A DNA stretch of 64,000 bases, from the IMG/VR virus record IMGVR_UViG_3300005264_000830, positions 62,001 to 126,000 of that record; one strand, given 5' to 3'. Below the pieces are notes generated by a model. It was not told where the DNA came from. It searched no databases and saw nothing but the letters and a program-made list of their open reading frames with translations. Positions 1 through 64,000 of the stretch are shown here, piece by piece. Source of the DNA: a virus. The position numbers and the translations under genes are program-made. Position 1 is the first letter of the stretch. Every line of letters starts with the position of its first letter.

Positions 1-3000
1 TTTAAGAACAGTACTTCTTATTATGAAGTTGCTAGTTATACATATACAGGTTTTGGAAATAAAGTGTATGTTGATCTAGCTGCTTACTCTGGTGGATCGA
101 CAAATCCATTAGTCGAAGTTTATTTTTACTATTTTTCTTTATTTTCTGGTCTATGTTACATAGGGGATTTAGATTCAGAATTTTTAGTAGTTACCCCTCT
201 TATACCTCATAAAGTATATATACAAGCACCTCCGGGGCAAAGTAGTGGGGTGTACGAAGCTGCTTTTAATAGTAGTACTAATGACTTAGCACCAGTTACA
301 TTAATAGATGATTCTTTTTCAAGTTCTGATTGGTATACTAATTGGGAATACAATTTAGGTACTACTGACAGTAATAATACTTTTTTAGAGAAGGATGGGG
401 AGCTCCACCCATTTATCGGGCCTTGGGAAACGATTTACATTGAAAAACAATTTCCTCCTGGAATTATAAGTTTTGATTTAGAGGTACATTTTAGACTTGA
501 TTTTCCTAATACTATGGAATATGCAATAGAGTTACTTAATTCTAGTGATGAAGTCGTTTTACAAATGATATTAACAGGGTATGGGAACAACACTGCAAAA
601 TTAAATATAGAGTCTCCTGTGCCATTAGATCAAGAAATTTTACGTGAAATTGGGTCTGTTAATTATAATGATCTTATTTTTAAAGATGGCACATTTACAA
701 AAGAGACTAGTAAGTATACAGAGGGGTTTAAGTTTATTGTTAAAAAAAACTATAATACATTAAACACTATTAAATTACAAAATACTAGTGGTAGTACTAA
801 TTATTATAATAGTACAAATAGAGGAGGTTTTGTTGACAGAGTAAGTAAATTAAAAATTTCTTATACAAACCTATCAAGTGACTCTATTTTTGATCAGAAA
901 ATGAATTTTAGTACAAACTATGTGGGTCTTACATTACTACCAAAATTTAGTGATAAAGAGTCCATTGTGTTAGAGTTTTTAGATAGTCAACCGGTAGATG
1001 CTATTAAAATAGTACAACCTGTTGGGGATATTACACACATGTCGGTCGCCATAAGCAATTTTAATGATAATGATTTTATTATGTGGGCCAGAAATTTTAT
1101 AAAATCGAGTAATTTAACTATACCTCATTATAAAATATATGCTAATTGTGGGTATTACCAACAATACGCTCTTTATTCTAGACCATGGTATATTTTTGAT
1201 AGTGATTCCACTTTGTTTACTGGAGCTAATGAGACTACAGTACACACAATTTATGATTTTGGTGAAGGAAATCATCGTGTACTTTCAGCAATGAGGTATC
1301 AAATTTATTATTCTAATCCTAGCTACACTGAATATACAACAATGCAGATATACGGATCAAACGAGTATAAGGCTGGCTACGACACAACAGCCTCCTATTT
1401 TTCCACAGTCAGGTTCGATTTTTCTGTCGCTACTTTGTTATCAGAATTTACTGTTCAATATAACTACGATTCTTATATGTATGGCAGAGAAGAAATATTT
1501 AATAATAATAATGCTTATAGATATTATATAATAAATTTTCCGGCAATAGATGATGAAAATCACACAATAAAAATACGTTTTATGCAATTGTATGAGTACT
1601 TACCACGTATTTTCAATGGGCTTATTATTACAAATGAAAATTATATAAATTCTTTAGCTATTGATTTAGAGCAAATACATAATTTAGAATTTTTAAGAAA
1701 TTATGGACCAATTGGTTCTCCAGGTCTATTAGATTTATTAAATGAAAACTATCTACATTATTCTTCAACTGAAACGTCTAATATAAATGATGTAGTTTGG
1801 AAGTCTAACATTCCTACTTTATTATTACATTTTAATAAGTATGAAGATGAAGTTACCGCTACTAGAGAAATAAGTACTGCTGGAGCAGTTAGTTTATATT
1901 CAGGCGGAGGAGTATTTGCCGGACAGGCGGTTTTTGGTAATTTGAATTTAACAACTTTAACCCCCCATATGACTGCTGGACATGGAACCGCTTATAATTA
2001 TGCAATAGCAAATAGAGTATTTAATCCAGTAAACGTTCCATCATTAACTCTTGAAAATAAAGATTCTGCGTTTTTGGAAATTGAACTAAAAGTATCAGTA
2101 ATAAATAATATAGATTGGGGACAGGTAGAAATAACATCTAATTCAAGTAGTTATAACACTAATGAATGGTGCTACCCATTCAATAGTAACGGGGATGATC
2201 CTTTGAATCTTATTGAGATATTAAATACTGCTGGTGCTAATAATTGGGTAAAAGTACTTCTTCCACTTTCTGATTTCAACACTGTGGGGGCTGATCCGGA
2301 TCCAGCAAGTTGGAGACGTGTTCGTTTTTATACTAAATTGAAGAGTCAAGCTATGGACGTTTATTATAGGAATCCAAAAATTGGCTTTATAGTTCCTATG
2401 CAAGGCCAATTAAATATTATGTATGATCAATCTTTAGCATTAGCTAATAATGATTTTACTATAGATTTTTGGTTTAAAAGGTCAATTACAGATGTAGATT
2501 ATGAATGGCGCATTAGTGAAATAACAGGGGATAATTTTACTGGAAGTACTGGAGAAGTAGACCCAGATTTATGGACTATATCAAAATCTGTTTCAGCTTC
2601 AGCAGAAATTTATAATAATAAAGCAAGGGTCACTATCCCTGTCAGTAGTGCTGATGAGTCAGTTACGTTACAATTTAAGTATAGTTTACATGGAGACTTT
2701 GATATTCAAGTTGATTATGATGAGATTTTCGAAGATTTGCCCTCATCTTCTATATCATATCCTGCACAATTACAAGTTTATTATGGGGATAGTCGTGCAC
2801 AGATTGGAACTACATGGACTTCTTCTTTAAGAAGGATGCTAGTTACTAGTACTCCTACAAATCCTTTTATTCAAATTTCTACTCATTATCCAACAGGCAA
2901 ACTAAGAATTACTAGAGTAGGTTCAACACTTAAAGGTTATTATTGGACTGGTTCTCAATGGGAATGGAACGGAAACGTTTCAGGATACCAATTTCCTGAT

Positions 3001-6000
3001 ACAGGTACGGAGCCTGTGTCGGTTTGTATAACATCTTCAGCGGATTTTAATGGAGGTTGCACAATAGATTGGGACAATTTTAAAGTAAATTCAGGTGATC
3101 TGGCCTATCAAGTTCCTATAGGCACAGCTGGAATTTTGGGGCAGGTTTCCTCTCATCCCACAACATCTGCTTTTTCTTTCATGTTTTCTTCTACAAATAA
3201 TTTAGTAGCGTCACTGCACGTTCTTGGGGGAGTATTTGTTTTTTCTTCTATACTTCCTGTGCTCGACTCTGATTGGCATCATGTGGCATTAAATAGAAAT
3301 CAAACTAGCGTATCTTTTTATTTAGATGGTCTGGCACAAGATGGAAGAAATATTGGGAAAGATACTATAATAAATATATCTACAGAAGATATTGTAATTG
3401 GAACTGTAGATTCTAATAATTTTTGTGGGACAATATCAGAATTTCGTATGTTAATAGGAGAAAGTGATTTAAAGTCGGGGTTCGTTCCTCCAATTGTTGA
3501 ATATAGTATAGATACTACTTTAGGTGATAAGACCAACGCTAGATGGGTTAAGATAGATCTTTTGTGTGGTGATGGGAATGATAGAGCTTTACAATATGTG
3601 GGAATTTACCCAGATATAAGGTATCCATTTATACTTTCTGGAGGAAATAATTGTGAATGGATTTCACTAGGCAATAGGTTGTCAGATTATGAAAATATTA
3701 GTAGAAATTTAGCCATAAATGCAAGTATTATCGGAGACGATTATATCAAAGAGAATTTTGAAAACGATTTGTCAGATGAGTGGTCAAATTTAATTAATAC
3801 TACTAGTAATATTAATGTCTCACATACAGACTTTGGTGGTACTCATCCAGACTCATTCTGGGCTAGTTATTATAATAATTTTAATACTTCAGGTTCATTT
3901 ATAAAACATGAAAACAATAAGCTTAAAGTGTATTTTTCAGATACTGAAAACAATGACTGCGGGTTTAATACCCCATCTTTTATATCAACAGATTGTACTT
4001 GTGAAGTTCGTTTTAAACTTTCACATACTTCTAGAGTAGCTAGATTTTGGGTAGGATTAAGGGTCTATGCTGAGAATGGTGATTGGCTTGATGTAAGATT
4101 ACATATTTATGCAGGAATACAGTGGAGAGTAGACTATGGTAACGTAGGAGGAGGCTCTAGTTATTATTCCTATGGGAGTTTTGCTGGTGAATTGATAGGA
4201 TTGAAACTTAAAAGGGTTAATTCAACAATATATTCCTATTATTTAGACGATAACGGCTGGCATCAAGTACCTACTACAAGAACAGTAGATCATTTTTCAG
4301 CACAAGAAATTTATTTCATGTTGTGGTTAAGTAAGGAGCAAGCGTATCCAGAAATTGAAGTTGAAGTAGATTATATAAGAGTAACAGAAGTTATCGATGA
4401 GACTATTACTACTATTTGGGATACCACTGTGTCTGGTTTTGAAGGTAATGCTTTAAGTTATCATACTCCAGAGTTTATGCTAGATGAGGGTCCTATTTTT
4501 AGTCCTGAAATATTGTCAGCCGGCACACAAATACAATTTTTTGAGTATTATTACTATAATACTGGTGTTGGAGGAGCAGGGTTTTCTATAGAAGATAATG
4601 AGGGTAATGAAATAATAGGAGTCGCTACTACATCTCCAGGTTGGGCAATTAGTAGTGCAAATATTGGGTGGGAGAATGTTAATAGTGCTCCAGTTAGTGG
4701 AAACTCAGGCTGGTACAGGGTAAAACTTACATTTGATTGGCAAAATGGGCTTTGTGATATTGACTGGGAGGATATATCAGGCGGGTATACTAATACTTAT
4801 TCTAAGGAATTGAAGTATAATACCAATGTAAAAAGTTTTCATATAAGATCTACATTTGGTAATGCATGGGGGCTTGATTTTATAAATGTTATATTTGATA
4901 AAATAACAATTATGCCATTATTGACTCATTTACTAGATTTTGAAAGATCAAATTGTATATCAGGAAATATTGAAGCCACTGGATTAGAGAGTTCTTGGGG
5001 CTGGCCTTCTTCAGAAAAATCTCCTACATTACTTCTAGATTTAGGAGAAATTTATTCTGTAGATAATTTTAAAATATACCATAGACCTGAACCAAGTGAT
5101 TTTAGTTCTTACATGAATTATAACTACACAATCTCCAGCGCAACATCTATTTCAGGAACATTTGAAACTTTATTTAATATTACTGGGCATAGTGAATCAG
5201 AGTGGTCCCCATATCAAACCAGTTATGTTTTAGATGAGCCAAAAGATATGCGTATTGTACGGTTAGTTATAACTAGTTATAAAGTGCCTGATAATATACC
5301 AGTTATACGAAAATATAATAGAGATGGTACTTCTGAATTGATAAAGGTAGATGGTGGGTTTTTAAGAGAATTCGAAGTATGGACCAGTGTTGGACAAGAT
5401 CCAGTAAATAGTGAAGATCACCCTATAATTTGTATGGATTTATTAGATCAATTTAATTTAACTAACCATGCATTAGTAGGTCCTCAGGAGGCTAGAAAAG
5501 ATGCCGATCGAGACGCTAAATTATGGTCTAATAATAATGATTTTTTTCAATATGCTGATTCTAATACTTTAGACCCGCACCAAGTCGCCTTTTCAGAAAC
5601 TAACGACTACTCGTATCCTTTCCAGTATGTTGAAGAACTTATGATTGATGATGGATCAAATGGTCCATTTTCATTAGGGTCTACAACTTTTTTACCTAGT
5701 GGAAACTATGTTGTAAAATGGAATGTATTTAATTCTTTAGAGCCTGGAGATATAAGTATAAGTATAATAGGCCATACTATAATTAAAGTTTCTTCAGAGG
5801 GAGTTAGTACTTCTTGGATTCAGCAATCTAGCAATTTTAGATTAGAAACAGCTGGGTATTTTACTGTTCAGTTAGAGGCTAATAGAACAGGTACTGAAAA
5901 TTGGGCAGTTAAAGAAATTTACTTCCAATCATATATGACAACTTCTAGATGGGTGGCTTTACGTAGAAATACTGCAACAAATTTTGAATGGACTCAAGGA

Positions 6001-7515
6001 GCACCCTATGATACTTCTTTAGATAATCATGAGGGAGTTGATTATTTGAGTTATTTATCTCTATATTCAGCAGATAAACATCCTCCTACAGAATATAGCC
6101 ATTGGTGGACATCTGTTATTAGTACATTAAGTACTGATTCTTTAAATCTAAAGAAATATAAACGTTCTCTGCGAATTGATTACCCAGATTCTTATACGGA
6201 AGATAACATTAGATTTTTAGAGGGAGACTGTTTTGGCTTAGATAGTTCATTTTCTATTAAAGATGCTTTACATGTATGGTTCTTTATAAATGATGTGAAT
6301 AAATTAGATTTGGATTATGGAGGAATTGCTTTTGGAGTGTTTACTAGCTATGTTAAACCAAATTTACTTTGGGAAACCACCCATAATTCTGCTTCTTATT
6401 TTGCTCTTCCAGGAGAATTAGAAAAAAAACATGCAGGGTATGTAGATCATAGTGCAACTTCTCCAGGCGTTTATATGTGGTGGTTCAAAGATATGGATTT
6501 AAAAAGCGGATGGAATCAGTTGAAATTACGTTTTGATAAATACAACTCAGTGATTCCATTACCAGAAGAGAATACTGGAAAATTAAGTTCAGCTTTAAAT
6601 TTTAGGAATCATTTAATGTCTTCATTCGGCATTGTATGTAGAGGTAAAGGAGAAGCTTTTTATATGTTACTAGATGATCTGAGGATCGAACGCAATTATT
6701 ATTATGATGAGGTAATGTATGGTAATAAAGGGCTATGTTTAACTTGGGAGGATTATGCTGAAATACCGTTAAGTGGGATAGACACTATGAAAGGTACCAT
6801 CTCTATGTGGTTGAAACTATATTCTAGTACTGCCGGTATAGACCATTTTAATGATTTGGCATCACGAACTCTATTTACTTTAATTGACACAGGGAATACT
6901 AGTATATCTCTAAGTATACGATCCGGAAGTTGGTTTGAAATAGGGGTTGGTAATACTAAATCAGGGTATGTACCATTACACATTGATACAACTAAGGTAG
7001 CTGTAGGGGAGGCTGCCTTTAACATAGATGAAAAAGTACACTTAGCTTTAACTTGGAGTAAAGACTCTTCTGGGTTCGATAATAAAGACACAATACGATT
7101 ATATGTTAATGGAGAATTATATTTTAGAAGCAGCATATCTTGGGAACAAGGAGATAGTAAAAATGTATTACTAAGATTGGGGGGAGGAAATACATATTTA
7201 GCTAATAATGATGATACTGATGGTAGTGCCATCTTTAGTGACGTAAAATTTTATAATTATTGTAAAACCGAGTTCAATATTAATGAATTATCTCCAGAGA
7301 AAGAATTAAGTACAGTAGTTCCAAATGATCTTGTACAATTATCGATGAATAATGAAACCTTCTATAGTAGTAGAGACCAAGAATTACCTTTTGAGTTTAA
7401 AGAAGTAAATCCAGGAGAAATAATTCCTGTTTATGTGAGAGTAGATAAGAGTAATATGGATAAATTAGATAAAGTAACAGGATCAATAACTGTAGAATGG
7501 AAGGTACCTGTTTAA
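1..7515 (+). CDS. Giant multidomain tail fibre/adhesion-type virion protein (5' partial)
   Basis: The frame is open from the first base, with no stop and no convincing start, so the gene begins upstream; at least 2504 residues are visible. The GTG at 64 has no ribosome site and is not a likely start. Recognisable modules are: a LamG/concanavalin-like fold at about residues 800-1150, interrupted at about 844-1034 by the GDFDIQVDY-type module shared with later genes; a discoidin-like (F5/8C) stretch near 1650-1760; and a second LamG-like fold at about 2240-2430, with the typical strands around 'LALTWSKD' and 'IRLYVNGELYF'. The C-terminus ends in a beta-rich domain. The protein is rich in Asn, Ser, Thr and Tyr, as virion beta-structures are. 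Carbohydrate binding is inferred from the folds. The next gene follows 9 bp downstream. Confidence 0.85.
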   Translation, partial: FKNSTSYYEVASYTYTGFGNKVYVDLAAYSGGSTNPLVEVYFYYFSLFSGLCYIGDLDSEFLVVTPLIPHKVYIQAPPGQSSGVYEAAFNSSTNDLAPVTLIDDSFSSSDWYTNWEYNLGTTDSNNTFLEKDGELHPFIGPWETIYIEKQFPPGIISFDLEVHFRLDFPNTMEYAIELLNSSDEVVLQMILTGYGNNTAKLNIESPVPLDQEILREIGSVNYNDLIFKDGTFTKETSKYTEGFKFIVKKNYNTLNTIKLQNTSGSTNYYNSTNRGGFVDRVSKLKISYTNLSSDSIFDQKMNFSTNYVGLTLLPKFSDKESIVLEFLDSQPVDAIKIVQPVGDITHMSVAISNFNDNDFIMWARNFIKSSNLTIPHYKIYANCGYYQQYALYSRPWYIFDSDSTLFTGANETTVHTIYDFGEGNHRVLSAMRYQIYYSNPSYTEYTTMQIYGSNEYKAGYDTTASYFSTVRFDFSVATLLSEFTVQYNYDSYMYGREEIFNNNNAYRYYIINFPAIDDENHTIKIRFMQLYEYLPRIFNGLIITNENYINSLAIDLEQIHNLEFLRNYGPIGSPGLLDLLNENYLHYSSTETSNINDVVWKSNIPTLLLHFNKYEDEVTATREISTAGAVSLYSGGGVFAGQAVFGNLNLTTLTPHMTAGHGTAYNYAIANRVFNPVNVPSLTLENKDSAFLEIELKVSVINNIDWGQVEITSNSSSYNTNEWCYPFNSNGDDPLNLIEILNTAGANNWVKVLLPLSDFNTVGADPDPASWRRVRFYTKLKSQAMDVYYRNPKIGFIVPMQGQLNIMYDQSLALANNDFTIDFWFKRSITDVDYEWRISEITGDNFTGSTGEVDPDLWTISKSVSASAEIYNNKARVTIPVSSADESVTLQFKYSLHGDFDIQVDYDEIFEDLPSSSISYPAQLQVYYGDSRAQIGTTWTSSLRRMLVTSTPTNPFIQISTHYPTGKLRITRVGSTLKGYYWTGSQWEWNGNVSGYQFPDTGTEPVSVCITSSADFNGGCTIDWDNFKVNSGDLAYQVPIGTAGILGQVSSHPTTSAFSFMFSSTNNLVASLHVLGGVFVFSSILPVLDSDWHHVALNRNQTSVSFYLDGLAQDGRNIGKDTIINISTEDIVIGTVDSNNFCGTISEFRMLIGESDLKSGFVPPIVEYSIDTTLGDKTNARWVKIDLLCGDGNDRALQYVGIYPDIRYPFILSGGNNCEWISLGNRLSDYENISRNLAINASIIGDDYIKENFENDLSDEWSNLINTTSNINVSHTDFGGTHPDSFWASYYNNFNTSGSFIKHENNKLKVYFSDTENNDCGFNTPSFISTDCTCEVRFKLSHTSRVARFWVGLRVYAENGDWLDVRLHIYAGIQWRVDYGNVGGGSSYYSYGSFAGELIGLKLKRVNSTIYSYYLDDNGWHQVPTTRTVDHFSAQEIYFMLWLSKEQAYPEIEVEVDYIRVTEVIDETITTIWDTTVSGFEGNALSYHTPEFMLDEGPIFSPEILSAGTQIQFFEYYYYNTGVGGAGFSIEDNEGNEIIGVATTSPGWAISSANIGWENVNSAPVSGNSGWYRVKLTFDWQNGLCDIDWEDISGGYTNTYSKELKYNTNVKSFHIRSTFGNAWGLDFINVIFDKITIMPLLTHLLDFERSNCISGNIEATGLESSWGWPSSEKSPTLLLDLGEIYSVDNFKIYHRPEPSDFSSYMNYNYTISSATSISGTFETLFNITGHSESEWSPYQTSYVLDEPKDMRIVRLVITSYKVPDNIPVIRKYNRDGTSELIKVDGGFLREFEVWTSVGQDPVNSEDHPIICMDLLDQFNLTNHALVGPQEARKDADRDAKLWSNNNDFFQYADSNTLDPHQVAFSETNDYSYPFQYVEELMIDDGSNGPFSLGSTTFLPSGNYVVKWNVFNSLEPGDISISIIGHTIIKVSSEGVSTSWIQQSSNFRLETAGYFTVQLEANRTGTENWAVKEIYFQSYMTTSRWVALRRNTATNFEWTQGAPYDTSLDNHEGVDYLSYLSLYSADKHPPTEYSHWWTSVISTLSTDSLNLKKYKRSLRIDYPDSYTEDNIRFLEGDCFGLDSSFSIKDALHVWFFINDVNKLDLDYGGIAFGVFTSYVKPNLLWETTHNSASYFALPGELEKKHAGYVDHSATSPGVYMWWFKDMDLKSGWNQLKLRFDKYNSVIPLPEENTGKLSSALNFRNHLMSSFGIVCRGKGEAFYMLLDDLRIERNYYYDEVMYGNKGLCLTWEDYAEIPLSGIDTMKGTISMWLKLYSSTAGIDHFNDLASRTLFTLIDTGNTSISLSIRSGSWFEIGVGNTKSGYVPLHIDTTKVAVGEAAFNIDEKVHLALTWSKDSSGFDNKDTIRLYVNGELYFRSSISWEQGDSKNVLLRLGGGNTYLANNDDTDGSAIFSDVKFYNYCKTEFNINELSPEKELSTVVPNDLVQLSMNNETFYSSRDQELPFEFKEVNPGEIIPVYVRVDKSNMDKLDKVTGSITVEWKVPV

Positions 7516-7524
7516 GGAGAATAA

Positions 7525-10209
7525 ATGGCTCAATATAATTTAATAGACATTGGAACAATAGGTAGTAGTACTGTATCTGGCACCGGGAATAAAGCCCTAT
7601 CTGTAGATGAATTACGGTTATTGTATGATAATAATACTACTACGTCTGGTATAGTTTTAGGACCATCTGATGTATTATACCTGGATATTGATATTGGTTA
7701 TAGAATAAAAATGGACGACATTAAATTATTTATATCTGTTTCAGGAGATAGAGAGGTTGCTCTTACTAATGTAGATTTTTATTATAAAAATGATGAATTA
7801 GATTCGTTTACACTGTGTGCTAAGGAACAAGATAGCACTACTTTTTACCCAATAGATACTCCAGATCTATTTGCTCCTAGATATTTTAGAGTGGTAATTA
7901 ATAATATTCAGGCAGATATCTATGAACTACAGTTAATGAATGATGATACCCAAGTATCTTTTGGCACAAGTGGGAATGATACTTTAGTTTTAGTGGATCA
8001 ATTAAATGGGGGTTATACTTCGCTAGGTATATTTAATAATAGTGATATTGATACCGATCCAGTAACAGCTTATGTAATAGTAGATTACCAGAGGAACGCC
8101 TCTGATTTTTATATAAAATTGGCTAGCTCTTTTGATGGGGAGTACTATGGTTTAAATGATGGTTTAATTCTTCAAGATAATGATTTAACTTCAATTGTAA
8201 GATGGAATAATGGTATATTTAATAACACAATGGTATACCCTGAAAATGAGAGTATTATTACTACCAACTATGAAATAGGGTATTATACTACTCCAATATT
8301 TTCTATAGGGGACGTATTTGAAGCTACTTTTTTATTGTCTGATGTAACTACTATAAGTGGGTCTTCCATAACTTGGGATGAAGCTGCTCCTAGTGGCACA
8401 ATAAAAGTTAGAAGCAGTAATACTTCTCCATTATCGTTTACTAAGTTATTTTGGCTGCATAAACGAAGCGATAATCGGATAGTGATACTTGAAGGAGATA
8501 TGACAACTGGCAATAAAATTGATACAAAAAAAGACTGTTTCGATGGGTCAACTCGTTACACCCCAAAGCGTGTCATATTTGATCGAGAGAGGGCTCATTA
8601 TATTGTTTTATGTAAATATCAGTATAGTAGTACTTTGGAATGGAGATTACGAAAGTATGATTATAATACTGGAACAAATTTGTATAGTTCCACTAGTTCT
8701 ACATTTAATGATATAAGTACAAATATGGATGTTGATAAGCAAGGTAATGTGTGGGGAAGTGCTACTGGTAATAGATATTCTTTAGTGTGTTTTAACTATA
8801 CTCTTGCCACTAGAACAACAATAAGGACAGAGGATTTAGCTTTTGTAACCGATTTATCTGCAAATAAAATCAGCTCTAGTTGTTGGTATACTGATAATGA
8901 AAAAAGTCAAGTATCTCATGTAGCTTCTGATGGTTCAGTTATGACTTCATTTAGTATGGCAAGCCCTACTTATATATGTTCAATATTAGATGGAGGTTGT
9001 TTTGTTGTGAACGCATCAGAAGCCGTTATAGTTAGATTTGATATTAATGGAGATCAGCTAAGTTATTTTCATTTTGATGCAGAAAAAACAATTAATGCTA
9101 TTAGTTATGGCTTTAATAGTGCTAACGTTTTATTTAATATTGAAAGACTATGGTTAATTATTAACGCTTCATATGTAGTTCAATTGGATTTTTCAGGAAG
9201 AGAAATAACTGAGACTATAGTACCATCTCCTACTGGAATTGAAGCCTTTCCAGGGGGATGTTTAGTGTATTCTTCTTATAATCATATAACTTATCAATTA
9301 GATACCAATGGGGAGATAGTAAGAATATGGAATTTTAGTTCGTATCCTACTAAGGGTGGTATGCCTTTTCCAGTTATAATTGATTATAACGAGTTTTTAA
9401 CTATGGAAGAGATTGGTAATATTTTACCTGTTTCACACGATCCGTATTGGGGCACAGATTTAAATTGGGTAGAAGTTGTAAGATCTGGGTATAAGTTACC
9501 TCATAAGAAGTACCACCAAGCTATGTTTAAAATTTTTCCTCAAATGTGTAAATTACCTCTAATTAATCCAGACGCAGAGACTGGAGATATTACAGGGTGG
9601 GATAAGAATTACTCTCGCTATGGGGATGATGATTTTAAAGCAGTAACCTCACCAATATGGGAAGGACAATATGTTTTTTCTATGATCCCTTTATCGACTA
9701 TTTTTAATTACTACGTTTATCAAAAGATAGATATACAGTCAATAGATATAGATTATGAAGAACAAGAACGAGAGAAACTTGAATTTTATTTTAGATATGT
9801 TATGAAGGCGAGTAATACATACCAAAATTATTTAATTATAAAAGTAGTGCAACAAAATCAAGGTTATGATGATATTAAGACTACTACTTCTGCTGAACAT
9901 AGTCATACAAATTGGCAAACACATTATTTAAAAGATACTATATTATCAGAAACTAAGTATATTGAAATTAGGTTAGGTGGAAATCATTATTATAACAATA
10001 ATTTTATTTATTTGGATGCAATGGAGATATATATATTTCGTTCTCCTACTTTAAATAGAGTAGTTATTCCAAAACCTATAAAAATTACAGAGTTACGACC
10101 ACAAGAATATAAAAATATCTATATAAAAACAGAATTTCCAGAAGAAGCTGCTTATACAGAATATGAAACAAGATTAAGATGTTGGTGGGGAAATGAGGAG
10201 GAAAATTAA
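7525..10209 (+). CDS. Virion protein with discoidin-like, beta-propeller-like and carbohydrate-binding-like modules
   Basis: An 894-aa protein starting at ATG after a strong AAGGAGA site. Residues about 40-145 resemble a discoidin-type fold ('RIKMDDIKLFISVSGDREV', later 'RYFRVVINNI'). Residues about 300-650 show repeated short blade-like segments (for example 'NMDVDKQGNVWGSATGNRYS') typical of a beta-propeller. From about 680 to 840 there is a carbohydrate-binding-like module beginning 'NPDAETGDITGW'; the same motif opens the C-terminal module of the 30871-32301 gene. It lies in the tail-gene operon and its TAA overlaps the next ATG. A receptor-binding or fibre-accessory role is inferred from folds and position; no catalytic residues are evident. 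Confidence 0.8.
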   Translation: MAQYNLIDIGTIGSSTVSGTGNKALSVDELRLLYDNNTTTSGIVLGPSDVLYLDIDIGYRIKMDDIKLFISVSGDREVALTNVDFYYKNDELDSFTLCAKEQDSTTFYPIDTPDLFAPRYFRVVINNIQADIYELQLMNDDTQVSFGTSGNDTLVLVDQLNGGYTSLGIFNNSDIDTDPVTAYVIVDYQRNASDFYIKLASSFDGEYYGLNDGLILQDNDLTSIVRWNNGIFNNTMVYPENESIITTNYEIGYYTTPIFSIGDVFEATFLLSDVTTISGSSITWDEAAPSGTIKVRSSNTSPLSFTKLFWLHKRSDNRIVILEGDMTTGNKIDTKKDCFDGSTRYTPKRVIFDRERAHYIVLCKYQYSSTLEWRLRKYDYNTGTNLYSSTSSTFNDISTNMDVDKQGNVWGSATGNRYSLVCFNYTLATRTTIRTEDLAFVTDLSANKISSSCWYTDNEKSQVSHVASDGSVMTSFSMASPTYICSILDGGCFVVNASEAVIVRFDINGDQLSYFHFDAEKTINAISYGFNSANVLFNIERLWLIINASYVVQLDFSGREITETIVPSPTGIEAFPGGCLVYSSYNHITYQLDTNGEIVRIWNFSSYPTKGGMPFPVIIDYNEFLTMEEIGNILPVSHDPYWGTDLNWVEVVRSGYKLPHKKYHQAMFKIFPQMCKLPLINPDAETGDITGWDKNYSRYGDDDFKAVTSPIWEGQYVFSMIPLSTIFNYYVYQKIDIQSIDIDYEEQEREKLEFYFRYVMKASNTYQNYLIIKVVQQNQGYDDIKTTTSAEHSHTNWQTHYLKDTILSETKYIEIRLGGNHYYNNNFIYLDAMEIYIFRSPTLNRVVIPKPIKITELRPQEYKNIYIKTEFPEEAAYTEYETRLRCWWGNEEEN

Positions 10210-13200
10210 TGGAAGCAACTTATATAAGTACTAATTCATTTAGTATTACAGGACAAAAAACAGAAGAATTTTTACCTAATAGAAGATTGAGATTAGATTG
10301 TGGAGTAGACGGTATAAAATATGCCTCCATTATATCTGCGGTATTCACTTCTGTAACTATTGTAGTAATAGATGAAAATATACTTACTTCTAATCTTACT
10401 GACGTACTATATAGTGTAGTTAAAACAGGTACACAAGGTAATTTAGCTGATCATTTTCATTCTAGTACTGAAGGTGATGGTGGGTATATAGCCCCTCCTA
10501 CATTTGAATTTACTGGACTGACAGACACGCCTACTACATACTCCGGCACTGAAGGATTGTATGCTCAATCTACTGGTTCTGGGATTATTTGGACAGAAGT
10601 AACAACTTCTGGCGGAGAAGGAGGTTCGTCTGATGTACAAACCTTCTTAGATTTAACAGATACACCTACGAGTTATCCGGCTGATGGTGATTACATAAGT
10701 ATTTTAGTTGACGGTAGTAATCTTACAGAACCAATATCTAACTATCCATTAACTTTAAAGTTATCTGATTCAGCAGGAACAAATTCAAAAGATCTTACAG
10801 CATTTTTTAACGAACTAACTGTGAGTCCTGATGATGCCTTTATTGGAGAAGATGGTGATTTACCTAATTCTGACTTATGGAATTTAGAATATCTACAAGA
10901 TAATGCTATAATACAAGATAATAGATTAAGAGTAAGTAGTTCTTATAATACTCCAATTCCTTCTATGTATCAAATTTCTGGAGATTTTGATATCCAGATA
11001 GATTTGATCATGATTGTGTTACCTTCCACAGCTGCTTGGACAATGGGATTTTATGTTGAATGGGAAGGTAGTACTACTGATTTAGTTCGAATGTCAAGAC
11101 GTTATGACGTAGCTGTAAATCAATGTTATCAAGCAGATCGAAGAATTTCAGGCACTTGGACATCAATATCAGATGTAGCTACTTCAGACACGAATCTTAG
11201 CTTAAGAATTACTCGGTCAGGCACTACTTTTACGTGCTATTATTGGAATGGTTCATGGGTATCAATGGGAACATACAACGGTGTAGCAGATGATGTTCGT
11301 GTTGTGTTGGATCATGGCCCCTGGAGTACACCACCTGCTATTACCGGAGATTTTGATAATTTTAAGATAAATTCAGGAACAGTTGTTTGGCCTAATGGGT
11401 ATCCTACTAATAAAAGATTTTCAATACAAGATACAAACGGAAATCAATGCTATACTGCTGTAGAAAAATGGGACATAGATAATAAAGAAGTTGTGTTACA
11501 TACTAAAGTCCCCCTAATTTCTACAAATACTACAGAGTACAGATTGTTTTATGACGCATCTATGGAAGATAATATAATATATGTTAGTGATAGTCATGAG
11601 CACTTAGACAAAGGATTTACAGGGGAAACTTTTACATATCCAGACGGCCATATAATGGATAAGCATTCATGGTACACTAACTATGATTTATTTGCAACAG
11701 ATGATCTGAGTAATGTACTTACTAATATACAAGATAATAAATTACAAATTGATATTACTGTTGCTGCAACTTCACGCGGTAATTTAATCACTAAAGGTAA
11801 ATTGTCCGGAGATTTTGATATTCAAATTGATTGGGAAATGGTCGGCAGTGAAGAATTAGCTATGTACTTATGGAAAGATTTAACTAGTCTAGATGATAGA
11901 TGTTATATAGGAATAAATCCTGCTAATGAAGATATACGAACTAGATCTAAAATCGGTACTACCTGGGATACTGAAGTTAATGTTTCTCGTACAAATGACT
12001 TTGGAAGATTTCGAGTTCAACGTGTAGGATCAGCTATGACTTGGCAATATCAAGATGGAGAGCAGAGTTGGCAAACACTTGGTACCAGTACCTGGATTTC
12101 AGATGATTGTCATATAGTTTTATATGGTAAATGTACTAATATTACACTTACTACACTAATATTTGATAATTTGATATTAAACTCAGGGTCTTTAATAGAG
12201 CCAGGGGCATATACAAGAGTCTGGGATGATCATTTTACTGCTGTGTATGATTTAAATCAAGTACCTGTAGTGGATCAAGCAACAATATTAGATGCTACCA
12301 CTAATTTTCAACATGCAATAGCTCGCGGCACTTTGAATTCATCTAATCTTGTAGATAGTTTTTTAACCACAGGAATACAATTTGATATAGACGATGATTC
12401 GATACATATTCCAGATGGGGTGTTTAGTAATTTAAGCCATACTACTGAAATTTTTGCCAAATTTGAAACAGGCTTTGCTGATGGAAACATATTATGTAAA
12501 GGCGGAAGTGGAGAATCTGTACCAACAAACATTTATAGATGGAATTGGAAAACATACGGTTTAGGTTATTATTATGAATATGACAATGGGACTAATAGTA
12601 CTGAGCATGTAACCACCTTACCTATTAATCCTAGAGATTTAGAGTATCATACATTTTCAACTATTCAAGGCACAGACTGTTATAAAGCTGGTATAGATAA
12701 TTATGTAAGTCAATGGGCAACTGGTGTAGGTAACACAGATTCTACCGCCGGGACTGCTTTAGGCCCTTGTTATAATGATAATAATGGTGTACGTACATAT
12801 TCTAATTGGCATGGAGTAGTAGAGTTAGTTAGAATTTCCGATATTATAAGATCAGACTCTTGGGTTAAAGCGACCAACTTAGCCATACGCGATGAATTTG
12901 TGAGTTTTGAATTTGGAACGGTTTCTAAGTATTTAGCACCTTCAAGTACAGCTAATAAATTAGAGTTTAAAGATTTCTCTGTACTAAAAGATACTAATTT
13001 TACTGACTTATTAGACACACCAGAGTCCTATATAAATAATGAAGGAAAGCTATTACAAACAACTACTTCTGGGATTGAATTTGTGCCTAGAAATAAGATA
13101 TTAAGTCAAATCTCTACTGTTACATCTACAGGTACTTTGACTCCAGGAGATTACTACACATTTAGGATAGATGATACTTCGTATAATTATTATATTAGTT

Positions 13201-16200
13201 CTCAAGATAATTTTTTATCTATGAGAGATAATGTTTGGGTAATAAACACATTATCAGATCTTAAAGTAATGACCGAAACACACCCAGGAGTGGAGTTCAA
13301 GATTACAGATGCTTATATTACTGGCGATACTTATAACTATATGGTAAATAAAATATGGCTGACAGGCGATTACTCTGTAACTGTATATGGTGAAGTTATT
13401 AATACTAACTATAATGGAAGTGGGCTAGAGATAAAAATTGATGATTCCTCGCAAGCAATACAAGGATACATGAAAGCAGGATATGACTATGGTGATAAGT
13501 TTATATCTAATATTGGAGGCTTATCTACTGCTGCCCGCAGCGATGATAGTTTTGCTATTAGAATGATAAGGACAGGAACTTCATTAACATCTCACTATAG
13601 TGATGGGCAAACAGGAGCGTATACTTTATTACGTACAGGAACTGTTGATACTGGAGTACATAGTGTGACATTAGGCCTCTGGTGTTCTGGTTCAATATCG
13701 AGTGATCAAATAGTACGAGTAGATGAAGTGATTATAGACTACGCTGGAGGGTATGAATTAAATGAGGCTTTTTCAATGCCCACTATTTCTGGGATGATGT
13801 CTGAGTTATCTTCGGATGTTACTTATTATAATAGTCTATCTACTTTTAATGATTCTATTAGTTTAACAATTAGCGGAGCTTCTACGTTCGATGTTACTAA
13901 TTTAGAAGCAACAAATAATTTTAATTTGAACACTAAGTATCAATATTTAGGAAGTATTGAGAACTTCCCAGATATACCTAATGACCCAGAACCTTGTGAG
14001 GTGCTAAGACGTAACGAACAAGGTACAGCATATGAATGGGCAGATGTTATATTACCAGAAGGTAGACAACAAATTATATTTGATAGTCAAGCTTATGGAG
14101 ATTATTCATTACAGATAAACAATGATGTTTTTAACAATAGAGGGTTATCTATAGATCCACTTTATTCATTCTCAGTTAGGAATGGTTTATTTTTGGAAGA
14201 CAGGGATAGATTGACCATAATAAATGGAGGCACTGGCACAGAATTAATTACAGGACAGGTTAATTCTTTTGCTAAGAAGTGGGATAATACTGGAAGCTCT
14301 TATACTCAAATTAATGGTATGAAGGCTGATATATTTGCTTCTAATGCTTCGTTAAGTTTTTGGTACTATGTAGATTTTGTAGCTAACTGGTTACCTTTTA
14401 TAGGTAAATCAGATGCGTCTAATTCTGAGTGGCGTTGTTGGTTAGGTAATGATGAAAATTTTGATCTCTTTGGTTCAGTTCCTGCTGTTTGGGATCTAAC
14501 TTCTTTATCTTTATCAACTAATTGGCATCACTTTGTAATAACATACAATGGAATTAATGCAGAACTATTCGTTGATGATACCTCTCAAGGAACTAGGGCT
14601 TTTACTGCGGGCTCTTCTACAGATAAAATTTTTTATATAAATAGGGACGGATCTGGCGCCAACTATGCTGATGGTGCAGTAGAGTCTATAAAAATATTCG
14701 AAGATATTTTAACTGCCGCTGATATAACTAAATTGTATAATGAAATTCCAGTATCAAATTACATGAGTTTAATTTCTTCAGATATTAATACTCATATTAA
14801 ATATACAGCAGAAATTGCTGATGGAAAAATATATGCTCGTACTATGTATCCAATTGATGTAAGTGTTACTACTGGTGCTGGATTAAACTATGAAATGCCG
14901 TTGAGAGAGATTTCTATCGAGTCTTTAACTAACACTAGTTCTCCTGAGCCTGGACAATTTGTTCGAAAAGATTACACAGGTACTGCTTATGAGTGGGTAA
15001 GTGGACAGATAGCTGATGGCAGACAACAAACTGTATTTTCACTTCCTGATACTATTAGTGGTACAGAGATATCTATAGAATTAGATGGTACTACATTTTC
15101 AGGAACATTTGGTAAGCTACCTGATATAGATCCAATACAAGAATTTTTATTTGAAGGAGTAGGGACTGAAGATACATCAGCTTATAGCAACAACTTAACT
15201 TTGTCTTCTGCCAGTATTACTACCGGTAAATTTTCTTCTTCTAATGCTATTTCGTTCACAACAAATGGAGAGGCTAATGCCAGTATAGATCTTTCAGGCG
15301 ACCAGTCTCATTCTGTTTCTGCATTTTTATATATACCTAGCACATTACCTGATACAAGAGATGGTGTTATGATGTTAGGTCCACAAACTACTGGTGGGCT
15401 TCATTGGCTTTTACAGGCTTCAGGCAGTTTACAAATTGGAAGATATAATGGGGAAAGTGTTAGTGTAGATGTGTCCTCGTATACAGGGCAATGGGTACAT
15501 ATAGTTTCAGTTTATGATAAAGACGCTGAAACGTTAACATCATATCTTAATGGTAATTTTGTAAGTTCCGTTAATATGTCTTCTTTTTCTTTAAATGGCA
15601 GTACTATATTGGGTGAAGGTGTTCAAGCTGAACCTAGTTTTGGTGGTAAAATAGATCAATTTAGAGTGTATAATTTTCCATTATCCACAAATCAAATAGC
15701 TATTTTGGCTCATGAGCATACTGACTATAATACAGATTATAAGATTCTTTCTCATTTGGCAACACAGATCCAAGCACATGCCGATTATACTGCTGAAGTT
15801 GTTGACGATAAGCTATACGTCAAAGGTGTTCAGAGTAATACATATACTGTTGATACTACTAAAATAAACTATGAGATAATTCCTAGAGAAATTTCTTTAG
15901 AAATTATGACAGGCACAGAAGCCCCAGGCCCAAATCAAATTTTACACAGAAATTCCACTAATACTGGGTATGAATGGAAGGATATTCCAGACGTACAAGT
16001 ACCAGTTATAAAAGAGCTGTTTGATTCATTTGACACAGATATCTGGGAATTAGTAGGGGATGCTAGTTATGATGCCACAAATGATTTGGTTATACTAGTT
16101 CCTAATGCGTATAGTAGTGCTGGTCAGTTGCTATATAAACCTGGAATAACTGCAGATAATTTCACTATTGTGACAAACTGTGAAGCAAGTGGCGGAACTG

Positions 16201-19200
16201 CAGATACCCATAGAATATTTATTTTTTCTGAGGTAGGTACAGGATCAATTATGGATCCACAATACGGGATAGTGTTGGAAATGGATTCTTATAATCGGGA
16301 ACTGCAGATATTTTATAGAGGCGGACCAATAGTAGCAACTGTTGATTTACCAACTCAATTACAAGAAAAGTTTGTTCTTACTTTAGACGTTCAAGATAAC
16401 ATATTAACTGGGACGTTACAATCTGAAAATTATTATTATCGTGTTGAAGCCGACATAAGTGATTTTGACAGAAATTACACAGGTTGTTGGTTTTCAGCAA
16501 ATACTGGAGGCGCAAAATCTCTACGTACAGTAACAAGTATAAGTATATATGAGAATAAAGGTTTAACTGAACTTATAAGTAATTTACCTGAAAGTATATT
16601 AGACTTTGATGATACTCCTGATGGTTTTTCCGATGGACAATATCTACAGTCTACTGCATCTGGTACTGTCTGGGCTACGGTTTCAGGGGGTAGTGGAGGT
16701 TCTTCAGATGTAGAAACATTTCTAGATTTAACCGATACTCCAGCCACTTATTTAGGCACCGAAGACATGTATCTTAAATCAACTGGAAGTGAAGCTGTAT
16801 GGGCTACAGTTTCTGGAAGTTCTGATGTCAATTTGGAAGATTATGTACCTTGGAATTTCGGGTCAGGAACTATTTCCGGCACTGGTGATATTTATTGTAA
16901 TGATATTTATACTGCCAGCGGAACTGTTTATATAGGAGATTTGAAATTATCCACTGACGGAGAGAATCTGTTAGTTAATGGTGAGGAAATCACTTCTTCT
17001 GGAAGTGGAGGATCTTCAGATGTTCAATCTTTTCTAGATCTAAATGATACACCAACAGAATATCCTCTTGGCGGTAAATACATAGGTCTTACTATTTCAA
17101 ATAGTAAAGTAGATGCGTCATTAACAGATTTTCCAATCATGCTAAATATCTCAGAGGACTCTGGTATTGGCTCAGAAGATTTATCTAGTTTTTTTACTGA
17201 ACTAGAAGCACAAGATGTAGATGATAATTTTACTGGAGAGGATGGTGATTCTCCTAGTACTGACTTGTGGCAGGTTGTTGCTGCTCCAGCAGCTACTTCA
17301 GGAGAGATAGATGACAATAAATTAAAAATCACAATTCCTGATTCAGCAAATGATGAGACTTGGAGAATGTCATCAAAATTCTATGTTTCTGGAGACTTTG
17401 ACATCCAAGTTGATTATGAGGAAACTTCTGACACCCCATCATCATCACAGTCATATCCTGCAGAGATGCGACTAGAGTTTATGAATTCTGATCACACATA
17501 TCTACGTACACGCAGAAATAGTGATACTTCAAATGCTATGCATGTTAGTGGTACAAACACAACAAGTACCTCAGTTAGTGATTATGTTGCTTCGGGTAAA
17601 TTTCGTGTTACACGTGTAGGTACTGTCATTAAATGGTATTATTGGGATTCTAGTCAATGGGAATGGAGTGGTAGTACTGTTGGATTTACAACTGGAGAAA
17701 CTACTCTTACTGACACACGGGTATCTTTAGCTGGACATGCCGACTTTGATGCGGGTACCGTTACAGAATTTGACAATTTCAAAGTTAATTCTGGAACAAT
17801 AATTTGGCCGGAAGGAACTCATCCAAATAGAAAGAAAATTCAAATTAAAGATGCTGTTGGAACTCAATGTTATACTGAAATTGAAACTTGGGATCACTTT
17901 AATAAAAAAGTAGTTCTTCATGTTAAGGCTCCATTTATTAGTTCTGTAGTCGACACACAATTAAATTTGATGTACGATTCAACTATGGAAAATAATACCA
18001 GCTTTGTAGGAGATACTACTGATAGCGGCGTTGTTAGTAATGTTTGGGATGATAATTTTAAAGCTGTATATCACATGGCTCAAGATCCTAGTGACGGAAC
18101 AGATGCTATTTTAGATTCTACTGTCAATTCAACACACGCGTCCCCTGTAAACATGGACTCCAGTAATTTAGTTGATACAGATTTTGGAAAAGCACTAAGT
18201 TTTGATGGTTCTGCTGAATATATTGATCTCGGTACAGATAAATTGGTGGATATACATGCTGATACATACACAATAGAAGCTTTTGTAAATATCTCAGGAA
18301 CTGATAATAATACACACTATACGATATTCGGAAGCTATGATACCGGCACCGGTGTAATTTTCCGTTGTTCGAGAGATGCTGAAGGTGATGGATATGTATC
18401 TAATACGGCTGATTACACAAGTACCTCAGCAAGTGAGAGGGGATATGCAGAAATAGATGGCGTAAATTATTATTCAATGACTGGGCGACCTACTGACTAT
18501 ATAACTAATACAAAAAATGGAGTAGTTTTACCTGGTGATATACAGCATATTGCAGGTATCGGATCAGCAACCAGTGATGCCACAGTTAATAAGGAAATAG
18601 GTAGAATTCCACATGCTGGAGGAATTCAATACTTTAAAGGTACCATTAATTCATTAAGAGTTTCAGAGGTAATTAGATCAGCGACTTGGTTAAAGGCCTC
18701 TAGCTTGTCGATGCAAGACCAGTTAATAACTTATCAATTTAATTACCCTTCAAAATATTTATCAGTAAATAGTACAGCTGATGCTTTAGTTTTCAAAGAT
18801 TTTGATTTAGTAACTAATTCAACTCTTCTAAGTTTAGACGATACTCCAACTACTTATTCAGGAACTGAAGGATTGTACGCTAAATCTACAGGTGATGGGA
18901 TAGTGTTTGCCGAGACTATATCTTCTTGGAACTTCGGAGATAATACTATTTCAGGCACTGGTGACATTTACTGTAATGACCTTTTTACTGCCAGTGGTAC
19001 TGTTTATATAGGAGATTTAAAATTATCCTCTGACGGAGAAAATTTACTTATAGGTGATTCTCAAGAAATAGTTTCTACAGGAGTTTCAAATGCACAAACA
19101 TTGTTAGATTTGGACGATACATCAGTTACCTATTCAGGAACTGAAAATCAGTATCTAAAATCTACAGGATCGGGCACAGCTTGGGATTATGTTTCAGAGA

Positions 19201-20708
19201 TTAATACAGGAGATATAGATCCTACGTATGATTCTTTAGGAACATTAAATTCATTATATGTAAGTTCTGAATCTAACTCTATCTTTGAAAAAAATAGAGA
19301 AGCAGTTATTGAAGAACTTCCATATACTGCAAAATCTATAATTATAGATGTTTTGGACAATTACGGAGAAGAAAATCTTAATATCAGGTCCGTTGAATTT
19401 TATAATGGAGACTCACTCTTAACATTTGGTTATGATGACTATACTTCAGATGCTACCAGTTCACATGGAGCTCTACCAGATAGTCAAAGACATATGTTCA
19501 ATACGTCATTATCCAAAACTGGAACAAGGAACAACACATCGTGGCTTACACCTTATGGAGTTGTTACTAATCAAAGAGCCATTGTGGTTTTTGATACAGC
19601 CATTACATTCACAAAGATAGTAATAAATAATGGACATAATGGTGGAGGAATGACTACCGGAGCAAAGAATACAAAAATTTATACATCTTCAAATGAAATT
19701 ACCAGTACAGTATTTAATGAAGTAGTACCGAACTCTTTATTAATTTTTGATGGTATATTCACTGAACATGTAGCTGAAGATACTATAGATGATGAGCTAC
19801 TTAGTTTAATTCCTAATGTAGCAGTAGAAAATTCTGGTTGGGACATAGTTTTAGAAACAAAAAATAATTTAATTGAGTTAAATGACACACCAACTACGTA
19901 TTCGGGTACAGAGGATATGTACCTACAATCAACTGGTTCTGGTACAGTTTGGTCTACAATTGTAGAGGAAGGAACTTCAAACGTTCAATCCTTTTTAGAT
20001 TTAGACGATACTCCAACAACGTATACTGAAGGACAAGTTCTAGTATCTACAGTTTCTGGAATAGAATTCGCGGGTAACAGTGAGACAAAAACGTTTGTAA
20101 AAGCTGGACCTTCAACTAATCAATTAATAACTGATGATGTAACTTTAGCATTGGATTCAGTTTTTGATGGTAATACAGCATTGGTTTCAGGAACCAATAT
20201 TATTATCCCTGAAGACGGTAGATATAATATTAAGTATCAAATTATGTATACAGATAGTGAGCCTGATAACGCCACATTACAAGAAGTGTATGTAGAAACA
20301 AGAGTCAATACCTCAGTTATTAATAAGTATAGAAATGCTGCTGGGCATAGTACTGGGTGGAATGGTATGGGTATATATGGAGAAGTTCCATCATTAGAAC
20401 TAGACGCTGGTGATTTAGTTGATTTTACTGTAGGACAATGGACACAGGTAGAGAGGGTATTGGTATCTAACTCTGCTAAGACTTGGGTACATATAGAAAA
20501 AACTCATGATCCTATAGTGAATGTAATTAACAACTCTGCGTTTACTTCTTTAGTCGACACACCATCTTCGTACACTGAAGGACAGTATTTAAGAACCACT
20601 GCTTCTGGAATTAATGCTATAGATGGTATTATATTAAAAGCACCGGATGATAGTGAATGGTTATTAGGAGTTACAAATTCGGGAACCCTTACTGTAACGG
20701 AGGTATAG
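10209..20708 (+). CDS. Giant (3499 aa) modular tail fibre protein
   Basis: The start ATG overlaps the previous stop (TAATG) and follows GAGGAGG. The N-terminal ~80 residues ('RRLRLDCGVDGIKYASI') look like the virion-anchoring domain of phage fibres. Then come: DUF2341-like folds at about 162-455 and 2289-2597, each split by the GDFDIQ-type module (210-394 and 2337-2531); a further copy of that module at 469-662; LamG-like folds near 1368-1511, 1688-1831 and after 2613; and at least eleven short 'LDLxDTPxxYxGTEGxYxxSTGSG' linker repeats through the protein. Two nearly identical 45-residue segments lie at 16855-16990 and 18925-19070. The C-terminus ends in the fibre-like 'WLLGVTNSGTLTVTEV'. It is probably a long host-binding fibre; the receptor is unknown. 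Confidence 0.85.
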   Translation: MEATYISTNSFSITGQKTEEFLPNRRLRLDCGVDGIKYASIISAVFTSVTIVVIDENILTSNLTDVLYSVVKTGTQGNLADHFHSSTEGDGGYIAPPTFEFTGLTDTPTTYSGTEGLYAQSTGSGIIWTEVTTSGGEGGSSDVQTFLDLTDTPTSYPADGDYISILVDGSNLTEPISNYPLTLKLSDSAGTNSKDLTAFFNELTVSPDDAFIGEDGDLPNSDLWNLEYLQDNAIIQDNRLRVSSSYNTPIPSMYQISGDFDIQIDLIMIVLPSTAAWTMGFYVEWEGSTTDLVRMSRRYDVAVNQCYQADRRISGTWTSISDVATSDTNLSLRITRSGTTFTCYYWNGSWVSMGTYNGVADDVRVVLDHGPWSTPPAITGDFDNFKINSGTVVWPNGYPTNKRFSIQDTNGNQCYTAVEKWDIDNKEVVLHTKVPLISTNTTEYRLFYDASMEDNIIYVSDSHEHLDKGFTGETFTYPDGHIMDKHSWYTNYDLFATDDLSNVLTNIQDNKLQIDITVAATSRGNLITKGKLSGDFDIQIDWEMVGSEELAMYLWKDLTSLDDRCYIGINPANEDIRTRSKIGTTWDTEVNVSRTNDFGRFRVQRVGSAMTWQYQDGEQSWQTLGTSTWISDDCHIVLYGKCTNITLTTLIFDNLILNSGSLIEPGAYTRVWDDHFTAVYDLNQVPVVDQATILDATTNFQHAIARGTLNSSNLVDSFLTTGIQFDIDDDSIHIPDGVFSNLSHTTEIFAKFETGFADGNILCKGGSGESVPTNIYRWNWKTYGLGYYYEYDNGTNSTEHVTTLPINPRDLEYHTFSTIQGTDCYKAGIDNYVSQWATGVGNTDSTAGTALGPCYNDNNGVRTYSNWHGVVELVRISDIIRSDSWVKATNLAIRDEFVSFEFGTVSKYLAPSSTANKLEFKDFSVLKDTNFTDLLDTPESYINNEGKLLQTTTSGIEFVPRNKILSQISTVTSTGTLTPGDYYTFRIDDTSYNYYISSQDNFLSMRDNVWVINTLSDLKVMTETHPGVEFKITDAYITGDTYNYMVNKIWLTGDYSVTVYGEVINTNYNGSGLEIKIDDSSQAIQGYMKAGYDYGDKFISNIGGLSTAARSDDSFAIRMIRTGTSLTSHYSDGQTGAYTLLRTGTVDTGVHSVTLGLWCSGSISSDQIVRVDEVIIDYAGGYELNEAFSMPTISGMMSELSSDVTYYNSLSTFNDSISLTISGASTFDVTNLEATNNFNLNTKYQYLGSIENFPDIPNDPEPCEVLRRNEQGTAYEWADVILPEGRQQIIFDSQAYGDYSLQINNDVFNNRGLSIDPLYSFSVRNGLFLEDRDRLTIINGGTGTELITGQVNSFAKKWDNTGSSYTQINGMKADIFASNASLSFWYYVDFVANWLPFIGKSDASNSEWRCWLGNDENFDLFGSVPAVWDLTSLSLSTNWHHFVITYNGINAELFVDDTSQGTRAFTAGSSTDKIFYINRDGSGANYADGAVESIKIFEDILTAADITKLYNEIPVSNYMSLISSDINTHIKYTAEIADGKIYARTMYPIDVSVTTGAGLNYEMPLREISIESLTNTSSPEPGQFVRKDYTGTAYEWVSGQIADGRQQTVFSLPDTISGTEISIELDGTTFSGTFGKLPDIDPIQEFLFEGVGTEDTSAYSNNLTLSSASITTGKFSSSNAISFTTNGEANASIDLSGDQSHSVSAFLYIPSTLPDTRDGVMMLGPQTTGGLHWLLQASGSLQIGRYNGESVSVDVSSYTGQWVHIVSVYDKDAETLTSYLNGNFVSSVNMSSFSLNGSTILGEGVQAEPSFGGKIDQFRVYNFPLSTNQIAILAHEHTDYNTDYKILSHLATQIQAHADYTAEVVDDKLYVKGVQSNTYTVDTTKINYEIIPREISLEIMTGTEAPGPNQILHRNSTNTGYEWKDIPDVQVPVIKELFDSFDTDIWELVGDASYDATNDLVILVPNAYSSAGQLLYKPGITADNFTIVTNCEASGGTADTHRIFIFSEVGTGSIMDPQYGIVLEMDSYNRELQIFYRGGPIVATVDLPTQLQEKFVLTLDVQDNILTGTLQSENYYYRVEADISDFDRNYTGCWFSANTGGAKSLRTVTSISIYENKGLTELISNLPESILDFDDTPDGFSDGQYLQSTASGTVWATVSGGSGGSSDVETFLDLTDTPATYLGTEDMYLKSTGSEAVWATVSGSSDVNLEDYVPWNFGSGTISGTGDIYCNDIYTASGTVYIGDLKLSTDGENLLVNGEEITSSGSGGSSDVQSFLDLNDTPTEYPLGGKYIGLTISNSKVDASLTDFPIMLNISEDSGIGSEDLSSFFTELEAQDVDDNFTGEDGDSPSTDLWQVVAAPAATSGEIDDNKLKITIPDSANDETWRMSSKFYVSGDFDIQVDYEETSDTPSSSQSYPAEMRLEFMNSDHTYLRTRRNSDTSNAMHVSGTNTTSTSVSDYVASGKFRVTRVGTVIKWYYWDSSQWEWSGSTVGFTTGETTLTDTRVSLAGHADFDAGTVTEFDNFKVNSGTIIWPEGTHPNRKKIQIKDAVGTQCYTEIETWDHFNKKVVLHVKAPFISSVVDTQLNLMYDSTMENNTSFVGDTTDSGVVSNVWDDNFKAVYHMAQDPSDGTDAILDSTVNSTHASPVNMDSSNLVDTDFGKALSFDGSAEYIDLGTDKLVDIHADTYTIEAFVNISGTDNNTHYTIFGSYDTGTGVIFRCSRDAEGDGYVSNTADYTSTSASERGYAEIDGVNYYSMTGRPTDYITNTKNGVVLPGDIQHIAGIGSATSDATVNKEIGRIPHAGGIQYFKGTINSLRVSEVIRSATWLKASSLSMQDQLITYQFNYPSKYLSVNSTADALVFKDFDLVTNSTLLSLDDTPTTYSGTEGLYAKSTGDGIVFAETISSWNFGDNTISGTGDIYCNDLFTASGTVYIGDLKLSSDGENLLIGDSQEIVSTGVSNAQTLLDLDDTSVTYSGTENQYLKSTGSGTAWDYVSEINTGDIDPTYDSLGTLNSLYVSSESNSIFEKNREAVIEELPYTAKSIIIDVLDNYGEENLNIRSVEFYNGDSLLTFGYDDYTSDATSSHGALPDSQRHMFNTSLSKTGTRNNTSWLTPYGVVTNQRAIVVFDTAITFTKIVINNGHNGGGMTTGAKNTKIYTSSNEITSTVFNEVVPNSLLIFDGIFTEHVAEDTIDDELLSLIPNVAVENSGWDIVLETKNNLIELNDTPTTYSGTEDMYLQSTGSGTVWSTIVEEGTSNVQSFLDLDDTPTTYTEGQVLVSTVSGIEFAGNSETKTFVKAGPSTNQLITDDVTLALDSVFDGNTALVSGTNIIIPEDGRYNIKYQIMYTDSEPDNATLQEVYVETRVNTSVINKYRNAAGHSTGWNGMGIYGEVPSLELDAGDLVDFTVGQWTQVERVLVSNSAKTWVHIEKTHDPIVNVINNSAFTSLVDTPSSYTEGQYLRTTASGINAIDGIILKAPDDSEWLLGVTNSGTLTVTEV
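10518..20580 (+). repeat. Dispersed 'DTP' protein repeats inside the giant fibre
   Basis: The coding sequence carries about eleven copies of a 30-residue unit, consensus L-D-L-x-D-T-P-x-x-Y-x-G-T-E-G-x-Y-L-x-S-T-G-S-G-x-x-W. Copies start near 10518, 10648, 13000, 16600, 16720, 17030, 18830, 19105, 19880, 19990 and 20550. They separate the larger folds and sometimes occur in tandem pairs. Similar units are common as linkers in fibre proteins of tailed phages. Confidence 0.75.
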
Positions 20709-20709
20709 T

Positions 20710-21480
20710 ATGTCAGATTGTCAAGATCTGTATACATGGGTAGATGAAATATTTTATGAGTGGATAGATGAAGCCTACTTCGAGTTCGGCGAGTGTCCTA
20801 CTGGCGTACTTTATCAAGTATGGAAAGATGCCGATTATGCTTATGCTGTGACTTCTTCTGGATTAGATATGTATGATATTAATTCTGCTAATAAAGTATC
20901 CTATATAAATAATAGAGGCGGTTTTACAACTATTTGGGGTAATGATTCTACAATTTATTTAGGTACTTCAGATGAAGGTATAAAGTATATAGATAAAACT
21001 ACGTTTTCAGGCGGAGATTTAACCATTAATTTACAAGAGTACGATTACACTTATAATACAGCCTCCAATAGCATTAAATATTTACATGGGTACACAGATA
21101 CTTTAGTTGCGATCACTGAGGATGCTATAGATATATTAAATAATAGTAGACATAGTTTTAAAAGTACAACGAGCGGTACTAATTTTACTAAATGCTTTAT
21201 GACTTCTAAAGGTGAGTTATATTACATTACACAAGACTCACCAACAGATGGAATATCAAAAATTAATTCTGTATTATGTGATTGGATAGCTCCTGATACT
21301 TTTTATGGGTCCGGTACTTCCTTTTTACCAGCTGAACAGGGAGTAAATGATATATTTATAACAGAAAATACTTCTTCTACTGGAGAAGATAATACAATTT
21401 TTGTTGCTACAACTAATGGAGCAGTTATACTAGATGAGGGTACCACAGAGTTTGATACATATTACAGTAAGGATGGATAA
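20710..21480 (+). CDS. Beta-propeller-like virion protein
   Basis: A 256-aa protein with start ATG after ACGGAGG, one base after the previous stop. The acidic, aromatic N-terminus ('WVDEIFYEWIDEAYFEF') is followed by a chain of short beta repeats with the 'TTIWGNDSTIYLGTSDEGI' and 'IFVATTNGAVIL' patterns typical of two-component-regulator or WD-like propeller blades. No signal peptide or membrane segment is seen. It sits between two fibre genes, so a fibre-tip or structural role is likely; no enzyme motif is recognised. Confidence 0.7.
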   Translation: MSDCQDLYTWVDEIFYEWIDEAYFEFGECPTGVLYQVWKDADYAYAVTSSGLDMYDINSANKVSYINNRGGFTTIWGNDSTIYLGTSDEGIKYIDKTTFSGGDLTINLQEYDYTYNTASNSIKYLHGYTDTLVAITEDAIDILNNSRHSFKSTTSGTNFTKCFMTSKGELYYITQDSPTDGISKINSVLCDWIAPDTFYGSGTSFLPAEQGVNDIFITENTSSTGEDNTIFVATTNGAVILDEGTTEFDTYYSKDG

Positions 21481-21483
21481 TTT

Positions 21484-24400
21484 ATGTCACAATTAGCACT
21501 ATCAGTAGAGTTTATTGATCTAGAGATGGCCGGAACCACTGAAGCTACCACTTCAGGTATGTTAACTAAGGGCCAGGATATATCGAACTGTGTTCCTTTT
21601 ATGTCTCACTATTGTGAGAACGAAAGTTGGGATGGTCAGATGACAGATTACTGGTTTACTGATGTGGGAGGCCCAGCAATAAATGCTCGCCGAACTACAC
21701 CAAGAGACAATACAATATATATAAAAGGGTATGTTGTAGAATTTGATCCAGAAAAAGTTAAAGTATATCAGGGAGATATACCTACTACTATAAATTATAA
21801 TTCGGAGACTTCGGTAACTGTAACAACAGCAAGCGGGGCTTATGATACGTCGCGTACGGCCATGAAGTTTTATTATAGAGTTGATGGGTCTTCTAATCCT
21901 ACATATCCTGGCCAGTTTTTGGTTAGGGGGCAAGTGGTTGACGGTACTTCTATTTCTTTTAATAAACATGTTAACGTCGCAAATACACATTATGGGCATT
22001 ATTTTATGTTTGAGTCTATTGATGATGATTTTACTGTAGAACATAACTCTGGTACATTTACTGGAGGAATAGGTATTGAAGTACCTGTGTATGATTGGCA
22101 CAATTCATTTCTTATTTGTTCTAATTCTACTAGTTGGAATGGCACAGGTACTGATTACGCTACTATGCGTGCCTATTTATGGGGAAATTCTCGTATCCAC
22201 ATGAACAGACAAAGTTCCTCTTACACTTGTTATTATAATACGCAACTTATTGAATTTAGTAATGAAGCAACTTTATCTGGAGTAAGGTATTGTCCTAAAA
22301 TAACTAATTATCATAGTATGAATACTACAACTACAGAGCGTACTCTTACACATAGAGAGAACCATATACAAAATTCTGATACTCTTATGATGTCAGTAAC
22401 TCAAAATCCTACAAGAAATGCGTCTACAACTCAAAACAACCAAGAAGGTGCTTTTCATGCTATATGGTGTACCAATAGTGGGACTCAATATATAATTAAA
22501 CGGGCTGTATCGACTTTTTATGCGTATCCTACTTATTATTTAATAGATTGGAATGGGCAATACCCTCAGTATCCTGATTTGGGAACAAATCCTGCACCAA
22601 TAGCTTCAGGCACATCTCCAGTTAAATCGGTGGAGAATATAGTTACTAATATAGCAGAACATGTAGAGGTTGTACATCTATCTAAAGGACAAGATGTAGC
22701 AAACTGTATTGTATTCGAATCTGGATTTTCTAATAAAACTAGTTCTTACGAACAATACTACCAGCATGAAGCTATGACATACTTTAGGGGTAATGAGTTA
22801 TACATAGAACGTGGTAATGAGGGTTGGGATAGGCATACCGATTTATCTGTAGTTGAGTTTTACCCTGATCAAGTCAGAGTTCAACAAGGGCAATTTATTA
22901 TAGACAGAAACGCTACAGAAACTACGGTAACTCTTGATTATGAGATAGACATCGAAAAAACTTTTTTAGTTTTCGGTCATTTTATGGGGGGTAGTGAAGG
23001 TCAGTGGGGTTATCATCAAGTTCTAGGTTATACTCAAAACACAACTACTCTTCATTTTTCTCGTGGAACGGCATCTACATATCCTATAATGGGTTCTTGG
23101 TATATAGCTGAAGATTTAGGGGATAATTGGGACGTTAAACGTGTTAATACTGGATTTTCTTCTTTTAGTTCGTATTCGTATGAATGGCCGTGGCACGCTT
23201 CTATATATAATACATTTGTACTAATTTCTAATAAAATAGACACTACAAATGGTGCACCTATCTATTCTACTTGGAGAACCTTTAACCATGGCCCATTAGA
23301 TTCTGGTAGAGTAGATAGATATAGTAATTCATATAATACTCAAGTAGGTATACAAGTAATTAAGTTTACCAATGATGATCGTATTAGAACTCATTACTCA
23401 GCAAGGAATTTAACTGGTACAGAAGAAAGTGAAACTTATACACCTTATACAGCCATGTCTGGTATGAATGTTACTGCTGTATTAAGTAGTTTAAATGGAC
23501 AATACAGAACTAATTCGACTAGTTCTAGTAGAAGTGTCTGCGCTTTTGCTAGAATACATTATGATGAAGATACAAATCAAGTAACTTTATCTAGAAATAA
23601 TGGATCTAATTATAGTGTAACTTCTGAGGCTACAATTTATACAGTAGCTTGGGAAGGATTCGAGTCAAATACTGGCGATAAAGAGATTGATAATTATGGA
23701 TATTTCATAAAATCAATAGATAGACATACATACACCGGAAGTACTAGGCGTTGGCAAACACGGATAGAGAACGGACAAGATTTAAATAATTGTATTCCTA
23801 TAACTACGTGTGGTATAGGTGAAACAGCGGCAGCAGATTTGGAGCGTATGTTTTTTACTCCGTGGATATATCCTGACTTAGGGAGAATACATTATGAAGC
23901 TTATTGGACACCAAATAATCCAGGCATAGATATGGCACTACAGTTATTAGAATTTGACCCAGAACAAGTTAAGGTACAAAGAGGCTATACTTACTTATGG
24001 AATGGGGCAGCTACTGCTACGAATGTGATTGAAGAAGTAGATATTACAAAAACCTTTATGATGCATTATGTGTATGTAAGTGATAATGTCGGCACAACTT
24101 TTGGTGGAGCGTCTATAGCAGGTAAGATTAATACATCTACTGAATTACATTTTGAGCGCGGTAATACAACTGGTAGTACTATGATTACCTGGTATGTAGT
24201 TGAGTGTCTTCAAGATCAATGGGTAGTTCAACATGGGGAGATTAATAATTCTAATACGACTTATTATACTTGGGACTGCATTGATATGCCAGAGCATAGA
24301 TCAATTACTTGGATGTCTTACGCACAAGAACAGACTCAGTTTTATCCCTCTTATTGTATGTTTAGAACATATGCGAATCACGATCAACGCGGTATATATC

Positions 24401-25029
24401 AAGTAAGGGGAAATAGACAATCTTCTGGCTCAGAAGTTGAACGAATGAATTTTTCTGGTATTACTTTTAATGAAAATTTAGGGATATATGTAGACCATGT
24501 ACATTTTTATTTCGGCACTTCGGCTACATCTGTTACTGTTGATTTAAATAGAGAGTATGATATGAACCGTACTGTATTTTGGGCAGGGCAGGCACAATCG
24601 ATGATGCGCACTAATACTACCAGTACTTCAGTTGGGCCACAACATGGTTATTTTAAAGCTGAATTTCAAGATTCAACTACGTTATTGGTTACAAGAAATG
24701 TGTCTTCTCCAGCGTATGAGTCTTGGGGGCACGTATATTTAATAGAGATACCTTTACCTACTTATAAAGTAGCTGGCGTGGTAAGAGAAAAAGGTAGTTT
24801 TGTTGAGAGAACCCTCCATTTACATAGGTCTGACACTGGAGAATTTATGGCCAAAACTACTTCCAGTGGTATCGATGGTACGTATGAGTTTCTTACTACA
24901 TATAGTGGGTCTACTTATGTAGTTTGTTTTGATGATGTTGAGGGAACACAATATAATGGGTTAATAGAAACAGAAGTATTTCCTACAGTCCTTACAGGAA
25001 CATGGGCAGCTGACCAAGGATGGGTGTAA
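21484..25029 (+). CDS. Virion protein with three long tandem repeats and a C-terminal Ig-like domain
   Basis: A 1181-aa protein. Three repeats of about 370 residues begin with related 'GQDxxNCxxF' motifs near nucleotides 21559, 22678 and 23764. Each has a half marked by 'LxxFxPxxVxVxxG' and a second half opening with 'SF/TF + hydrophobic + SN' strands, so the array looks like three double units. The last ~85 residues ('YKVAGVVREKGSFVERTLHL...') are a carboxypeptidase-regulatory-like, Ig-type domain that recurs at the ends or near the ends of the next large genes. The start follows a weak AAGGAT site. It is probably a spike or fibre protein; the repeats are not a family I recognise. Confidence 0.75.
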   Translation: MSQLALSVEFIDLEMAGTTEATTSGMLTKGQDISNCVPFMSHYCENESWDGQMTDYWFTDVGGPAINARRTTPRDNTIYIKGYVVEFDPEKVKVYQGDIPTTINYNSETSVTVTTASGAYDTSRTAMKFYYRVDGSSNPTYPGQFLVRGQVVDGTSISFNKHVNVANTHYGHYFMFESIDDDFTVEHNSGTFTGGIGIEVPVYDWHNSFLICSNSTSWNGTGTDYATMRAYLWGNSRIHMNRQSSSYTCYYNTQLIEFSNEATLSGVRYCPKITNYHSMNTTTTERTLTHRENHIQNSDTLMMSVTQNPTRNASTTQNNQEGAFHAIWCTNSGTQYIIKRAVSTFYAYPTYYLIDWNGQYPQYPDLGTNPAPIASGTSPVKSVENIVTNIAEHVEVVHLSKGQDVANCIVFESGFSNKTSSYEQYYQHEAMTYFRGNELYIERGNEGWDRHTDLSVVEFYPDQVRVQQGQFIIDRNATETTVTLDYEIDIEKTFLVFGHFMGGSEGQWGYHQVLGYTQNTTTLHFSRGTASTYPIMGSWYIAEDLGDNWDVKRVNTGFSSFSSYSYEWPWHASIYNTFVLISNKIDTTNGAPIYSTWRTFNHGPLDSGRVDRYSNSYNTQVGIQVIKFTNDDRIRTHYSARNLTGTEESETYTPYTAMSGMNVTAVLSSLNGQYRTNSTSSSRSVCAFARIHYDEDTNQVTLSRNNGSNYSVTSEATIYTVAWEGFESNTGDKEIDNYGYFIKSIDRHTYTGSTRRWQTRIENGQDLNNCIPITTCGIGETAAADLERMFFTPWIYPDLGRIHYEAYWTPNNPGIDMALQLLEFDPEQVKVQRGYTYLWNGAATATNVIEEVDITKTFMMHYVYVSDNVGTTFGGASIAGKINTSTELHFERGNTTGSTMITWYVVECLQDQWVVQHGEINNSNTTYYTWDCIDMPEHRSITWMSYAQEQTQFYPSYCMFRTYANHDQRGIYQVRGNRQSSGSEVERMNFSGITFNENLGIYVDHVHFYFGTSATSVTVDLNREYDMNRTVFWAGQAQSMMRTNTTSTSVGPQHGYFKAEFQDSTTLLVTRNVSSPAYESWGHVYLIEIPLPTYKVAGVVREKGSFVERTLHLHRSDTGEFMAKTTSSGIDGTYEFLTTYSGSTYVVCFDDVEGTQYNGLIETEVFPTVLTGTWAADQGWV

Positions 25030-25343
25030 TGCCAGATTTTGATTTTATACAAGATAGGAATACTTTTCCAATATCTACAGAACTCGATTTTAATTTTGGA
25101 GCAGGACAAATAAATGTTTTAGCAGGAAACTCTAATGTAATTACAGCGATTTGGGCAGAACCAGATGCAGGCAGGTCTTCAGGAAAGATGCATGTTACTT
25201 CTTATGGAGAAGGAGCAGCATTTTCTATATTAGATTTAAAAACTAAAATATTATATGACAGATATACTGTTACAGTAAAAGGCAGAGCTAACGAGACATT
25301 GAAGCAAGAAGATCCAAAAGATTTAGTTGGGGGAAGTGAATAA
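25029..25343 (+). CDS. Small virion-operon protein, unknown function
   Basis: A 104-aa protein. I chose the ATG at 25029 because it overlaps the upstream stop (TAATG) and follows AAGGAT; an in-frame ATG at 25020 would lie inside the previous gene. The N-terminus carries two 'DFxF' strands ('DFDFIQDRNTFP', 'ELDFNFGAG'). Similar 'DFNF...DFIF' pairs occur at both ends of the 27203-29377 protein, which suggests a shared structural interface. The rest is a compact beta fold without known motifs. Its position inside the fibre operon suggests an adaptor or chaperone; this is inference. Confidence 0.65.
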   Translation: MPDFDFIQDRNTFPISTELDFNFGAGQINVLAGNSNVITAIWAEPDAGRSSGKMHVTSYGEGAAFSILDLKTKILYDRYTVTVKGRANETLKQEDPKDLVGGSE

Positions 25344-25344
25344 A

Positions 25345-27210
25345 ATGACAGATAAAGTTTCTTATAGAATAGATTATACGAAAGTAGATTCTGATTTAGA
25401 AGATTTTCCAGTAGATATATGGATAACCACTGATACAGTACCTGCATCTATGTTTAATTCTTTTTTTACTAATGATACTTTTGATCCTACAGAGTTTAAA
25501 GTAATAAATCCAGAGACTGATGCAGAGTTGTATACTGAAATATCTTATTACGATTATAGTTCTAAAGAAATGATGTTACATGTAAAGGTTCCTGATGTAT
25601 ATTCAGATAAATATTCTTATGTGGATATTGTACCTACTATTACTGGTTCTAATATATATGTAAGTGAAACTGACACTTGGCAAGAAACTACAACTGTTTC
25701 TGGGGATGATTTTACTGGAGACGACATAGATTTTGATCACACACTGTGGTTTATGAGAAAAGCCTTTTACCGTGACGAAGACTACATTAGGATATATAAT
25801 AATAAATTAAAATTTAATATAGAAAACACAACAGACGATCAAGGGATGTGGTTTTATTCTACTTTACGTTTCTTTGGTAATTTTGATGTACGAGTAGATT
25901 TTGAATTTATTGGTGCAGGGTCTAGATGGGCACAGAGAATGGATATGTTTACTACAGAAATGAATGCCTATATAGGGAGATATAATATCTTTGCTGATGG
26001 GTATTATAGATCCGAGATAACTGGAGAAACTTTGGTTCATGGGGGACCTAATGATAGTAGCGGTAAATTTAGAATAGCACGTGTAGGCACAACATTAACT
26101 ACTTATTATTGGGGAGGCTCTAGTTGGGTTAACTATGTAGAGTCAACTAGTTGTCCTTTGACGGAATTTAGGGTATTATTATCAGTAAATACATGGCATA
26201 ACGCTACTAGTTTAGGCTCTACTTTCGATAATTTTACATTTACTGCGGATACTGTTAAATATCAACCTTCAAGCACAGTATGGGATGAGCACTATAAAGC
26301 TGTTTATCATATGTCACAAGACCCTTCTGCTGGAACTAATAGTATTTTAGACTCTACTTATAATGGATGGAACTCTTCTCCTTATGGTTCAATGACTTCA
26401 TTAGATGTGGTGGATGGATCAATCGGAAAAGCTTTGGATTTTGATGGTTTAGATGATTACATAGATATAGGTTATCCTTTATATATGGGAAACCCTGATT
26501 TACACCAAACTATTGAGTTTGTTAGTAACAATGATGGTGTGATGGTGGGCACAGAGAGAACCTCATCTGCTACTGGAGATTCACAACTAAGTGTGGGTAG
26601 TAATGGGACTTTAGTCTATAGAATAGATAATTCAACTAGTGCTCCACATACTGAGTGGATAACTTCTAGTGGTGGGGCTGACATTTCAGAATTCAATTAT
26701 TATGCGTTGAGCGCAGTCGGTGTCAGTAATTCTTATGATATGATAGTAAACGACATAAAAGAGAATGTTGTTTATGATTTTGATGAAGGTAATGAAGAAC
26801 ATTCAAATGTTATGGTAGCAAGACATCGTAATTACACTTACAGTGATGTTTACTATGATATGCAAGTACAGGAAATACGTTTTTCAGATATTACACGTTC
26901 AGATGCTTGGTTAAAGGCCTCCGGTCATTCTATTAAAGGTAGTTTAGTAGAGATTGTGTACCCTACAGTATGCGAAGGGACTGTTAGAGATGGAAGCGGA
27001 ACAACTCTATCTGGCACAGAGGTGAATTTACATAGACGTGTTGATGGTACTTTGGTAGGAAGAACAACTACTACCTCCTCTGGTACTTTTTCTGTAGGTT
27101 CTATATACGCAGAAGATCATTATATAGTAGCGTTACCTTTGGATGATTCTTTTAATGCACTTATTTATGATTATATTAATCCTACGTATAGTGGGGAGCT
27201 TAATGTATAA
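25345..27210 (+). CDS. DUF2341/LamG/Ig-like modular virion protein
   Basis: A 621-aa protein, start ATG after GGGGGAAG; an upstream in-frame ATG at 25327 has no site of its own. The order is: a DUF2341-like fold (about 1-100, 'YRIDYTKVDSDLEDFPVDIW'), the shared GDFDIQ-type module (about 121-303, here 'NFDVRVDFEFI'), a LamG-like fold (about 312-540, 'KAVYHMSQDPSAGTNSILDS'), and a carboxypeptidase-regulatory-like Ig domain (about 545-621). The arrangement repeats a section of the giant 10209-20708 protein. It is probably another carbohydrate-recognising fibre component. The stop overlaps the next start. Confidence 0.8.
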   Translation: MTDKVSYRIDYTKVDSDLEDFPVDIWITTDTVPASMFNSFFTNDTFDPTEFKVINPETDAELYTEISYYDYSSKEMMLHVKVPDVYSDKYSYVDIVPTITGSNIYVSETDTWQETTTVSGDDFTGDDIDFDHTLWFMRKAFYRDEDYIRIYNNKLKFNIENTTDDQGMWFYSTLRFFGNFDVRVDFEFIGAGSRWAQRMDMFTTEMNAYIGRYNIFADGYYRSEITGETLVHGGPNDSSGKFRIARVGTTLTTYYWGGSSWVNYVESTSCPLTEFRVLLSVNTWHNATSLGSTFDNFTFTADTVKYQPSSTVWDEHYKAVYHMSQDPSAGTNSILDSTYNGWNSSPYGSMTSLDVVDGSIGKALDFDGLDDYIDIGYPLYMGNPDLHQTIEFVSNNDGVMVGTERTSSATGDSQLSVGSNGTLVYRIDNSTSAPHTEWITSSGGADISEFNYYALSAVGVSNSYDMIVNDIKENVVYDFDEGNEEHSNVMVARHRNYTYSDVYYDMQVQEIRFSDITRSDAWLKASGHSIKGSLVEIVYPTVCEGTVRDGSGTTLSGTEVNLHRRVDGTLVGRTTTTSSGTFSVGSIYAEDHYIVALPLDDSFNALIYDYINPTYSGELNV

Positions 27211-29377
27211 AGCAAGACCTCCAATTAATAATATACCGTTTAAATTTGGCTCTTCTGGGTATAGTCCGCCGGATTTTAATGCCGTAAATTTTTCTTTCCC
27301 TGCTAGGTTTAGTGATTTAAAGGCAGCTATTGTAGGCAGTAATTTACAAAGAGATTATCTAAAGCACTGCGAAACTTATGTATTAGGATATAATAGTAAT
27401 AATGTACAAATATTAAGACATAGTTGCCTTTATGGAGGAATACGAGATTTACAAGTTAATTTAGATGTTATAGCTAATTTTTTTAATTTATCCGGATATA
27501 TTAAATCAACTTTATATGGATATATCGATTTAAATGAGTCTTTACGCGGTTGGGGGGAAGGTACTTTAGATTTACAGGGGGTGTTGAAGTCATGGAATCG
27601 AGAAGTGGTAAAGAATCTACCTGTTTATATGAAGCAAGGGGAAACTTCTCAATTAGATTTATCTAAATATGTAGATATATTTCAATCTTCATATACAGAC
27701 CTGAATAAATTAATTAAAGGGTGGTCAACAGGTAATATAAGAGATTTAGTTAATACTGTAAAACCATGGTATTCTGCTAATACAGATCTTTCTGAATATT
27801 TGAGGCCGACCACACAACAAACATCTGATTTAATTTTAGATATATTTAAAATCTGGCAAACTAAACAATATAATATCAATGCGATGTTGCACGGCTGGCA
27901 AGAGATGCAGTTACAAAAGATTATACAGGTATTGCATACAAAAGATTTGCCGGCGAGTATAAGGGCAACTTATTTAAACAATTTAGGAGTGTGGTTATAT
28001 GCAATACAGCCTGTGGATATTTCTGCTAATTTAATGGCTTGGGCAGCTATGAATCTACCAGTATATATTGAAGATGGACCATATGCGGGAGACTTGCCTA
28101 AGTATATCTATGGTATTGACTCTGTAGATCTTAGGGCTAGATTACTAGTTAGAAAAGCTTTTGAAGTGGCCAAAGATTTAAATTTTAGATTGACAAATTT
28201 ACAAGAAAGAAATTTATCTATACATTTAAATACAATTCAATATACTGATTTAAATATATATTTACTTTCTTCAAGACAGTTAGTGGATCTACAAGTTAAA
28301 ATATATCCAAAAATAGTTCATATTAAACATCGTATTAATATAGATTTTTTAGAACATAGGGATCTAGCAGCGGTAATAAATTTTTCTTGTTTTAGTTCGA
28401 TGTTTCGTAATTTAGCTTTTACTATAGATGTAAAACAAAGTAAGGATTTATCTATGTATATCTACGGAACTGATGAAGCGAATATAAGTAATTTAAGATT
28501 TAGTATCAACACTTCTGATTATATGACACAGAATACGGTTGTATCACAATATTTAAATATAAAAAGTCCTACGTCATACACTACCTTAAAATATAAAAAG
28601 AAATCCACTGTGTGTACTATTAATACTATTTCTGTACTTAGTGCTAATATAGGTAGAAGTTATCTTGATTTATCTTTAAATATAGATGGCCAGTATATAC
28701 ATAAAGATCTAGGTATTATTATTCGACCATATATAAACAGGCATTATGAATCTCCTTCTGTTTTGCAAAAATTCATTATATTGAAATTAAAAAATAATCA
28801 AGAAGATTTTAGACGTTATGTGGAACTAACTTTTAATAGTTATGTAAACACTTATTATTATTTTTCTGGAAATCGGAAAGTGTATAGGATGTATAGAGAT
28901 GACCATTGGGTGGTACAAGTAGAAGGAAGTAAGTTGTTACCTGTAGGGCAAGGCTTTGAAAAAACAAAAGTACGAAGAAAATATATTTTTAATTTGAAAA
29001 ATTATACTTCTATTGATGAAGCAATACGAGACATGGTAGACAGGGTTACTCAACTTAAGAGTGTCGATTTATCAGCTTATATAGTCGGTGTTAATGATAG
29101 ATTAAAAAACTTACCTATAAATATATTTGCGAGAAGAGTTTATAAATCTAATAGGATATTATCAGCGCTGATAAAAGGTGGAACCACGCAATATAGAACC
29201 TTATCTTCGCGAATTAATGCTGTATTGACCACCGCTACTTATAATCTATCTTCTACTATTATAGCAGTTAGTTATAAAAGTACCGTAGGTCGAGCAGATT
29301 TTAATTTTATAGGTACAGGGGATGTAATGCCGCCAGCCGAGGATGCAGATTTTATTTTTAAATTGGAGAATGATTAA
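27203..29377 (+). CDS. Virion protein with a long 'DL' repeat array
   Basis: A 724-aa protein. I chose ATG at 27203, which overlaps the previous gene's end and follows GGGGAG; the frame also runs upstream to an ATG at 27143 but that part is a shadow of the preceding gene. From about residue 80 to 480 there is a loose repeat of roughly 20-30 residues containing 'xDLxxxIxxW/G' (for example 'DLNKLIKGW', 'DLSEYLRP', 'DLRARLLV', 'DLSMYIYG'), suggesting a solenoid. Both ends carry 'FxF...DFNF' strands. No enzyme motif is visible. It is likely a fibre or baseplate-linked structural protein. Confidence 0.7.
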   Translation: MYKARPPINNIPFKFGSSGYSPPDFNAVNFSFPARFSDLKAAIVGSNLQRDYLKHCETYVLGYNSNNVQILRHSCLYGGIRDLQVNLDVIANFFNLSGYIKSTLYGYIDLNESLRGWGEGTLDLQGVLKSWNREVVKNLPVYMKQGETSQLDLSKYVDIFQSSYTDLNKLIKGWSTGNIRDLVNTVKPWYSANTDLSEYLRPTTQQTSDLILDIFKIWQTKQYNINAMLHGWQEMQLQKIIQVLHTKDLPASIRATYLNNLGVWLYAIQPVDISANLMAWAAMNLPVYIEDGPYAGDLPKYIYGIDSVDLRARLLVRKAFEVAKDLNFRLTNLQERNLSIHLNTIQYTDLNIYLLSSRQLVDLQVKIYPKIVHIKHRINIDFLEHRDLAAVINFSCFSSMFRNLAFTIDVKQSKDLSMYIYGTDEANISNLRFSINTSDYMTQNTVVSQYLNIKSPTSYTTLKYKKKSTVCTINTISVLSANIGRSYLDLSLNIDGQYIHKDLGIIIRPYINRHYESPSVLQKFIILKLKNNQEDFRRYVELTFNSYVNTYYYFSGNRKVYRMYRDDHWVVQVEGSKLLPVGQGFEKTKVRRKYIFNLKNYTSIDEAIRDMVDRVTQLKSVDLSAYIVGVNDRLKNLPINIFARRVYKSNRILSALIKGGTTQYRTLSSRINAVLTTATYNLSSTIIAVSYKSTVGRADFNFIGTGDVMPPAEDADFIFKLEND

Positions 29378-30870
29378 TGGAAATATTGAGAGTAGGAAAA
29401 ATACGGAAATACACTACTATTATGTCAGCAGTTGATGCAGCTTCTGTAGGAGATGTAGTATTAATCGATGAAGGGATATATACAGAGAGTATCAAAATAA
29501 CTAAAGCAATACATATAGTCGGAAATACTTTGTACCCTGGAAAAGGGCAAGTAATTTTAGCAGGGTTTGATGATGCGAGTAACGGCTGGGATACTACATT
29601 ATATTTTCAAAATATATCAGGCTCATATACTATGTATTTTGAAAATATACACATTAGTCCAATGAATTGGCCGGTAGGTGATATAGATGAGTGTTTTTTT
29701 ATCGTAAACTCATGGGATATTGATTTTGTATTTAACAGGTGTATCTTTGATAGTGGCCGCAATAATGTATTTTTGTTCAAAGGGTACAATTCCTCGGTAA
29801 ACTCAATAACTATGAATAATTGTAGAGGTATATTTAAAGAGGTTATAGATTACCCCTCATCAGGACCGCAGCACTTTAATAATGGTTTGAGATACGTTCT
29901 TCAATATTTTAATAAATGTATATTTAATACTCAAATAGATTTTTCTCATCAATATGTTCCTGTGCCAAGTGTTAGCGACTATGTAATTGACAGAGATCAA
30001 TATGGGTATGGACCTCATTATGGCACAAACGCAAATTTGTTCAATTTATACTATTTTAAAGGAACAGTTACTTCTGAAGTTCCTTCTTCTACTCTTGTAG
30101 ATAATGTTGTATTAGATAAGTTTATAAAGCTACCAGAGATTGTCGTTTCTAATAATGATTTAACTGCCACGGTGTCTAAGAATAATGCCTACGTTGATTA
30201 TGCTGTAAGAACTACTGTTGGAAGATCTGATGGTAAATGGTATTGGGAAGTTATTATGAATAGTGTATATCAATATAGTAAGGATAGATGTGGTATAAGT
30301 TTAGTCACAGCCTCTATCAATCAATCTATAGGAGATACTGTATATAGTTGGGGGTTTGCCCCTACGACTGGAAAATTCTATTATAATGGGGTTTGTATAA
30401 GCACTGTAGACCCATGTTTTCCTGGAGATATTATAGGAATCGCTTTAGATATGTTTAATGGTAATGTGTGGTTTTCAAAAAATGGAACTTGGATGTTAAA
30501 TGGAGATCCTAGTTTGGGAGTCAATCCGGTATTTACAGATATAAAAGGGGTAGTTTATCCTTCTATTTCATTATATAGTAATGAATTTTATGATTCTTCG
30601 GCAGATATAGTATTTGCCATACCTGATTTAACTTATACTATTCCGACTGGGTTTAATTTCTATGGCACAAGTACGATTTGGAGAGTTAAATGTATAAGTG
30701 CAGTAACAAATGAAGTGTTAGGTAGTACACTTTCTGATGCTTTAACTCAAGAGTATTTTTTAGAAACAACATATAGTGGGGAACACTTTGTTATATGTGA
30801 GGACGTAACTGAGGTGCCTGAGTATAATGATCTAATCTTAGGAAGAATGATTCCAAAGGAGTTAATTTAG
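29377..30870 (+). CDS. Beta-helix + SPRY domain + Ig-like virion protein
   Basis: A 497-aa protein whose ATG overlaps the previous TAA. Residues 1-200 read as a right-handed beta-helix of the pectate-lyase type ('VGDVVLIDEGIYTESI', 'IHIVGN'). Residues about 250-408 match a SPRY fold: 'GKWYWEVIM', 'CGISLVTASI', 'YSWGFAPTTGKFYYNG', 'DIIGIALDMFNGNVWFSKNG'. The last ~70 residues are the Ig-like carboxypeptidase-regulatory type domain seen in neighbours. SPRY domains are mainly protein-binding modules and are uncommon in phage virions. No lyase catalytic residues could be assigned, so binding rather than cleavage is the safer reading. Confidence 0.75.
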   Translation: MEILRVGKIRKYTTIMSAVDAASVGDVVLIDEGIYTESIKITKAIHIVGNTLYPGKGQVILAGFDDASNGWDTTLYFQNISGSYTMYFENIHISPMNWPVGDIDECFFIVNSWDIDFVFNRCIFDSGRNNVFLFKGYNSSVNSITMNNCRGIFKEVIDYPSSGPQHFNNGLRYVLQYFNKCIFNTQIDFSHQYVPVPSVSDYVIDRDQYGYGPHYGTNANLFNLYYFKGTVTSEVPSSTLVDNVVLDKFIKLPEIVVSNNDLTATVSKNNAYVDYAVRTTVGRSDGKWYWEVIMNSVYQYSKDRCGISLVTASINQSIGDTVYSWGFAPTTGKFYYNGVCISTVDPCFPGDIIGIALDMFNGNVWFSKNGTWMLNGDPSLGVNPVFTDIKGVVYPSISLYSNEFYDSSADIVFAIPDLTYTIPTGFNFYGTSTIWRVKCISAVTNEVLGSTLSDALTQEYFLETTYSGEHFVICEDVTEVPEYNDLILGRMIPKELI

Positions 30871-32301
30871 ATGGCAGTATTTAGAGTTGGGCCAACCAGA
30901 GCAATTTCTTCAATAATGGAAGCTTACTATATAGTAGATAATGGGGATACGTTATTTATAGATGAAGGAGAGTACCCAGAACTGCTTCATTTTGAAAATA
31001 AAGTAGTCAATCTGATAGGAAATACTAATTTTCCGGAAGAAGGTAGGATTTTAATTAATCCCTTGTCTCGTTCATCTTTAGGCTCAGTTAAGTACGATGT
31101 TCCATTAAAAATAAAGTACCCTGCAGCTAATCCGGCAATAACTATGCTTGTAGAAGGAATAAAATTTATAGGGGATCCTGATACTTGGACATATTCTCTT
31201 GTTTATTTTTCTGATAATGAGCCTGGAGATTTATCTCTATTAAATTTAATATTTAATAGATGTATATTAGATGCAGAAATCAACGGGGTTAGATATCGTG
31301 TAATAGAGTATGCTAATAGTAGTAATAGATCAGTTAATAGTATCACATTTAAAAATTGTGATATATTATGGAGATCTAATGATGCTTTTGGAGCTGCAGA
31401 TTGGCCAGCAATACCTACTAAAGTATTTAATAAATCAGTAGTAAATAGGACGCCTGAAACTTCTTTTAATGTAAAAGATTATATTTATACATATCAAGAA
31501 GAGAATGTAGTAGGTTATGGACCAAAATATGGAAAAACAATGGTAGAAAATCTCCCAAAACAATATTGTATCTCAGGGACAGTTTCAGTGAACGATGTTC
31601 CATCATCAAGAGAGATACGTATTTTTAATCATAGTAGCGATGCTTATATAGGTTCTACTGTTTCAAGCGGCACTACTGGTGAATACTATTTTGGTATGCC
31701 CTTCGGTGGTCTACATTATCTTATATGTCTTGATGATGTAGCAAACCCAAACTACAATGATTTAATAATGTCAAAAATCTCACCTGAAAACTTATCTGAA
31801 TATATCTTTACACCTCTTACAGTGGTTAATCCAGGAGCAGAAACAGGTGATATGACAGGTTGGACTTCTGAACTTGGAGGTATAGAGATTAGGCAAAGTG
31901 GCTATGAATCATCAAATTATTTTAGTGGTGGTAACTACGCTGAATCAATAGTGTCGCAAAGAATTGATTTAATAGCTCAAGGAATAGATACTGACATAAT
32001 AGATACTGCCTCAGATGCTTATGTTTTTTATTTATCTGCCATGACTAAAGTACATAATCAGAGTCCTACTGATCAGTGTTTTTTAGGTTTGAGATATTTG
32101 GATGCTTCTCAGACGATAATAGACACAGATATGTATTCGCCAGCTTTTAATAGTATTACGTGGCAAAGTCGAGGTATTATGCAGACTGTTGTTTCTGGTA
32201 CTAGATATGTAGATATATTAATGAAAGGGTTTCGTAGAACAGGTACTTATTGTAATTCTGATTTTGACAATTTAAAATTAGGGTTATTATATTTACAATA
32301 A
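30871..32301 (+). CDS. Beta-helix, Ig-like and carbohydrate-binding-like virion protein
   Basis: A 476-aa protein with start ATG after AAAGGAG, directly behind the previous stop. The N-terminal ~190 residues are paralogous to the preceding protein ('NGDTLFIDEGEYPELL', 'VNLIGN'). The middle (about 234-310) is the Ig-like domain ('ISGTVSVNDVPSSREIRIF', ending 'CLDDVANPNYNDLI'). The C-terminus (about 319-476) opens with 'NPGAETGDMTGW', the same module start as in the 7525-10209 protein, and ends in a jelly-roll-like fold. It is the last structural gene before the replication promoters. Binding to glycans is inferred only from folds. Confidence 0.75.
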   Translation: MAVFRVGPTRAISSIMEAYYIVDNGDTLFIDEGEYPELLHFENKVVNLIGNTNFPEEGRILINPLSRSSLGSVKYDVPLKIKYPAANPAITMLVEGIKFIGDPDTWTYSLVYFSDNEPGDLSLLNLIFNRCILDAEINGVRYRVIEYANSSNRSVNSITFKNCDILWRSNDAFGAADWPAIPTKVFNKSVVNRTPETSFNVKDYIYTYQEENVVGYGPKYGKTMVENLPKQYCISGTVSVNDVPSSREIRIFNHSSDAYIGSTVSSGTTGEYYFGMPFGGLHYLICLDDVANPNYNDLIMSKISPENLSEYIFTPLTVVNPGAETGDMTGWTSELGGIEIRQSGYESSNYFSGGNYAESIVSQRIDLIAQGIDTDIIDTASDAYVFYLSAMTKVHNQSPTDQCFLGLRYLDASQTIIDTDMYSPAFNSITWQSRGIMQTVVSGTRYVDILMKGFRRTGTYCNSDFDNLKLGLLYLQ

Positions 32302-32305
32302 TCTA

Positions 32306-32333
32306 TTGACAAACTTAATACTTGTATTATATT
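32306..32333 (+). promoter_or_regulatory. Promoter-like site P1 upstream of dnaN
   Basis: TTGACA at 32306-32311, a 16-bp spacer and TATATT at 32328-32333, in the gap after the last tail gene. The sequence closely resembles P2 80 bp downstream. Confidence 0.6.
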
Positions 32334-32385
32334 ACTCTCATTATGTTTTTATTGAACAGAAAGAAAAATAAATTTAAAATGCCTA

Positions 32386-32414
32386 TTGACAAACGATAAA
32401 ACTATGCTTATATT
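32386..32414 (+). promoter_or_regulatory. Promoter-like site P2 upstream of dnaN
   Basis: TTGACA at 32386-32391, a 17-bp spacer and TATATT at 32409-32414. It shares 'CTATTGACAAAC' and 'TATTATATTA' with P1, so the two are tandem copies of one promoter type. The dnaN ATG lies 80 bp downstream. The rest of 32302-32493 holds no gene and no clear terminator. Confidence 0.7.
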
Positions 32415-32493
32415 ATATTATGTAAGTAATAAACTAACCTATATATAAGTAGAATACAGATAAATTTATTAATAATTAAACAAAGAGGTACAA

Positions 32494-33618
32494 ATGGAAT
32501 TTTTTATCAAAACTGACGCCGTTCAGCGTGCCGTCAAGCTGTTGAGTGTTACAGCCAAAGTAAACACTCTTTCGTTCGAAGGTCAAATTTTAATTAAAAC
32601 ACTAGATGATAAGGTATTGTTTTTGTCTAATAATGGAAAGTCAGGAATTTCTTGTGAGATTCCAGCAAAGATAATAACTTCTGGAGAAACTACTGTAACA
32701 TACAGTAAAATGAAGTCTTTTATTATGACGTTCTCTCCTTGGGATGGAGAAACAGGTTCAAAAGATTTTCAGTTTGTAACTAAATCTCCAAGACTACATA
32801 TTAATGTAATAACTTCACTAGAGAGTGGATTAGAGACTAGTAGTAGTTTAAAATTAGATCAAATTAAGTCTTCTGCTTTTGTTTCTCAAGTGAAACTTAC
32901 AGAGCCAAATCTTATTATCAATTCAAGTCTTTTAAAATCAGCAATAGATAAAGCAATATATGCAATAGATCCTAGTAGTGGTATTGACTACGTCAAGGGT
33001 TTAAGAATGCTAGTTGAAGGAGAAACTATTAGATTTACTTCAACTAACGCAAGGGTTTTATCCGACTATGCTGTATCTGGTAATAATAAACTTAAAGATG
33101 GTGACTATTTTCTTTCTTATGAATTCCTTATGGGACTTAGGAGAGTATTAATAGACGATACTCAGTTATTTTTTGAAATAACTAATAAGAAAACTATTTT
33201 GTCTATTGATGATGTCATTTTCTGGTCTACAACACTATCTTATAAGGATTACCCAGAGTACATGGGCATATTTTCTAATTTTGATAAGACTGTGGAAGTA
33301 GATAGGGAAACTCTACTTAATGGTATTACTTCATTTGCTGATGTTTTAAATTCTGAAGATTATAATCGAGTAACAATATCCTTAAAAGACAATACTCTTT
33401 CTTTAATTGCCGATGATGCTTTATTTGAATACCCAGGAATATTGAGTAACGATGAGTTCTCGTTAGATGTTGATGGAGTAGACTTAAAAAATACTTTATT
33501 TTCTCTTGGAGATGATACGTTAAAACTTAAATGTATTGATGCAAATCATGGTATAATACTTGAATCTTCTGGTTTTGAAGATCATAAAGCCTATGTTGTT
33601 AATCTAAAAGTAAGATAG
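32494..33618 (+). CDS. dnaN: DNA polymerase sliding clamp (beta clamp, DnaN-like)
   Basis: A 374-aa protein, close to the usual 366 aa of bacterial beta clamps. The N-terminus 'MEFFIKTDAVQRAVKLLSVT' and the three successive domains with inter-domain strands ('LDDKVLFLSNNGKSGISCEI', 'LRMLVEGETIRFTSTNARVL', later 'TISLKDNTLSLIADDA') match the clamp pattern. It would ring DNA and tether the polymerase encoded at 60631. Start ATG after AGAGGT; first gene behind promoters P1 and P2. A C-terminal acidic or hydrophobic partner pocket cannot be judged by eye. Confidence 0.85.
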   Translation: MEFFIKTDAVQRAVKLLSVTAKVNTLSFEGQILIKTLDDKVLFLSNNGKSGISCEIPAKIITSGETTVTYSKMKSFIMTFSPWDGETGSKDFQFVTKSPRLHINVITSLESGLETSSSLKLDQIKSSAFVSQVKLTEPNLIINSSLLKSAIDKAIYAIDPSSGIDYVKGLRMLVEGETIRFTSTNARVLSDYAVSGNNKLKDGDYFLSYEFLMGLRRVLIDDTQLFFEITNKKTILSIDDVIFWSTTLSYKDYPEYMGIFSNFDKTVEVDRETLLNGITSFADVLNSEDYNRVTISLKDNTLSLIADDALFEYPGILSNDEFSLDVDGVDLKNTLFSLGDDTLKLKCIDANHGIILESSGFEDHKAYVVNLKVR

Positions 33619-33627
33619 TATATATAT

Positions 33628-34257
33628 ATGTTTAAAGAAGATAAATATATTAAAGAATTAAATAATGCGTTAGTAAGTTTAAAAGATGACAATTCTTTGA
33701 TTTCTGATAGAATAAAGTATGATAACTTATTAACTGCGTGTATATCTATTATAAAACACAATAATTACGCTGTTATTATGCGCCCTAAGGGAGCAAAAAA
33801 TACTAAAGTAGCTAAAGATTTGGTGGCTTTGTACTACCATTTAGCACAGTTCCATTTAGGACAAATTACTTTATATAGAAATGATAAAGTTGACTTTCCT
33901 ATTGCAAAACGTTTAGTAGAAAAAATGCAATTTAGTACTAAATTAGAGTATAAAGACGCTATTTCAAAGTGTGTACAGATAATAGAGGGGCTATTTAAGT
34001 ATCGAAAAGAGTTAAATCTGCATCCTAAGACATTCACTTCATTTAGTTTGTTTGGTCAAGATAAATTAGGATGGATAACAGAACGTATTTTATCTCTAAT
34101 TAATGACGAACTATATGATGATAGTGAGTGGATTACTCGTATAGACGCAGCAGCTGAATTATATGCTGAAAAAAATAATATTGAATTTGGGTTTCCAGAT
34201 TTAGAAAAACTCGCTAATGAGATAAGGAAAAAAAATGAAAAAAAAGAAAATAGTTAA
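33628..34257 (+). CDS. Unknown helical protein between clamp and RecA genes
   Basis: A 209-aa protein, largely helical and rich in Lys and Glu, with a charged C-terminus ('EIRKKNEKKENS') that overlaps the recA start. I do not recognise a domain. The start ATG has only a poor ribosome site, so it may be translated by coupling to dnaN, which ends 9 bp upstream. The central part contains 'KGAKNTKVAKDLVALYYHL' and 'SKCVQIIEGLFKY', with no metal or nucleotide motifs. A replication-accessory role is suggested only by its neighbours. Confidence 0.65.
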   Translation: MFKEDKYIKELNNALVSLKDDNSLISDRIKYDNLLTACISIIKHNNYAVIMRPKGAKNTKVAKDLVALYYHLAQFHLGQITLYRNDKVDFPIAKRLVEKMQFSTKLEYKDAISKCVQIIEGLFKYRKELNLHPKTFTSFSLFGQDKLGWITERILSLINDELYDDSEWITRIDAAAELYAEKNNIEFGFPDLEKLANEIRKKNEKKENS

Positions 34258-35299
34258 AAAAGAAAAATCTGCAGAAGAAAAAGCAGCCGCATTAGTATTT
34301 ACTAATATAAAGAAAAAATACGGTAGCGTAATGACCCCTCTTTCTGAGGCAGCAAGTAAAATCAAAACAATAAGTACAGGGTCTTTAAGTTTAGACCTCG
34401 CATTGGGCCGTGGAGGAATGGCCCTAGGAAGAGTTTATGAGGTATTTGGTCCTAATAGTAGTGGTAAAAGTACCTTAGGGGTACATGTTGTAATACAAGC
34501 CCAAAGAAGGGGGCTAAAGTGCGCCTATCTTGATGCTGAACAAGCGGTTGACCCAAAACTTTTTGAGAATTACGGTGTAGAGTCTTCAAAATTAGACTTC
34601 GTTCAAGCTTATGGGGGAGAACCAAATCTAGATATTTTAGAACAGCTTGTAAGGACAGGCCAATACTCAGTTATAGTTATTGACAGCGTTAGTGCATTGA
34701 TTCCTATGGTTGAAGCTAAAGCAGATATAGATAAAGATCATATAGCATTGCAAGCTAGACTTATGTCTAAAGCACTTAGAAAAATTACTCCATTAGCTGC
34801 AGCAAACGATACTTTATTGATTTTTGTAAATCAACTTCGTATGAAAGTTGGGGGCTATGGTAATCCAGAAACTACTACTGGTGGAGAATCATTAGGGTTT
34901 TGGTCTACTGGCCGTATAAGTATTAGAGGTCCAGAGGCTAAAGTAAGAAGATTGACAGATCTAGCTGGAGAAGTTTATGGACATATAGCAGCCCATGAAG
35001 TAACAAAAAATAAATTAGGAGAACCTTTTAAAAAAGCTAATCTTAATTTGATATATAATAAAGGGTATGATTTTTATAGTGAAATTTTAGAGATGGCGGT
35101 TAGTCTGGACATTATTGAGCAAGCAGGATCATGGTTTAAATATAACAATAAGAATTTAGCACAAGGGCAGATAAATACTTTAGAGGTTTTAAATACTGAT
35201 GAAAAATTATTTAATGAGATTAGAACCAAAGTTATACAGACTGTAGGATTGGAGGAAGCTTATGAGTTACATAGCAACCCAGGTCCAAAATATTCTTGA
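34235..35299 (+). CDS. recA: RecA-family recombinase
   Basis: A 354-aa protein of normal RecA length. Walker A 'GPNSSGKST' lies at about residues 72-80, followed by 'YLDAEQAVDP', Walker B 'VIVIDSVSAL' and the 'FVNQLRMKVG' and 'ETTTGGESLGFW' regions of L1/L2 and the core. It should form ATP-dependent filaments on single-stranded DNA for recombination or recombination-dependent replication. The lysine-rich N-terminus ('MKKKKIVKKEKSAEE') is longer than in many bacterial RecAs. Start after AAGGA, overlapping the previous gene by 23 bp; its own end overlaps the next gene. Confidence 0.93.
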   Translation: MKKKKIVKKEKSAEEKAAALVFTNIKKKYGSVMTPLSEAASKIKTISTGSLSLDLALGRGGMALGRVYEVFGPNSSGKSTLGVHVVIQAQRRGLKCAYLDAEQAVDPKLFENYGVESSKLDFVQAYGGEPNLDILEQLVRTGQYSVIVIDSVSALIPMVEAKADIDKDHIALQARLMSKALRKITPLAAANDTLLIFVNQLRMKVGGYGNPETTTGGESLGFWSTGRISIRGPEAKVRRLTDLAGEVYGHIAAHEVTKNKLGEPFKKANLNLIYNKGYDFYSEILEMAVSLDIIEQAGSWFKYNNKNLAQGQINTLEVLNTDEKLFNEIRTKVIQTVGLEEAYELHSNPGPKYS

Positions 35300-35624
35300 A
35301 GAATTATTTCCAACAAATCCATTTAAACAAATTTTTTGTGAATACTATATAAATTATAAAGGACAAAAATTATTTTTTGATTTCCATATAAAAAAGTTAA
35401 ATGTAGTAATAGAAGTACAAGGGCAACAACATACTAAATTTGTTAAACATTTTCATGGTACTAGAAAGAATTTTTTAAAACAAAGAGAGCGTGATAATTT
35501 AAAAAGAATTTGGGCGGAAGAAAACGATGTAAGCTTAGTACGGTTTAATTATGACGAAAAATTAACAAAGAAATTGGTATTATATAAAATAGATAAAGCA
35601 ATGAAGGACGGTTTCTATGAGTAA
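35262..35624 (+). CDS. Vsr/PD-(D/E)XK-like small endonuclease
   Basis: A 120-aa protein. The pattern 'LFFDFHIKKLNVVIEVQGQQH' splits into Asp40, Glu51 and Gln53, the D...E-x-Q/K core of very-short-patch-repair-like and DUF559-like nucleases; 'RERDNLKRIWAEEND' provides the following helix. The start ATG follows GGAGG inside the recA 3' end. The position directly behind recA suggests a recombination or repair nuclease, such as branch or nick processing. Homing-type activity is an alternative. The family call is from motifs by eye. Confidence 0.65.
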   Translation: MSYIATQVQNILEELFPTNPFKQIFCEYYINYKGQKLFFDFHIKKLNVVIEVQGQQHTKFVKHFHGTRKNFLKQRERDNLKRIWAEENDVSLVRFNYDEKLTKKLVLYKIDKAMKDGFYE

Positions 35625-35919
35625 TGAAAATCAAAAAAAGATGTATACAGAAGATGCAATTAAGTATAACAAGGACTGCCGTGATTTTACTTGTCTTAAT
35701 GATGGAACTATTTATAGGGAGTGTAAATACTGTAATTTAAGTTTACAGTGTAAACAGGTAGGTATGCTAGGAATAAACCCAATATCTATGGAGTCACATT
35801 ATTGTCCAGTGGTCGATCCTACAACGCAAGAGATAGTAGAATGGGAGTATTATTGTACTGGAAAGTATGATACTAGGCCATTAAATGAACGTCAAGATGG
35901 TGATGACAAAATATCATAA
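35617..35919 (+). CDS. Small cysteine-rich protein, unknown function
   Basis: A 100-aa protein, overlapping the previous gene by 8 bp and following AAGGACGG. It contains several Cys residues ('CRDFTC', 'CKYCNLSLQC', 'HYC', 'YYC') that could bind zinc, and an acidic C-terminus. No family is recognised. It lies in the replication operon between the Vsr-like nuclease and the helicase block. Confidence 0.6.
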   Translation: MSNENQKKMYTEDAIKYNKDCRDFTCLNDGTIYRECKYCNLSLQCKQVGMLGINPISMESHYCPVVDPTTQEIVEWEYYCTGKYDTRPLNERQDGDDKIS

Positions 35920-35927
35920 GGAATTTT

Positions 35928-36389
35928 ATGAATAACGGATTATACTCATTTAGAAAAATAGAAATTAATCAAGGATTTTTGGATAATATTTGGAAATTTG
36001 ACCCTACTACTTTAGGGGCACTAGATGATTTAACTATTAGTAAATATTCTATTGCATTGGCACAGTATTTAATTTTTTTTAGGTCTGAATTAAATCAAAC
36101 AAAAGCTACAATAGTTAAAAAGAAAAAACTATTGGACACTTCAATTTCGATGGCTACTACTACTACTTTACTAAAAAAATATAAAACTAAAGTGGCCACC
36201 ACTGAATATTTAATTACTACCCTTCCTGAATTATCAAAACTTTCAGAAGAAATTTCTCAGTTACAGTCTGAGATTACTTATTTAGATGGTGTAGATAAGT
36301 CTATAAGTGAATATATAGCTACGTTTAAGAGAGAATTAGGAAGACGTGAGAAAGAAATATTTGCAATTAGAGCAGAGAGGAGAATGTAA
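35928..36389 (+). CDS. Coiled-coil protein upstream of DnaB
   Basis: A 153-aa protein with start ATG after AAGGA. Residues from about 45 to 150 are dominated by Leu/Ile/Lys/Glu heptads ('LSEEISQLQSEITYL', 'FKRELGRREKEIFAI'), so a coiled coil is likely. Its last base is the first base of the dnaB ATG. A helicase-loader or helicase-partner role is possible from location, but there is no AAA+ motif and no recognised family. Confidence 0.6.
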   Translation: MNNGLYSFRKIEINQGFLDNIWKFDPTTLGALDDLTISKYSIALAQYLIFFRSELNQTKATIVKKKKLLDTSISMATTTTLLKKYKTKVATTEYLITTLPELSKLSEEISQLQSEITYLDGVDKSISEYIATFKRELGRREKEIFAIRAERRM

Positions 36390-37801
36390 TGTCGATAGAG
36401 GAAGATAAACAACTTTTTTTACGCCCCGCGGATGAGAGAACTTTATTGTCTTATTGTTTTCAAAGTACAGACTATTTGTATGACTTGGCTACTAAAGTAT
36501 CTGAAAAGGATTTTCTTGCCAAAGAACATCAGATGTTATTTATGACTATGAATGGGTTACTACGTACCGGAGTGAATAAGATTGATATGACAATGGTAAT
36601 TAATCATGCCCAGGGTGGAGACATCATAGACACTATTGGTGGTGTAGGGTATGTACAATCTATAGGGAATATTGAGGCGTCACCTGAAAACTTTCAAACT
36701 TATGTTGATATCATTCTTGAGTCAAGCGCTAAATATCAAGCTTATAGGGCCTTAAAAAGACACATAGATAATATCAAAGGTAATGCTAAAGATGGAAAAA
36801 CAAGTAAAGAATTAATTAGTAGCGTGGAAGCTGATATGTTAGATATGTCATCACTTTCAATGCTTAGCGAAGATCCTATACGTTTTGGAGATACTCTTGA
36901 CGAGTATTTAGACGAAAGAAAAGATACAAAGATCGGAATGACTGGCATTTCAACAGGATATCCGGTTTTGGATAGACAAATAGATGGTATGATTCCTGGT
37001 ACATTAATGATTATTGCCGCAAGAAAGAAAATGGGGAAGAGTGCTTTTCTAACAAATATAGCTATACATAATGCGATTAGAGCGCAAGTTCCTACATTAT
37101 ATATAGATACAGAATTAACATTTTTAGAGTGGCAGACTAGGGCTCTGGCAAGAATTTCAGGAATAAAAGAAAGAGATATTAAACATGGTGGGTACACTGA
37201 TGAACAACAAATAAAATTGAATAATGCTAAGATGGTGATAAAGGATAAAAAACTGTTCCATAAATATATGCCAGGGTACAGTGTTGAAAAGGTGGTATCT
37301 TTATGTAAAAAATATAAGTTAAAAGAAGATGTAGGCTTGATCGTATTTGATTATCTAAAGGAGCCTGATTTATCTACTAATAATGATAATAGAAAAGAAT
37401 ATCAACTGCTGGGGGATATAACTACTAAACTTAAAGATTTGGCTGGTACATTAGATATACCGGTACTAACTGCTGTACAATTAAATAGACAAAATAATAT
37501 TGCAGATAGTGATAGAATAGCTAGGTTTGGAGATATTGTTGCAATTTGGGGTGCAAGGACTGAAGAAGAACAAAAAGAAACTGGTGAAGGCGCTGGTGAT
37601 TACAAACTTCATATTAAAGATACACGACGTGGTGGAAGCACACAGAAGGGTGGTATAGGTTTCAGGTTTTTTAAAACTAGATTGGATATTAGAGAGATTA
37701 ATCCTGCAGATCAGTATTATATTAATTACAGTGAAAAGGTGAGTGTTGACGATTTTGATGACGAAGCGTATGAACAAATGGTAGGAGATGAACTTGCATA
37801 A
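36389..37801 (+). CDS. dnaB: Replicative DNA helicase, DnaB-like
   Basis: A 470-aa protein of normal DnaB length. The N-terminal domain opens with 'ERTLLSYCFQSTDYL', followed by 'HQMLFMTMNGLL'. The C-terminal RecA fold has a Walker A-like 'ARKKMGKSAF' near 211-220, 'LYIDTELTFLEW', Walker B 'LIVFDYLKEP' near 317-326, 'LTAVQLNR' and the arginine-rich 'HIKDTRRGGSTQKGGIGFRF'. It should unwind DNA at the fork as a hexamer. Walker A has Lys-Lys-Met before GKS rather than the usual Pro-Gly/Ser. Start ATG after AGAGGAG. Confidence 0.9.
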   Translation: MSIEEDKQLFLRPADERTLLSYCFQSTDYLYDLATKVSEKDFLAKEHQMLFMTMNGLLRTGVNKIDMTMVINHAQGGDIIDTIGGVGYVQSIGNIEASPENFQTYVDIILESSAKYQAYRALKRHIDNIKGNAKDGKTSKELISSVEADMLDMSSLSMLSEDPIRFGDTLDEYLDERKDTKIGMTGISTGYPVLDRQIDGMIPGTLMIIAARKKMGKSAFLTNIAIHNAIRAQVPTLYIDTELTFLEWQTRALARISGIKERDIKHGGYTDEQQIKLNNAKMVIKDKKLFHKYMPGYSVEKVVSLCKKYKLKEDVGLIVFDYLKEPDLSTNNDNRKEYQLLGDITTKLKDLAGTLDIPVLTAVQLNRQNNIADSDRIARFGDIVAIWGARTEEEQKETGEGAGDYKLHIKDTRRGGSTQKGGIGFRFFKTRLDIREINPADQYYINYSEKVSVDDFDDEAYEQMVGDELA

Positions 37802-38633
37802 AAATAACGACATTTCATTTAGGGAAAGAATAGACACTGTTAAACAGCTAGTGGACCCTTTATATGTGGTAGAAAATTTAGGGTTTAAGATAGAAAGCGA
37901 GACGGCTAAAGAAGTTAGATGCGCTTGTATAGTTCATGGAGGAGATAACAAAACGGCTTTTAAATTAAATAAAGATTTAAAAACTTGGTGCTGTTTTACG
38001 CATAAATGTAATGAACAATTTGGGAATGATATGTTTGGTCTTGTGAGATCGGTTAATAATTGTGGATTTATAGAAGCCCTTATTTATTTAGAAGAACTTA
38101 CTGGCAGTGCAGGGGTTAGTAAAGACCAACTGATTGCGTATAAACGTAAAAGAGAAAGACAAGAGTTTATAAGATTGAATAGTACTAATGAAGATAAACC
38201 ATCAATAGTTGATGAAGAACGTTTAAAATACTATAAACTATATAGATCATCTTTTTTTGTGGATGAGGGGTTCGATACAGCAACTCTGGACCATTTTGAA
38301 ATTGCTGGTGGGTACTCTGGTAATGATGGGCTAGTAAGAGATATAATACCGATATATGATGATAAAGATAAACTGGTAGCGTACAGTTTAAGGGATATAA
38401 GGCGGGACGTAATCGATACGGATAAAAAATATATTTTAACTCCTGGATTTGATAAAAATTCAGTATTGTATAATTTAAATAAGGCAAAAGTTATTACACA
38501 TTTACCATTGATAATAGTAGAAGGATTTAAAAGTGTTTGGAGATTATATGAGTTGGGAATACATAATGTAGTAGCTTGTATCGGTGCAGGAATTAGTAAA
38601 GGTGAGAAGATCATACGAATTATTAAAAAATAA
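37788..38633 (+). CDS. DNA primase-like protein, TOPRIM domain truncated
   Basis: A 281-aa product. The zinc-binding part is clear: 'CACIVHGG' followed by 'WCCFTHKCNEQFGND' (CHC2-like). 'RDIIPIYDDKDKLVAYSLRDI' is the primase linker, and 'LIIVEGFKSVWRLYELGI' is the first TOPRIM strand with its Glu. The protein then stops after 'GAGISKGEKIIRIIKK', before the DxDxAG metal motif of TOPRIM. The matching C-terminal part of the domain follows in the +1 frame (see 38634-38760). The segment between is absent from the DNA. The ATG at 37788 touches GGAG; TTG at 37794, 6 bp after TAGGAG, is a better-spaced start. As it stands it probably cannot prime. Confidence 0.7.
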   Translation: MNLHKNNDISFRERIDTVKQLVDPLYVVENLGFKIESETAKEVRCACIVHGGDNKTAFKLNKDLKTWCCFTHKCNEQFGNDMFGLVRSVNNCGFIEALIYLEELTGSAGVSKDQLIAYKRKRERQEFIRLNSTNEDKPSIVDEERLKYYKLYRSSFFVDEGFDTATLDHFEIAGGYSGNDGLVRDIIPIYDDKDKLVAYSLRDIRRDVIDTDKKYILTPGFDKNSVLYNLNKAKVITHLPLIIVEGFKSVWRLYELGIHNVVACIGAGISKGEKIIRIIKK

Positions 38634-38760
38634 AGTAGAAATATCTATGGAAATAATAACAGAAACAGATGAAAATGGTAAGGGGTTAGACCCTGCAGAT
38701 TTATCAAAAGAGCAATTAATGTATTACTTAAATAACTATATAGAAAAGGAGAAAAATTAA
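38634..38760 (+). pseudogene. Detached C-terminal TOPRIM fragment of the primase
   Basis: In the +1 frame relative to the primase, the DNA reads '...YELLKNKVEISMEI' across the primase stop and then 'GKGLDPADLSKEQLMYYL', the normal ending of a phage or DnaG-like TOPRIM domain. A stand-alone ATG at 38647 would give only 37 aa and has a poor ribosome site. The best reading is a remnant separated from its gene by a frame-changing deletion that also removed the DxD motif. Confidence 0.6.
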
Positions 38761-38762
38761 AA

Positions 38763-38960
38763 ATGAGCTGTGTATGTCAAAGATGTAAAAATAAATACAA
38801 AGTTGATATAATTATTCCTAATTTTTTATGGCAAAAAATAAAACCGCAAGATAAATCAAAAGAAGCAGGTTTATTATGTGGAAGATGTATATTTGATCGT
38901 ATAGAATTATTAAATGAATATGCATCTTATAACTTGAAAAGAAATGAAAAGGAGAACTAA
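38763..38960 (+). CDS. Small zinc-binding-type phage protein
   Basis: A 65-aa protein with 'CVCQRCKNKYKVDIIIP' at the N-terminus and 'LLCGRCIFDRIELL' near the C-terminus, giving two Cys pairs that would hold one zinc ion. Start ATG about 11 bp after AAAGGAG. It is similar in layout to small conserved hypothetical phage proteins, but the function is unknown. It lies between the primase remnant and an OB-fold-like gene. Confidence 0.65.
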   Translation: MSCVCQRCKNKYKVDIIIPNFLWQKIKPQDKSKEAGLLCGRCIFDRIELLNEYASYNLKRNEKEN

Positions 38961-38962
38961 AC

Positions 38963-39289
38963 ATGAGTATCGTAGGCGAAAATTTTGTAACATTAGTAGG
39001 AAGTATTTCAAGAGGTACATATAAGGAAGTAGGGCAGTTTAATACTGGTTTATTTAAGGGGAGCATTTCAATTCCAACTGTAAAGGGGCATAACCAATAT
39101 ATTAAAATTGCAGGATGGCAAGAAATAGCAGAAGCTTTGCGTGATACAAGTAATCAAGCAGTCATTAAGATACATGGGCATATAGAAGAGAGTAGTTATG
39201 ATGGTAAATGTAAACACTGCCAAGCTCCTGAGAAGAAATATTGGACGGAAGTAGTTGTTGATAACTTTGTACCGGTGACGGAGGAGTAG
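38963..39289 (+). CDS. OB-fold-like protein, possible single-strand DNA-binding protein
   Basis: A 108-aa protein. 'ENFVTLVGSISRGTYKEV', 'GSISIPTVKGHNQYIKI' and 'QAVIKIHGHIEE' form the alternating strands of an OB fold, ending in an acidic 'VPVTEE' tail. A 'CKHCQAPEKKYW' insertion near residue 85 is unusual for SSB. It sits in the replication operon, where no other SSB is visible in this window. The OB reading is inference from strand pattern; another nucleic-acid-binding protein is possible. Confidence 0.55.
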   Translation: MSIVGENFVTLVGSISRGTYKEVGQFNTGLFKGSISIPTVKGHNQYIKIAGWQEIAEALRDTSNQAVIKIHGHIEESSYDGKCKHCQAPEKKYWTEVVVDNFVPVTEE

Positions 39290-39290
39290 T

Positions 39291-39632
39291 ATGGAAGAGA
39301 AAATTTTTAATGGCTTGCCGACGTTGTCATTGCTGCCGTTGGCAGAGACACAATTTAAGGTAGTAGATAAAATCAGTATAACTATCCCCAGAAGGGGAAT
39401 ATACGAAGATCTACAGCCTAAAGTATTTAGTGAAGGAGATGGGGGTTTTGATATAGTAAATGATGCAAATATAATATATTTACCTTCAATAACTAAAGTA
39501 TTATTGGCCACAAATAAATATCCAACATTAAAACAAAACCAAGTATTTACCCCATTTTCTTTTGAATTTACTGATGACGAAGTAAAAATTCAAGGCAGTA
39601 TACTAGAAATAATAAAAATAAAAGGAGTTTAG
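39291..39632 (+). CDS. Conserved-type hypothetical protein in replication operon
   Basis: A 113-aa protein with ATG one base after the previous stop and a GGAGG site. The N-terminal half has 'LPTLSLLPLAETQFKVVDKI', followed by short beta strands and 'FTPFSFEFTDDEVKIQGSIL'. No domain is recognised. Its close packing suggests co-expression with the OB-fold-like gene. Confidence 0.6.
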   Translation: MEEKIFNGLPTLSLLPLAETQFKVVDKISITIPRRGIYEDLQPKVFSEGDGGFDIVNDANIIYLPSITKVLLATNKYPTLKQNQVFTPFSFEFTDDEVKIQGSILEIIKIKGV

Positions 39633-39633
39633 T

Positions 39634-39780
39634 ATGGAAACTATTGAAAGTACAGAGAAGGGTTTGTTAGATACGCTGCATAAATGTATTATGTGTAACT
39701 CTACCGCATATAAAGTTGAGGATGGCAGGTACGAATGTAGTAAATGTAGTTTTGAATGGAGAGTATTAAGTTGTGAATAA
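39634..39780 (+). CDS. 48-aa zinc-ribbon protein
   Basis: A short gene, start ATG after AAAGGAG. The translation contains '[16 protein letters not shown]' and '[10 protein letters not shown]', two CxxC pairs 14 residues apart, a classic zinc ribbon. Its last 8 bases overlap the dnaJ start, so the two are probably translationally coupled. Function unknown; a similar 40-aa ribbon lies at 55732. Confidence 0.65.
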
Positions 39781-40564
39781 TAAAGACTATTATAAAATTC
39801 TAGGGGTGGGTAAAGATTCTTCTACAGGGGACATTAAAAAGGCTTACCGCAAACTTGCGATTAAATACCATCCAGATAAAAATCCAGATGATAGTAACGC
39901 TGAGGTTAAGTTTAAAGAGATTTCTGAAGCCTACGATGTATTAAGTGACGATGATAAGCGCAGTGCTTACGATAATCCTAATCCTCTTCATAATATGTTT
40001 GGCCACTCTGGATTTAATCCATTTGACATATTTTCAGGCGCAACTCGTAGAGGCCCACGTCCAGAAAATCCTCCTATGAGAGGGAAAGATATTCAATTAA
40101 TAATAAATGTTTCTTTGTACACTTTACTGTGTGGAGGAAAAGAAAAATTTAAAATTTCTTACGATGATCCGTGCCAAACATGTAAAGGTAAGGGTGCTAC
40201 AGAATTTGAAACCTGTTCTACTTGTAATGGCAAAGGTATGTTTGTACGTCAACAGAGGATAGGTAATATTGCCACATCTTCTACTGCGCCATGTTCTAAT
40301 TGTAGTGGAACTGGAAAATCACCTACTAATAAATGTGAGGATTGTAATGGGGCTGGTGTATTAAAAGTTAAAGATAAGGAACTTACTTTCATAGTACCTA
40401 AAAATACAGTAGACGGCTCAATTCATACATTAGTAGGCAGAGGGACTAATGGTTTGAATGGAGGAAATCCAGGAAATGTAATTGTAAAAGTAGTTATGAA
40501 ACGGCCCAATATAGATGAATTATCTGAGGAGGAAAAATCTGTATTAAAAAATATAAAATATTGA
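39773..40564 (+). CDS. dnaJ: Short DnaJ (Hsp40)-like co-chaperone
   Basis: A 263-aa protein starting at GTG (after GGAGAG). The J domain occupies residues 1-70 with HPD at 33-35, the motif that activates Hsp70 ATPase. A Gly/Phe-rich linker ('[10 protein letters not shown]') follows. The cysteine-rich zinc region (about 134-205) has four CxxCxG(K/T/A)G repeats. Only a short beta segment follows, ending '[18 protein letters not shown]', so most of the two C-terminal client-binding domains of a ~375-aa DnaJ are missing. It could recruit host DnaK for replisome remodelling or virion folding. Confidence 0.88.
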
Positions 40565-41070
40565 GTTTAGATATTTCAGCTATTTCTACTGGTTGGGCTG
40601 TAGTATCAAATAAAAATAATGATTATATATTTGGCACTATTAAAACTAAAACTGGGTTAGATACTTCTGAGAGGTTAAATGTATTTAGGATAAAACTATT
40701 AAGGTTGATGAAGAAATATAAACCAGCTGTAGTTATTTTAGAAGATACATTTGTAGGTAGGAATCCAAAAGTCAATAAATTATTATCTAAATTTGGAGGA
40801 GTAGCAGAACAGTTAGTATTTGAAATATTTGGGATGTCCCCTATTATAGTGAGTAATAAAACTGTTAAAGCCTTTTTTGGTACAAAGAAGAAAGAGAAAT
40901 TATTTATAGTGATAGCTGATTTATTGGGGTGGGATACTAGTGAATGTACTTATAAAAAATATAATGACATGGCAGACGCATGTGCTCAAGCAATGTATGT
41001 GTGTGATGTATTACTGGAAATAAAATGTATAAGGGAAATAAAAGATTATGGCTACAAATTTAGATTATAA
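40561..41070 (+). CDS. ruvC: RuvC-like Holliday junction resolvase
   Basis: A 169-aa protein, the usual RuvC size. It starts at TTG overlapping the dnaJ stop, and has '[15 protein letters not shown]' (catalytic Asp4 on the first strand), 'VVILEDTF' near residue 60 (second acid) and '[14 protein letters not shown]' near 145 (last acids). These are the RNase H-fold metal-binding positions. It should cut four-way junctions made during recombination with the RecA encoded upstream and help clear DNA for packaging. The ribosome site is distant, so coupling to dnaJ is likely. Confidence 0.8.
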
Positions 41071-41407
41071 TGTATCGTCGCTTGCTAATTATGAAAAATT
41101 TAAGATTACAGCATTAGACGCTATTATAGAACTTTTTAGTTCCGTTGGAATAGAGTTAAATAACGTTGTGAAACAATACACATTAGATTATATAGATACA
41201 TTGGCAAAAGAGTATGAATTGACTAAAGGTTTACGTATAAGCACAGAGAGGTTCAAATTCGAAGAAGAAGACGAACCAGTAGAATATGTAAAATATGATG
41301 ATGCAGTAAAAGTAATTAATGAAGTAATTGATAAACTTACACTATCTATAGTGCAATTAACGACTGTAGAAATAAGAAAATATTTGAATACAGAAGGAGT
41401 AAAATGA
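41048..41407 (+). CDS. Hypothetical acidic protein
   Basis: A 119-aa protein overlapping the ruvC 3' end by 23 bp and the next gene's ATG by 4 bp (ATGA). It is mostly helical and acidic, with 'KFEEEDEPVEYVKYDDAVKV' in the middle. No known domain is recognised. Its place between a resolvase and a RecB-like nuclease suggests a recombination partner, but there is no direct evidence. Confidence 0.6.
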   Translation: MATNLDYNVSSLANYEKFKITALDAIIELFSSVGIELNNVVKQYTLDYIDTLAKEYELTKGLRISTERFKFEEEDEPVEYVKYDDAVKVINEVIDKLTLSIVQLTTVEIRKYLNTEGVK

Positions 41408-42564
41408 AGACTATAAAATTAAGTGCGACTAGAATTAGTACTTTTTTAAGATGTAAAAGAAAATATTGGTTTCAATACGCAGAACATTTACCAAAACTTT
41501 CTAATCCATCGTTTAAGCTTGGACTGGCTTGTCATGAGTCATTAGAATTAGCTGGCAAAATTTGGATAGAGAAAGGAAAATTTACAAAAGCTGATAGAAA
41601 GAAAATTTTTGACTACTACGATAAAATCTCAGTACAAGAAGGTATAGAAGAGATGGCTATCCATGCTGAGGGAAAGAGGTTGGTTAAAAATAGAATTGAT
41701 AATTTTTCGTTAGGTACTAAAATTATCAGTCTTGAGGAAAAATTTGGATTCCCAAAAGGAAATTTTCCAAATTTAAAAACAGACCTTGGGATTCCATTAA
41801 TTGGAGCTATGGATAAAGTTATAGAATTAGATGAGGACTCGTTATTAGTAGTTGATTATAAGACATCCAAGACTGCTCCTACCCCAGATCAATTAAAGGA
41901 AGATTTGCAGCTTTCTTTATATGATCTTGTTGCAAATATAATATGGCCACAGTATAAAAGGGTAGTATTATGTTTAGATATGCTTAGATCAGAGCCAGTA
42001 TATACGTATAGAACTCCTGAGCAGAGGGAAGATTTTAATAAGTACCTTGCTGTTGTGCATAAAGAAATGTCAAGCCTCACGGAAAAGGGGGCCCATTCTT
42101 CATTGAATACCTTTTGTCCTTGGTGTGATTTTAAAGACTATTGCAAAACATACGAAGAAGCGTGTACTAAATCAGGGTATGATTTTCTTCCATCATCAAA
42201 ACTAACTGACGATGAGTTGATAAAAGAGCATGAATTGGTAAAAGATACTGCTAAGATTCTAGACACACGAAAACGTGAATTAGCAATGTTGATAATGGAA
42301 AAGATAAAACGTGGTGGCACTAATCTTGAAGGTAAGGATATAGAAATGTATCTTAGACAAAATGCTCGCACTAATTATGATGCAATATCAGTAGCTAAGG
42401 TAATACCAAAAGATGATTTCGCTACTATGGTAACATTAAGGAAAAAAGATGTAGACGCCTATTGTGCTAGACATCCTAAAGTGAAGAAACAAGTTGAAAA
42501 AAGTTCAACTACAAATTATACATCGCCATTTTTGGCAACAAAAAAAATAAAAAAGGAGAAGTAA
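41404..42564 (+). CDS. RecB/Cas4-like PD-(D/E)XK exonuclease with Fe-S cysteines
   Basis: A 386-aa protein. 'SATRISTFLRCKRKYWFQY' opens the fold; 'GLACHESLELAG' gives the conserved His; 'GAMDKVIELDEDSLLVVDYK' gives the D...D-Y-K catalytic core near residues 138-156; and 'LQLSLYDLVA' is the QxxxY helix. Cys17, Cys238, Cys241 and Cys247 ('CPWCDFKDYC') are placed as in AddB/Cas4 nucleases that hold a 4Fe-4S cluster. It likely trims DNA ends for recombination with RecA. ATG overlaps the previous stop, after AAGGAG. Confidence 0.82.
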   Translation: MKTIKLSATRISTFLRCKRKYWFQYAEHLPKLSNPSFKLGLACHESLELAGKIWIEKGKFTKADRKKIFDYYDKISVQEGIEEMAIHAEGKRLVKNRIDNFSLGTKIISLEEKFGFPKGNFPNLKTDLGIPLIGAMDKVIELDEDSLLVVDYKTSKTAPTPDQLKEDLQLSLYDLVANIIWPQYKRVVLCLDMLRSEPVYTYRTPEQREDFNKYLAVVHKEMSSLTEKGAHSSLNTFCPWCDFKDYCKTYEEACTKSGYDFLPSSKLTDDELIKEHELVKDTAKILDTRKRELAMLIMEKIKRGGTNLEGKDIEMYLRQNARTNYDAISVAKVIPKDDFATMVTLRKKDVDAYCARHPKVKKQVEKSSTTNYTSPFLATKKIKKEK

Positions 42565-43875
42565 ATGACTAAAAAAAAATTAAGTAAACAAATGAGGAAT
42601 AAAAAAATTAAAGTATTGGCTTATTGTGATTCCCCAACATGTGCTACAGGGTTTGGTACAGTTTCAAGAAATATATTTGAAGCTTTATATAAAACTGGGA
42701 GATATGATATTGATGTGTTAGGTATTAATTATTGGGGAGACCCTCATCAATTTCCATATAGAATATGGCCTACAGGGACTAACGCTCAGAAAGACCCATA
42801 TGGAAGAGAGAAAGTGATGGCAATGATTCCGCAAATGGAATATGATATATTGTTTCTATTACAGGATACTTTTATATTGAACTTTGTTCCTAGGCTTTTA
42901 GAGCAGCTCAAAAGTGCCGGAAAAACTTTTAAATCTATCTGCTATTTTCCAATTGATGGTACACCAAAAGAAGATTGGATTAAGACGGTGAATTCTGTGG
43001 ATAATCTTGTAGCTTATTCTGAGTTTGGCAAAAGAATGGCTAAAGAAGCTTTTGTTGATGTACAAGAAATGCAAGTGATCCCGCATGGGGCCAATATAAC
43101 TGATTTTAAAGTACTCCCTAGTGTTGAAGTAGATGACTTTAAAAGAATGTATTTTGGTAAACATTTTGAAAAATTTATAGTTACAAATTTGAATAGAAAT
43201 CAGCATAGGAAAGACATCCCAAGAACTATTGCAGCATTTAAAGAATTTAGAAAAGAAGTTCCAGAGTCAATTTTATATCTACATATGGCAGCTCAAGACC
43301 AAGGATGGAATCTACTTGAGGTAATAAAATCATATGGGTTTAATACAAATGATGATGTAATATTTCCAGAAAATTTTGGGCCAAATCAAGGGTATCCACG
43401 TGCTGTTGTAAATATGATTTACAATGCGTCAGACTTGGTAGTAAGTACTGCTTTAGGCGAAGGTATGGGAATGAGTTGGTTGGAAGCTATGGCTACTAAA
43501 ACACCAGTACTTATGCCTAACAATACAGCGATGACGGAATTTATTACTGAAGATAGAGGATACCTGTGTGATAGTGGTACTTCAGTAGGGCTTACTACAG
43601 TATTAGCTAACGATAATGAAGTTATACGCCCTCTCGTAGATGTAGATGACATGGCCAATAAAATGATAACTATTTATAATGATTATCCTGAAGCAGTAAT
43701 TAGAGCGGAAAATGCGTATAAGTGGATAAAAAAATCAATGGATTGGCAAGGAAATATAGGCAGAGAATGGGTAAAATTATTCGATAAGGTATATAAAGAG
43801 TTAATGGTAGAAAAAGTAGAAGGTTCCATTAAAGATGGTAATTCGAAAAAAGTTATTAAATCTGAAAGTTTATAG
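42565..43875 (+). CDS. GT-B fold glycosyltransferase (GT4-like)
   Basis: A 436-aa protein. The N-terminal part has 'KVLAYCDSPTCATGFGTVSRNI', the glycine-rich acceptor-side loop. The second domain begins 'FIVTNLNRNQHRKDIPRTIAAF' and contains 'YNASDLVVSTALGEGMGMSWLEAMA', the E-x(7)-E donor-binding motif of GT4 enzymes. It should transfer a sugar from a nucleotide donor. It is the first gene of the sugar region and is paralogous to the intein-split enzyme at 46271. Start ATG after AAAGGAG. The acceptor is unknown. Confidence 0.85.
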   Translation: MTKKKLSKQMRNKKIKVLAYCDSPTCATGFGTVSRNIFEALYKTGRYDIDVLGINYWGDPHQFPYRIWPTGTNAQKDPYGREKVMAMIPQMEYDILFLLQDTFILNFVPRLLEQLKSAGKTFKSICYFPIDGTPKEDWIKTVNSVDNLVAYSEFGKRMAKEAFVDVQEMQVIPHGANITDFKVLPSVEVDDFKRMYFGKHFEKFIVTNLNRNQHRKDIPRTIAAFKEFRKEVPESILYLHMAAQDQGWNLLEVIKSYGFNTNDDVIFPENFGPNQGYPRAVVNMIYNASDLVVSTALGEGMGMSWLEAMATKTPVLMPNNTAMTEFITEDRGYLCDSGTSVGLTTVLANDNEVIRPLVDVDDMANKMITIYNDYPEAVIRAENAYKWIKKSMDWQGNIGREWVKLFDKVYKELMVEKVEGSIKDGNSKKVIKSESL

Positions 43876-43903
43876 TTTACAAACTAAAAATATGTATTAT
43901 ATT
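43876..43903 (+). promoter_or_regulatory. Promoter-like site P3
   Basis: TTTACA at 43876-43881, a 16-bp spacer and TATATT at 43898-43903, with the same 'TATTATATTATGTAA' context as P2. It lies directly after the glycosyltransferase stop. A transcript would begin near 43910, immediately before structured element E1. Confidence 0.6.
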
Positions 43904-43916
43904 ATGTAATAAAAGT

Positions 43917-43966
43917 AAAATAATACCATAGTTCACCGGCTTTGTCCGGTGCAACTGATTGGTTAT
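43917..43966 (+). promoter_or_regulatory. Structured leader-like element E1
   Basis: Fifty bases identical to E2. Outer arms ATAA (43920-43923) and TTAT (43963-43966), CCA/TGG pairs, AGTT (43930-43933) with AACT (43953-43956), and a closing hairpin CACCGG-CTTTGT-CCGGTG (43934-43951). It sits just after promoter P3 and 17 bp before the ATG at 43984. No U-tract follows on the + strand. Confidence 0.65.
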
Positions 43967-43983
43967 AAGAAAGGAGTACTAGC

Positions 43984-44151
43984 ATGTTACATATAGATTA
44001 CAATGGAAATCCTATTGTAAAAACCCGTAAAGGGCGGTTTATGATTGATTATCATGTACAAAAGAAACACCCTATATTGTGTTTTATTCTTCGAATTGTA
44101 GTAAAACGGATTGGTAAAACTGCTCGTCACAGTCATCTACGATATATTTAG
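43984..44151 (+). CDS. 55-aa hypothetical protein behind element E1
   Basis: A short gene with an ideal AAAGGAG site 7 bp before ATG. The product is basic ('NGNPIVKTRKGRF', 'RIVVKRIGKTARHSHLRYI') and has no recognised domain. Its last 68 bp overlap the 3' end of the opposite-strand gene 44084-44284, so one of the two may be shorter or not expressed at the same time. Likely an early accessory protein transcribed from P3. Confidence 0.5.
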   Translation: MLHIDYNGNPIVKTRKGRFMIDYHVQKKHPILCFILRIVVKRIGKTARHSHLRYI

Positions 44152-44284
44152 TATTAATTACTTTATAGGTTCGATGTTGTACTGGATTCTGGTGATAAAT
44201 AATATCTCCTTCTTTCATTGGAGTATTAGAATTAATTGAGTTTGGTACTGGTTCAATGCCTTCAGTTTCGAAACGGATTTCCAT
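44084..44284 (-). CDS. 66-aa hypothetical protein, minus strand
   Basis: One of the rare minus-strand genes. AAAGGAG lies 6 bp before its ATG. The product reads like a real small phage protein: 'PMKEGDIIYHQNPVQHRTYK' and then 'YIVDDCDEQFYQSVLLQ', a beta-hairpin pattern. No family is recognised. It overlaps the end of the + strand gene 43984-44151. No minus promoter of the P1-P4 type is visible upstream. Confidence 0.55.
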   Translation of the reverse strand: MEIRFETEGIEPVPNSINSNTPMKEGDIIYHQNPVQHRTYKVINTKYIVDDCDEQFYQSVLLQFEE

Positions 44285-44324
44285 TAGGTTCTCCTTTTAG
44301 TGCTGTAAAAAAATTAATTAATTA

Positions 44325-44374
44325 AAAATAATACCATAGTTCACCGGCTTTGTCCGGTGCAACTGATTGGTTAT
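44325..44374 (+). promoter_or_regulatory. Structured leader-like element E2 (exact copy of E1)
   Basis: All 50 bases match E1 (43917-43966), 408 bp downstream. The hairpin is CACCGG 44342-44347 with CCGGTG 44354-44359. It ends 13 bp before the ATG at 44388 on the + strand and 7 bp after the stop of the minus-strand gene 44382-44579. Its reverse complement is followed by an AT-rich stretch with T runs, but not directly enough for a textbook terminator. Confidence 0.65.
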
Positions 44375-44381
44375 GAAAGGA

Positions 44382-44579
44382 TTATTTATGCATAGAACCA
44401 ACGTGAGAAGCAGCGTTAGATTTAGCGGAAAGTACAGCACTTTCTTCGTCGATACAGGGTTTGCTACTGCTGCCTGTCATACCACATTGGCATTTCCAAT
44501 AACCAAAGAAACTGCCTTTGTTTTCTTCTACAGTAATTTTGAAAATAATACTCTGAAATTCATAGGAGGTGATTAGCAT
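44382..44579 (-). CDS. 65-aa hypothetical protein with CxC motif, minus strand
   Basis: The minus-strand product includes 'FFGYWKCQCGMTGSSSKPC' and 'AVLSAKSNAASHVGSMHK', a pattern like a small metal-binding domain (Cys, Cys, Cys, His). AAAGGGG stands 7 bp before the ATG. Codon choice (T/A-ending) fits the genome better than the overlapping + frame. The start codon shares the CATG at 44577-44580 with the + strand gene 44578-44772. E2 follows its stop by 7 bp. Confidence 0.55.
   Translation of the reverse strand: MLITSYEFQSIIFKITVEENKGSFFGYWKCQCGMTGSSSKPCIDEESAVLSAKSNAASHVGSMHK
44388..44576 (+). CDS. Possible 62-aa protein behind element E2
   Basis: ATG 6 bp after GAAAGGA, directly downstream of E2, ending one base before the ATG at 44578. 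The layout copies that of E1 and its gene. However, the frame is fully antisense to the minus gene 44382-44579 and uses many AGC, TTC and ACC codons unlike the rest of the window. No domain is recognised. It may be a chance frame. Confidence 0.3.
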   Translation: MHRTNVRSSVRFSGKYSTFFVDTGFATAACHTTLAFPITKETAFVFFYSNFENNTLKFIGGD

Positions 44580-44772
44580 GTTTGAGCCCCTTTCTTATAA
44601 CCCTTATAAAGAGTTTATTGGAAGAACAATTAAAGATATTAAATATTATGGCCAGTGGGCCGATTTAGAGTTTGAGGATGGTACCAAAGCTTCTATAGAC
44701 ATAGGTATACCTGGCACTCTGTCACAAGAACAGAAAGACCAGCTTTTTATTAGTGGAACTTTTTTTAATTAA
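44578..44772 (+). CDS. 64-aa hypothetical protein
   Basis: The ATG at 44578 follows AGGAGGT by 7 bp; a GTG at 44569 overlaps that site and is not the start. The product has 'FIGRTIKDIKYYGQWADLEF' and 'EDGTKASIDIGIPG', a small beta fold with good composition. No family is recognised. It overlaps the start codon of a minus-strand gene, making a head-to-head pair. Confidence 0.65.
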   Translation: MFEPLSYNPYKEFIGRTIKDIKYYGQWADLEFEDGTKASIDIGIPGTLSQEQKDQLFISGTFFN

Positions 44773-44777
44773 GAAAT

Positions 44778-44822
44778 ATAACTTCCAAGTTGAGCGGTTT
44801 ATCCGCTCCAGCTTGTGGTTAT
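44778..44822 (+). promoter_or_regulatory. Structured element E3
   Basis: Same architecture as E1 and E2 with different stem bases: ATAAC (44778-44782) with GTTAT (44818-44822), CAAGTT (44786-44791) with AGCTTG (44810-44815, one G-U), and hairpin GAGCGG-TTTAT-CCGCTC (44792-44808). The changes are compensatory, so pairing is conserved rather than sequence. No convincing gene starts directly after it. Confidence 0.6.
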
Positions 44823-44842
44823 TGTTTAGAGTTAAACAAGGA

Positions 44843-44884
44843 AAGTGGAGTATTCAGAGAAGGTTCTCTCTTAGTACTCCACTT
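44843..44884 (-). terminator. Long hairpin, possible minus-strand terminator
   Basis: AAGTGGAGTA (44843-44852) pairs perfectly with TACTCCACTT (44875-44884); an inner AGAGA/TCTCT helix caps it. Read on the minus strand the stem is followed by a T-rich tail (TTTCCTTGTTT), and it lies 14 bp after the small minus gene 44898-44978. On the + strand no T-tract follows. Confidence 0.45.
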
Positions 44885-44897
44885 GGATTGCTACTGA

Positions 44898-44978
44898 TTA
44901 CCGCATAATTTGGTAAATGATGATTATCAAATTAATTACAGCAACTAGTAGTTTTAGGAGTACTATAAAATCTATCAT
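44898..44978 (-). CDS. 26-aa hydrophobic peptide, minus strand
   Basis: A tiny gene with the strongest ribosome site of the patch: AAGGAGGAG, 7 bp before ATG. After 'MIDFIVLLKLL' the peptide is almost wholly hydrophobic to 'IIIIYQIMR', i.e. one membrane span with a short basic end. It is followed by the hairpin at 44843-44884. Size and shape resemble small toxins, holin-like or regulatory membrane peptides, but no function can be assigned. It overlaps the start-less + frame 44958-45179. Confidence 0.45.
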   Translation of the reverse strand: MIDFIVLLKLLVAVINLIIIIYQIMR

Positions 44979-45179
44979 ATAGATTCTCCTCCTTATGTCT
45001 CGACATACTACAAATTTGAAGTACAAGGACAAAACATTTCAAATTTTATCGATGAAATAAAGGCAATCCATCCTTGTTTAATTAACTACTATATTACTAT
45101 TAATACTTTGTACAGTAATATAGAAAATAACGCCAAAAGTAACTGGCAGCAGGGCTATAGTTACTTTGAAATAAAATAA
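44958..45179 (+). other. Open coding-like frame without a standard start codon
   Basis: The frame between a TAG (44955-44957) and the TAA at 45177-45179 reads as a plausible protein ('YYKFEVQGQNISNFIDEI', 'NAKSNWQQGYSYFEIK') but holds no ATG or GTG, and its only TTG is late. AGGAG at 44956-44960 would point to ATC at 44970. The ATG at 44995 is in another frame. It may be a gene damaged by a frameshift, a gene with a rare start, or chance. The surrounding 44773-45280 stretch otherwise holds only E3, two hairpins, the tiny minus gene and E4. Confidence 0.35.
45136..45167 (+). promoter_or_regulatory. Hairpin whose loop is complementary to the E4 loop
   Basis: AAAGTAACT (45136-45144) pairs with AGTTACTTT (45159-45167). 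The 14-base loop contains CAGCAGGG (45147-45154), the exact complement of CCCTGCTG at 45217-45224, which forms the loop of E4. A kissing interaction is possible on either strand's RNA. Confidence 0.4.
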
Positions 45180-45195
45180 ATAATTTAATTAAAAC

Positions 45196-45245
45196 ATAAC
45201 AATTAAAAACTGAGACCCCTGCTGTCCAGTTCACTTGATTGTTAT
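45196..45245 (+). promoter_or_regulatory. Structured element E4; terminator-like on the minus strand
   Basis: Outer arms ATAACAAT (45196-45203) and ATTGTTAT (45238-45245) pair perfectly; the inner stem is AACTG-A-GAC (45208-45216) with GTC-CAGTT (45224-45231), loop CCCTGCT. Read on the minus strand the inner stem is followed by TTTTT, as in an intrinsic terminator, and it begins just after the stop of the minus frame 45247-45554. Confidence 0.5.
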
Positions 45246-45246
45246 A

Positions 45247-45554
45247 TCAAAAATTTTTAAAGAGGTTAATAAGGATATTTATGGTTTCAATTATTTTACT
45301 TTGGGCACCTATAATAATGGCAATTAGTGCAATTATAGTACTATATATGGCGTACCATAATTGTCGGCGAGTCAATTTTTTGGCAGATTTAGCTATACGT
45401 AGAGTTGAAATTTCACGCGCATCTCGTTTGGAATCACGTTCTTCTTGCTTAATTGACTCTTTGTTTAAGAGCCAACTTAAACAGAAGTTATGAGAAGCAC
45501 TGTCAAATTTATAACCAAGTTCTAAATGTAGAATTTTACTACGTGCTTTTTCAT
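45247..45554 (-). pseudogene. Minus-strand membrane protein gene with a frameshift at its start
   Basis: About 100 codons on the minus strand read as a convincing protein: 'LHLELGYKFDSASHNFCLSW', 'RDSKRDAREISTLRIAKSA', then a membrane span 'STIIALIAIIIG' and a short tail. The frame has no start codon. An ATG at 45554 lies in the neighbouring frame and runs into the same A-run (five A, 45547-45551). One extra A, or a -1 slip at AAA-AAG, would join ATG to the long frame. No ribosome site is visible. Element E4 follows its stop by 1 bp. It is either a slippage-decoded gene, a recent pseudogene or a sequencing error. Confidence 0.45.
45281..45493 (+). CDS. Possible 70-aa single-span membrane protein
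   Basis: ATG after AATAAGGAT. Residues 1-24 are hydrophobic ('VSIILLWAPIIMAISAIIV'), followed by a charged tail ('RRVEISRASRLESRSS'). The frame is antisense to the coding-like minus frame 45247-45554, which reads more like a real protein, so this may be its shadow. E4 lies 35 bp upstream. Confidence 0.35.
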   Translation: MVSIILLWAPIIMAISAIIVLYMAYHNCRRVNFLADLAIRRVEISRASRLESRSSCLIDSLFKSQLKQKL

Positions 45555-45625
45555 TTTGTTAGGTCAGTATGTTACTTATGTATTGTATATAATGGGAAGT
45601 GATATTAGATTGAGTAGTGATAAAA

Positions 45626-45666
45626 ATAACACTATAGTTTACTTATTTAGTACAATTTGTGGTTAT
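45626..45666 (+). promoter_or_regulatory. Structured element E5
   Basis: ATAAC (45626-45630) with GTTAT (45662-45666), AGTT (45636-45639) with AATT (45654-45657), and hairpin TACT-TATTT-AGTA (45640-45652): the E1 plan with an AT-rich stem. It lies 38 bp before the ATG at 45705. The gap 45494-45625 holds a TATAAT-like hexamer at 45588-45593 without a matching -35, and nothing else I can support. Confidence 0.5.
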
Positions 45667-45704
45667 TTATGTAACCTATAAATATAAAGAAAGGAAAATA
45701 ATCA

Positions 45705-46268
45705 ATGAAAATAAAAATTTTAAGAGAATCAGGTTACGAAGAGGCTCTATTTGGTATCGGATTGAGTTTTGGGGTAACTGATTTTTCAAGACTTGAAAAA
45801 GTAGCTACTGTATTATTTAATAAAGACGGTGGTCATAATAAATTTTTGGAATCTATACAGCTTTGGATAGAAATAACTGCTCCAAGGTATTGGTGGCAAG
45901 AATTTGATACTTATAGAGTAGGAATAACAAAACAAAGTGAATCCACAATTCATACTATAATGAAATCAAAACTAAATCAATCTCATTTCGAAAGTCCTCT
46001 AAATGAAGATATATTAGAGTTTCTCAATATATGTATACAAGATTATAAAAATTCAAAATCTACAGAACAAAAAAAACAAAACTTTAAAATTCTAAAGAAT
46101 CACTTGCCAGAAGGGTTTCTTCAAAAAAGAATTGTTAATACAAATTATAAAGTTTTAAGAAATATACTACAGCAAAGAAAGAATCATAAATTAGATGAAT
46201 GGCGAGTTTTTAATAGTGAAATATACAATCAAGTATATCATGTAGAATTTTTAATGAAAGGCAAATAA
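45705..46268 (+). CDS. ThyX-like fold protein, function unproven
   Basis: A 187-aa protein, start after AAAGGAAA, behind E5. It carries 'HNKFLESIQLWIEITAPRYW', 'FDTYRVGITKQSESTIHTI' and 'LPEGFLQKRIVNTNYKVLRN' followed by 'QRKNHKLDEW'. Order and spacing recall flavin-dependent thymidylate synthases (substrate helix, then an R-N-x(n)-R helix), but the RHR-x(7)-S signature is not exact. Such ThyX-like proteins are seen in several phage groups and may act on nucleotides or modified bases. Treat the enzyme call as a hypothesis. Confidence 0.5.
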   Translation: MKIKILRESGYEEALFGIGLSFGVTDFSRLEKVATVLFNKDGGHNKFLESIQLWIEITAPRYWWQEFDTYRVGITKQSESTIHTIMKSKLNQSHFESPLNEDILEFLNICIQDYKNSKSTEQKKQNFKILKNHLPEGFLQKRIVNTNYKVLRNILQQRKNHKLDEWRVFNSEIYNQVYHVEFLMKGK

Positions 46269-46270
46269 AT

Positions 46271-48463
46271 ATGAAGATAAAAGGTATTAGATACACAGGA
46301 CCGATTTTTGATAATTCTGGATATGCACGTGCATGTCGAGGTAATATCATGGCACTATATCATGCAGGAGTACCATTAAATTTAAACCCAATTTCATTTG
46401 AAAAAGCCTCTCCAGATTTTGGAGAAGATGGAAGAATACTTAAAAGCTTAGTTGATAATGGTGTAGAGTATAATGTTAATATAATACATTCAACTCCGGA
46501 ATTTTGGGCCAAATATAAAATAAATGGAATGATTAATATAGGTTATACCATTTGGGAAACTACAAAGTTACATTCAGATTGGCCCAAATATATTAATAAT
46601 AATGTAGATAAAGTTTTAGTAGGATGTTCTTGGAATGAAGACGTGTTTAAAGAAAGTGGGGTCACTATTCCTATTGGTGTGGTGCCTCATGGTATTAATA
46701 TGAAGGAGTTTGATAATGTATCTCCATTCCAAATCAGTGGAGTAAAAGAAGATGATTTTATGTTCTATAGTATTTTTCAATGGTGTTACGATGAAGAGAC
46801 TAGGGTCCTTACTTCAGACGGATATAAATACTTTAAGGACTTGAAGTATGAAGATGAGATAGCCACATTGAATCCTAAAACTGAAGAATTAGAATACCAT
46901 AAACCAGACAAAATTGTTAAATTCCGAAGAAAAGATAAAATGTATACACTAAAAGGGGATTTTTTTGATGTATGTGTGACTCCGGATCATAAAATGGTAG
47001 TTAAAGAAAAAGACAAGATGGCTGAAGACTGGAAACTTATTCCCTTTAACGAATTAACTTCTAGAAGTAAGAAAGGTAGGCTTATAGTTTCTGAAAAGTA
47101 TAGAGCAAAGAAAAATTGTAAATGGAGCGGCGAAGAGCAGGAAATTTTTGAAATTCCTCAAATAGAGGGTTCTAATTATCCGTTACGTAAGGACACAGCT
47201 ATAGAAATAAATATGGACATCTTTTTGGAATTTTTAGGATGGTATTTATCAGAAGGTAGTACACATAAAGCAAAACGAGGCTATGTTACTACTATTTCAC
47301 AAGTTAAGAGCGATTATAGAAAAGAAATAGTAAAATGTATCGAAGGGATGAAGTTTAATGTAATTGAGAAAAACGATTCTGCTATTATATTTAATTCTAG
47401 AGAAATGTATTATTACTTAAAGCAGTTTGGAACTGCTCAATATAAATTTATTCCTGCATTTGTAAAACAATTGAGTTCAAGACAAATTAAAATAATTTTG
47501 AACTCTTTATTTAAAGGGGATGGCTCATTATATGAAAATGGGGAATGGGTAAAGTACACTACTACTTCTAAACAATTGGCTGAAGATATTCAAGAATGTT
47601 TATTAAAAGTAGGAATGTCGGGAGCTGTATCTACAGAAGATCCTACTTTAAAAACTACAGGAAAGATAGATGGAAGAGAAATAAGAGGCAAATTATTACA
47701 GTATATTGTATCAGTTAATAGGAAACGAAATGAACCCAGTATGCATTACTCTGATCTACAAGAGATTGATTACGATGGGTATGTCCACTGTGCCACAGTA
47801 AAAAATCATATAATGTTGGTTGAGAGAAATGGAAAAGTTCTTTTTTCTGGAAATACTGAGCGGAAACATCCGATGGCATTATTGAAAGCTTATTTCAGTG
47901 CTTTTTCTGGCAAAGAAGACGTAGTTTTAGTACTTAAAACTTATAGAAGTGATTATAGCGACAGAGAAAAGGAAGCCATCCGAGAAACAATAAAACGTCT
48001 TAAAATAATTATGCCTATGGATCATTATCCAAAGATAGTTTTTCTTCCAGACATGTTGACCGAAGAAGAAATAACAGGCCTTCACGCTAGAGGAGATTGC
48101 TATGTCTCTTTTGATAGAGGAGAAGGATTTGGTTTAAGCCCATTTCAAAGCGGGGCTTGTGGTAATCCAATAATTGTTACAGGTTTTGGCGGATCTACTG
48201 AATATGCTAAAGAAGATAATAGTTATTTGATAGACTACCAACTTACTCCGGTCTTTGGTATGCCGTGGAGCCCATGGTATAAAGGAGATCAGAACTGGGC
48301 CGAGCCTAATGTTATTGATGGTGCTGATAAGATGATGCAAGTTTATAAAAATAAAGAAGAAGCGAAACAAAAAGGATTGAAACTTCAAAAGTATATTTCA
48401 GAAAACTTCTCATGGGAAGTTATCGCAAATAAAATAATAAAAGAAATTGAGGAGATTAAATGA
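46271..48463 (+). CDS. Intein-split GT-B glycosyltransferase
   Basis: A 730-aa precursor. N-extein 1-171 ('GPIFDNSGYARACRGNI', 'GVVPHGINMKEFD', 'MFYSIFQW'), intein 172-528, C-extein 529-730 ('TERKHPMALLKAYFSAFSG', 'VSFDRGEGFGLSPFQSGACG'). The joined 373-aa enzyme is a GT4-like transferase and a paralogue of the 42565 protein. The splice point lies in the strand-loop motif FQW/TERK at the start of the donor domain, matching 'NRNQHRKD' in the paralogue. The glutamate-rich 'EGFGLSPFQ' motif is in the C-extein. Ribosome site weak (AAAGG). Acceptor unknown. Confidence 0.85.
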   Translation: MKIKGIRYTGPIFDNSGYARACRGNIMALYHAGVPLNLNPISFEKASPDFGEDGRILKSLVDNGVEYNVNIIHSTPEFWAKYKINGMINIGYTIWETTKLHSDWPKYINNNVDKVLVGCSWNEDVFKESGVTIPIGVVPHGINMKEFDNVSPFQISGVKEDDFMFYSIFQWCYDEETRVLTSDGYKYFKDLKYEDEIATLNPKTEELEYHKPDKIVKFRRKDKMYTLKGDFFDVCVTPDHKMVVKEKDKMAEDWKLIPFNELTSRSKKGRLIVSEKYRAKKNCKWSGEEQEIFEIPQIEGSNYPLRKDTAIEINMDIFLEFLGWYLSEGSTHKAKRGYVTTISQVKSDYRKEIVKCIEGMKFNVIEKNDSAIIFNSREMYYYLKQFGTAQYKFIPAFVKQLSSRQIKIILNSLFKGDGSLYENGEWVKYTTTSKQLAEDIQECLLKVGMSGAVSTEDPTLKTTGKIDGREIRGKLLQYIVSVNRKRNEPSMHYSDLQEIDYDGYVHCATVKNHIMLVERNGKVLFSGNTERKHPMALLKAYFSAFSGKEDVVLVLKTYRSDYSDREKEAIRETIKRLKIIMPMDHYPKIVFLPDMLTEEEITGLHARGDCYVSFDRGEGFGLSPFQSGACGNPIIVTGFGGSTEYAKEDNSYLIDYQLTPVFGMPWSPWYKGDQNWAEPNVIDGADKMMQVYKNKEEAKQKGLKLQKYISENFSWEVIANKIIKEIEEIK
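46784..47854 (+). mobile_element. Intein with LAGLIDADG endonuclease in the glycosyltransferase
   Basis: In-frame 1071 bp (357 aa). It begins with Cys ('CYDEETRVLTSDG', block A), has 'CVTPDHKMVV' (block B, TxxH), two LAGLIDADG-like motifs ('LEFLGWYLSEGS' and 'NSLFKGDGSLYE'), and 'DGYVHCATVKNHIMLVERNG' (block F), and ends 'LFSGN' before extein Thr. The C-terminal Gly-Asn in place of His-Asn and the Thr nucleophile match an intein class common in phage genes. Confidence 0.9.
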
Positions 48464-49164
48464 AAAAAACTCTTAATGTAGGAGCAGGAGAACTTACTCA
48501 TAAGTTCTACCCAACAAATAATTATCAGTGTACAAATTTCGATCAGCGAGCATTAAAAAATATCGATGCAGTAGGAGATGTAAGAGACTTACATGTGTTA
48601 CCTTATGTAGATGAAAGCTATATAATGATTGATGATAGGACTACTGATGATACAAAAGCTATAGTAGAAGCTCGTGGGTGTAAAACTAAAATGTTTACAT
48701 TTGAAAATTTTGCAAAAACAAAAAATTGTTTATTAAAATGGGTAAATGAAAAAACAGATTGGATTATAGGAATCGCCCCAGACGAGACTATTGACCCAGG
48801 GTTTGGTAAAATGTTACAAAAATTAATTTTAAAATTACATAATTCAGATGTTGATAGTGTAAAATTTCCTAGACGGCATTGGCATGACCTAGAAAAACTT
48901 AAAGAATATACTAAACAAAATTGGTATCCTGATTGGCAATCCAGATTACTACGTGCTGATTACCCTAGGATACATTTAGTACGTTATGTACACGAAGTAG
49001 TACAGGGTGTACGTAACTCATTACAGATAAAAGAATTCGATATACATCATTTTAATCTATATTGGAAACCTAGAGTTGATTATGATTGGGAGGCTATGAA
49101 TACTTTTTATACTGAATTACAAATTAAACAACGAAAAGAAAATGGTAAGAACATTTGGCCATAA
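48460..49164 (+). CDS. Apparent methyltransferase/GT2 glycosyltransferase chimera
   Basis: A 234-aa protein. Residues 1-53 ('KTLNVGAGELTHKFYP', 'AVGDVRDLHVLPYVDES') are the start of a class I methyltransferase (SAM loop and D-V-x-D-L strand). From residue 54 it reads as the middle of a GT2 glycosyltransferase: 'IMIDDRTTDDTKAIVEARGC', 'NFAKTKNCLLKWV', 'DWIIGIAPDETI'. The GT2 first strand and the methyltransferase remainder are both missing, so an in-frame deletion fusing two neighbouring genes is likely. The GT2 part retains its D-x-D/E-like 'APDE' acid. ATGA overlap with the previous gene. Activity is uncertain. Confidence 0.7.
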   Translation: MKKTLNVGAGELTHKFYPTNNYQCTNFDQRALKNIDAVGDVRDLHVLPYVDESYIMIDDRTTDDTKAIVEARGCKTKMFTFENFAKTKNCLLKWVNEKTDWIIGIAPDETIDPGFGKMLQKLILKLHNSDVDSVKFPRRHWHDLEKLKEYTKQNWYPDWQSRLLRADYPRIHLVRYVHEVVQGVRNSLQIKEFDIHHFNLYWKPRVDYDWEAMNTFYTELQIKQRKENGKNIWP

Positions 49165-49175
49165 AGGAGAAACTC

Positions 49176-50186
49176 ATGCAAGTTGTAGTGATTGGAGCGG
49201 GCTATTGGGGTAAGAATTTAATTAGAACATTTAATAATTTAGGCGTATTAACTGCTGTATTTGATCTTAATGAAGAGTTGTTAGAGAAGTATAGAAATGA
49301 CCCTATGTATAGTGGAGTAGAGTTTGGAACAGATTATACTGAATGTTTAGAACGATGGAATATACAGGGATTTATTGTTGCTACGCCCCCTGATACGCAT
49401 TATTCGATAGCTAAAACTATATTAAATGCAGATCGACATGTATTTATTGAGAAGCCTATGACTTTGGATGAAGAAACTTCTAAAGAATTAGTAACTTTAG
49501 CTAAAAATAAAAATAAAATACTTATGGTTGGGCACATTTTTCTTTATAGCCCAGAAATTATAAAATTGAAAGAAATTATATCTTCAAAAGATTTTGGTGA
49601 GATACAATACGCATACACACAGAGATTAAATTTAGGAAAAATTCAAGACTGTGGAGTAATTATGGATCTTGCTCCTCATGATGTCTCTATTTTAGATTAT
49701 CTGTTCGAAGACATCTGTGAAGGTGTAAAAACTACTGCTGGTAGTAATATTGTTAATGGGATAGAAGATATTGCGTTTATTACTTTGCGGTATAGAAAAG
49801 GTATATTGGCACATTTACACCTTAGTTGGTTAGACCCATTAAAAGTACGTAATACTATAGTTGTAGGAACGAAACAGATGGTAGTGTGTGATTCAGGCAC
49901 AAAAAAGATAGATATTTATAATACTTCTGTAGATATAGAAAAAAGAGCACATAAATCTAATTCATCTTATGCTGCTCATTTACTTAGTTATATTCATGGG
50001 GATGTAGTGTCACCTTTTATTAGTAATGGAGAACCTATGAAAACTGAAGCAGAGGAATTTCTTAAATGTATAAAAGAAGATAGGCAACCTCTTGCTGATG
50101 GGGAATTAGGACTAAGTGTAGTTAAAACTGTATCTGCAATGAGACAATCTATGTTATCTAATGGTGAGTGGGTGGAAATTAAATGA
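49176..50186 (+). CDS. Gfo/Idh/MocA-family sugar-nucleotide dehydrogenase (WlbA-like)
   Basis: A 336-aa protein. I chose ATG 49176 (AAAGGAGAA upstream) over an in-frame TTG at 49155 inside the previous gene. The Rossmann loop 'GAGYWGKN' is at residues 7-14, 'EKPMTL' near 93 is the catalytic Lys motif, and 'DLAPHDVSILDYL' near 168 matches the WlbA/WbpB subgroup that oxidises C3 of UDP-GlcNAc-type sugars. With the aminotransferase (55883) and an acetyltransferase (51085 or 51720) it would give a 3-acetamido sugar nucleotide. Substrate is inferred. Confidence 0.8.
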   Translation: MQVVVIGAGYWGKNLIRTFNNLGVLTAVFDLNEELLEKYRNDPMYSGVEFGTDYTECLERWNIQGFIVATPPDTHYSIAKTILNADRHVFIEKPMTLDEETSKELVTLAKNKNKILMVGHIFLYSPEIIKLKEIISSKDFGEIQYAYTQRLNLGKIQDCGVIMDLAPHDVSILDYLFEDICEGVKTTAGSNIVNGIEDIAFITLRYRKGILAHLHLSWLDPLKVRNTIVVGTKQMVVCDSGTKKIDIYNTSVDIEKRAHKSNSSYAAHLLSYIHGDVVSPFISNGEPMKTEAEEFLKCIKEDRQPLADGELGLSVVKTVSAMRQSMLSNGEWVEIK

Positions 50187-51088
50187 AGGTAGGTATAATA
50201 ATTATATCATTTAATCATTATTTATTTACTAAATTTTGTTTAGATTCAATAATAAACAATACTCCTAGAGATTTGTATAGTATATGCTTGGTGGATAACG
50301 GTAGTACTGACTCCACAAAAGAGTGGGCAACAACACTTAAAAAAGATGGTAGGTTAGATCACTTTATAAGCAATGACACTAATTTAGGGGCATGTAAAGC
50401 GTCTAATCAAGGAGTATCTTGGGCCTTAGATCAATCAGAATTAACACATATATTAGTAATGGCGAATGATCATATAGTAACTAAAGGGTGGTTGCCTAAC
50501 ATGTTAAAGTCTCCATTTGACTGCGTTAACCCGTTTGTTTTCCATAGTATTAAACAAATAAGAGCCCTACACCCACCGATTGGAAGTGTTATAGATGGGT
50601 ATAAAAAACTTAGACTACAATATCTTCAAGAAGATAATGAGGGCTTGATGAACCATGTGTTAACTACTACTTATAATGGGAAACTGGAAAAATTTGCTAA
50701 AACATTCACTAATTCTTTTGTATTGGATCCTTTTGTCAGTTCTACTTTTATTTTATGGCCAGGGCTCATCATGTATAAAAGGAAAGTTATTGAGACAGTA
50801 GGATTGAAAGACGAAGAATATTTAAAATTTGATTTGGCTTCCTATGCAGATATAGATTATTATGTACGTGTATATAAGGCTGGGTTTACTTCTGGGCTCA
50901 CAAAGGGTGCTTATGTTCATCATTGGGGGTCTATAACTACTAGAAAATTAGGGTTAAAGCAAGAGCATTCGAATGGATATATAAATAATGAACGGGGGGC
51001 TTATAATTATTTTATAAAAAAATGGAAGTGTGATCCACATAATTTAGTACCCTTAGTTAAACAAAAAAATCAAAGGAAAAATAAATGA
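50183..51088 (+). CDS. GT2-family glycosyltransferase
   Basis: A 301-aa protein of GT-A fold. 'GIIIISFNHYLFTKFCLDSI' is the first strand, 'CLVDNGSTDSTKEWA' the nucleotide-binding loop, 'NLGACKASNQGVSWAL' the N-x-G-x(n)-N motif, and 'MANDHIV' holds the acid position that usually reads DxD, here N-D. 'ASYADIDYYVRVYKAG' is the late acid region, and 'VHHWGS' is typical of phage and bacterial GT2 proteins. ATGA overlap with the dehydrogenase gene suggests coupling. It would add one sugar; acceptor unknown. Confidence 0.82.
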   Translation: MKVGIIIISFNHYLFTKFCLDSIINNTPRDLYSICLVDNGSTDSTKEWATTLKKDGRLDHFISNDTNLGACKASNQGVSWALDQSELTHILVMANDHIVTKGWLPNMLKSPFDCVNPFVFHSIKQIRALHPPIGSVIDGYKKLRLQYLQEDNEGLMNHVLTTTYNGKLEKFAKTFTNSFVLDPFVSSTFILWPGLIMYKRKVIETVGLKDEEYLKFDLASYADIDYYVRVYKAGFTSGLTKGAYVHHWGSITTRKLGLKQEHSNGYINNERGAYNYFIKKWKCDPHNLVPLVKQKNQRKNK

Positions 51089-51732
51089 TTATTGAAATTA
51101 AATTAGGCCAAGTTAATGCAGGAAAAAATGTTGTAGTATTACCAGGTACTGTAATTTGTAGACCTCCTATGGCTCCTGCAGGCGTTACTCAGATAGATTA
51201 CAGTAAACTTATTCCAAAACCTGTTATTATTGGAGATAATACTATAATTGGAGCCAATACTGTTATATATAGTAATGTTACCATAGGAAAGAATTGTTTG
51301 ATAGGGGATGGGGTACATATACGAGAAGATGTAGTTCTTGGTGATAATTGTATTATTGGAATAGGGTGTAAGATTGGAGCTCGTACTGAAATTGGAAATT
51401 TTACTAGGGTTATGGATATAACAAATGTAGCAAGTGATGCTTTTTTAGGAGAGCATGTGTTTATAGGCCCAGGAGTTATGATGGGTAATGATAATGCAAT
51501 GGGGCGTGACAAAACAAAAGGTGGTTTAGATTTTACTGGTCCTTATATTGAGGATTGGGTTACTGTAGGGATGAATGCTAATTTATTACCTAGTGTTAAG
51601 ATAGGGTTAGATTCCATAGTTGCTGCTGGGGCTACAGTTACAAGAGAAATACCTTCTGGGGTACTTGTTATGGGGTCCCCTGCAAAAATAAAAAGACATT
51701 TGAAAGAAGGGGAAAAACGATGTATAATATAA
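51085..51732 (+). CDS. Left-handed beta-helix (hexapeptide) acyltransferase
   Basis: A 215-aa protein made of [LIV]-G-x(4) hexapeptides ('IIGDNTIIGANTVIYSNVTI', 'CLIGDGVHI', 'CIIGIGCKI'), with a loop of about 20 residues around 'MMGNDNAMGRDKTKGGLDF' and ending 'VMGSPAKIKR', which is the usual end of sugar O/N-acetyltransferases of the WbpD/WlbB and PglD type. It likely acetylates an aminosugar nucleotide with acetyl-CoA. It follows the GT2 gene with ATGA overlap. Confidence 0.82.
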   Translation: MIIEIKLGQVNAGKNVVVLPGTVICRPPMAPAGVTQIDYSKLIPKPVIIGDNTIIGANTVIYSNVTIGKNCLIGDGVHIREDVVLGDNCIIGIGCKIGARTEIGNFTRVMDITNVASDAFLGEHVFIGPGVMMGNDNAMGRDKTKGGLDFTGPYIEDWVTVGMNANLLPSVKIGLDSIVAAGATVTREIPSGVLVMGSPAKIKRHLKEGEKRCII

Positions 51733-52211
51733 TTGATATAGATGTAGAAATAGAAGATGGCGTACTTATAGGTTATTTCTGTGTTATAGCTAGAGGAGTT
51801 ACTGTAGGTAAAGGCTCTACGGTTGGAAGTTATTGTGAGTTAGAGGAATTCACGGTTATAGGAAATAATTGCACTTTGCAAGGTCGTATACGTACTGGCC
51901 CTGGTGTTACTATAAAGGATGATGTAGTTATTAAATATGGAACTATATTAACTGATACTGCTTTGATAAAAAAGGATGCTTTTATTGGTCCTAATGTTAT
52001 AACTTTGGGCGGAGGACATAATAGACAACGTGTAAATGGTACTATTATAGGGGAAAGTTGTTATATAGGAGCAGGTACTAAAATTGCTGGTGGGATAAAG
52101 ATATGCGATAATACTGTTGTCGGGGCAAATTCTTTTGTGAATAAAGATATAACATCTCCTGGTATTTATGCAGGAACACCGGCCAGATTTATAAAGGAAA
52201 TTAGTATATGA
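51720..52211 (+). CDS. Second hexapeptide acyltransferase
   Basis: A 163-aa beta-helix protein overlapping the previous gene by 13 bp, start after GAAGGGG. Hexapeptide turns run from 'VLIGYFCVIARGVTV' to 'VVGANSFVNKDI', and the end 'IYAGTPARFIKEI' matches sugar acetyltransferases. The insertion around 'LGGGHNRQRVNG' may carry the catalytic His (His residue in 'GGGHN'). Two adjacent acyltransferases suggest two acylated positions on the sugar, or separate donor and acceptor steps. Confidence 0.8.
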   Translation: MYNIIDIDVEIEDGVLIGYFCVIARGVTVGKGSTVGSYCELEEFTVIGNNCTLQGRIRTGPGVTIKDDVVIKYGTILTDTALIKKDAFIGPNVITLGGGHNRQRVNGTIIGESCYIGAGTKIAGGIKICDNTVVGANSFVNKDITSPGIYAGTPARFIKEISI

Positions 52212-53152
52212 AAGTAGTTGGGGTAGTTAAAGATGATTATGCTTATGCAGCTTGGAATTTATTCCAGGCCTTGCGTTTCTATGGAGTAGACGCTACTTTA
52301 ATAAATATAGCTAAGAGAAATCCTCAAATAGTAGCAAATCCCGAGTATTATGATGTTAAGTTGTGGAACCCATCTGAGAGAGCACGTGTGTTAGATTTAA
52401 TAAACACTGCCGATGTATATCACATATTTGAAAGTGGCAATACTTTTAATTTTTTACATAAATTACCTTGTAGTTTAAATAAAACTACTCCAGTAATAGT
52501 ATCGCTGAATGACAGAAGATTTTATTTATCTAACGCTGATTTAGAGATAGAGAAAGTATTAAATAAGGCTTCTATAGTTACCTCTCTAACTCTAGGTATA
52601 CAACATAAAGATGTAGTACTGGGTTTACAATGTTTAAATGAATCGGATTACTGTGATATTCCTAGCTATTCATTCAAAACAGGAACATTTTTAATAGGTA
52701 GCGCGCCAGGATATGCAGAAGCTGCAAGAGTAAAGAAAATTAAAGTTATTGCCAAACATATTAAAAATATAGATAACGTAAAGTTTGAGATTCTTATTAA
52801 GAAGAAAAGAACTTTTGTAAAAAATGCTATGTTAAATAGTTATGACGCTTTTACTCATGGTATTAGTTTTAGTGGAGGTTATGGATTTTCTATGTTAGAG
52901 GCTGCTATGTTAGGTGTTCCTTGCTTTACTTATATAAATGAGAGACAGAGTCATTTAATAGAATTAGATGGAAAATTACCGATTCTAAATTTAAAACCTG
53001 ATTGTTCTAATATGTTAAAGATAATAGAGGCTTTACGGGATACTGATACTAGACAATACTATGGAGAATTGATTCGAGAATGGGCAAGAAAATTTCATAG
53101 TAGAAAAGCAAGTTATACTACCTATACTAAATTATATAGAGAATTAATTTAA
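52208..53152 (+). CDS. GT-B-like glycosyltransferase
   Basis: A 314-aa protein. 'VKDDYAYAAWNLFQALRFYG' opens the acceptor domain and 'VYHIFESGN' is the loop facing the active site. The second domain ends with 'GISFSGGYGFSMLEAAMLGV' and 'PCFTYINERQ', the G-(Y)-G-F-S-x-L-E-A motif of GT4 donor binding. It is shorter than the 42565 and 46271 enzymes. Start after AAAGGAAA, overlapping the previous stop by 4 bp. Confidence 0.75.
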   Translation: MKVVGVVKDDYAYAAWNLFQALRFYGVDATLINIAKRNPQIVANPEYYDVKLWNPSERARVLDLINTADVYHIFESGNTFNFLHKLPCSLNKTTPVIVSLNDRRFYLSNADLEIEKVLNKASIVTSLTLGIQHKDVVLGLQCLNESDYCDIPSYSFKTGTFLIGSAPGYAEAARVKKIKVIAKHIKNIDNVKFEILIKKKRTFVKNAMLNSYDAFTHGISFSGGYGFSMLEAAMLGVPCFTYINERQSHLIELDGKLPILNLKPDCSNMLKIIEALRDTDTRQYYGELIREWARKFHSRKASYTTYTKLYRELI

Positions 53153-53165
53153 GGAGACCATCTTA

Positions 53166-54077
53166 ATGACTAAATTACTTTACATAGTACATAGAGTAGA
53201 GTTAAATTGCCATCAACATATAGTGGATTTATTAAGGCTTAATGGGATCATAGTGGATTTAGAGCTAGTGGGACCGGCAATTGTAGGTTCTGGGATAAGT
53301 GTCTGGAAAAAATTAAATGATAACGAATATTTAGCATTAATATATAAAAATAATTATGATTTTGTAATTAGTTGTACACACTCTAGTTGTATAACTAAGT
53401 TAAGAACTAAGTTAAAACATTCTTTTTTTATAGATATAGAACACGACTTGTTTAGTAATAAACCTGAACATTTCAAAGAATCTACTGTCTTCACTACGCA
53501 AAAGAAGCATACTGATTACTGTAAGTATAATAGCATTCCTTTTGTGGAGTGTATGTTTCCTAAATTCTCTGCGACATATAAAAAGATAGATCTAGACATT
53601 GATAAATTTAATGAGGCAATTATAATAGGTACTATTGCATTTAATCAAAAAATAAAGGAAGATTCCCCTGTAATTAAACGGGGATTTAGTAAAATTTGGT
53701 ATAAGAAATATATCAATAATTGGAAAATTTTAAAGGGTACTACAGCACTTCCTGAGGAATTTACTGGCCCACTTGGTATATTAAATTGCGCAGATAATTT
53801 TAATTTTTTATTTACAATCGAAAGTAGTAGTTTTGTAGAGTTTATATTGCTTGGTAAGATACCAATTCTTTTGGGCAAAAAAAATAAAATATATGGAAGC
53901 ATCTTTGATAAGATTGACGCTAGTCATTTACAACCACTAGTAAAAGAACTAGAGCATGATCCTAAACTTTTTATACAGGTCAACACAGATATGTTGAAAC
54001 ATTGGGCAGACACTAACTATTTTGAGTTACCTAGTGCTGCAGAAGCATTATTAACTTTTATAAAGGATAGCAAATGA
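53166..54077 (+). CDS. Unassigned protein in sugar cluster, possibly GT-B-like
   Basis: A 303-aa protein with start after AAGGAGA. It opens with 'LLYIVHRVELNCHQHIVDLL' and has 'FVISCTHSSC', 'HSFFIDIEHDLF' and later 'CADNFNFLFTIESSSFVEFI' and 'GKIPILLGKKN'. The strand-loop pattern and the late 'S-x-F-V-E-F-x-x-x-G-K-I-P' block recall GT-B enzymes, where a Ser/Glu-rich loop binds the donor phosphate. No confident family match by eye. Its ATG-to-stop spacing ties it to neighbours on both sides. Confidence 0.6.
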   Translation: MTKLLYIVHRVELNCHQHIVDLLRLNGIIVDLELVGPAIVGSGISVWKKLNDNEYLALIYKNNYDFVISCTHSSCITKLRTKLKHSFFIDIEHDLFSNKPEHFKESTVFTTQKKHTDYCKYNSIPFVECMFPKFSATYKKIDLDIDKFNEAIIIGTIAFNQKIKEDSPVIKRGFSKIWYKKYINNWKILKGTTALPEEFTGPLGILNCADNFNFLFTIESSSFVEFILLGKIPILLGKKNKIYGSIFDKIDASHLQPLVKELEHDPKLFIQVNTDMLKHWADTNYFELPSAAEALLTFIKDSK

Positions 54078-54484
54078 TAAATAAAATAGTATTTTTTCCA
54101 GGTAAATTCCACCCTCCTCATTTAGGACATGCTAAAACTATATTAACTTTAATTTCACAATATAAAAACGTTGTAGTAGGAGTTAGTGGTGATACACCAT
54201 CTGATAAAATTACTGATGTTGATAATATATACAACATATTAACAGACTTATTCTCTCCATTTAATAGTGTAGTAGTAGTTAAAATTACAGGAATTCTTGT
54301 AGACAAGTCAGATCTTACAGGTTTACCTGTTTTTGATGTGTTAGCTTCAGGGAATCCTAAAGTGTTGGCATGGGTAGAGCACATGGGATTAGAAGGGAAG
54401 TATACTGAGCGTGCAGAAGGGTATTTATTTAGCGGTACAGAGATAAGAAAAGAACTACTTGATAAAGAAGGTTATAATATATAA
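54074..54484 (+). CDS. Cytidylyltransferase-like nucleotidyltransferase
   Basis: A 136-aa protein. 'FFPGKFHPPHLGH' contains the (H/T)xGH nucleotide-binding motif with His16 and His19, and 'FSGTEIRKELL' near residue 120 is the ISSTxIR-type motif. The family moves NMP from NTP to a phosphorylated or carboxylated acceptor (NadM, TagD, CoaD relatives). In this cluster it may activate a sugar or polyol phosphate; NAD synthesis is the main alternative. Start after AAAGGAT; the last base is the first base of the racemase ATG. Confidence 0.75.
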   Translation: MINKIVFFPGKFHPPHLGHAKTILTLISQYKNVVVGVSGDTPSDKITDVDNIYNILTDLFSPFNSVVVVKITGILVDKSDLTGLPVFDVLASGNPKVLAWVEHMGLEGKYTERAEGYLFSGTEIRKELLDKEGYNI

Positions 54485-54783
54485 TGAAAACATTAGGTAT
54501 ATTAGGTGGAATGGGGCCACTAGCTACGGCATATTTTTATAAAGACATAGTTACTAACACAAAAGCAACTAAAGATTGGGAACATATAAGAGTATTTATA
54601 GATAGTAATGTGAACATACCTAGTAGAACACGGGCTTTATTATATAATGAAGAAAGCCCTACACGAGCGATGAAGGAAGCTTGTCTAGATTTAATGTCTA
54701 TAGGGTGTGACGTAATAGCTGTACCATGTAATTCGGCCCACGCTTTTTTTAAAGATTGTAGCAAGACACTTGACAAACTTTAA
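54484..54783 (+). pseudogene. Asp/Glu racemase-like, N-terminal half
   Basis: A 99-aa frame. 'LGILGGMGPLATAYFYKDI' is the start of PLP-independent aspartate/glutamate racemases, and 'AVPCNSAHAFF' bears the first catalytic Cys (Cys82). It stops after 'KTLDKL'. The second Cys is on the next frame (54770-55114). About 15 residues that normally lie between (the I-P-x-x-x-M-I-E-E segment) are absent from both frames, so this is a deletion rather than a simple one-base shift. The joined enzyme, if ever intact, would epimerise an acidic amino acid, perhaps as a sugar substituent. Confidence 0.6.
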
Positions 54784-55114
54784 AAATGTATTAATATTAG
54801 GTGGGTATAGTACTATTACGAGAAAACTTTACGATGACTTTTTAGATAATACTGTTTATCTAGATGATAATAAAATAGTTTATGATATAATAGAAGATAT
54901 AAAACTAAATAATATTAATTATAATAATATTGATGATTTATTTATACTTATAAATACTTTAGATATAGACAGTGTTTTGCTTGGATGTACTGAATTGCCA
55001 ATAGTTTTTGAAGCAAAACTTAGAGATAATTTATTTTATGAAGTATTAGATGGAAACGAATTATATATTAAAGAGTTAATAAAAATGTGCGGAGGAGAAA
55101 TTAAAGATGAATAA
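54770..55114 (+). pseudogene. Asp/Glu racemase-like, C-terminal half
   Basis: A 114-aa frame, in +1 relative to the N-terminal half and overlapping it by 14 bp. It reads 'NFKNVLILGGYSTITRKLYD' and 'VLLGCTELPIVF' with the second catalytic Cys at residue 73. A TTG at 54770 could start it but has no ribosome site. TTGACA at 54770 and TAATAT at 54792, 16 bp apart, look promoter-like across the break. Separate expression of two halves that reassociate is possible but unlikely given the lost middle segment. Confidence 0.6.
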
Positions 55115-55727
55115 CGTCGTTGAAACTTTTTGGAAGTCTAGGGAGGTTTACCCACCAGTAATACATAATTATCAGCGAAGATACATAGATTTGGGCATGG
55201 TGCTTAAGTATACAGATGGGGTCAGTTCTATATCAGATTTAGGTTGTGGTGAAGGACAACTTATCTTAATGTTAAGGGAGTTAACCAACATCAGCAAATT
55301 TTATGCTTATGATTTGTCTATTACTTTTATAGGTAATTTGCTAAAAAGATGGGGAGCTGCTCCTGGTTTAGCTACTAGTGTTGCTAATTTTATAGAATCA
55401 CCTAAAGAAAAAACTGACTTAAGTGTGTGTATGGGAGCAATACTTTATGTATTGAAGGATGAAGACTTAAGAACTATGTTATCTACTATAGATTCAGAAG
55501 TATTTTTATGTCGTATACCATGTAATCTAGAGAATAGAGTAGAAATTGATAAATTTTCTGAAGAGTTCAACTCAAATTATGCTGCAGTGTATAGAACAGT
55601 TTCAGAATATATAACTATATTATCTGAATTTTTTAGTATCGAATCAGTAGATAGGTGTTATCCAGATGAAATAGAGAGTGTTTATGGAACTAAACATTAC
55701 TTTTTTATATGTAAAAATAGGAGATAG
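55107..55727 (+). CDS. Class I SAM-dependent methyltransferase
   Basis: A 206-aa protein with start ATG after GGAGGAG, overlapping the racemase end. 'SISDLGCGEGQLILML' is motif I, 'FYAYDLSITF' motif II, and 'DLSVCMGAILYVLKDEDL' the post-motif strand. It should methylate a small molecule or glycan precursor. The cluster position suggests a sugar O- or N-methyltransferase. The target is not deducible from sequence. Confidence 0.78.
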   Translation: MNNVVETFWKSREVYPPVIHNYQRRYIDLGMVLKYTDGVSSISDLGCGEGQLILMLRELTNISKFYAYDLSITFIGNLLKRWGAAPGLATSVANFIESPKEKTDLSVCMGAILYVLKDEDLRTMLSTIDSEVFLCRIPCNLENRVEIDKFSEEFNSNYAAVYRTVSEYITILSEFFSIESVDRCYPDEIESVYGTKHYFFICKNRR

Positions 55728-55731
55728 TTAT

Positions 55732-55854
55732 ATGAAAAAAACAATATGTAAAAATTGGGAAGTAAACTACAAGTGTGTTAGTTGTGGCCAAAGTATAATG
55801 AATGCCACTAAAGTTGAAGTTATTTGTGATACATGTGGTAATAAATTTAAATAA
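55732..55854 (+). CDS. 40-aa zinc-ribbon protein
   Basis: A short gene with ATG after GGAGAT. 'YKCVSCGQSIMNA' and 'VICDTCGNKFK' form two CxxC knuckles 15 residues apart, a minimal zinc ribbon. It lies between the methyltransferase and aminotransferase genes. Function unknown; it resembles the 48-aa ribbon at 39634. Confidence 0.6.
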   Translation: MKKTICKNWEVNYKCVSCGQSIMNATKVEVICDTCGNKFK

Positions 55855-55882
55855 GTACATCAATTAAACAGTAGAGGAAAAA

Positions 55883-56995
55883 ATGACAATAAATTTTCTA
55901 GATTTAAAAAAACAATACAGTACATTAGACATTCAAGATATTATGGGGAATATAGAAGAAGTAATTAGGTCAGCATCTTTTGTAGGAGGTAAACACTTAG
56001 ATGATTTTGAAAAGAATTTTGGTCTATTTAACGGTTCTCCTCACACAGTAGGAGTAGGTTCTGGAACAGATGCTTTAATTCTTTCTCTCTTGGCGCTAGG
56101 AATAGGTAAGGGTGACGAAGTAATAGTACCCGCTAATACTTTTATAGCCACAGCACTAGCAGTGACTCATGTGGGAGCAACTCCTGTGTTTGTAGATGTA
56201 TGTCCAATTTCTTATTTAATTGATATAGATAAATTGGAAGAAGTAGTTACGACTAAAACTGCTGCTATTATCCCTGTACATTTATATGGTAATGCGGTAT
56301 ATATGCCAGATATTATTAAATTTGCTGACAAACACTCATTGTATGTAATAGAGGATTGTGCTCAAGCAATTGGAGCTAGAGTTAATGGCAAGCGTGTTGG
56401 AACTTGGGGCGATGTAGGATGCTTTAGTTTTTACCCAGCTAAAAATTTAGGAGGTTTAGGTCAAGGAGGAGCAGTTCTTACTTCTGATACGACCCTCGCT
56501 AATAAAATTAGAAGTTTAGGCAATGTAGGTCGCAAAGAAGATTCTTGGTATGTGTATGATAAGGTTGGATACAACTCTAGATTAGATTCTATTAATGCGT
56601 TGTTTCTTGGGATGTGTTTAGAAAAGGTAGAGCACTGGAATACATTACGCAAAGAAGTAGCAAAACTATATTACAATAAGTTAAGAGCATTAACTTGGTT
56701 GAAGCTACCAACAATGGTAAAAGGTGGAGATCATGTGTACCATTTATATGAATTGTGCTTTAGAGATTTAGATACTAGAGATGCTGTTCAACAGTATTTA
56801 CAAAGTAAGGGGATTTCTTCTGCGCTTCATTACCCAATTCCATGTCATAAACAAGAAATATATACACAGATTGAAACAGTGGATTTGCCAATAACAGAAC
56901 GATTGGCAAACACTTTGTTGTCTGTACCGATGCATCCATTTATGGAAGAAAAAGAAATAGAACAAGTGTGCTCAGCAATAGTAGATTATAAATAA
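55883..56995 (+). CDS. PLP-dependent sugar aminotransferase (DegT/DnrJ/EryC1/StrS)
   Basis: A 370-aa protein, normal length for the family. 'VGVGSGTDALILSLLALGI' binds PLP phosphate, 'VIEDCAQAIGA' holds the ring-stacking Asp, and 'SFYPAKNLGG' carries the Schiff-base Lys187. 'VGYNSRLDSINA' is the substrate-side loop seen in FdtB/WlbE-type enzymes. It should transfer an amino group to a keto-sugar nucleotide made by the dehydrogenase at 49176. Start ATG after GAGGAAAAA. Confidence 0.88.
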   Translation: MTINFLDLKKQYSTLDIQDIMGNIEEVIRSASFVGGKHLDDFEKNFGLFNGSPHTVGVGSGTDALILSLLALGIGKGDEVIVPANTFIATALAVTHVGATPVFVDVCPISYLIDIDKLEEVVTTKTAAIIPVHLYGNAVYMPDIIKFADKHSLYVIEDCAQAIGARVNGKRVGTWGDVGCFSFYPAKNLGGLGQGGAVLTSDTTLANKIRSLGNVGRKEDSWYVYDKVGYNSRLDSINALFLGMCLEKVEHWNTLRKEVAKLYYNKLRALTWLKLPTMVKGGDHVYHLYELCFRDLDTRDAVQQYLQSKGISSALHYPIPCHKQEIYTQIETVDLPITERLANTLLSVPMHPFMEEKEIEQVCSAIVDYK

Positions 56996-57008
56996 TAGGA
57001 ATTAAAAA

Positions 57009-57506
57009 ATGAATTTCAGTGATATAGAATTAATAGTAAGTGAAATAGATGGAATAATAACAGATGGCACCGTAGCATTAGATCATTTGAATTATACTCC
57101 ATTTAAATTTTATTGTAATAGAGATTTTGAAGTAATAAATGAATTGAAACGTAATTTTACATTCGTATTTCTTTCTACAGATCCTTCTGTAAGCTATAAT
57201 GTAATGCGTAATAAAAATATACCATCATATTTTTCTTCAAAAAAAGAACCCAAATTAGAAATTTTAACTAAGAAAATTATGTCCAGATATAATATGAGAC
57301 CAGAAAATCTTTTATATATTGGAAATACTCTATCTGATATACCTTGCATGAATTTAGCAGAGATTAGTTTTACTTTAAGAAGCTCAGTAAATAAAGTTAT
57401 GGCTGCTTCTACAGGATTACTTGCTTCAGAGGCTGGTGATGGTGTGATTTGTGAAGTGTATGACATTTTATTAGAAGAGCAAGAAAAAAGAAAAAGAACC
57501 ACTTGA
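57009..57506 (+). CDS. KdsC-like HAD protein with altered catalytic residues
   Basis: A 165-aa protein of HAD-III/KdsC length. The first motif reads 'IVSEIDGIITDG': the nucleophile Asp is Glu12 while the general-acid Asp14 remains. The last motif reads G105-N-T-L-S-D110 instead of G-D-x-x-x-D. Two of the metal/nucleophile positions are therefore changed, and phosphatase activity is doubtful. KdsC-like domains accompany sugar-acid nucleotide synthesis (KDO, sialic acids). This may be a structural or regulatory partner. Start after AGGAAT; P4 overlaps its stop. Confidence 0.7.
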   Translation: MNFSDIELIVSEIDGIITDGTVALDHLNYTPFKFYCNRDFEVINELKRNFTFVFLSTDPSVSYNVMRNKNIPSYFSSKKEPKLEILTKKIMSRYNMRPENLLYIGNTLSDIPCMNLAEISFTLRSSVNKVMAASTGLLASEAGDGVICEVYDILLEEQEKRKRTT

Positions 57507-57531
57507 CAACTGTTAAATTGTGTCTTATATT
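57503..57531 (+). promoter_or_regulatory. Promoter-like site P4
   Basis: TTGACA at 57503-57508, a 17-bp spacer and TATATT at 57526-57531, same type as P1-P3. It overlaps the end of the HAD gene and would drive the methyltransferase-dnaX-polA block. The 206-bp gap to 57713 contains an open frame (57539-57697) without a standard start near its beginning; I do not call it a gene. Confidence 0.65.
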
Positions 57532-57712
57532 AATTTAAAGAGGTGGTATTTTAAACTCAAAAAATCTACAGTTTTTAATACTTATAGTAAAAGAAACACA
57601 TAAAAATCAGTTTAGAAAATTTTTATCTAAAGTTGACCATATAATAAAAACAATAACATTAGCAGATGTAATCAATAATACAAAAAGAACGATATGATTT
57701 TGGGAGTAACAT

Positions 57713-59263
57713 ATGAGTGCGAAACTATGTTTAGTAAAAGATAATTTAAATAAATTAAAAGAATTACATTCTGAATCTGTGGATTGTTTTTGTTACGATC
57801 CTTTATATAATTCTAATAAATTATACGTCGGAACCCCATCGGATGATGGGTCAGTGCATGTTATGAAAGATATATGGAAAGGTGGACAAACCACTTATCT
57901 GTCAGATTTCAATAATCGAGCAAGAGAGATGTATAGAAGTTTAAAATCTAATGGTACTATTATTGTACATTGTGATCAGACTGTAGGATTTTATATATAT
58001 ACAGAACTAATTAATTTAAACATGTACCCAGTAAATACAATTATATGGTCTTACTCTGGTGGAGGGATCTCTAAAAGATTTTTACCTAATAAACATGACT
58101 ATATCCATGTGTTTTCAAAAACAAAAAAGAAAGAACTTTGGACATATAATCCTATCCAACGACACTATGCTAATAGTACTAAATCTTGTGGTAAACATAG
58201 TACATACTCTGGAGGTTTAGATATAGATATAGAAAAAGGTACCCCATTAACTTCTGTATGGGATGTACGTAGTGATGAACAAGATAGGCTTCAAGCAAAA
58301 AGAGAAGGTTGGGGATGGGTATTTTCACCAGATTTTGGTCCTATAAAACCTGTTACTGGGTGGGCCAAAAGTCCTGGTACAGTATCTACTGAAAAACCTT
58401 TAGGACTTTATAAAAGACTTATATACATATATACTAATGAGAATAATCTAGTAGTTGACCCTTATATGGGGGGAGGTACTACTTTATTAGCAGCTGCGGA
58501 ATTAAAACGTAATACTATAGGTATGGATAGTGATGTAAATGCATATAAAAGAACTTGTGATAGATTGAGGTTGGCAGGTATAGAATATACTACAGATACT
58601 AAAGAATCTGACTGTGCTAACATAAATTATAATAGTTTAATACCTAAGATATGGGAAAAAAGAGTCATGGCTTTAGCGGAGTGTGACGAATTGACCCCTC
58701 CAGTTAATGATGGAGCTATAGATGGTATTAATCATAAAACAAAAGACTTTTGGGAGGCAAAGAAATATTCTAATAATGTAGGCGTGGTAAATGTTAGGAA
58801 TTTTATAGCAGGAATAGAGTCTAAGCAGTTTCTATTAGGTAAAGAGTACAATAGAGGAACTATGGTTACTCAGATCGGATATACACGATCTGCATATACT
58901 TTAGCAGATGAAGTAGCCAAACGTACTAAAGGCGATTTAACGATAAGATTATGGACACTAGAACAGTTACTTATTCATAAAAAGAAAAATCTATTACCAA
59001 CAATCAATATGTTTATCAGAAATAAAAGTATTGTTATAGAACTGGAAAATTTATATTATAGTATTAAAAAATATATTTGGAAAATAGAACAACATATTCC
59101 CTATAATACAATATTCGATATTGGACCAAAATCAATTATAAAAAGCACCACTGAAAATGTTTTGTCTCTAGATGAGTATGATATGAAGACTTTTAATAGG
59201 ATAAAATGTACATTAATTGACTCTGAGGGTCAAAAATTTATAAAATCGCTTCAATTAAAATAA
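57713..59263 (+). CDS. DNA adenine/cytosine-N4 methyltransferase
   Basis: A 516-aa protein. 'CFCYDPLYNSN' places motif IV at residues 29-32 as DPLY, where N6-adenine and N4-cytosine enzymes have (D/N/S)PP(Y/F/W). 'VDPYMGGGTTLLAA' near 247 is the SAM-binding motif I, so the order IV then I marks the beta class. 'SGGGISKRFLPNKHDYIHVF' lies in the target region. A C-terminal domain of about 200 residues ('WEAKKYSNNVGVVNVRNFI') is extra and may bind DNA. It could protect phage DNA from host restriction. No cognate nuclease is adjacent. Confidence 0.82.
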   Translation: MSAKLCLVKDNLNKLKELHSESVDCFCYDPLYNSNKLYVGTPSDDGSVHVMKDIWKGGQTTYLSDFNNRAREMYRSLKSNGTIIVHCDQTVGFYIYTELINLNMYPVNTIIWSYSGGGISKRFLPNKHDYIHVFSKTKKKELWTYNPIQRHYANSTKSCGKHSTYSGGLDIDIEKGTPLTSVWDVRSDEQDRLQAKREGWGWVFSPDFGPIKPVTGWAKSPGTVSTEKPLGLYKRLIYIYTNENNLVVDPYMGGGTTLLAAAELKRNTIGMDSDVNAYKRTCDRLRLAGIEYTTDTKESDCANINYNSLIPKIWEKRVMALAECDELTPPVNDGAIDGINHKTKDFWEAKKYSNNVGVVNVRNFIAGIESKQFLLGKEYNRGTMVTQIGYTRSAYTLADEVAKRTKGDLTIRLWTLEQLLIHKKKNLLPTINMFIRNKSIVIELENLYYSIKKYIWKIEQHIPYNTIFDIGPKSIIKSTTENVLSLDEYDMKTFNRIKCTLIDSEGQKFIKSLQLK

Positions 59264-59282
59264 ATAAATTCAAGGAAATAAT

Positions 59283-60338
59283 ATGTTAATAAAAAGATCC
59301 ACTAGTAATGGTGCTAATGACCTTATAACTGTGTATAGACCGTGTACAGTTGATGAGATTGTAGGGCAAGAAGTAAATAAAAAATTAATTAAAAATAATT
59401 TAGCTAAAGGGACTATCCCACATAGTCTTTTGTTTACTGGCCCAGCTGGTTGTGGCAAAACTACATCAGCTAGGATAATTGCATTAGGTTTACAGTGTGA
59501 AAGTGCAGAAAAATCTACGGAAGAACCGTGCCTCAAATGTCAAAGTTGTAAGTCAATATTAAACCAAAGCAGTCTTGATGTAGTAGAAATTAATGTAGGA
59601 AAATCTGGTGGAAAGGATGCAGTTGATAAAATTACAAATGATTTAGCTTACTCACCTTTAAATTCTAAATATAAAGTTTTAATATTTGATGAAGCGCACA
59701 AGTTAACTCCAGCAGCGCAAGAGCTACTTTTAAAACCAATTGAAGATGGGTTTTCTCACGTGTATTTTATTTTTTGTACAAATGAGCCAGAGAAACTAAA
59801 GAAAACATTCTTAGATAGAAATAGAAGTATACATTTTGGAACCCTATCGGACGATCTTCTTAAAGGAATGCTCACAAATATTTGTGACTACGAAGGTATT
59901 CAATATGATACTAATATAATAAGTTATATTGTTAAAGTGGCAAAAGGCACCCCAAGAGTTGCAATAGGGCACTTAAAAAGTGTGATAGATGAATCAAGTT
60001 GGAAATTAGAGGCTGTAAAATCTCTTTTAATTAATCAAAGTATCGATGAAGATAATCCAAATATAATGGAGATTGGTAAGCTACTTACAAGAGGTAGTTT
60101 TAAAGAGGTATTAAAAGTAATGAAGAAACTAAAAAATATACCAGAAGAAACTATTCGTATAGCGACTGCTGGATTTTTTACTAATAGATTAACTTGGTGT
60201 AGATCTTTTGAAGAGGGGGATAGAATATCGGCTGTTTTAGATGTAATGACAAAACCTATATTAATGTCAGGCAAGCCCGCTTATCATGTACTTGTAAATA
60301 ACTTTTATAAAGTTTCAAAAATAATGAAAGGTAGATAA
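59283..60338 (+). CDS. dnaX: Clamp loader subunit, DnaX-like
   Basis: A 351-aa AAA+ ATPase. 'YRPCTVDEIVGQEVNKKLI' is the classic N-terminal box, 'FTGPAGCGKTTSARI' Walker A near 53-61, 'CLKCQSCKSI' completes a zinc knuckle, 'LIFDEAHKLTPAAQELLLKP' Walker B, and 'FIFCTNEPEKL' sensor 1. It should open and load the clamp encoded at 32494 onto primed DNA. It has no tau extension. Start after AAGGAAA. Confidence 0.88.
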   Translation: MLIKRSTSNGANDLITVYRPCTVDEIVGQEVNKKLIKNNLAKGTIPHSLLFTGPAGCGKTTSARIIALGLQCESAEKSTEEPCLKCQSCKSILNQSSLDVVEINVGKSGGKDAVDKITNDLAYSPLNSKYKVLIFDEAHKLTPAAQELLLKPIEDGFSHVYFIFCTNEPEKLKKTFLDRNRSIHFGTLSDDLLKGMLTNICDYEGIQYDTNIISYIVKVAKGTPRVAIGHLKSVIDESSWKLEAVKSLLINQSIDEDNPNIMEIGKLLTRGSFKEVLKVMKKLKNIPEETIRIATAGFFTNRLTWCRSFEEGDRISAVLDVMTKPILMSGKPAYHVLVNNFYKVSKIMKGR

Positions 60339-60620
60339 ATGAAATTGCCAGTAAATTATAATGAAATTAATTATATAAAAAGACGTACGGTTCGTAATGA
60401 GTATATCAAACGACAGAAAGGTAAGTGTGTTTATTGTGGAGAAACTTTAAATAAAAACCCTTGTTCGAGTGTGAGATGTAAACCAGTAAATAAAAAATTT
60501 TTTTCAGAAGGGTTTTTTAAGTGGCCAGTACATTTACATCATGATCATGTAACTGGTATGACTATCGGTGCAGTACATTGTTACTGTAATGCTGTTTTAT
60601 GGCAGTACCATGGGGAATAG
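60339..60620 (+). CDS. HNH / endonuclease VII-like nuclease
   Basis: A 93-aa protein immediately after dnaX. 'KCVYCGETL' (Cys30, Cys33) and 'HYDH-like' core 'VHLHHDHVTGMTIGAVHCYC' followed by 'NAVLW' match the His-Asp-His and Cys-rich layout of recombination endonuclease VII and phage HNH enzymes; the final Cys pair is C-x-C here. It may resolve branched DNA, or be a free-standing homing nuclease beside polA. Start after AAAGG. Confidence 0.65.
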   Translation: MKLPVNYNEINYIKRRTVRNEYIKRQKGKCVYCGETLNKNPCSSVRCKPVNKKFFSEGFFKWPVHLHHDHVTGMTIGAVHCYCNAVLWQYHGE

Positions 60621-60630
60621 GAAAAAATAA

Positions 60631-63600
60631 ATGTCAGTATTCGAAATAAAAGAAAATTCATTACCAAAACCGAACTATGAGTATATAACTAATGGTGAAG
60701 ATGTAGGTAGATGTATTGAAGAAATATTAAAATATAAATCTATTGAAGTAGACACTGAGACTACAGGATTTGACCCGTTTAGTAAGAAAATAGTTTTAGT
60801 TCAAATAGGTATACCAAATAAATCTTTTGTATTCGATCCTAGATGTGACACAGAACATTCTAGTGTACACTTGGATCAATTGAAACCCGTGCTAGCTAAT
60901 AAAGATATATTAAAAATTCTACAGAATGCTGTATTTGATATGAAGATGCTAAAAGTACATGCAGGATATTATTTAGAAAATATATACGATACTATGCTTG
61001 TAGAACAGTTATTTAATCTAGGAATATCAGCGCGTGGAGCCGGCTTAGCTGATTTAGTCAGAAAATATCTTGGGCTAGAGATGACAAAAGAACCTGCTAA
61101 TACATTTCAAAACTATAATCAAAAGTTTAAACCTTTTCAAATAGAGTACGCTGCTTCTGATGTAGCCATACTTACATTGATTAAAGATTTACAAGAACCA
61201 AGGTTAATATCTGAAGGGTTTGAGAATGTAAGTCAATTAGAGTTTAGATTTACTAAACCTATGTGTGAAATGGAATTGAATGGTATTACTATGGATGTTC
61301 CTAAGTGGAGACTTATGTTAAAAGAAATAGAGGCTGATAGAGATATGGAACAAGACGTTATTCAAAAACTATTAGCGGAAAATCATGGCCAAAATGTTAT
61401 GTTTGGAGCACCTGTTATAAATATAAATAGCCCACCACAACTATTGAAATCATTGTCAAGTTATGGTTTGAGTTTAGATGGAACATCTGAAGGGGCTTTA
61501 AGTAAATTTAAAGGAGTTCCAGTCATAGATGCTTTACTTAAATACAGAAAACTTAATAAATTAATGTCTACTTATGGAGAATCTTTAATAGATCAAATAA
61601 ATCCAATTACAGGCAGAGTGCATACTAGATTTAGACAGATGGTACAGACAGGTCGTATGTCTTCTAGTGCTCCTAATATGCAGAATATACCTAAGAATCA
61701 AAAGTATAGAAGTTGTTTTATTGCAAAGCCAGGGTATAGTTTAATTACTGCTGACATGAGTGGCGCAGAGCTTCGTATCCTAGGCAATATATCAGAGGAC
61801 CCTGTATTTATAGAGTGTTATGCTAATGGGATAGATTTACATACAAGAACTGCTTCTGAGATATTCCATGTACCAATGGAGCAGGTAAAAGGTAAGATGC
61901 GGGGGTCAGCAAAAGCTGTAAATTTTGGACTTTGTATTTCACAAGATACTGAAATCATTACAAACTCTGGTATTAAGAAAATAAAAGATGCCAATATAGG
62001 AGAATTAATAGCTAATGATTTAGGTAGTAATAAAATAATAGACACAAAATATATGGGAACAAAAGAAGTATTTAAGATAACTACTAGATTTGGTTACTCT
62101 ATTGAGGCAACAGAAGATCATTTAATGAAAGTTATAAATAAAGATGGTAAGTACATAGATAAAAAATTAAGTGCTATAGACACTAAAGTAGATCAGCTTT
62201 GTTTAAAAATCAATTCTAATTTATTTAATACAGATAAGTACAAATTTGAAAATTTCAGTGTAAAAAGAGTAACTAACTATAAACATTTTGAACTGCCAAC
62301 TACTTTAACAAAAGACTGGGCTGCATTTTTAGGAATTTTTATAGCAGAAGGTTGTTTACTAAAAGTTAAAGGAAGATCTAAATATGGAGTAACATCTTTT
62401 GGGTTTTCGAAAAGTGCATCTTCAGAATTTATTTCTAAAATAGATATATTATTTACTAAATTATTTAAAACTAGGTTAAGTAGAACAGAAACGATTGAAA
62501 AAGTACATTATAATATAAATTCGGTTTTATTTTGTGAATGGTTATATAGTATCTTTAAATTTAATACTGGGTTAAAGACCGATACAATATTTATTCCAGA
62601 ATGTATAAAGATTAGTCCAAAGGATGTACAAATTGAGTTTTTAAGATGGCTGATGGAGGGTGATGGAACAATAAAGAAAAATGGTAATACATTAAAAATA
62701 CAATACAGTAGTAAATCTATTAAACTAATTAATGATTTGCAGTTATTGTTTCTTAATTTAGGAATTGTTTCTTCTATTTTAGAAGAGACAAGAAAAAGCT
62801 ACGCAGGGAATTTTTATTATGTTTTAGATATAATTACTAATAAATGTAAAAAAGTATTTATTGATACAGTTGGGTTTGTTACTAATTATAAAAATGATAA
62901 ATACATTGTTAATAGTAAATATATAGAATCATCCTATATGTTAAGGAATCAAAATAAATTATTGAATAAAATGATTAAATCTATACCAAATAATTTAAAA
63001 TCAAATAGGCTTTATTATGATACTTTATATAATTGTATAAATTATAGTAATAATTCAATAGGAAATACTTCTTTAGAAAAACTTTACCAACTAGACGATT
63101 TTTTGAGGCACATGCATTCTAATGACATTATTGCTTTAGACATTTTAAGTATAAAATCAGCTGGGTTAAAAAAGGTATATGATATATCAGTGGACAAACA
63201 TCAATATTTTTTGGCAAATGGTTTTATAGTACATAACTGTTATGGGCTTTCTAAGTATGGATTAGCCGCAAGATTAGATATTTCAGAGAAAGAAGCAGAT
63301 ACTATGATTACTACCTATTTTGAAAAATATAGTGGTGTAAAATCATACCTAGATAATGCTGCAAGAAATGCTGTAAAGAAAGGTTATTCTACAACAGTAA
63401 GTGGAAGAAAACGATTTTATAATGTACCACCGTATGGGCATCCTGATAGAAAGAAGAAGCAGCGCTCGGTTGAAAGAGCAGCCAAAAATGCCGGAATTCA
63501 AGGAGCTAATGCTGATACAATTATAGATGGTTTTGGTACTTACTTCAGTAAAATTCCAATGGAAACAGATGCCTTGGAAGGGCCGTGTTGGTTAAAAGGC

Positions 63601-63717
63601 TCTTGTGAGAACGATGTTGGCGGGAAAGAATGTGGATGTTCCAAAATGATTTTTGTAGAAGATAAGAAAAAAATAACTAAACTAGTATGCTCTAAGTGCG
63701 GGGCAGATCAGGAGTAA
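60631..63717 (+). CDS. polA: Family A DNA polymerase with intein, ending before motif C
   Basis: A 1028-aa precursor. The 3'-5' exonuclease domain has 'IEVDTETTGFD' (Asp41, Glu43) and 'YAASDVAIL'. The polymerase domain has 'GRMSSSAPNMQNIP', motif A 'LITADMSGAELRILG' near 374 and motif B 'GSAKAVNFGL/CYGLSKYG', split by the intein. The 593-aa spliced protein continues to 'NAGIQGANADTI', then ends in a Cys-rich tail ('CGCSKM', 'CSKCGADQE') without the H-D-E motif C. The end of the palm must be missing, encoded downstream, or replaced. Start after TAGGAAAAA. Confidence 0.85.
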   Translation: MSVFEIKENSLPKPNYEYITNGEDVGRCIEEILKYKSIEVDTETTGFDPFSKKIVLVQIGIPNKSFVFDPRCDTEHSSVHLDQLKPVLANKDILKILQNAVFDMKMLKVHAGYYLENIYDTMLVEQLFNLGISARGAGLADLVRKYLGLEMTKEPANTFQNYNQKFKPFQIEYAASDVAILTLIKDLQEPRLISEGFENVSQLEFRFTKPMCEMELNGITMDVPKWRLMLKEIEADRDMEQDVIQKLLAENHGQNVMFGAPVININSPPQLLKSLSSYGLSLDGTSEGALSKFKGVPVIDALLKYRKLNKLMSTYGESLIDQINPITGRVHTRFRQMVQTGRMSSSAPNMQNIPKNQKYRSCFIAKPGYSLITADMSGAELRILGNISEDPVFIECYANGIDLHTRTASEIFHVPMEQVKGKMRGSAKAVNFGLCISQDTEIITNSGIKKIKDANIGELIANDLGSNKIIDTKYMGTKEVFKITTRFGYSIEATEDHLMKVINKDGKYIDKKLSAIDTKVDQLCLKINSNLFNTDKYKFENFSVKRVTNYKHFELPTTLTKDWAAFLGIFIAEGCLLKVKGRSKYGVTSFGFSKSASSEFISKIDILFTKLFKTRLSRTETIEKVHYNINSVLFCEWLYSIFKFNTGLKTDTIFIPECIKISPKDVQIEFLRWLMEGDGTIKKNGNTLKIQYSSKSIKLINDLQLLFLNLGIVSSILEETRKSYAGNFYYVLDIITNKCKKVFIDTVGFVTNYKNDKYIVNSKYIESSYMLRNQNKLLNKMIKSIPNNLKSNRLYYDTLYNCINYSNNSIGNTSLEKLYQLDDFLRHMHSNDIIALDILSIKSAGLKKVYDISVDKHQYFLANGFIVHNCYGLSKYGLAARLDISEKEADTMITTYFEKYSGVKSYLDNAARNAVKKGYSTTVSGRKRFYNVPPYGHPDRKKKQRSVERAAKNAGIQGANADTIIDGFGTYFSKIPMETDALEGPCWLKGSCENDVGGKECGCSKMIFVEDKKKITKLVCSKCGADQE
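61933..63237 (+). mobile_element. Intein with LAGLIDADG endonuclease in polA
   Basis: In-frame 1305 bp (435 aa). It starts at Cys ('CISQDTEIITNSG'), has block B 'IEATEDHLMKV', LAGLIDADG-like 'FLGIFIAEGCLL' and 'LRWLMEGDGTIKK', block F 'VYDISVDKHQYFLANG', and ends 'FIVHN' before extein Cys. All residues for Cys1/Cys+1 splicing are present. It sits inside motif B of the polymerase, a known favourite site for inteins in family A polymerases. Confidence 0.93.
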
Positions 63718-63719
63718 TA

Positions 63720-64000
63720 ATGGAACGAAAAGATAAAATAGTATTGACAAGAGGTTTTGAATATGTGGATTCAAAGTATTTAAAAAGCTATAGTGCTTGC
63801 GATGAAGTAATATTACCCTTACGAGGTACAGATATGTCAGCCGGTTATGATTTTTTTATGCCTTATGATATACTTATTGAGCCACAAGATAGTGTGTTTA
63901 TTTGGACTGATGTTAGAGCTTACATGTTAGATGGAGAAGTATTAGAATTGTACCCGAGATCCTCTACTGGAGGAAAGCGAGATATATGTCTTAAAAATAC
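63720..64000 (+). CDS. dut: dUTPase-like protein (3' partial)
   Basis: The ATG at 63720 follows GGAG three bases after the polymerase stop; the frame runs off the window after 93 full codons. 'LRGTDMSAGYDFFMPYD' is dUTPase motif 1 (A-G-Y-D) and 'LELYPRSSTGGK' motif 2 (P-R-S-S). It should hydrolyse dUTP to dUMP, limiting uracil in phage DNA and feeding thymidylate synthesis. Motifs 3-5 lie beyond the window. Confidence 0.8.
   Translation, partial: MERKDKIVLTRGFEYVDSKYLKSYSACDEVILPLRGTDMSAGYDFFMPYDILIEPQDSVFIWTDVRAYMLDGEVLELYPRSSTGGKRDICLKN

Follow-up and report, generated by a model that had tools for sequence, protein, structure and literature searches.

Inteins are usually described in genes for the copying of DNA. 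An element that interrupts a sugar-transfer gene of a virus raises the question of whether it is truly an intein, whether it is mobile and what makes such a gene its host. The gene lies in the stretch of 64,000 nucleotides that we analyzed, here called the window, which spans positions 62001-126000 of a 129,404-base viral record. From the evidence below we consider it almost certain that the element is a mobile intein of class 1 type with a LAGLIDADG homing endonuclease, one that would excise itself from its host protein and that resides in a repeatedly targeted gene cluster.

Identification of the intein and its host protein

The host gene, GT-B, encodes a GT4-like glycosyltransferase precursor of 730 residues (46271-48463, + strand, as are all features of the gene given below). 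Its N-extein of 171 residues ends in FQW (46271-46783) and is followed by an intein of 357 residues (46784-47854; precursor residues 172-528) that begins with Cys1 and ends with Ser-Gly-Asn, and then by a C-extein of 202 residues plus the stop codon (47855-48463), whose first residue, Thr+1, opens the sequence TERK. The intein is in frame, with CYDEETRVLT at its N-terminus and VLFSGN at its C-terminus, flanked by SIFQW and TERKHP. In profile searches the open reading frame matched LAGLIDADG_3 (Pfam) at 34.3 bits against a cut-off of 22.5. The matches to Intein_splicing (Pfam; 21.6 bits versus a cut-off of 35.8, E 2e-4, covering residues 180-513) and to intein_Nterm (NCBIfam; 19.2 bits, cut-off 24.5), the latter beginning at the junction itself, fell below the curated cut-offs, as is expected for a divergent member.

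Block B of the splicing domain, TPDH (Thr66 and His69; 46979-46990), was located by alignment, as were the two LAGLIDADG motifs: FLGWYLSEG, with the acid Glu157 (47231-47257; placed by the alignment with PI-PkoII as well), and LNSLFKGDG, with the acid Asp246 (47498-47524; alignment of 12 inteins). Glu157 and Gly158 are invariant among the 12 aligned inteins, as are Gly245, Asp246 and Gly247. His69 and Asn357 are likewise invariant, Thr66 is replaced by Asn in two relatives (L080 and L102), and Cys1 is present in all nine inteins found at this site, which we term site a. The penultimate residue is Gly356 and not His. With the intein as a single query, the only solved structure matched by sequence was the AceL NrdHF intein. 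The AlphaFold model of the intein (pLDDT 87.8, pTM 0.87) found its best PDB matches among inteins that bear homing endonucleases, namely TliVMA (7qsu, E 1e-17), PI-SceI, PI-PfuI and PI-PkoII. A scan of positions 40000-50000 with Rfam found no group I or group II intron and no other RNA. The insert at 46784-47854 is not a chance pattern, and the complete LAGLIDADG intein that had been predicted from the DNA alone was confirmed as an exact, in-frame insert with the fold of endonuclease-bearing inteins.

The class 1 LAGLIDADG inteins PI-PkoII, PI-PfuI, PI-SceI and TliVMA likewise have a splicing domain split around a two-motif LAGLIDADG endonuclease. The window intein shares with them Cys1, the TxxH of block B, the C-terminal Asn, a +1 nucleophile and the predicted fold, at 11-14% identity in structure alignments, but differs in having Gly in place of the penultimate His and a glycosyltransferase as its host.

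An intein-free homolog of the host protein (L004) was modeled as a GT-B fold (pLDDT 83.9). The model matched GT4 enzymes, with the chlorovirus transferase B736L first (3oy2, E 1e-16) and PimB', MshA and BshA also among them, and a profile search for GT-B found 3oy2 as well (E 6e-15). In this model a strand (residues 163-169) precedes the junction (171/172) and a helix (177-188) follows it; the intein thus enters the donor domain at its first loop between strand and helix, in keeping with the original prediction, which placed it between FQW and TERK at the entry to that domain. The entry point immediately precedes an Arg-Lys pair, which, as in GT4 enzymes generally, would bind the donor phosphate. 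The first Glu of the E-x7-E motif is invariant, and the second is Gln in the window and variable in relatives. For the Pfam glycosyltransferase domain (cut-off 26.4 bits), the window extein scored 24.8 bits and two relatives scored 33.5 (L002) and 28.8 (L012). Neither by GT-B (26% identity at best) nor by the helicase (33%) does the virus have a close named relative.

Empty and occupied homologs

A less biased sample of homologs was obtained with an alignment query consisting of the N-extein only, which spans none of the intein sites discussed here. Site a could be resolved in 58 genes, including that of the window. In 48 it is empty, the sequences corresponding to the two exteins being contiguous and in frame, and in the other 10, the window among them, it holds an in-frame insert of 1.03-1.09 kb. 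The intein-free homologs that had been called for to fix the splice point therefore confirm it. The nine other contigs with an intein at the same codon (eight of them distinct) have 58-74% identity to the window intein; as some IMG/VR contigs are near duplicates, with L237 and L238 apparently representing a single lineage, we count nine occupied lineages. A search with the C-extein gave a similar picture in 18 viral loci, 16 with FQW or FQF joined directly to a TERK-like sequence and two with an intein. Relatives of the intein in viral contigs were found by an alignment-based search but not by exact-peptide matching.

The residue at -1 is Trp and that at +1 is Thr in every occupied gene, compared with 26/48 and 25/48 of the empty genes, respectively. 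The association of Trp with occupancy is significant by Fisher's test (p 0.009), a value uncorrected for the relatedness of the sequences. Elsewhere among the empty genes the +1 residue is V, Q, F, I, M, N or H, of which V, Q, F, I or M could not serve as a splicing nucleophile. The expectation that the gene would be widespread holds among related viral contigs, which makes it a plausible target for homing. The further suggestion that the enzyme matters to the phage does not follow from the mere occurrence of an intein in its gene.

Evidence for mobility and selection

The nine site-a inteins have 53-88% mutual identity, and their relationships do not follow those of the proteins that carry them. 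By extein sequence the window is nearest to L016 (72%; tree support 100/99), whereas by intein sequence it is nearest to L019 (74%) and falls in a group with L019, L102 and L103 (support 100/100), L016 being placed instead with L080 and L104/106/107. In AU tests of these pairs, which were chosen from the identity table ahead of testing, the extein data rejected the pairing of the window with L019 (p 1e-4) and the intein data rejected its pairing with L016 (p 1e-6). In the closest trio, dN/dS is ~0.1 for both the intein and the extein. Between L104 and L107 the inteins (dN 0.064, dS 0.61) are less diverged than the exteins (dN 0.180, dS 1.02). Taken together, the conflict between trees, the low dN/dS and the invariant catalytic acids are what a homing intein on which purifying selection still acts would show, and the window copy may encode an active endonuclease.

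Relatives of the intein and the chemistry of its ends

The original prediction regarded the splice ends, Gly-Asn followed by Thr+1, as unusual, which for this family they proved not to be. A scan of genome contigs identified 215 relatives of the intein, of which 80 were kept, mostly from archaea, CPR and uncultured bacteria. Among the 76 cellular relatives inspected, a set chosen by similarity to the query, all except one end in Gly-Asn (75/76), and the +1 residue is Ser in 44, Thr in 17 and Cys in 14. Splicing without a penultimate His has already been documented, as cited in a review (PMC4031507). We regard this residue as common and not obligatory, and did not take it as defining of inteins here.

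The cellular inteins with C/S-G-N ends (from archaea, CPR and other bacteria) have 29-38% identity to the window intein over its full 357 residues and the same ends, but reside at different sites in different host genes. These include anaerobic ribonucleotide reductase (RNR) and NDP-sugar epimerase/dehydratases, as assigned by Pfam, and, judged by eye from the sequences at the junctions, EndoQ-like (PHP), MiaB-like and ThyX genes. In the sampled tree, site a is closest to the intein of an anaerobic RNR gene. No glycosyltransferase was found among the host proteins of cellular relatives that were examined, part of which were identified. The presence of relatives in genes for RNR and NDP-sugar short-chain dehydrogenases means that sugar-related intein hosts are not unique to this phage gene. 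Ten inteins of the wide family (L120, L125, L126, L140, L142, L171, L176, L141, L150 and L172) interrupt NDP-sugar epimerase/dehydratase genes in the genomes of archaea, CPR and bacteria, and inteins seem to enter genes for sugar-nucleotide enzymes repeatedly.

A further intein of this kind occurs in another phage GT4 gene (L109/L111) and has 33% identity to the window intein over its full length. Like site a, its insertion point is near the start of Glyco_trans_1_4 (profile position ~10 versus 12), and placement of the two in the same loop derives from these Pfam profile positions alone, as the GT-B profile could not be usefully aligned with the L109 transferase by HHalign. The L109/L111 host belongs to a different glycosyltransferase family, and in the tree its intein pairs with a cellular EndoQ-like intein and not with site a. 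Two other examples were also noted. In Prevotella phage Lak-A1 (L099, 3001-4113), an intein of 30% identity with the end CGN/S is located in an unannotated Lak megaphage protein that has a zinc-finger-like C-extein. A related insert in a prohead-protease-like protein (L100; LR756508, 3001-4077) ends TGN/S and starts with Ala instead of Cys or Ser, possibly a variant or decayed N-terminal nucleophile.

Additional intein sites in GT-B and its neighbors

Related phages have inteins at two further sites in GT-B, both empty in the window and not foreseen in the original prediction. Site b, at EGFGL/S (48134-48139, + strand; junction 48136/48137), is occupied in five relatives (L016, L017, L019, L054 and L080) and also in L063, where the intein is interrupted by the end of the contig; these inteins end in LLHN or LMHN and have Cys at +1. 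Site c, at GMPW/S (48266-48271, + strand; junction 48268/48269), is occupied in six relatives, five of them distinct (L009, L013, L019, L054 and L107/L110), by inteins inserted at MPW/S that end in SSN.

Two neighboring genes that are also intein-free in the window have inteins elsewhere. One is GT-A, a paralogous glycosyltransferase gene upstream (42565-43875, + strand) with relatives of 39% identity in Tetrasphaera phage TJE1. Six contigs (L008/L244, L054/L212, L016/L198, L068, L231 and L247) have a sequence-verified intein at EGxGL/S in GT-A, and gap size indicates one in L206 and L216. HHalign pairs EGFGLS of GT-B with EGMGMS of GT-A, making site b and the GT-A site equivalent, and, members of their own groups aside, the inteins of these two sites match each other best (E 8e-40 over the full length). 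The other is the ThyX-like gene adjoining GT-B (45705-46268, + strand), which holds an intein at TKQSE/ST in four contigs. In L016/L198 there are four inteins across three neighboring genes, and in L019/L214 there are three in GT-B and one in the ThyX-like gene, the count of three relying on reading through frameshifts in the b and c regions that are probable sequencing errors.

When conservation was ranked across 60 GT-B sequences, the ten residues around each site fell in the top 8% for b, in the top 14% for c and at 31% for a (joint p 0.02); inteins in general favor conserved positions and motifs (PMC2814812). It is possible, though we put it forward tentatively, that one intein lineage moved between the paralogous glycosyltransferases by homing into an identical codon of EGxGL/S, that both conserved nucleotide-sugar-binding motifs have been colonized within a single glycosylation locus and that inteins systematically target phage glycosyltransferases.

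Several intein sites in one gene, some of them co-occupied, are likewise known from the MCM (CDC21) gene of Haloarchaea, which encodes an archaeal replicative helicase, whereas GT-B is a phage gene for sugar transfer (PMC10643990). The inteins of mycobacteriophages resemble those described here in their phage hosts, in their location at active-site motifs and in having thymidylate synthase among the host proteins; their other hosts are terminase, RecB-like protein, nucleotidyltransferase, methylase, primase and similar proteins, and the term "glycosyl" is absent from that paper (PMC5050341). We found no report of an intein inside a glycosyltransferase in the literature searched, which covered few subscription papers, so that the case for its absence from the literature is weak. 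The element is of a known kind; what appears to be new is the glycosyltransferase host and the invasion of a glycosylation locus at multiple sites in multiple genes. With up to three inteins in GT-B of related phages and more in its neighbors, a sugar-transfer gene is a regular intein target, which extends the known host range from enzymes of DNA and nucleotides and indicates that recurrence and conserved motifs, and not a role in replication, can make a gene a target. With three invaded sites, a paralog hit at the equivalent position and numerous empty alleles, this is a good natural system for the study of homing, co-infection and the interplay of neighboring inteins. There is also a warning for annotation: glycosyltransferases of 730 to 1200 residues predicted in such phages are probably precursors of enzymes of ~370 residues.

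Proposed mechanism and alternatives

We propose that the intein is translated within the glycosyltransferase precursor and would excise itself by formation of a thioester at Cys1, transfer to Thr+1 and cyclization of Asn357, thereby joining FQW to TERK. The unspliced precursor would have 357 additional residues separating the donor domain's first strand from the Arg-Lys loop, and should be inactive. When phages co-infect a cell, the endonuclease would cut those copies of the gene that lack the intein, and repair of the break would use the intein-bearing copy as template. The repeated target is the cluster of GT-A, the ThyX-like gene and GT-B, with three sites in GT-B and one in each of the others.

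Other explanations of the segment were weighed against this one. That it is an integral, non-splicing domain of a glycosyltransferase subfamily, the case that the original prediction had set against itself, would suit a frame that is open throughout. However, the 48 homologs without the segment show no gap at the exact junction, the insert has the ends of an intein and the fold of endonuclease-bearing inteins, and the trees of the insert and the host gene disagree; we consider there to be virtually no chance that this reading is correct, and rejected it on account of the empty homologs. A splicing intein with a dead endonuclease that is vertically inherited and no longer homing would accord with the ~5-to-1 excess of empty over occupied genes, yet is unlikely in view of the two catalytic acids retained in 12/12 aligned inteins, the dN/dS of ~0.1 and the discordance of the intein and extein trees.

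It is also conceivable that the intein is not purely selfish and has been retained as a regulator of the transferase, since sites a and b are at nucleotide-sugar-binding motifs, where splicing would gate activity, and conditional splicing is described for other inteins (PMC5790916, PMC8557812). We think this very improbable, because inteins in general normally sit at conserved motifs (PMC2814812), and a patchy presence (10/58 at site a) combined with horizontal movement suits a selfish element. Similarly slight is the likelihood that the site-a intein arose by a short-range jump from the intein of the ThyX-like gene, even though this gene is adjacent to GT-B and the inteins of the two sites are ~30-36% identical end to end and both end in SGN. 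When cellular relatives were included, a clade of the site-a and ThyX inteins was rejected (AU p 0.007), which excludes this origin at present sampling, and it is the anaerobic RNR intein that is nearest to site a. The mobile class 1-type intein thus remains the preferred reading.

Other features of the window

A second intein of 435 residues (61933-63237; C...VHN/C) is located at the NFGL/CYGLS motif of a family A DNA polymerase (60631-63717), a common kind of phage intein host. Beyond these two inteins, the contig has no other match to LAGLIDADG_3 or Intein_splicing. In a 1.8-kb stretch of tiny open reading frames between GT-A and the ThyX-like gene there is a direct repeat of 60 nucleotides, present in only two copies in the window (43907-43966 and 44315-44374; 93% identical). 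It had no Rfam match and holds a perfect hairpin, CACCGG-CTTTGT-CCGGTG, and is possibly a terminator or promoter cassette. Downstream of GT-B, positions 48460-53152 and 55883-56992 encode GT2-like transferases, an oxidoreductase-like protein, a DegT aminotransferase and two hexapeptide-repeat acyltransferase-like proteins, a locus that is a predicted phage-encoded sugar-modification cluster.
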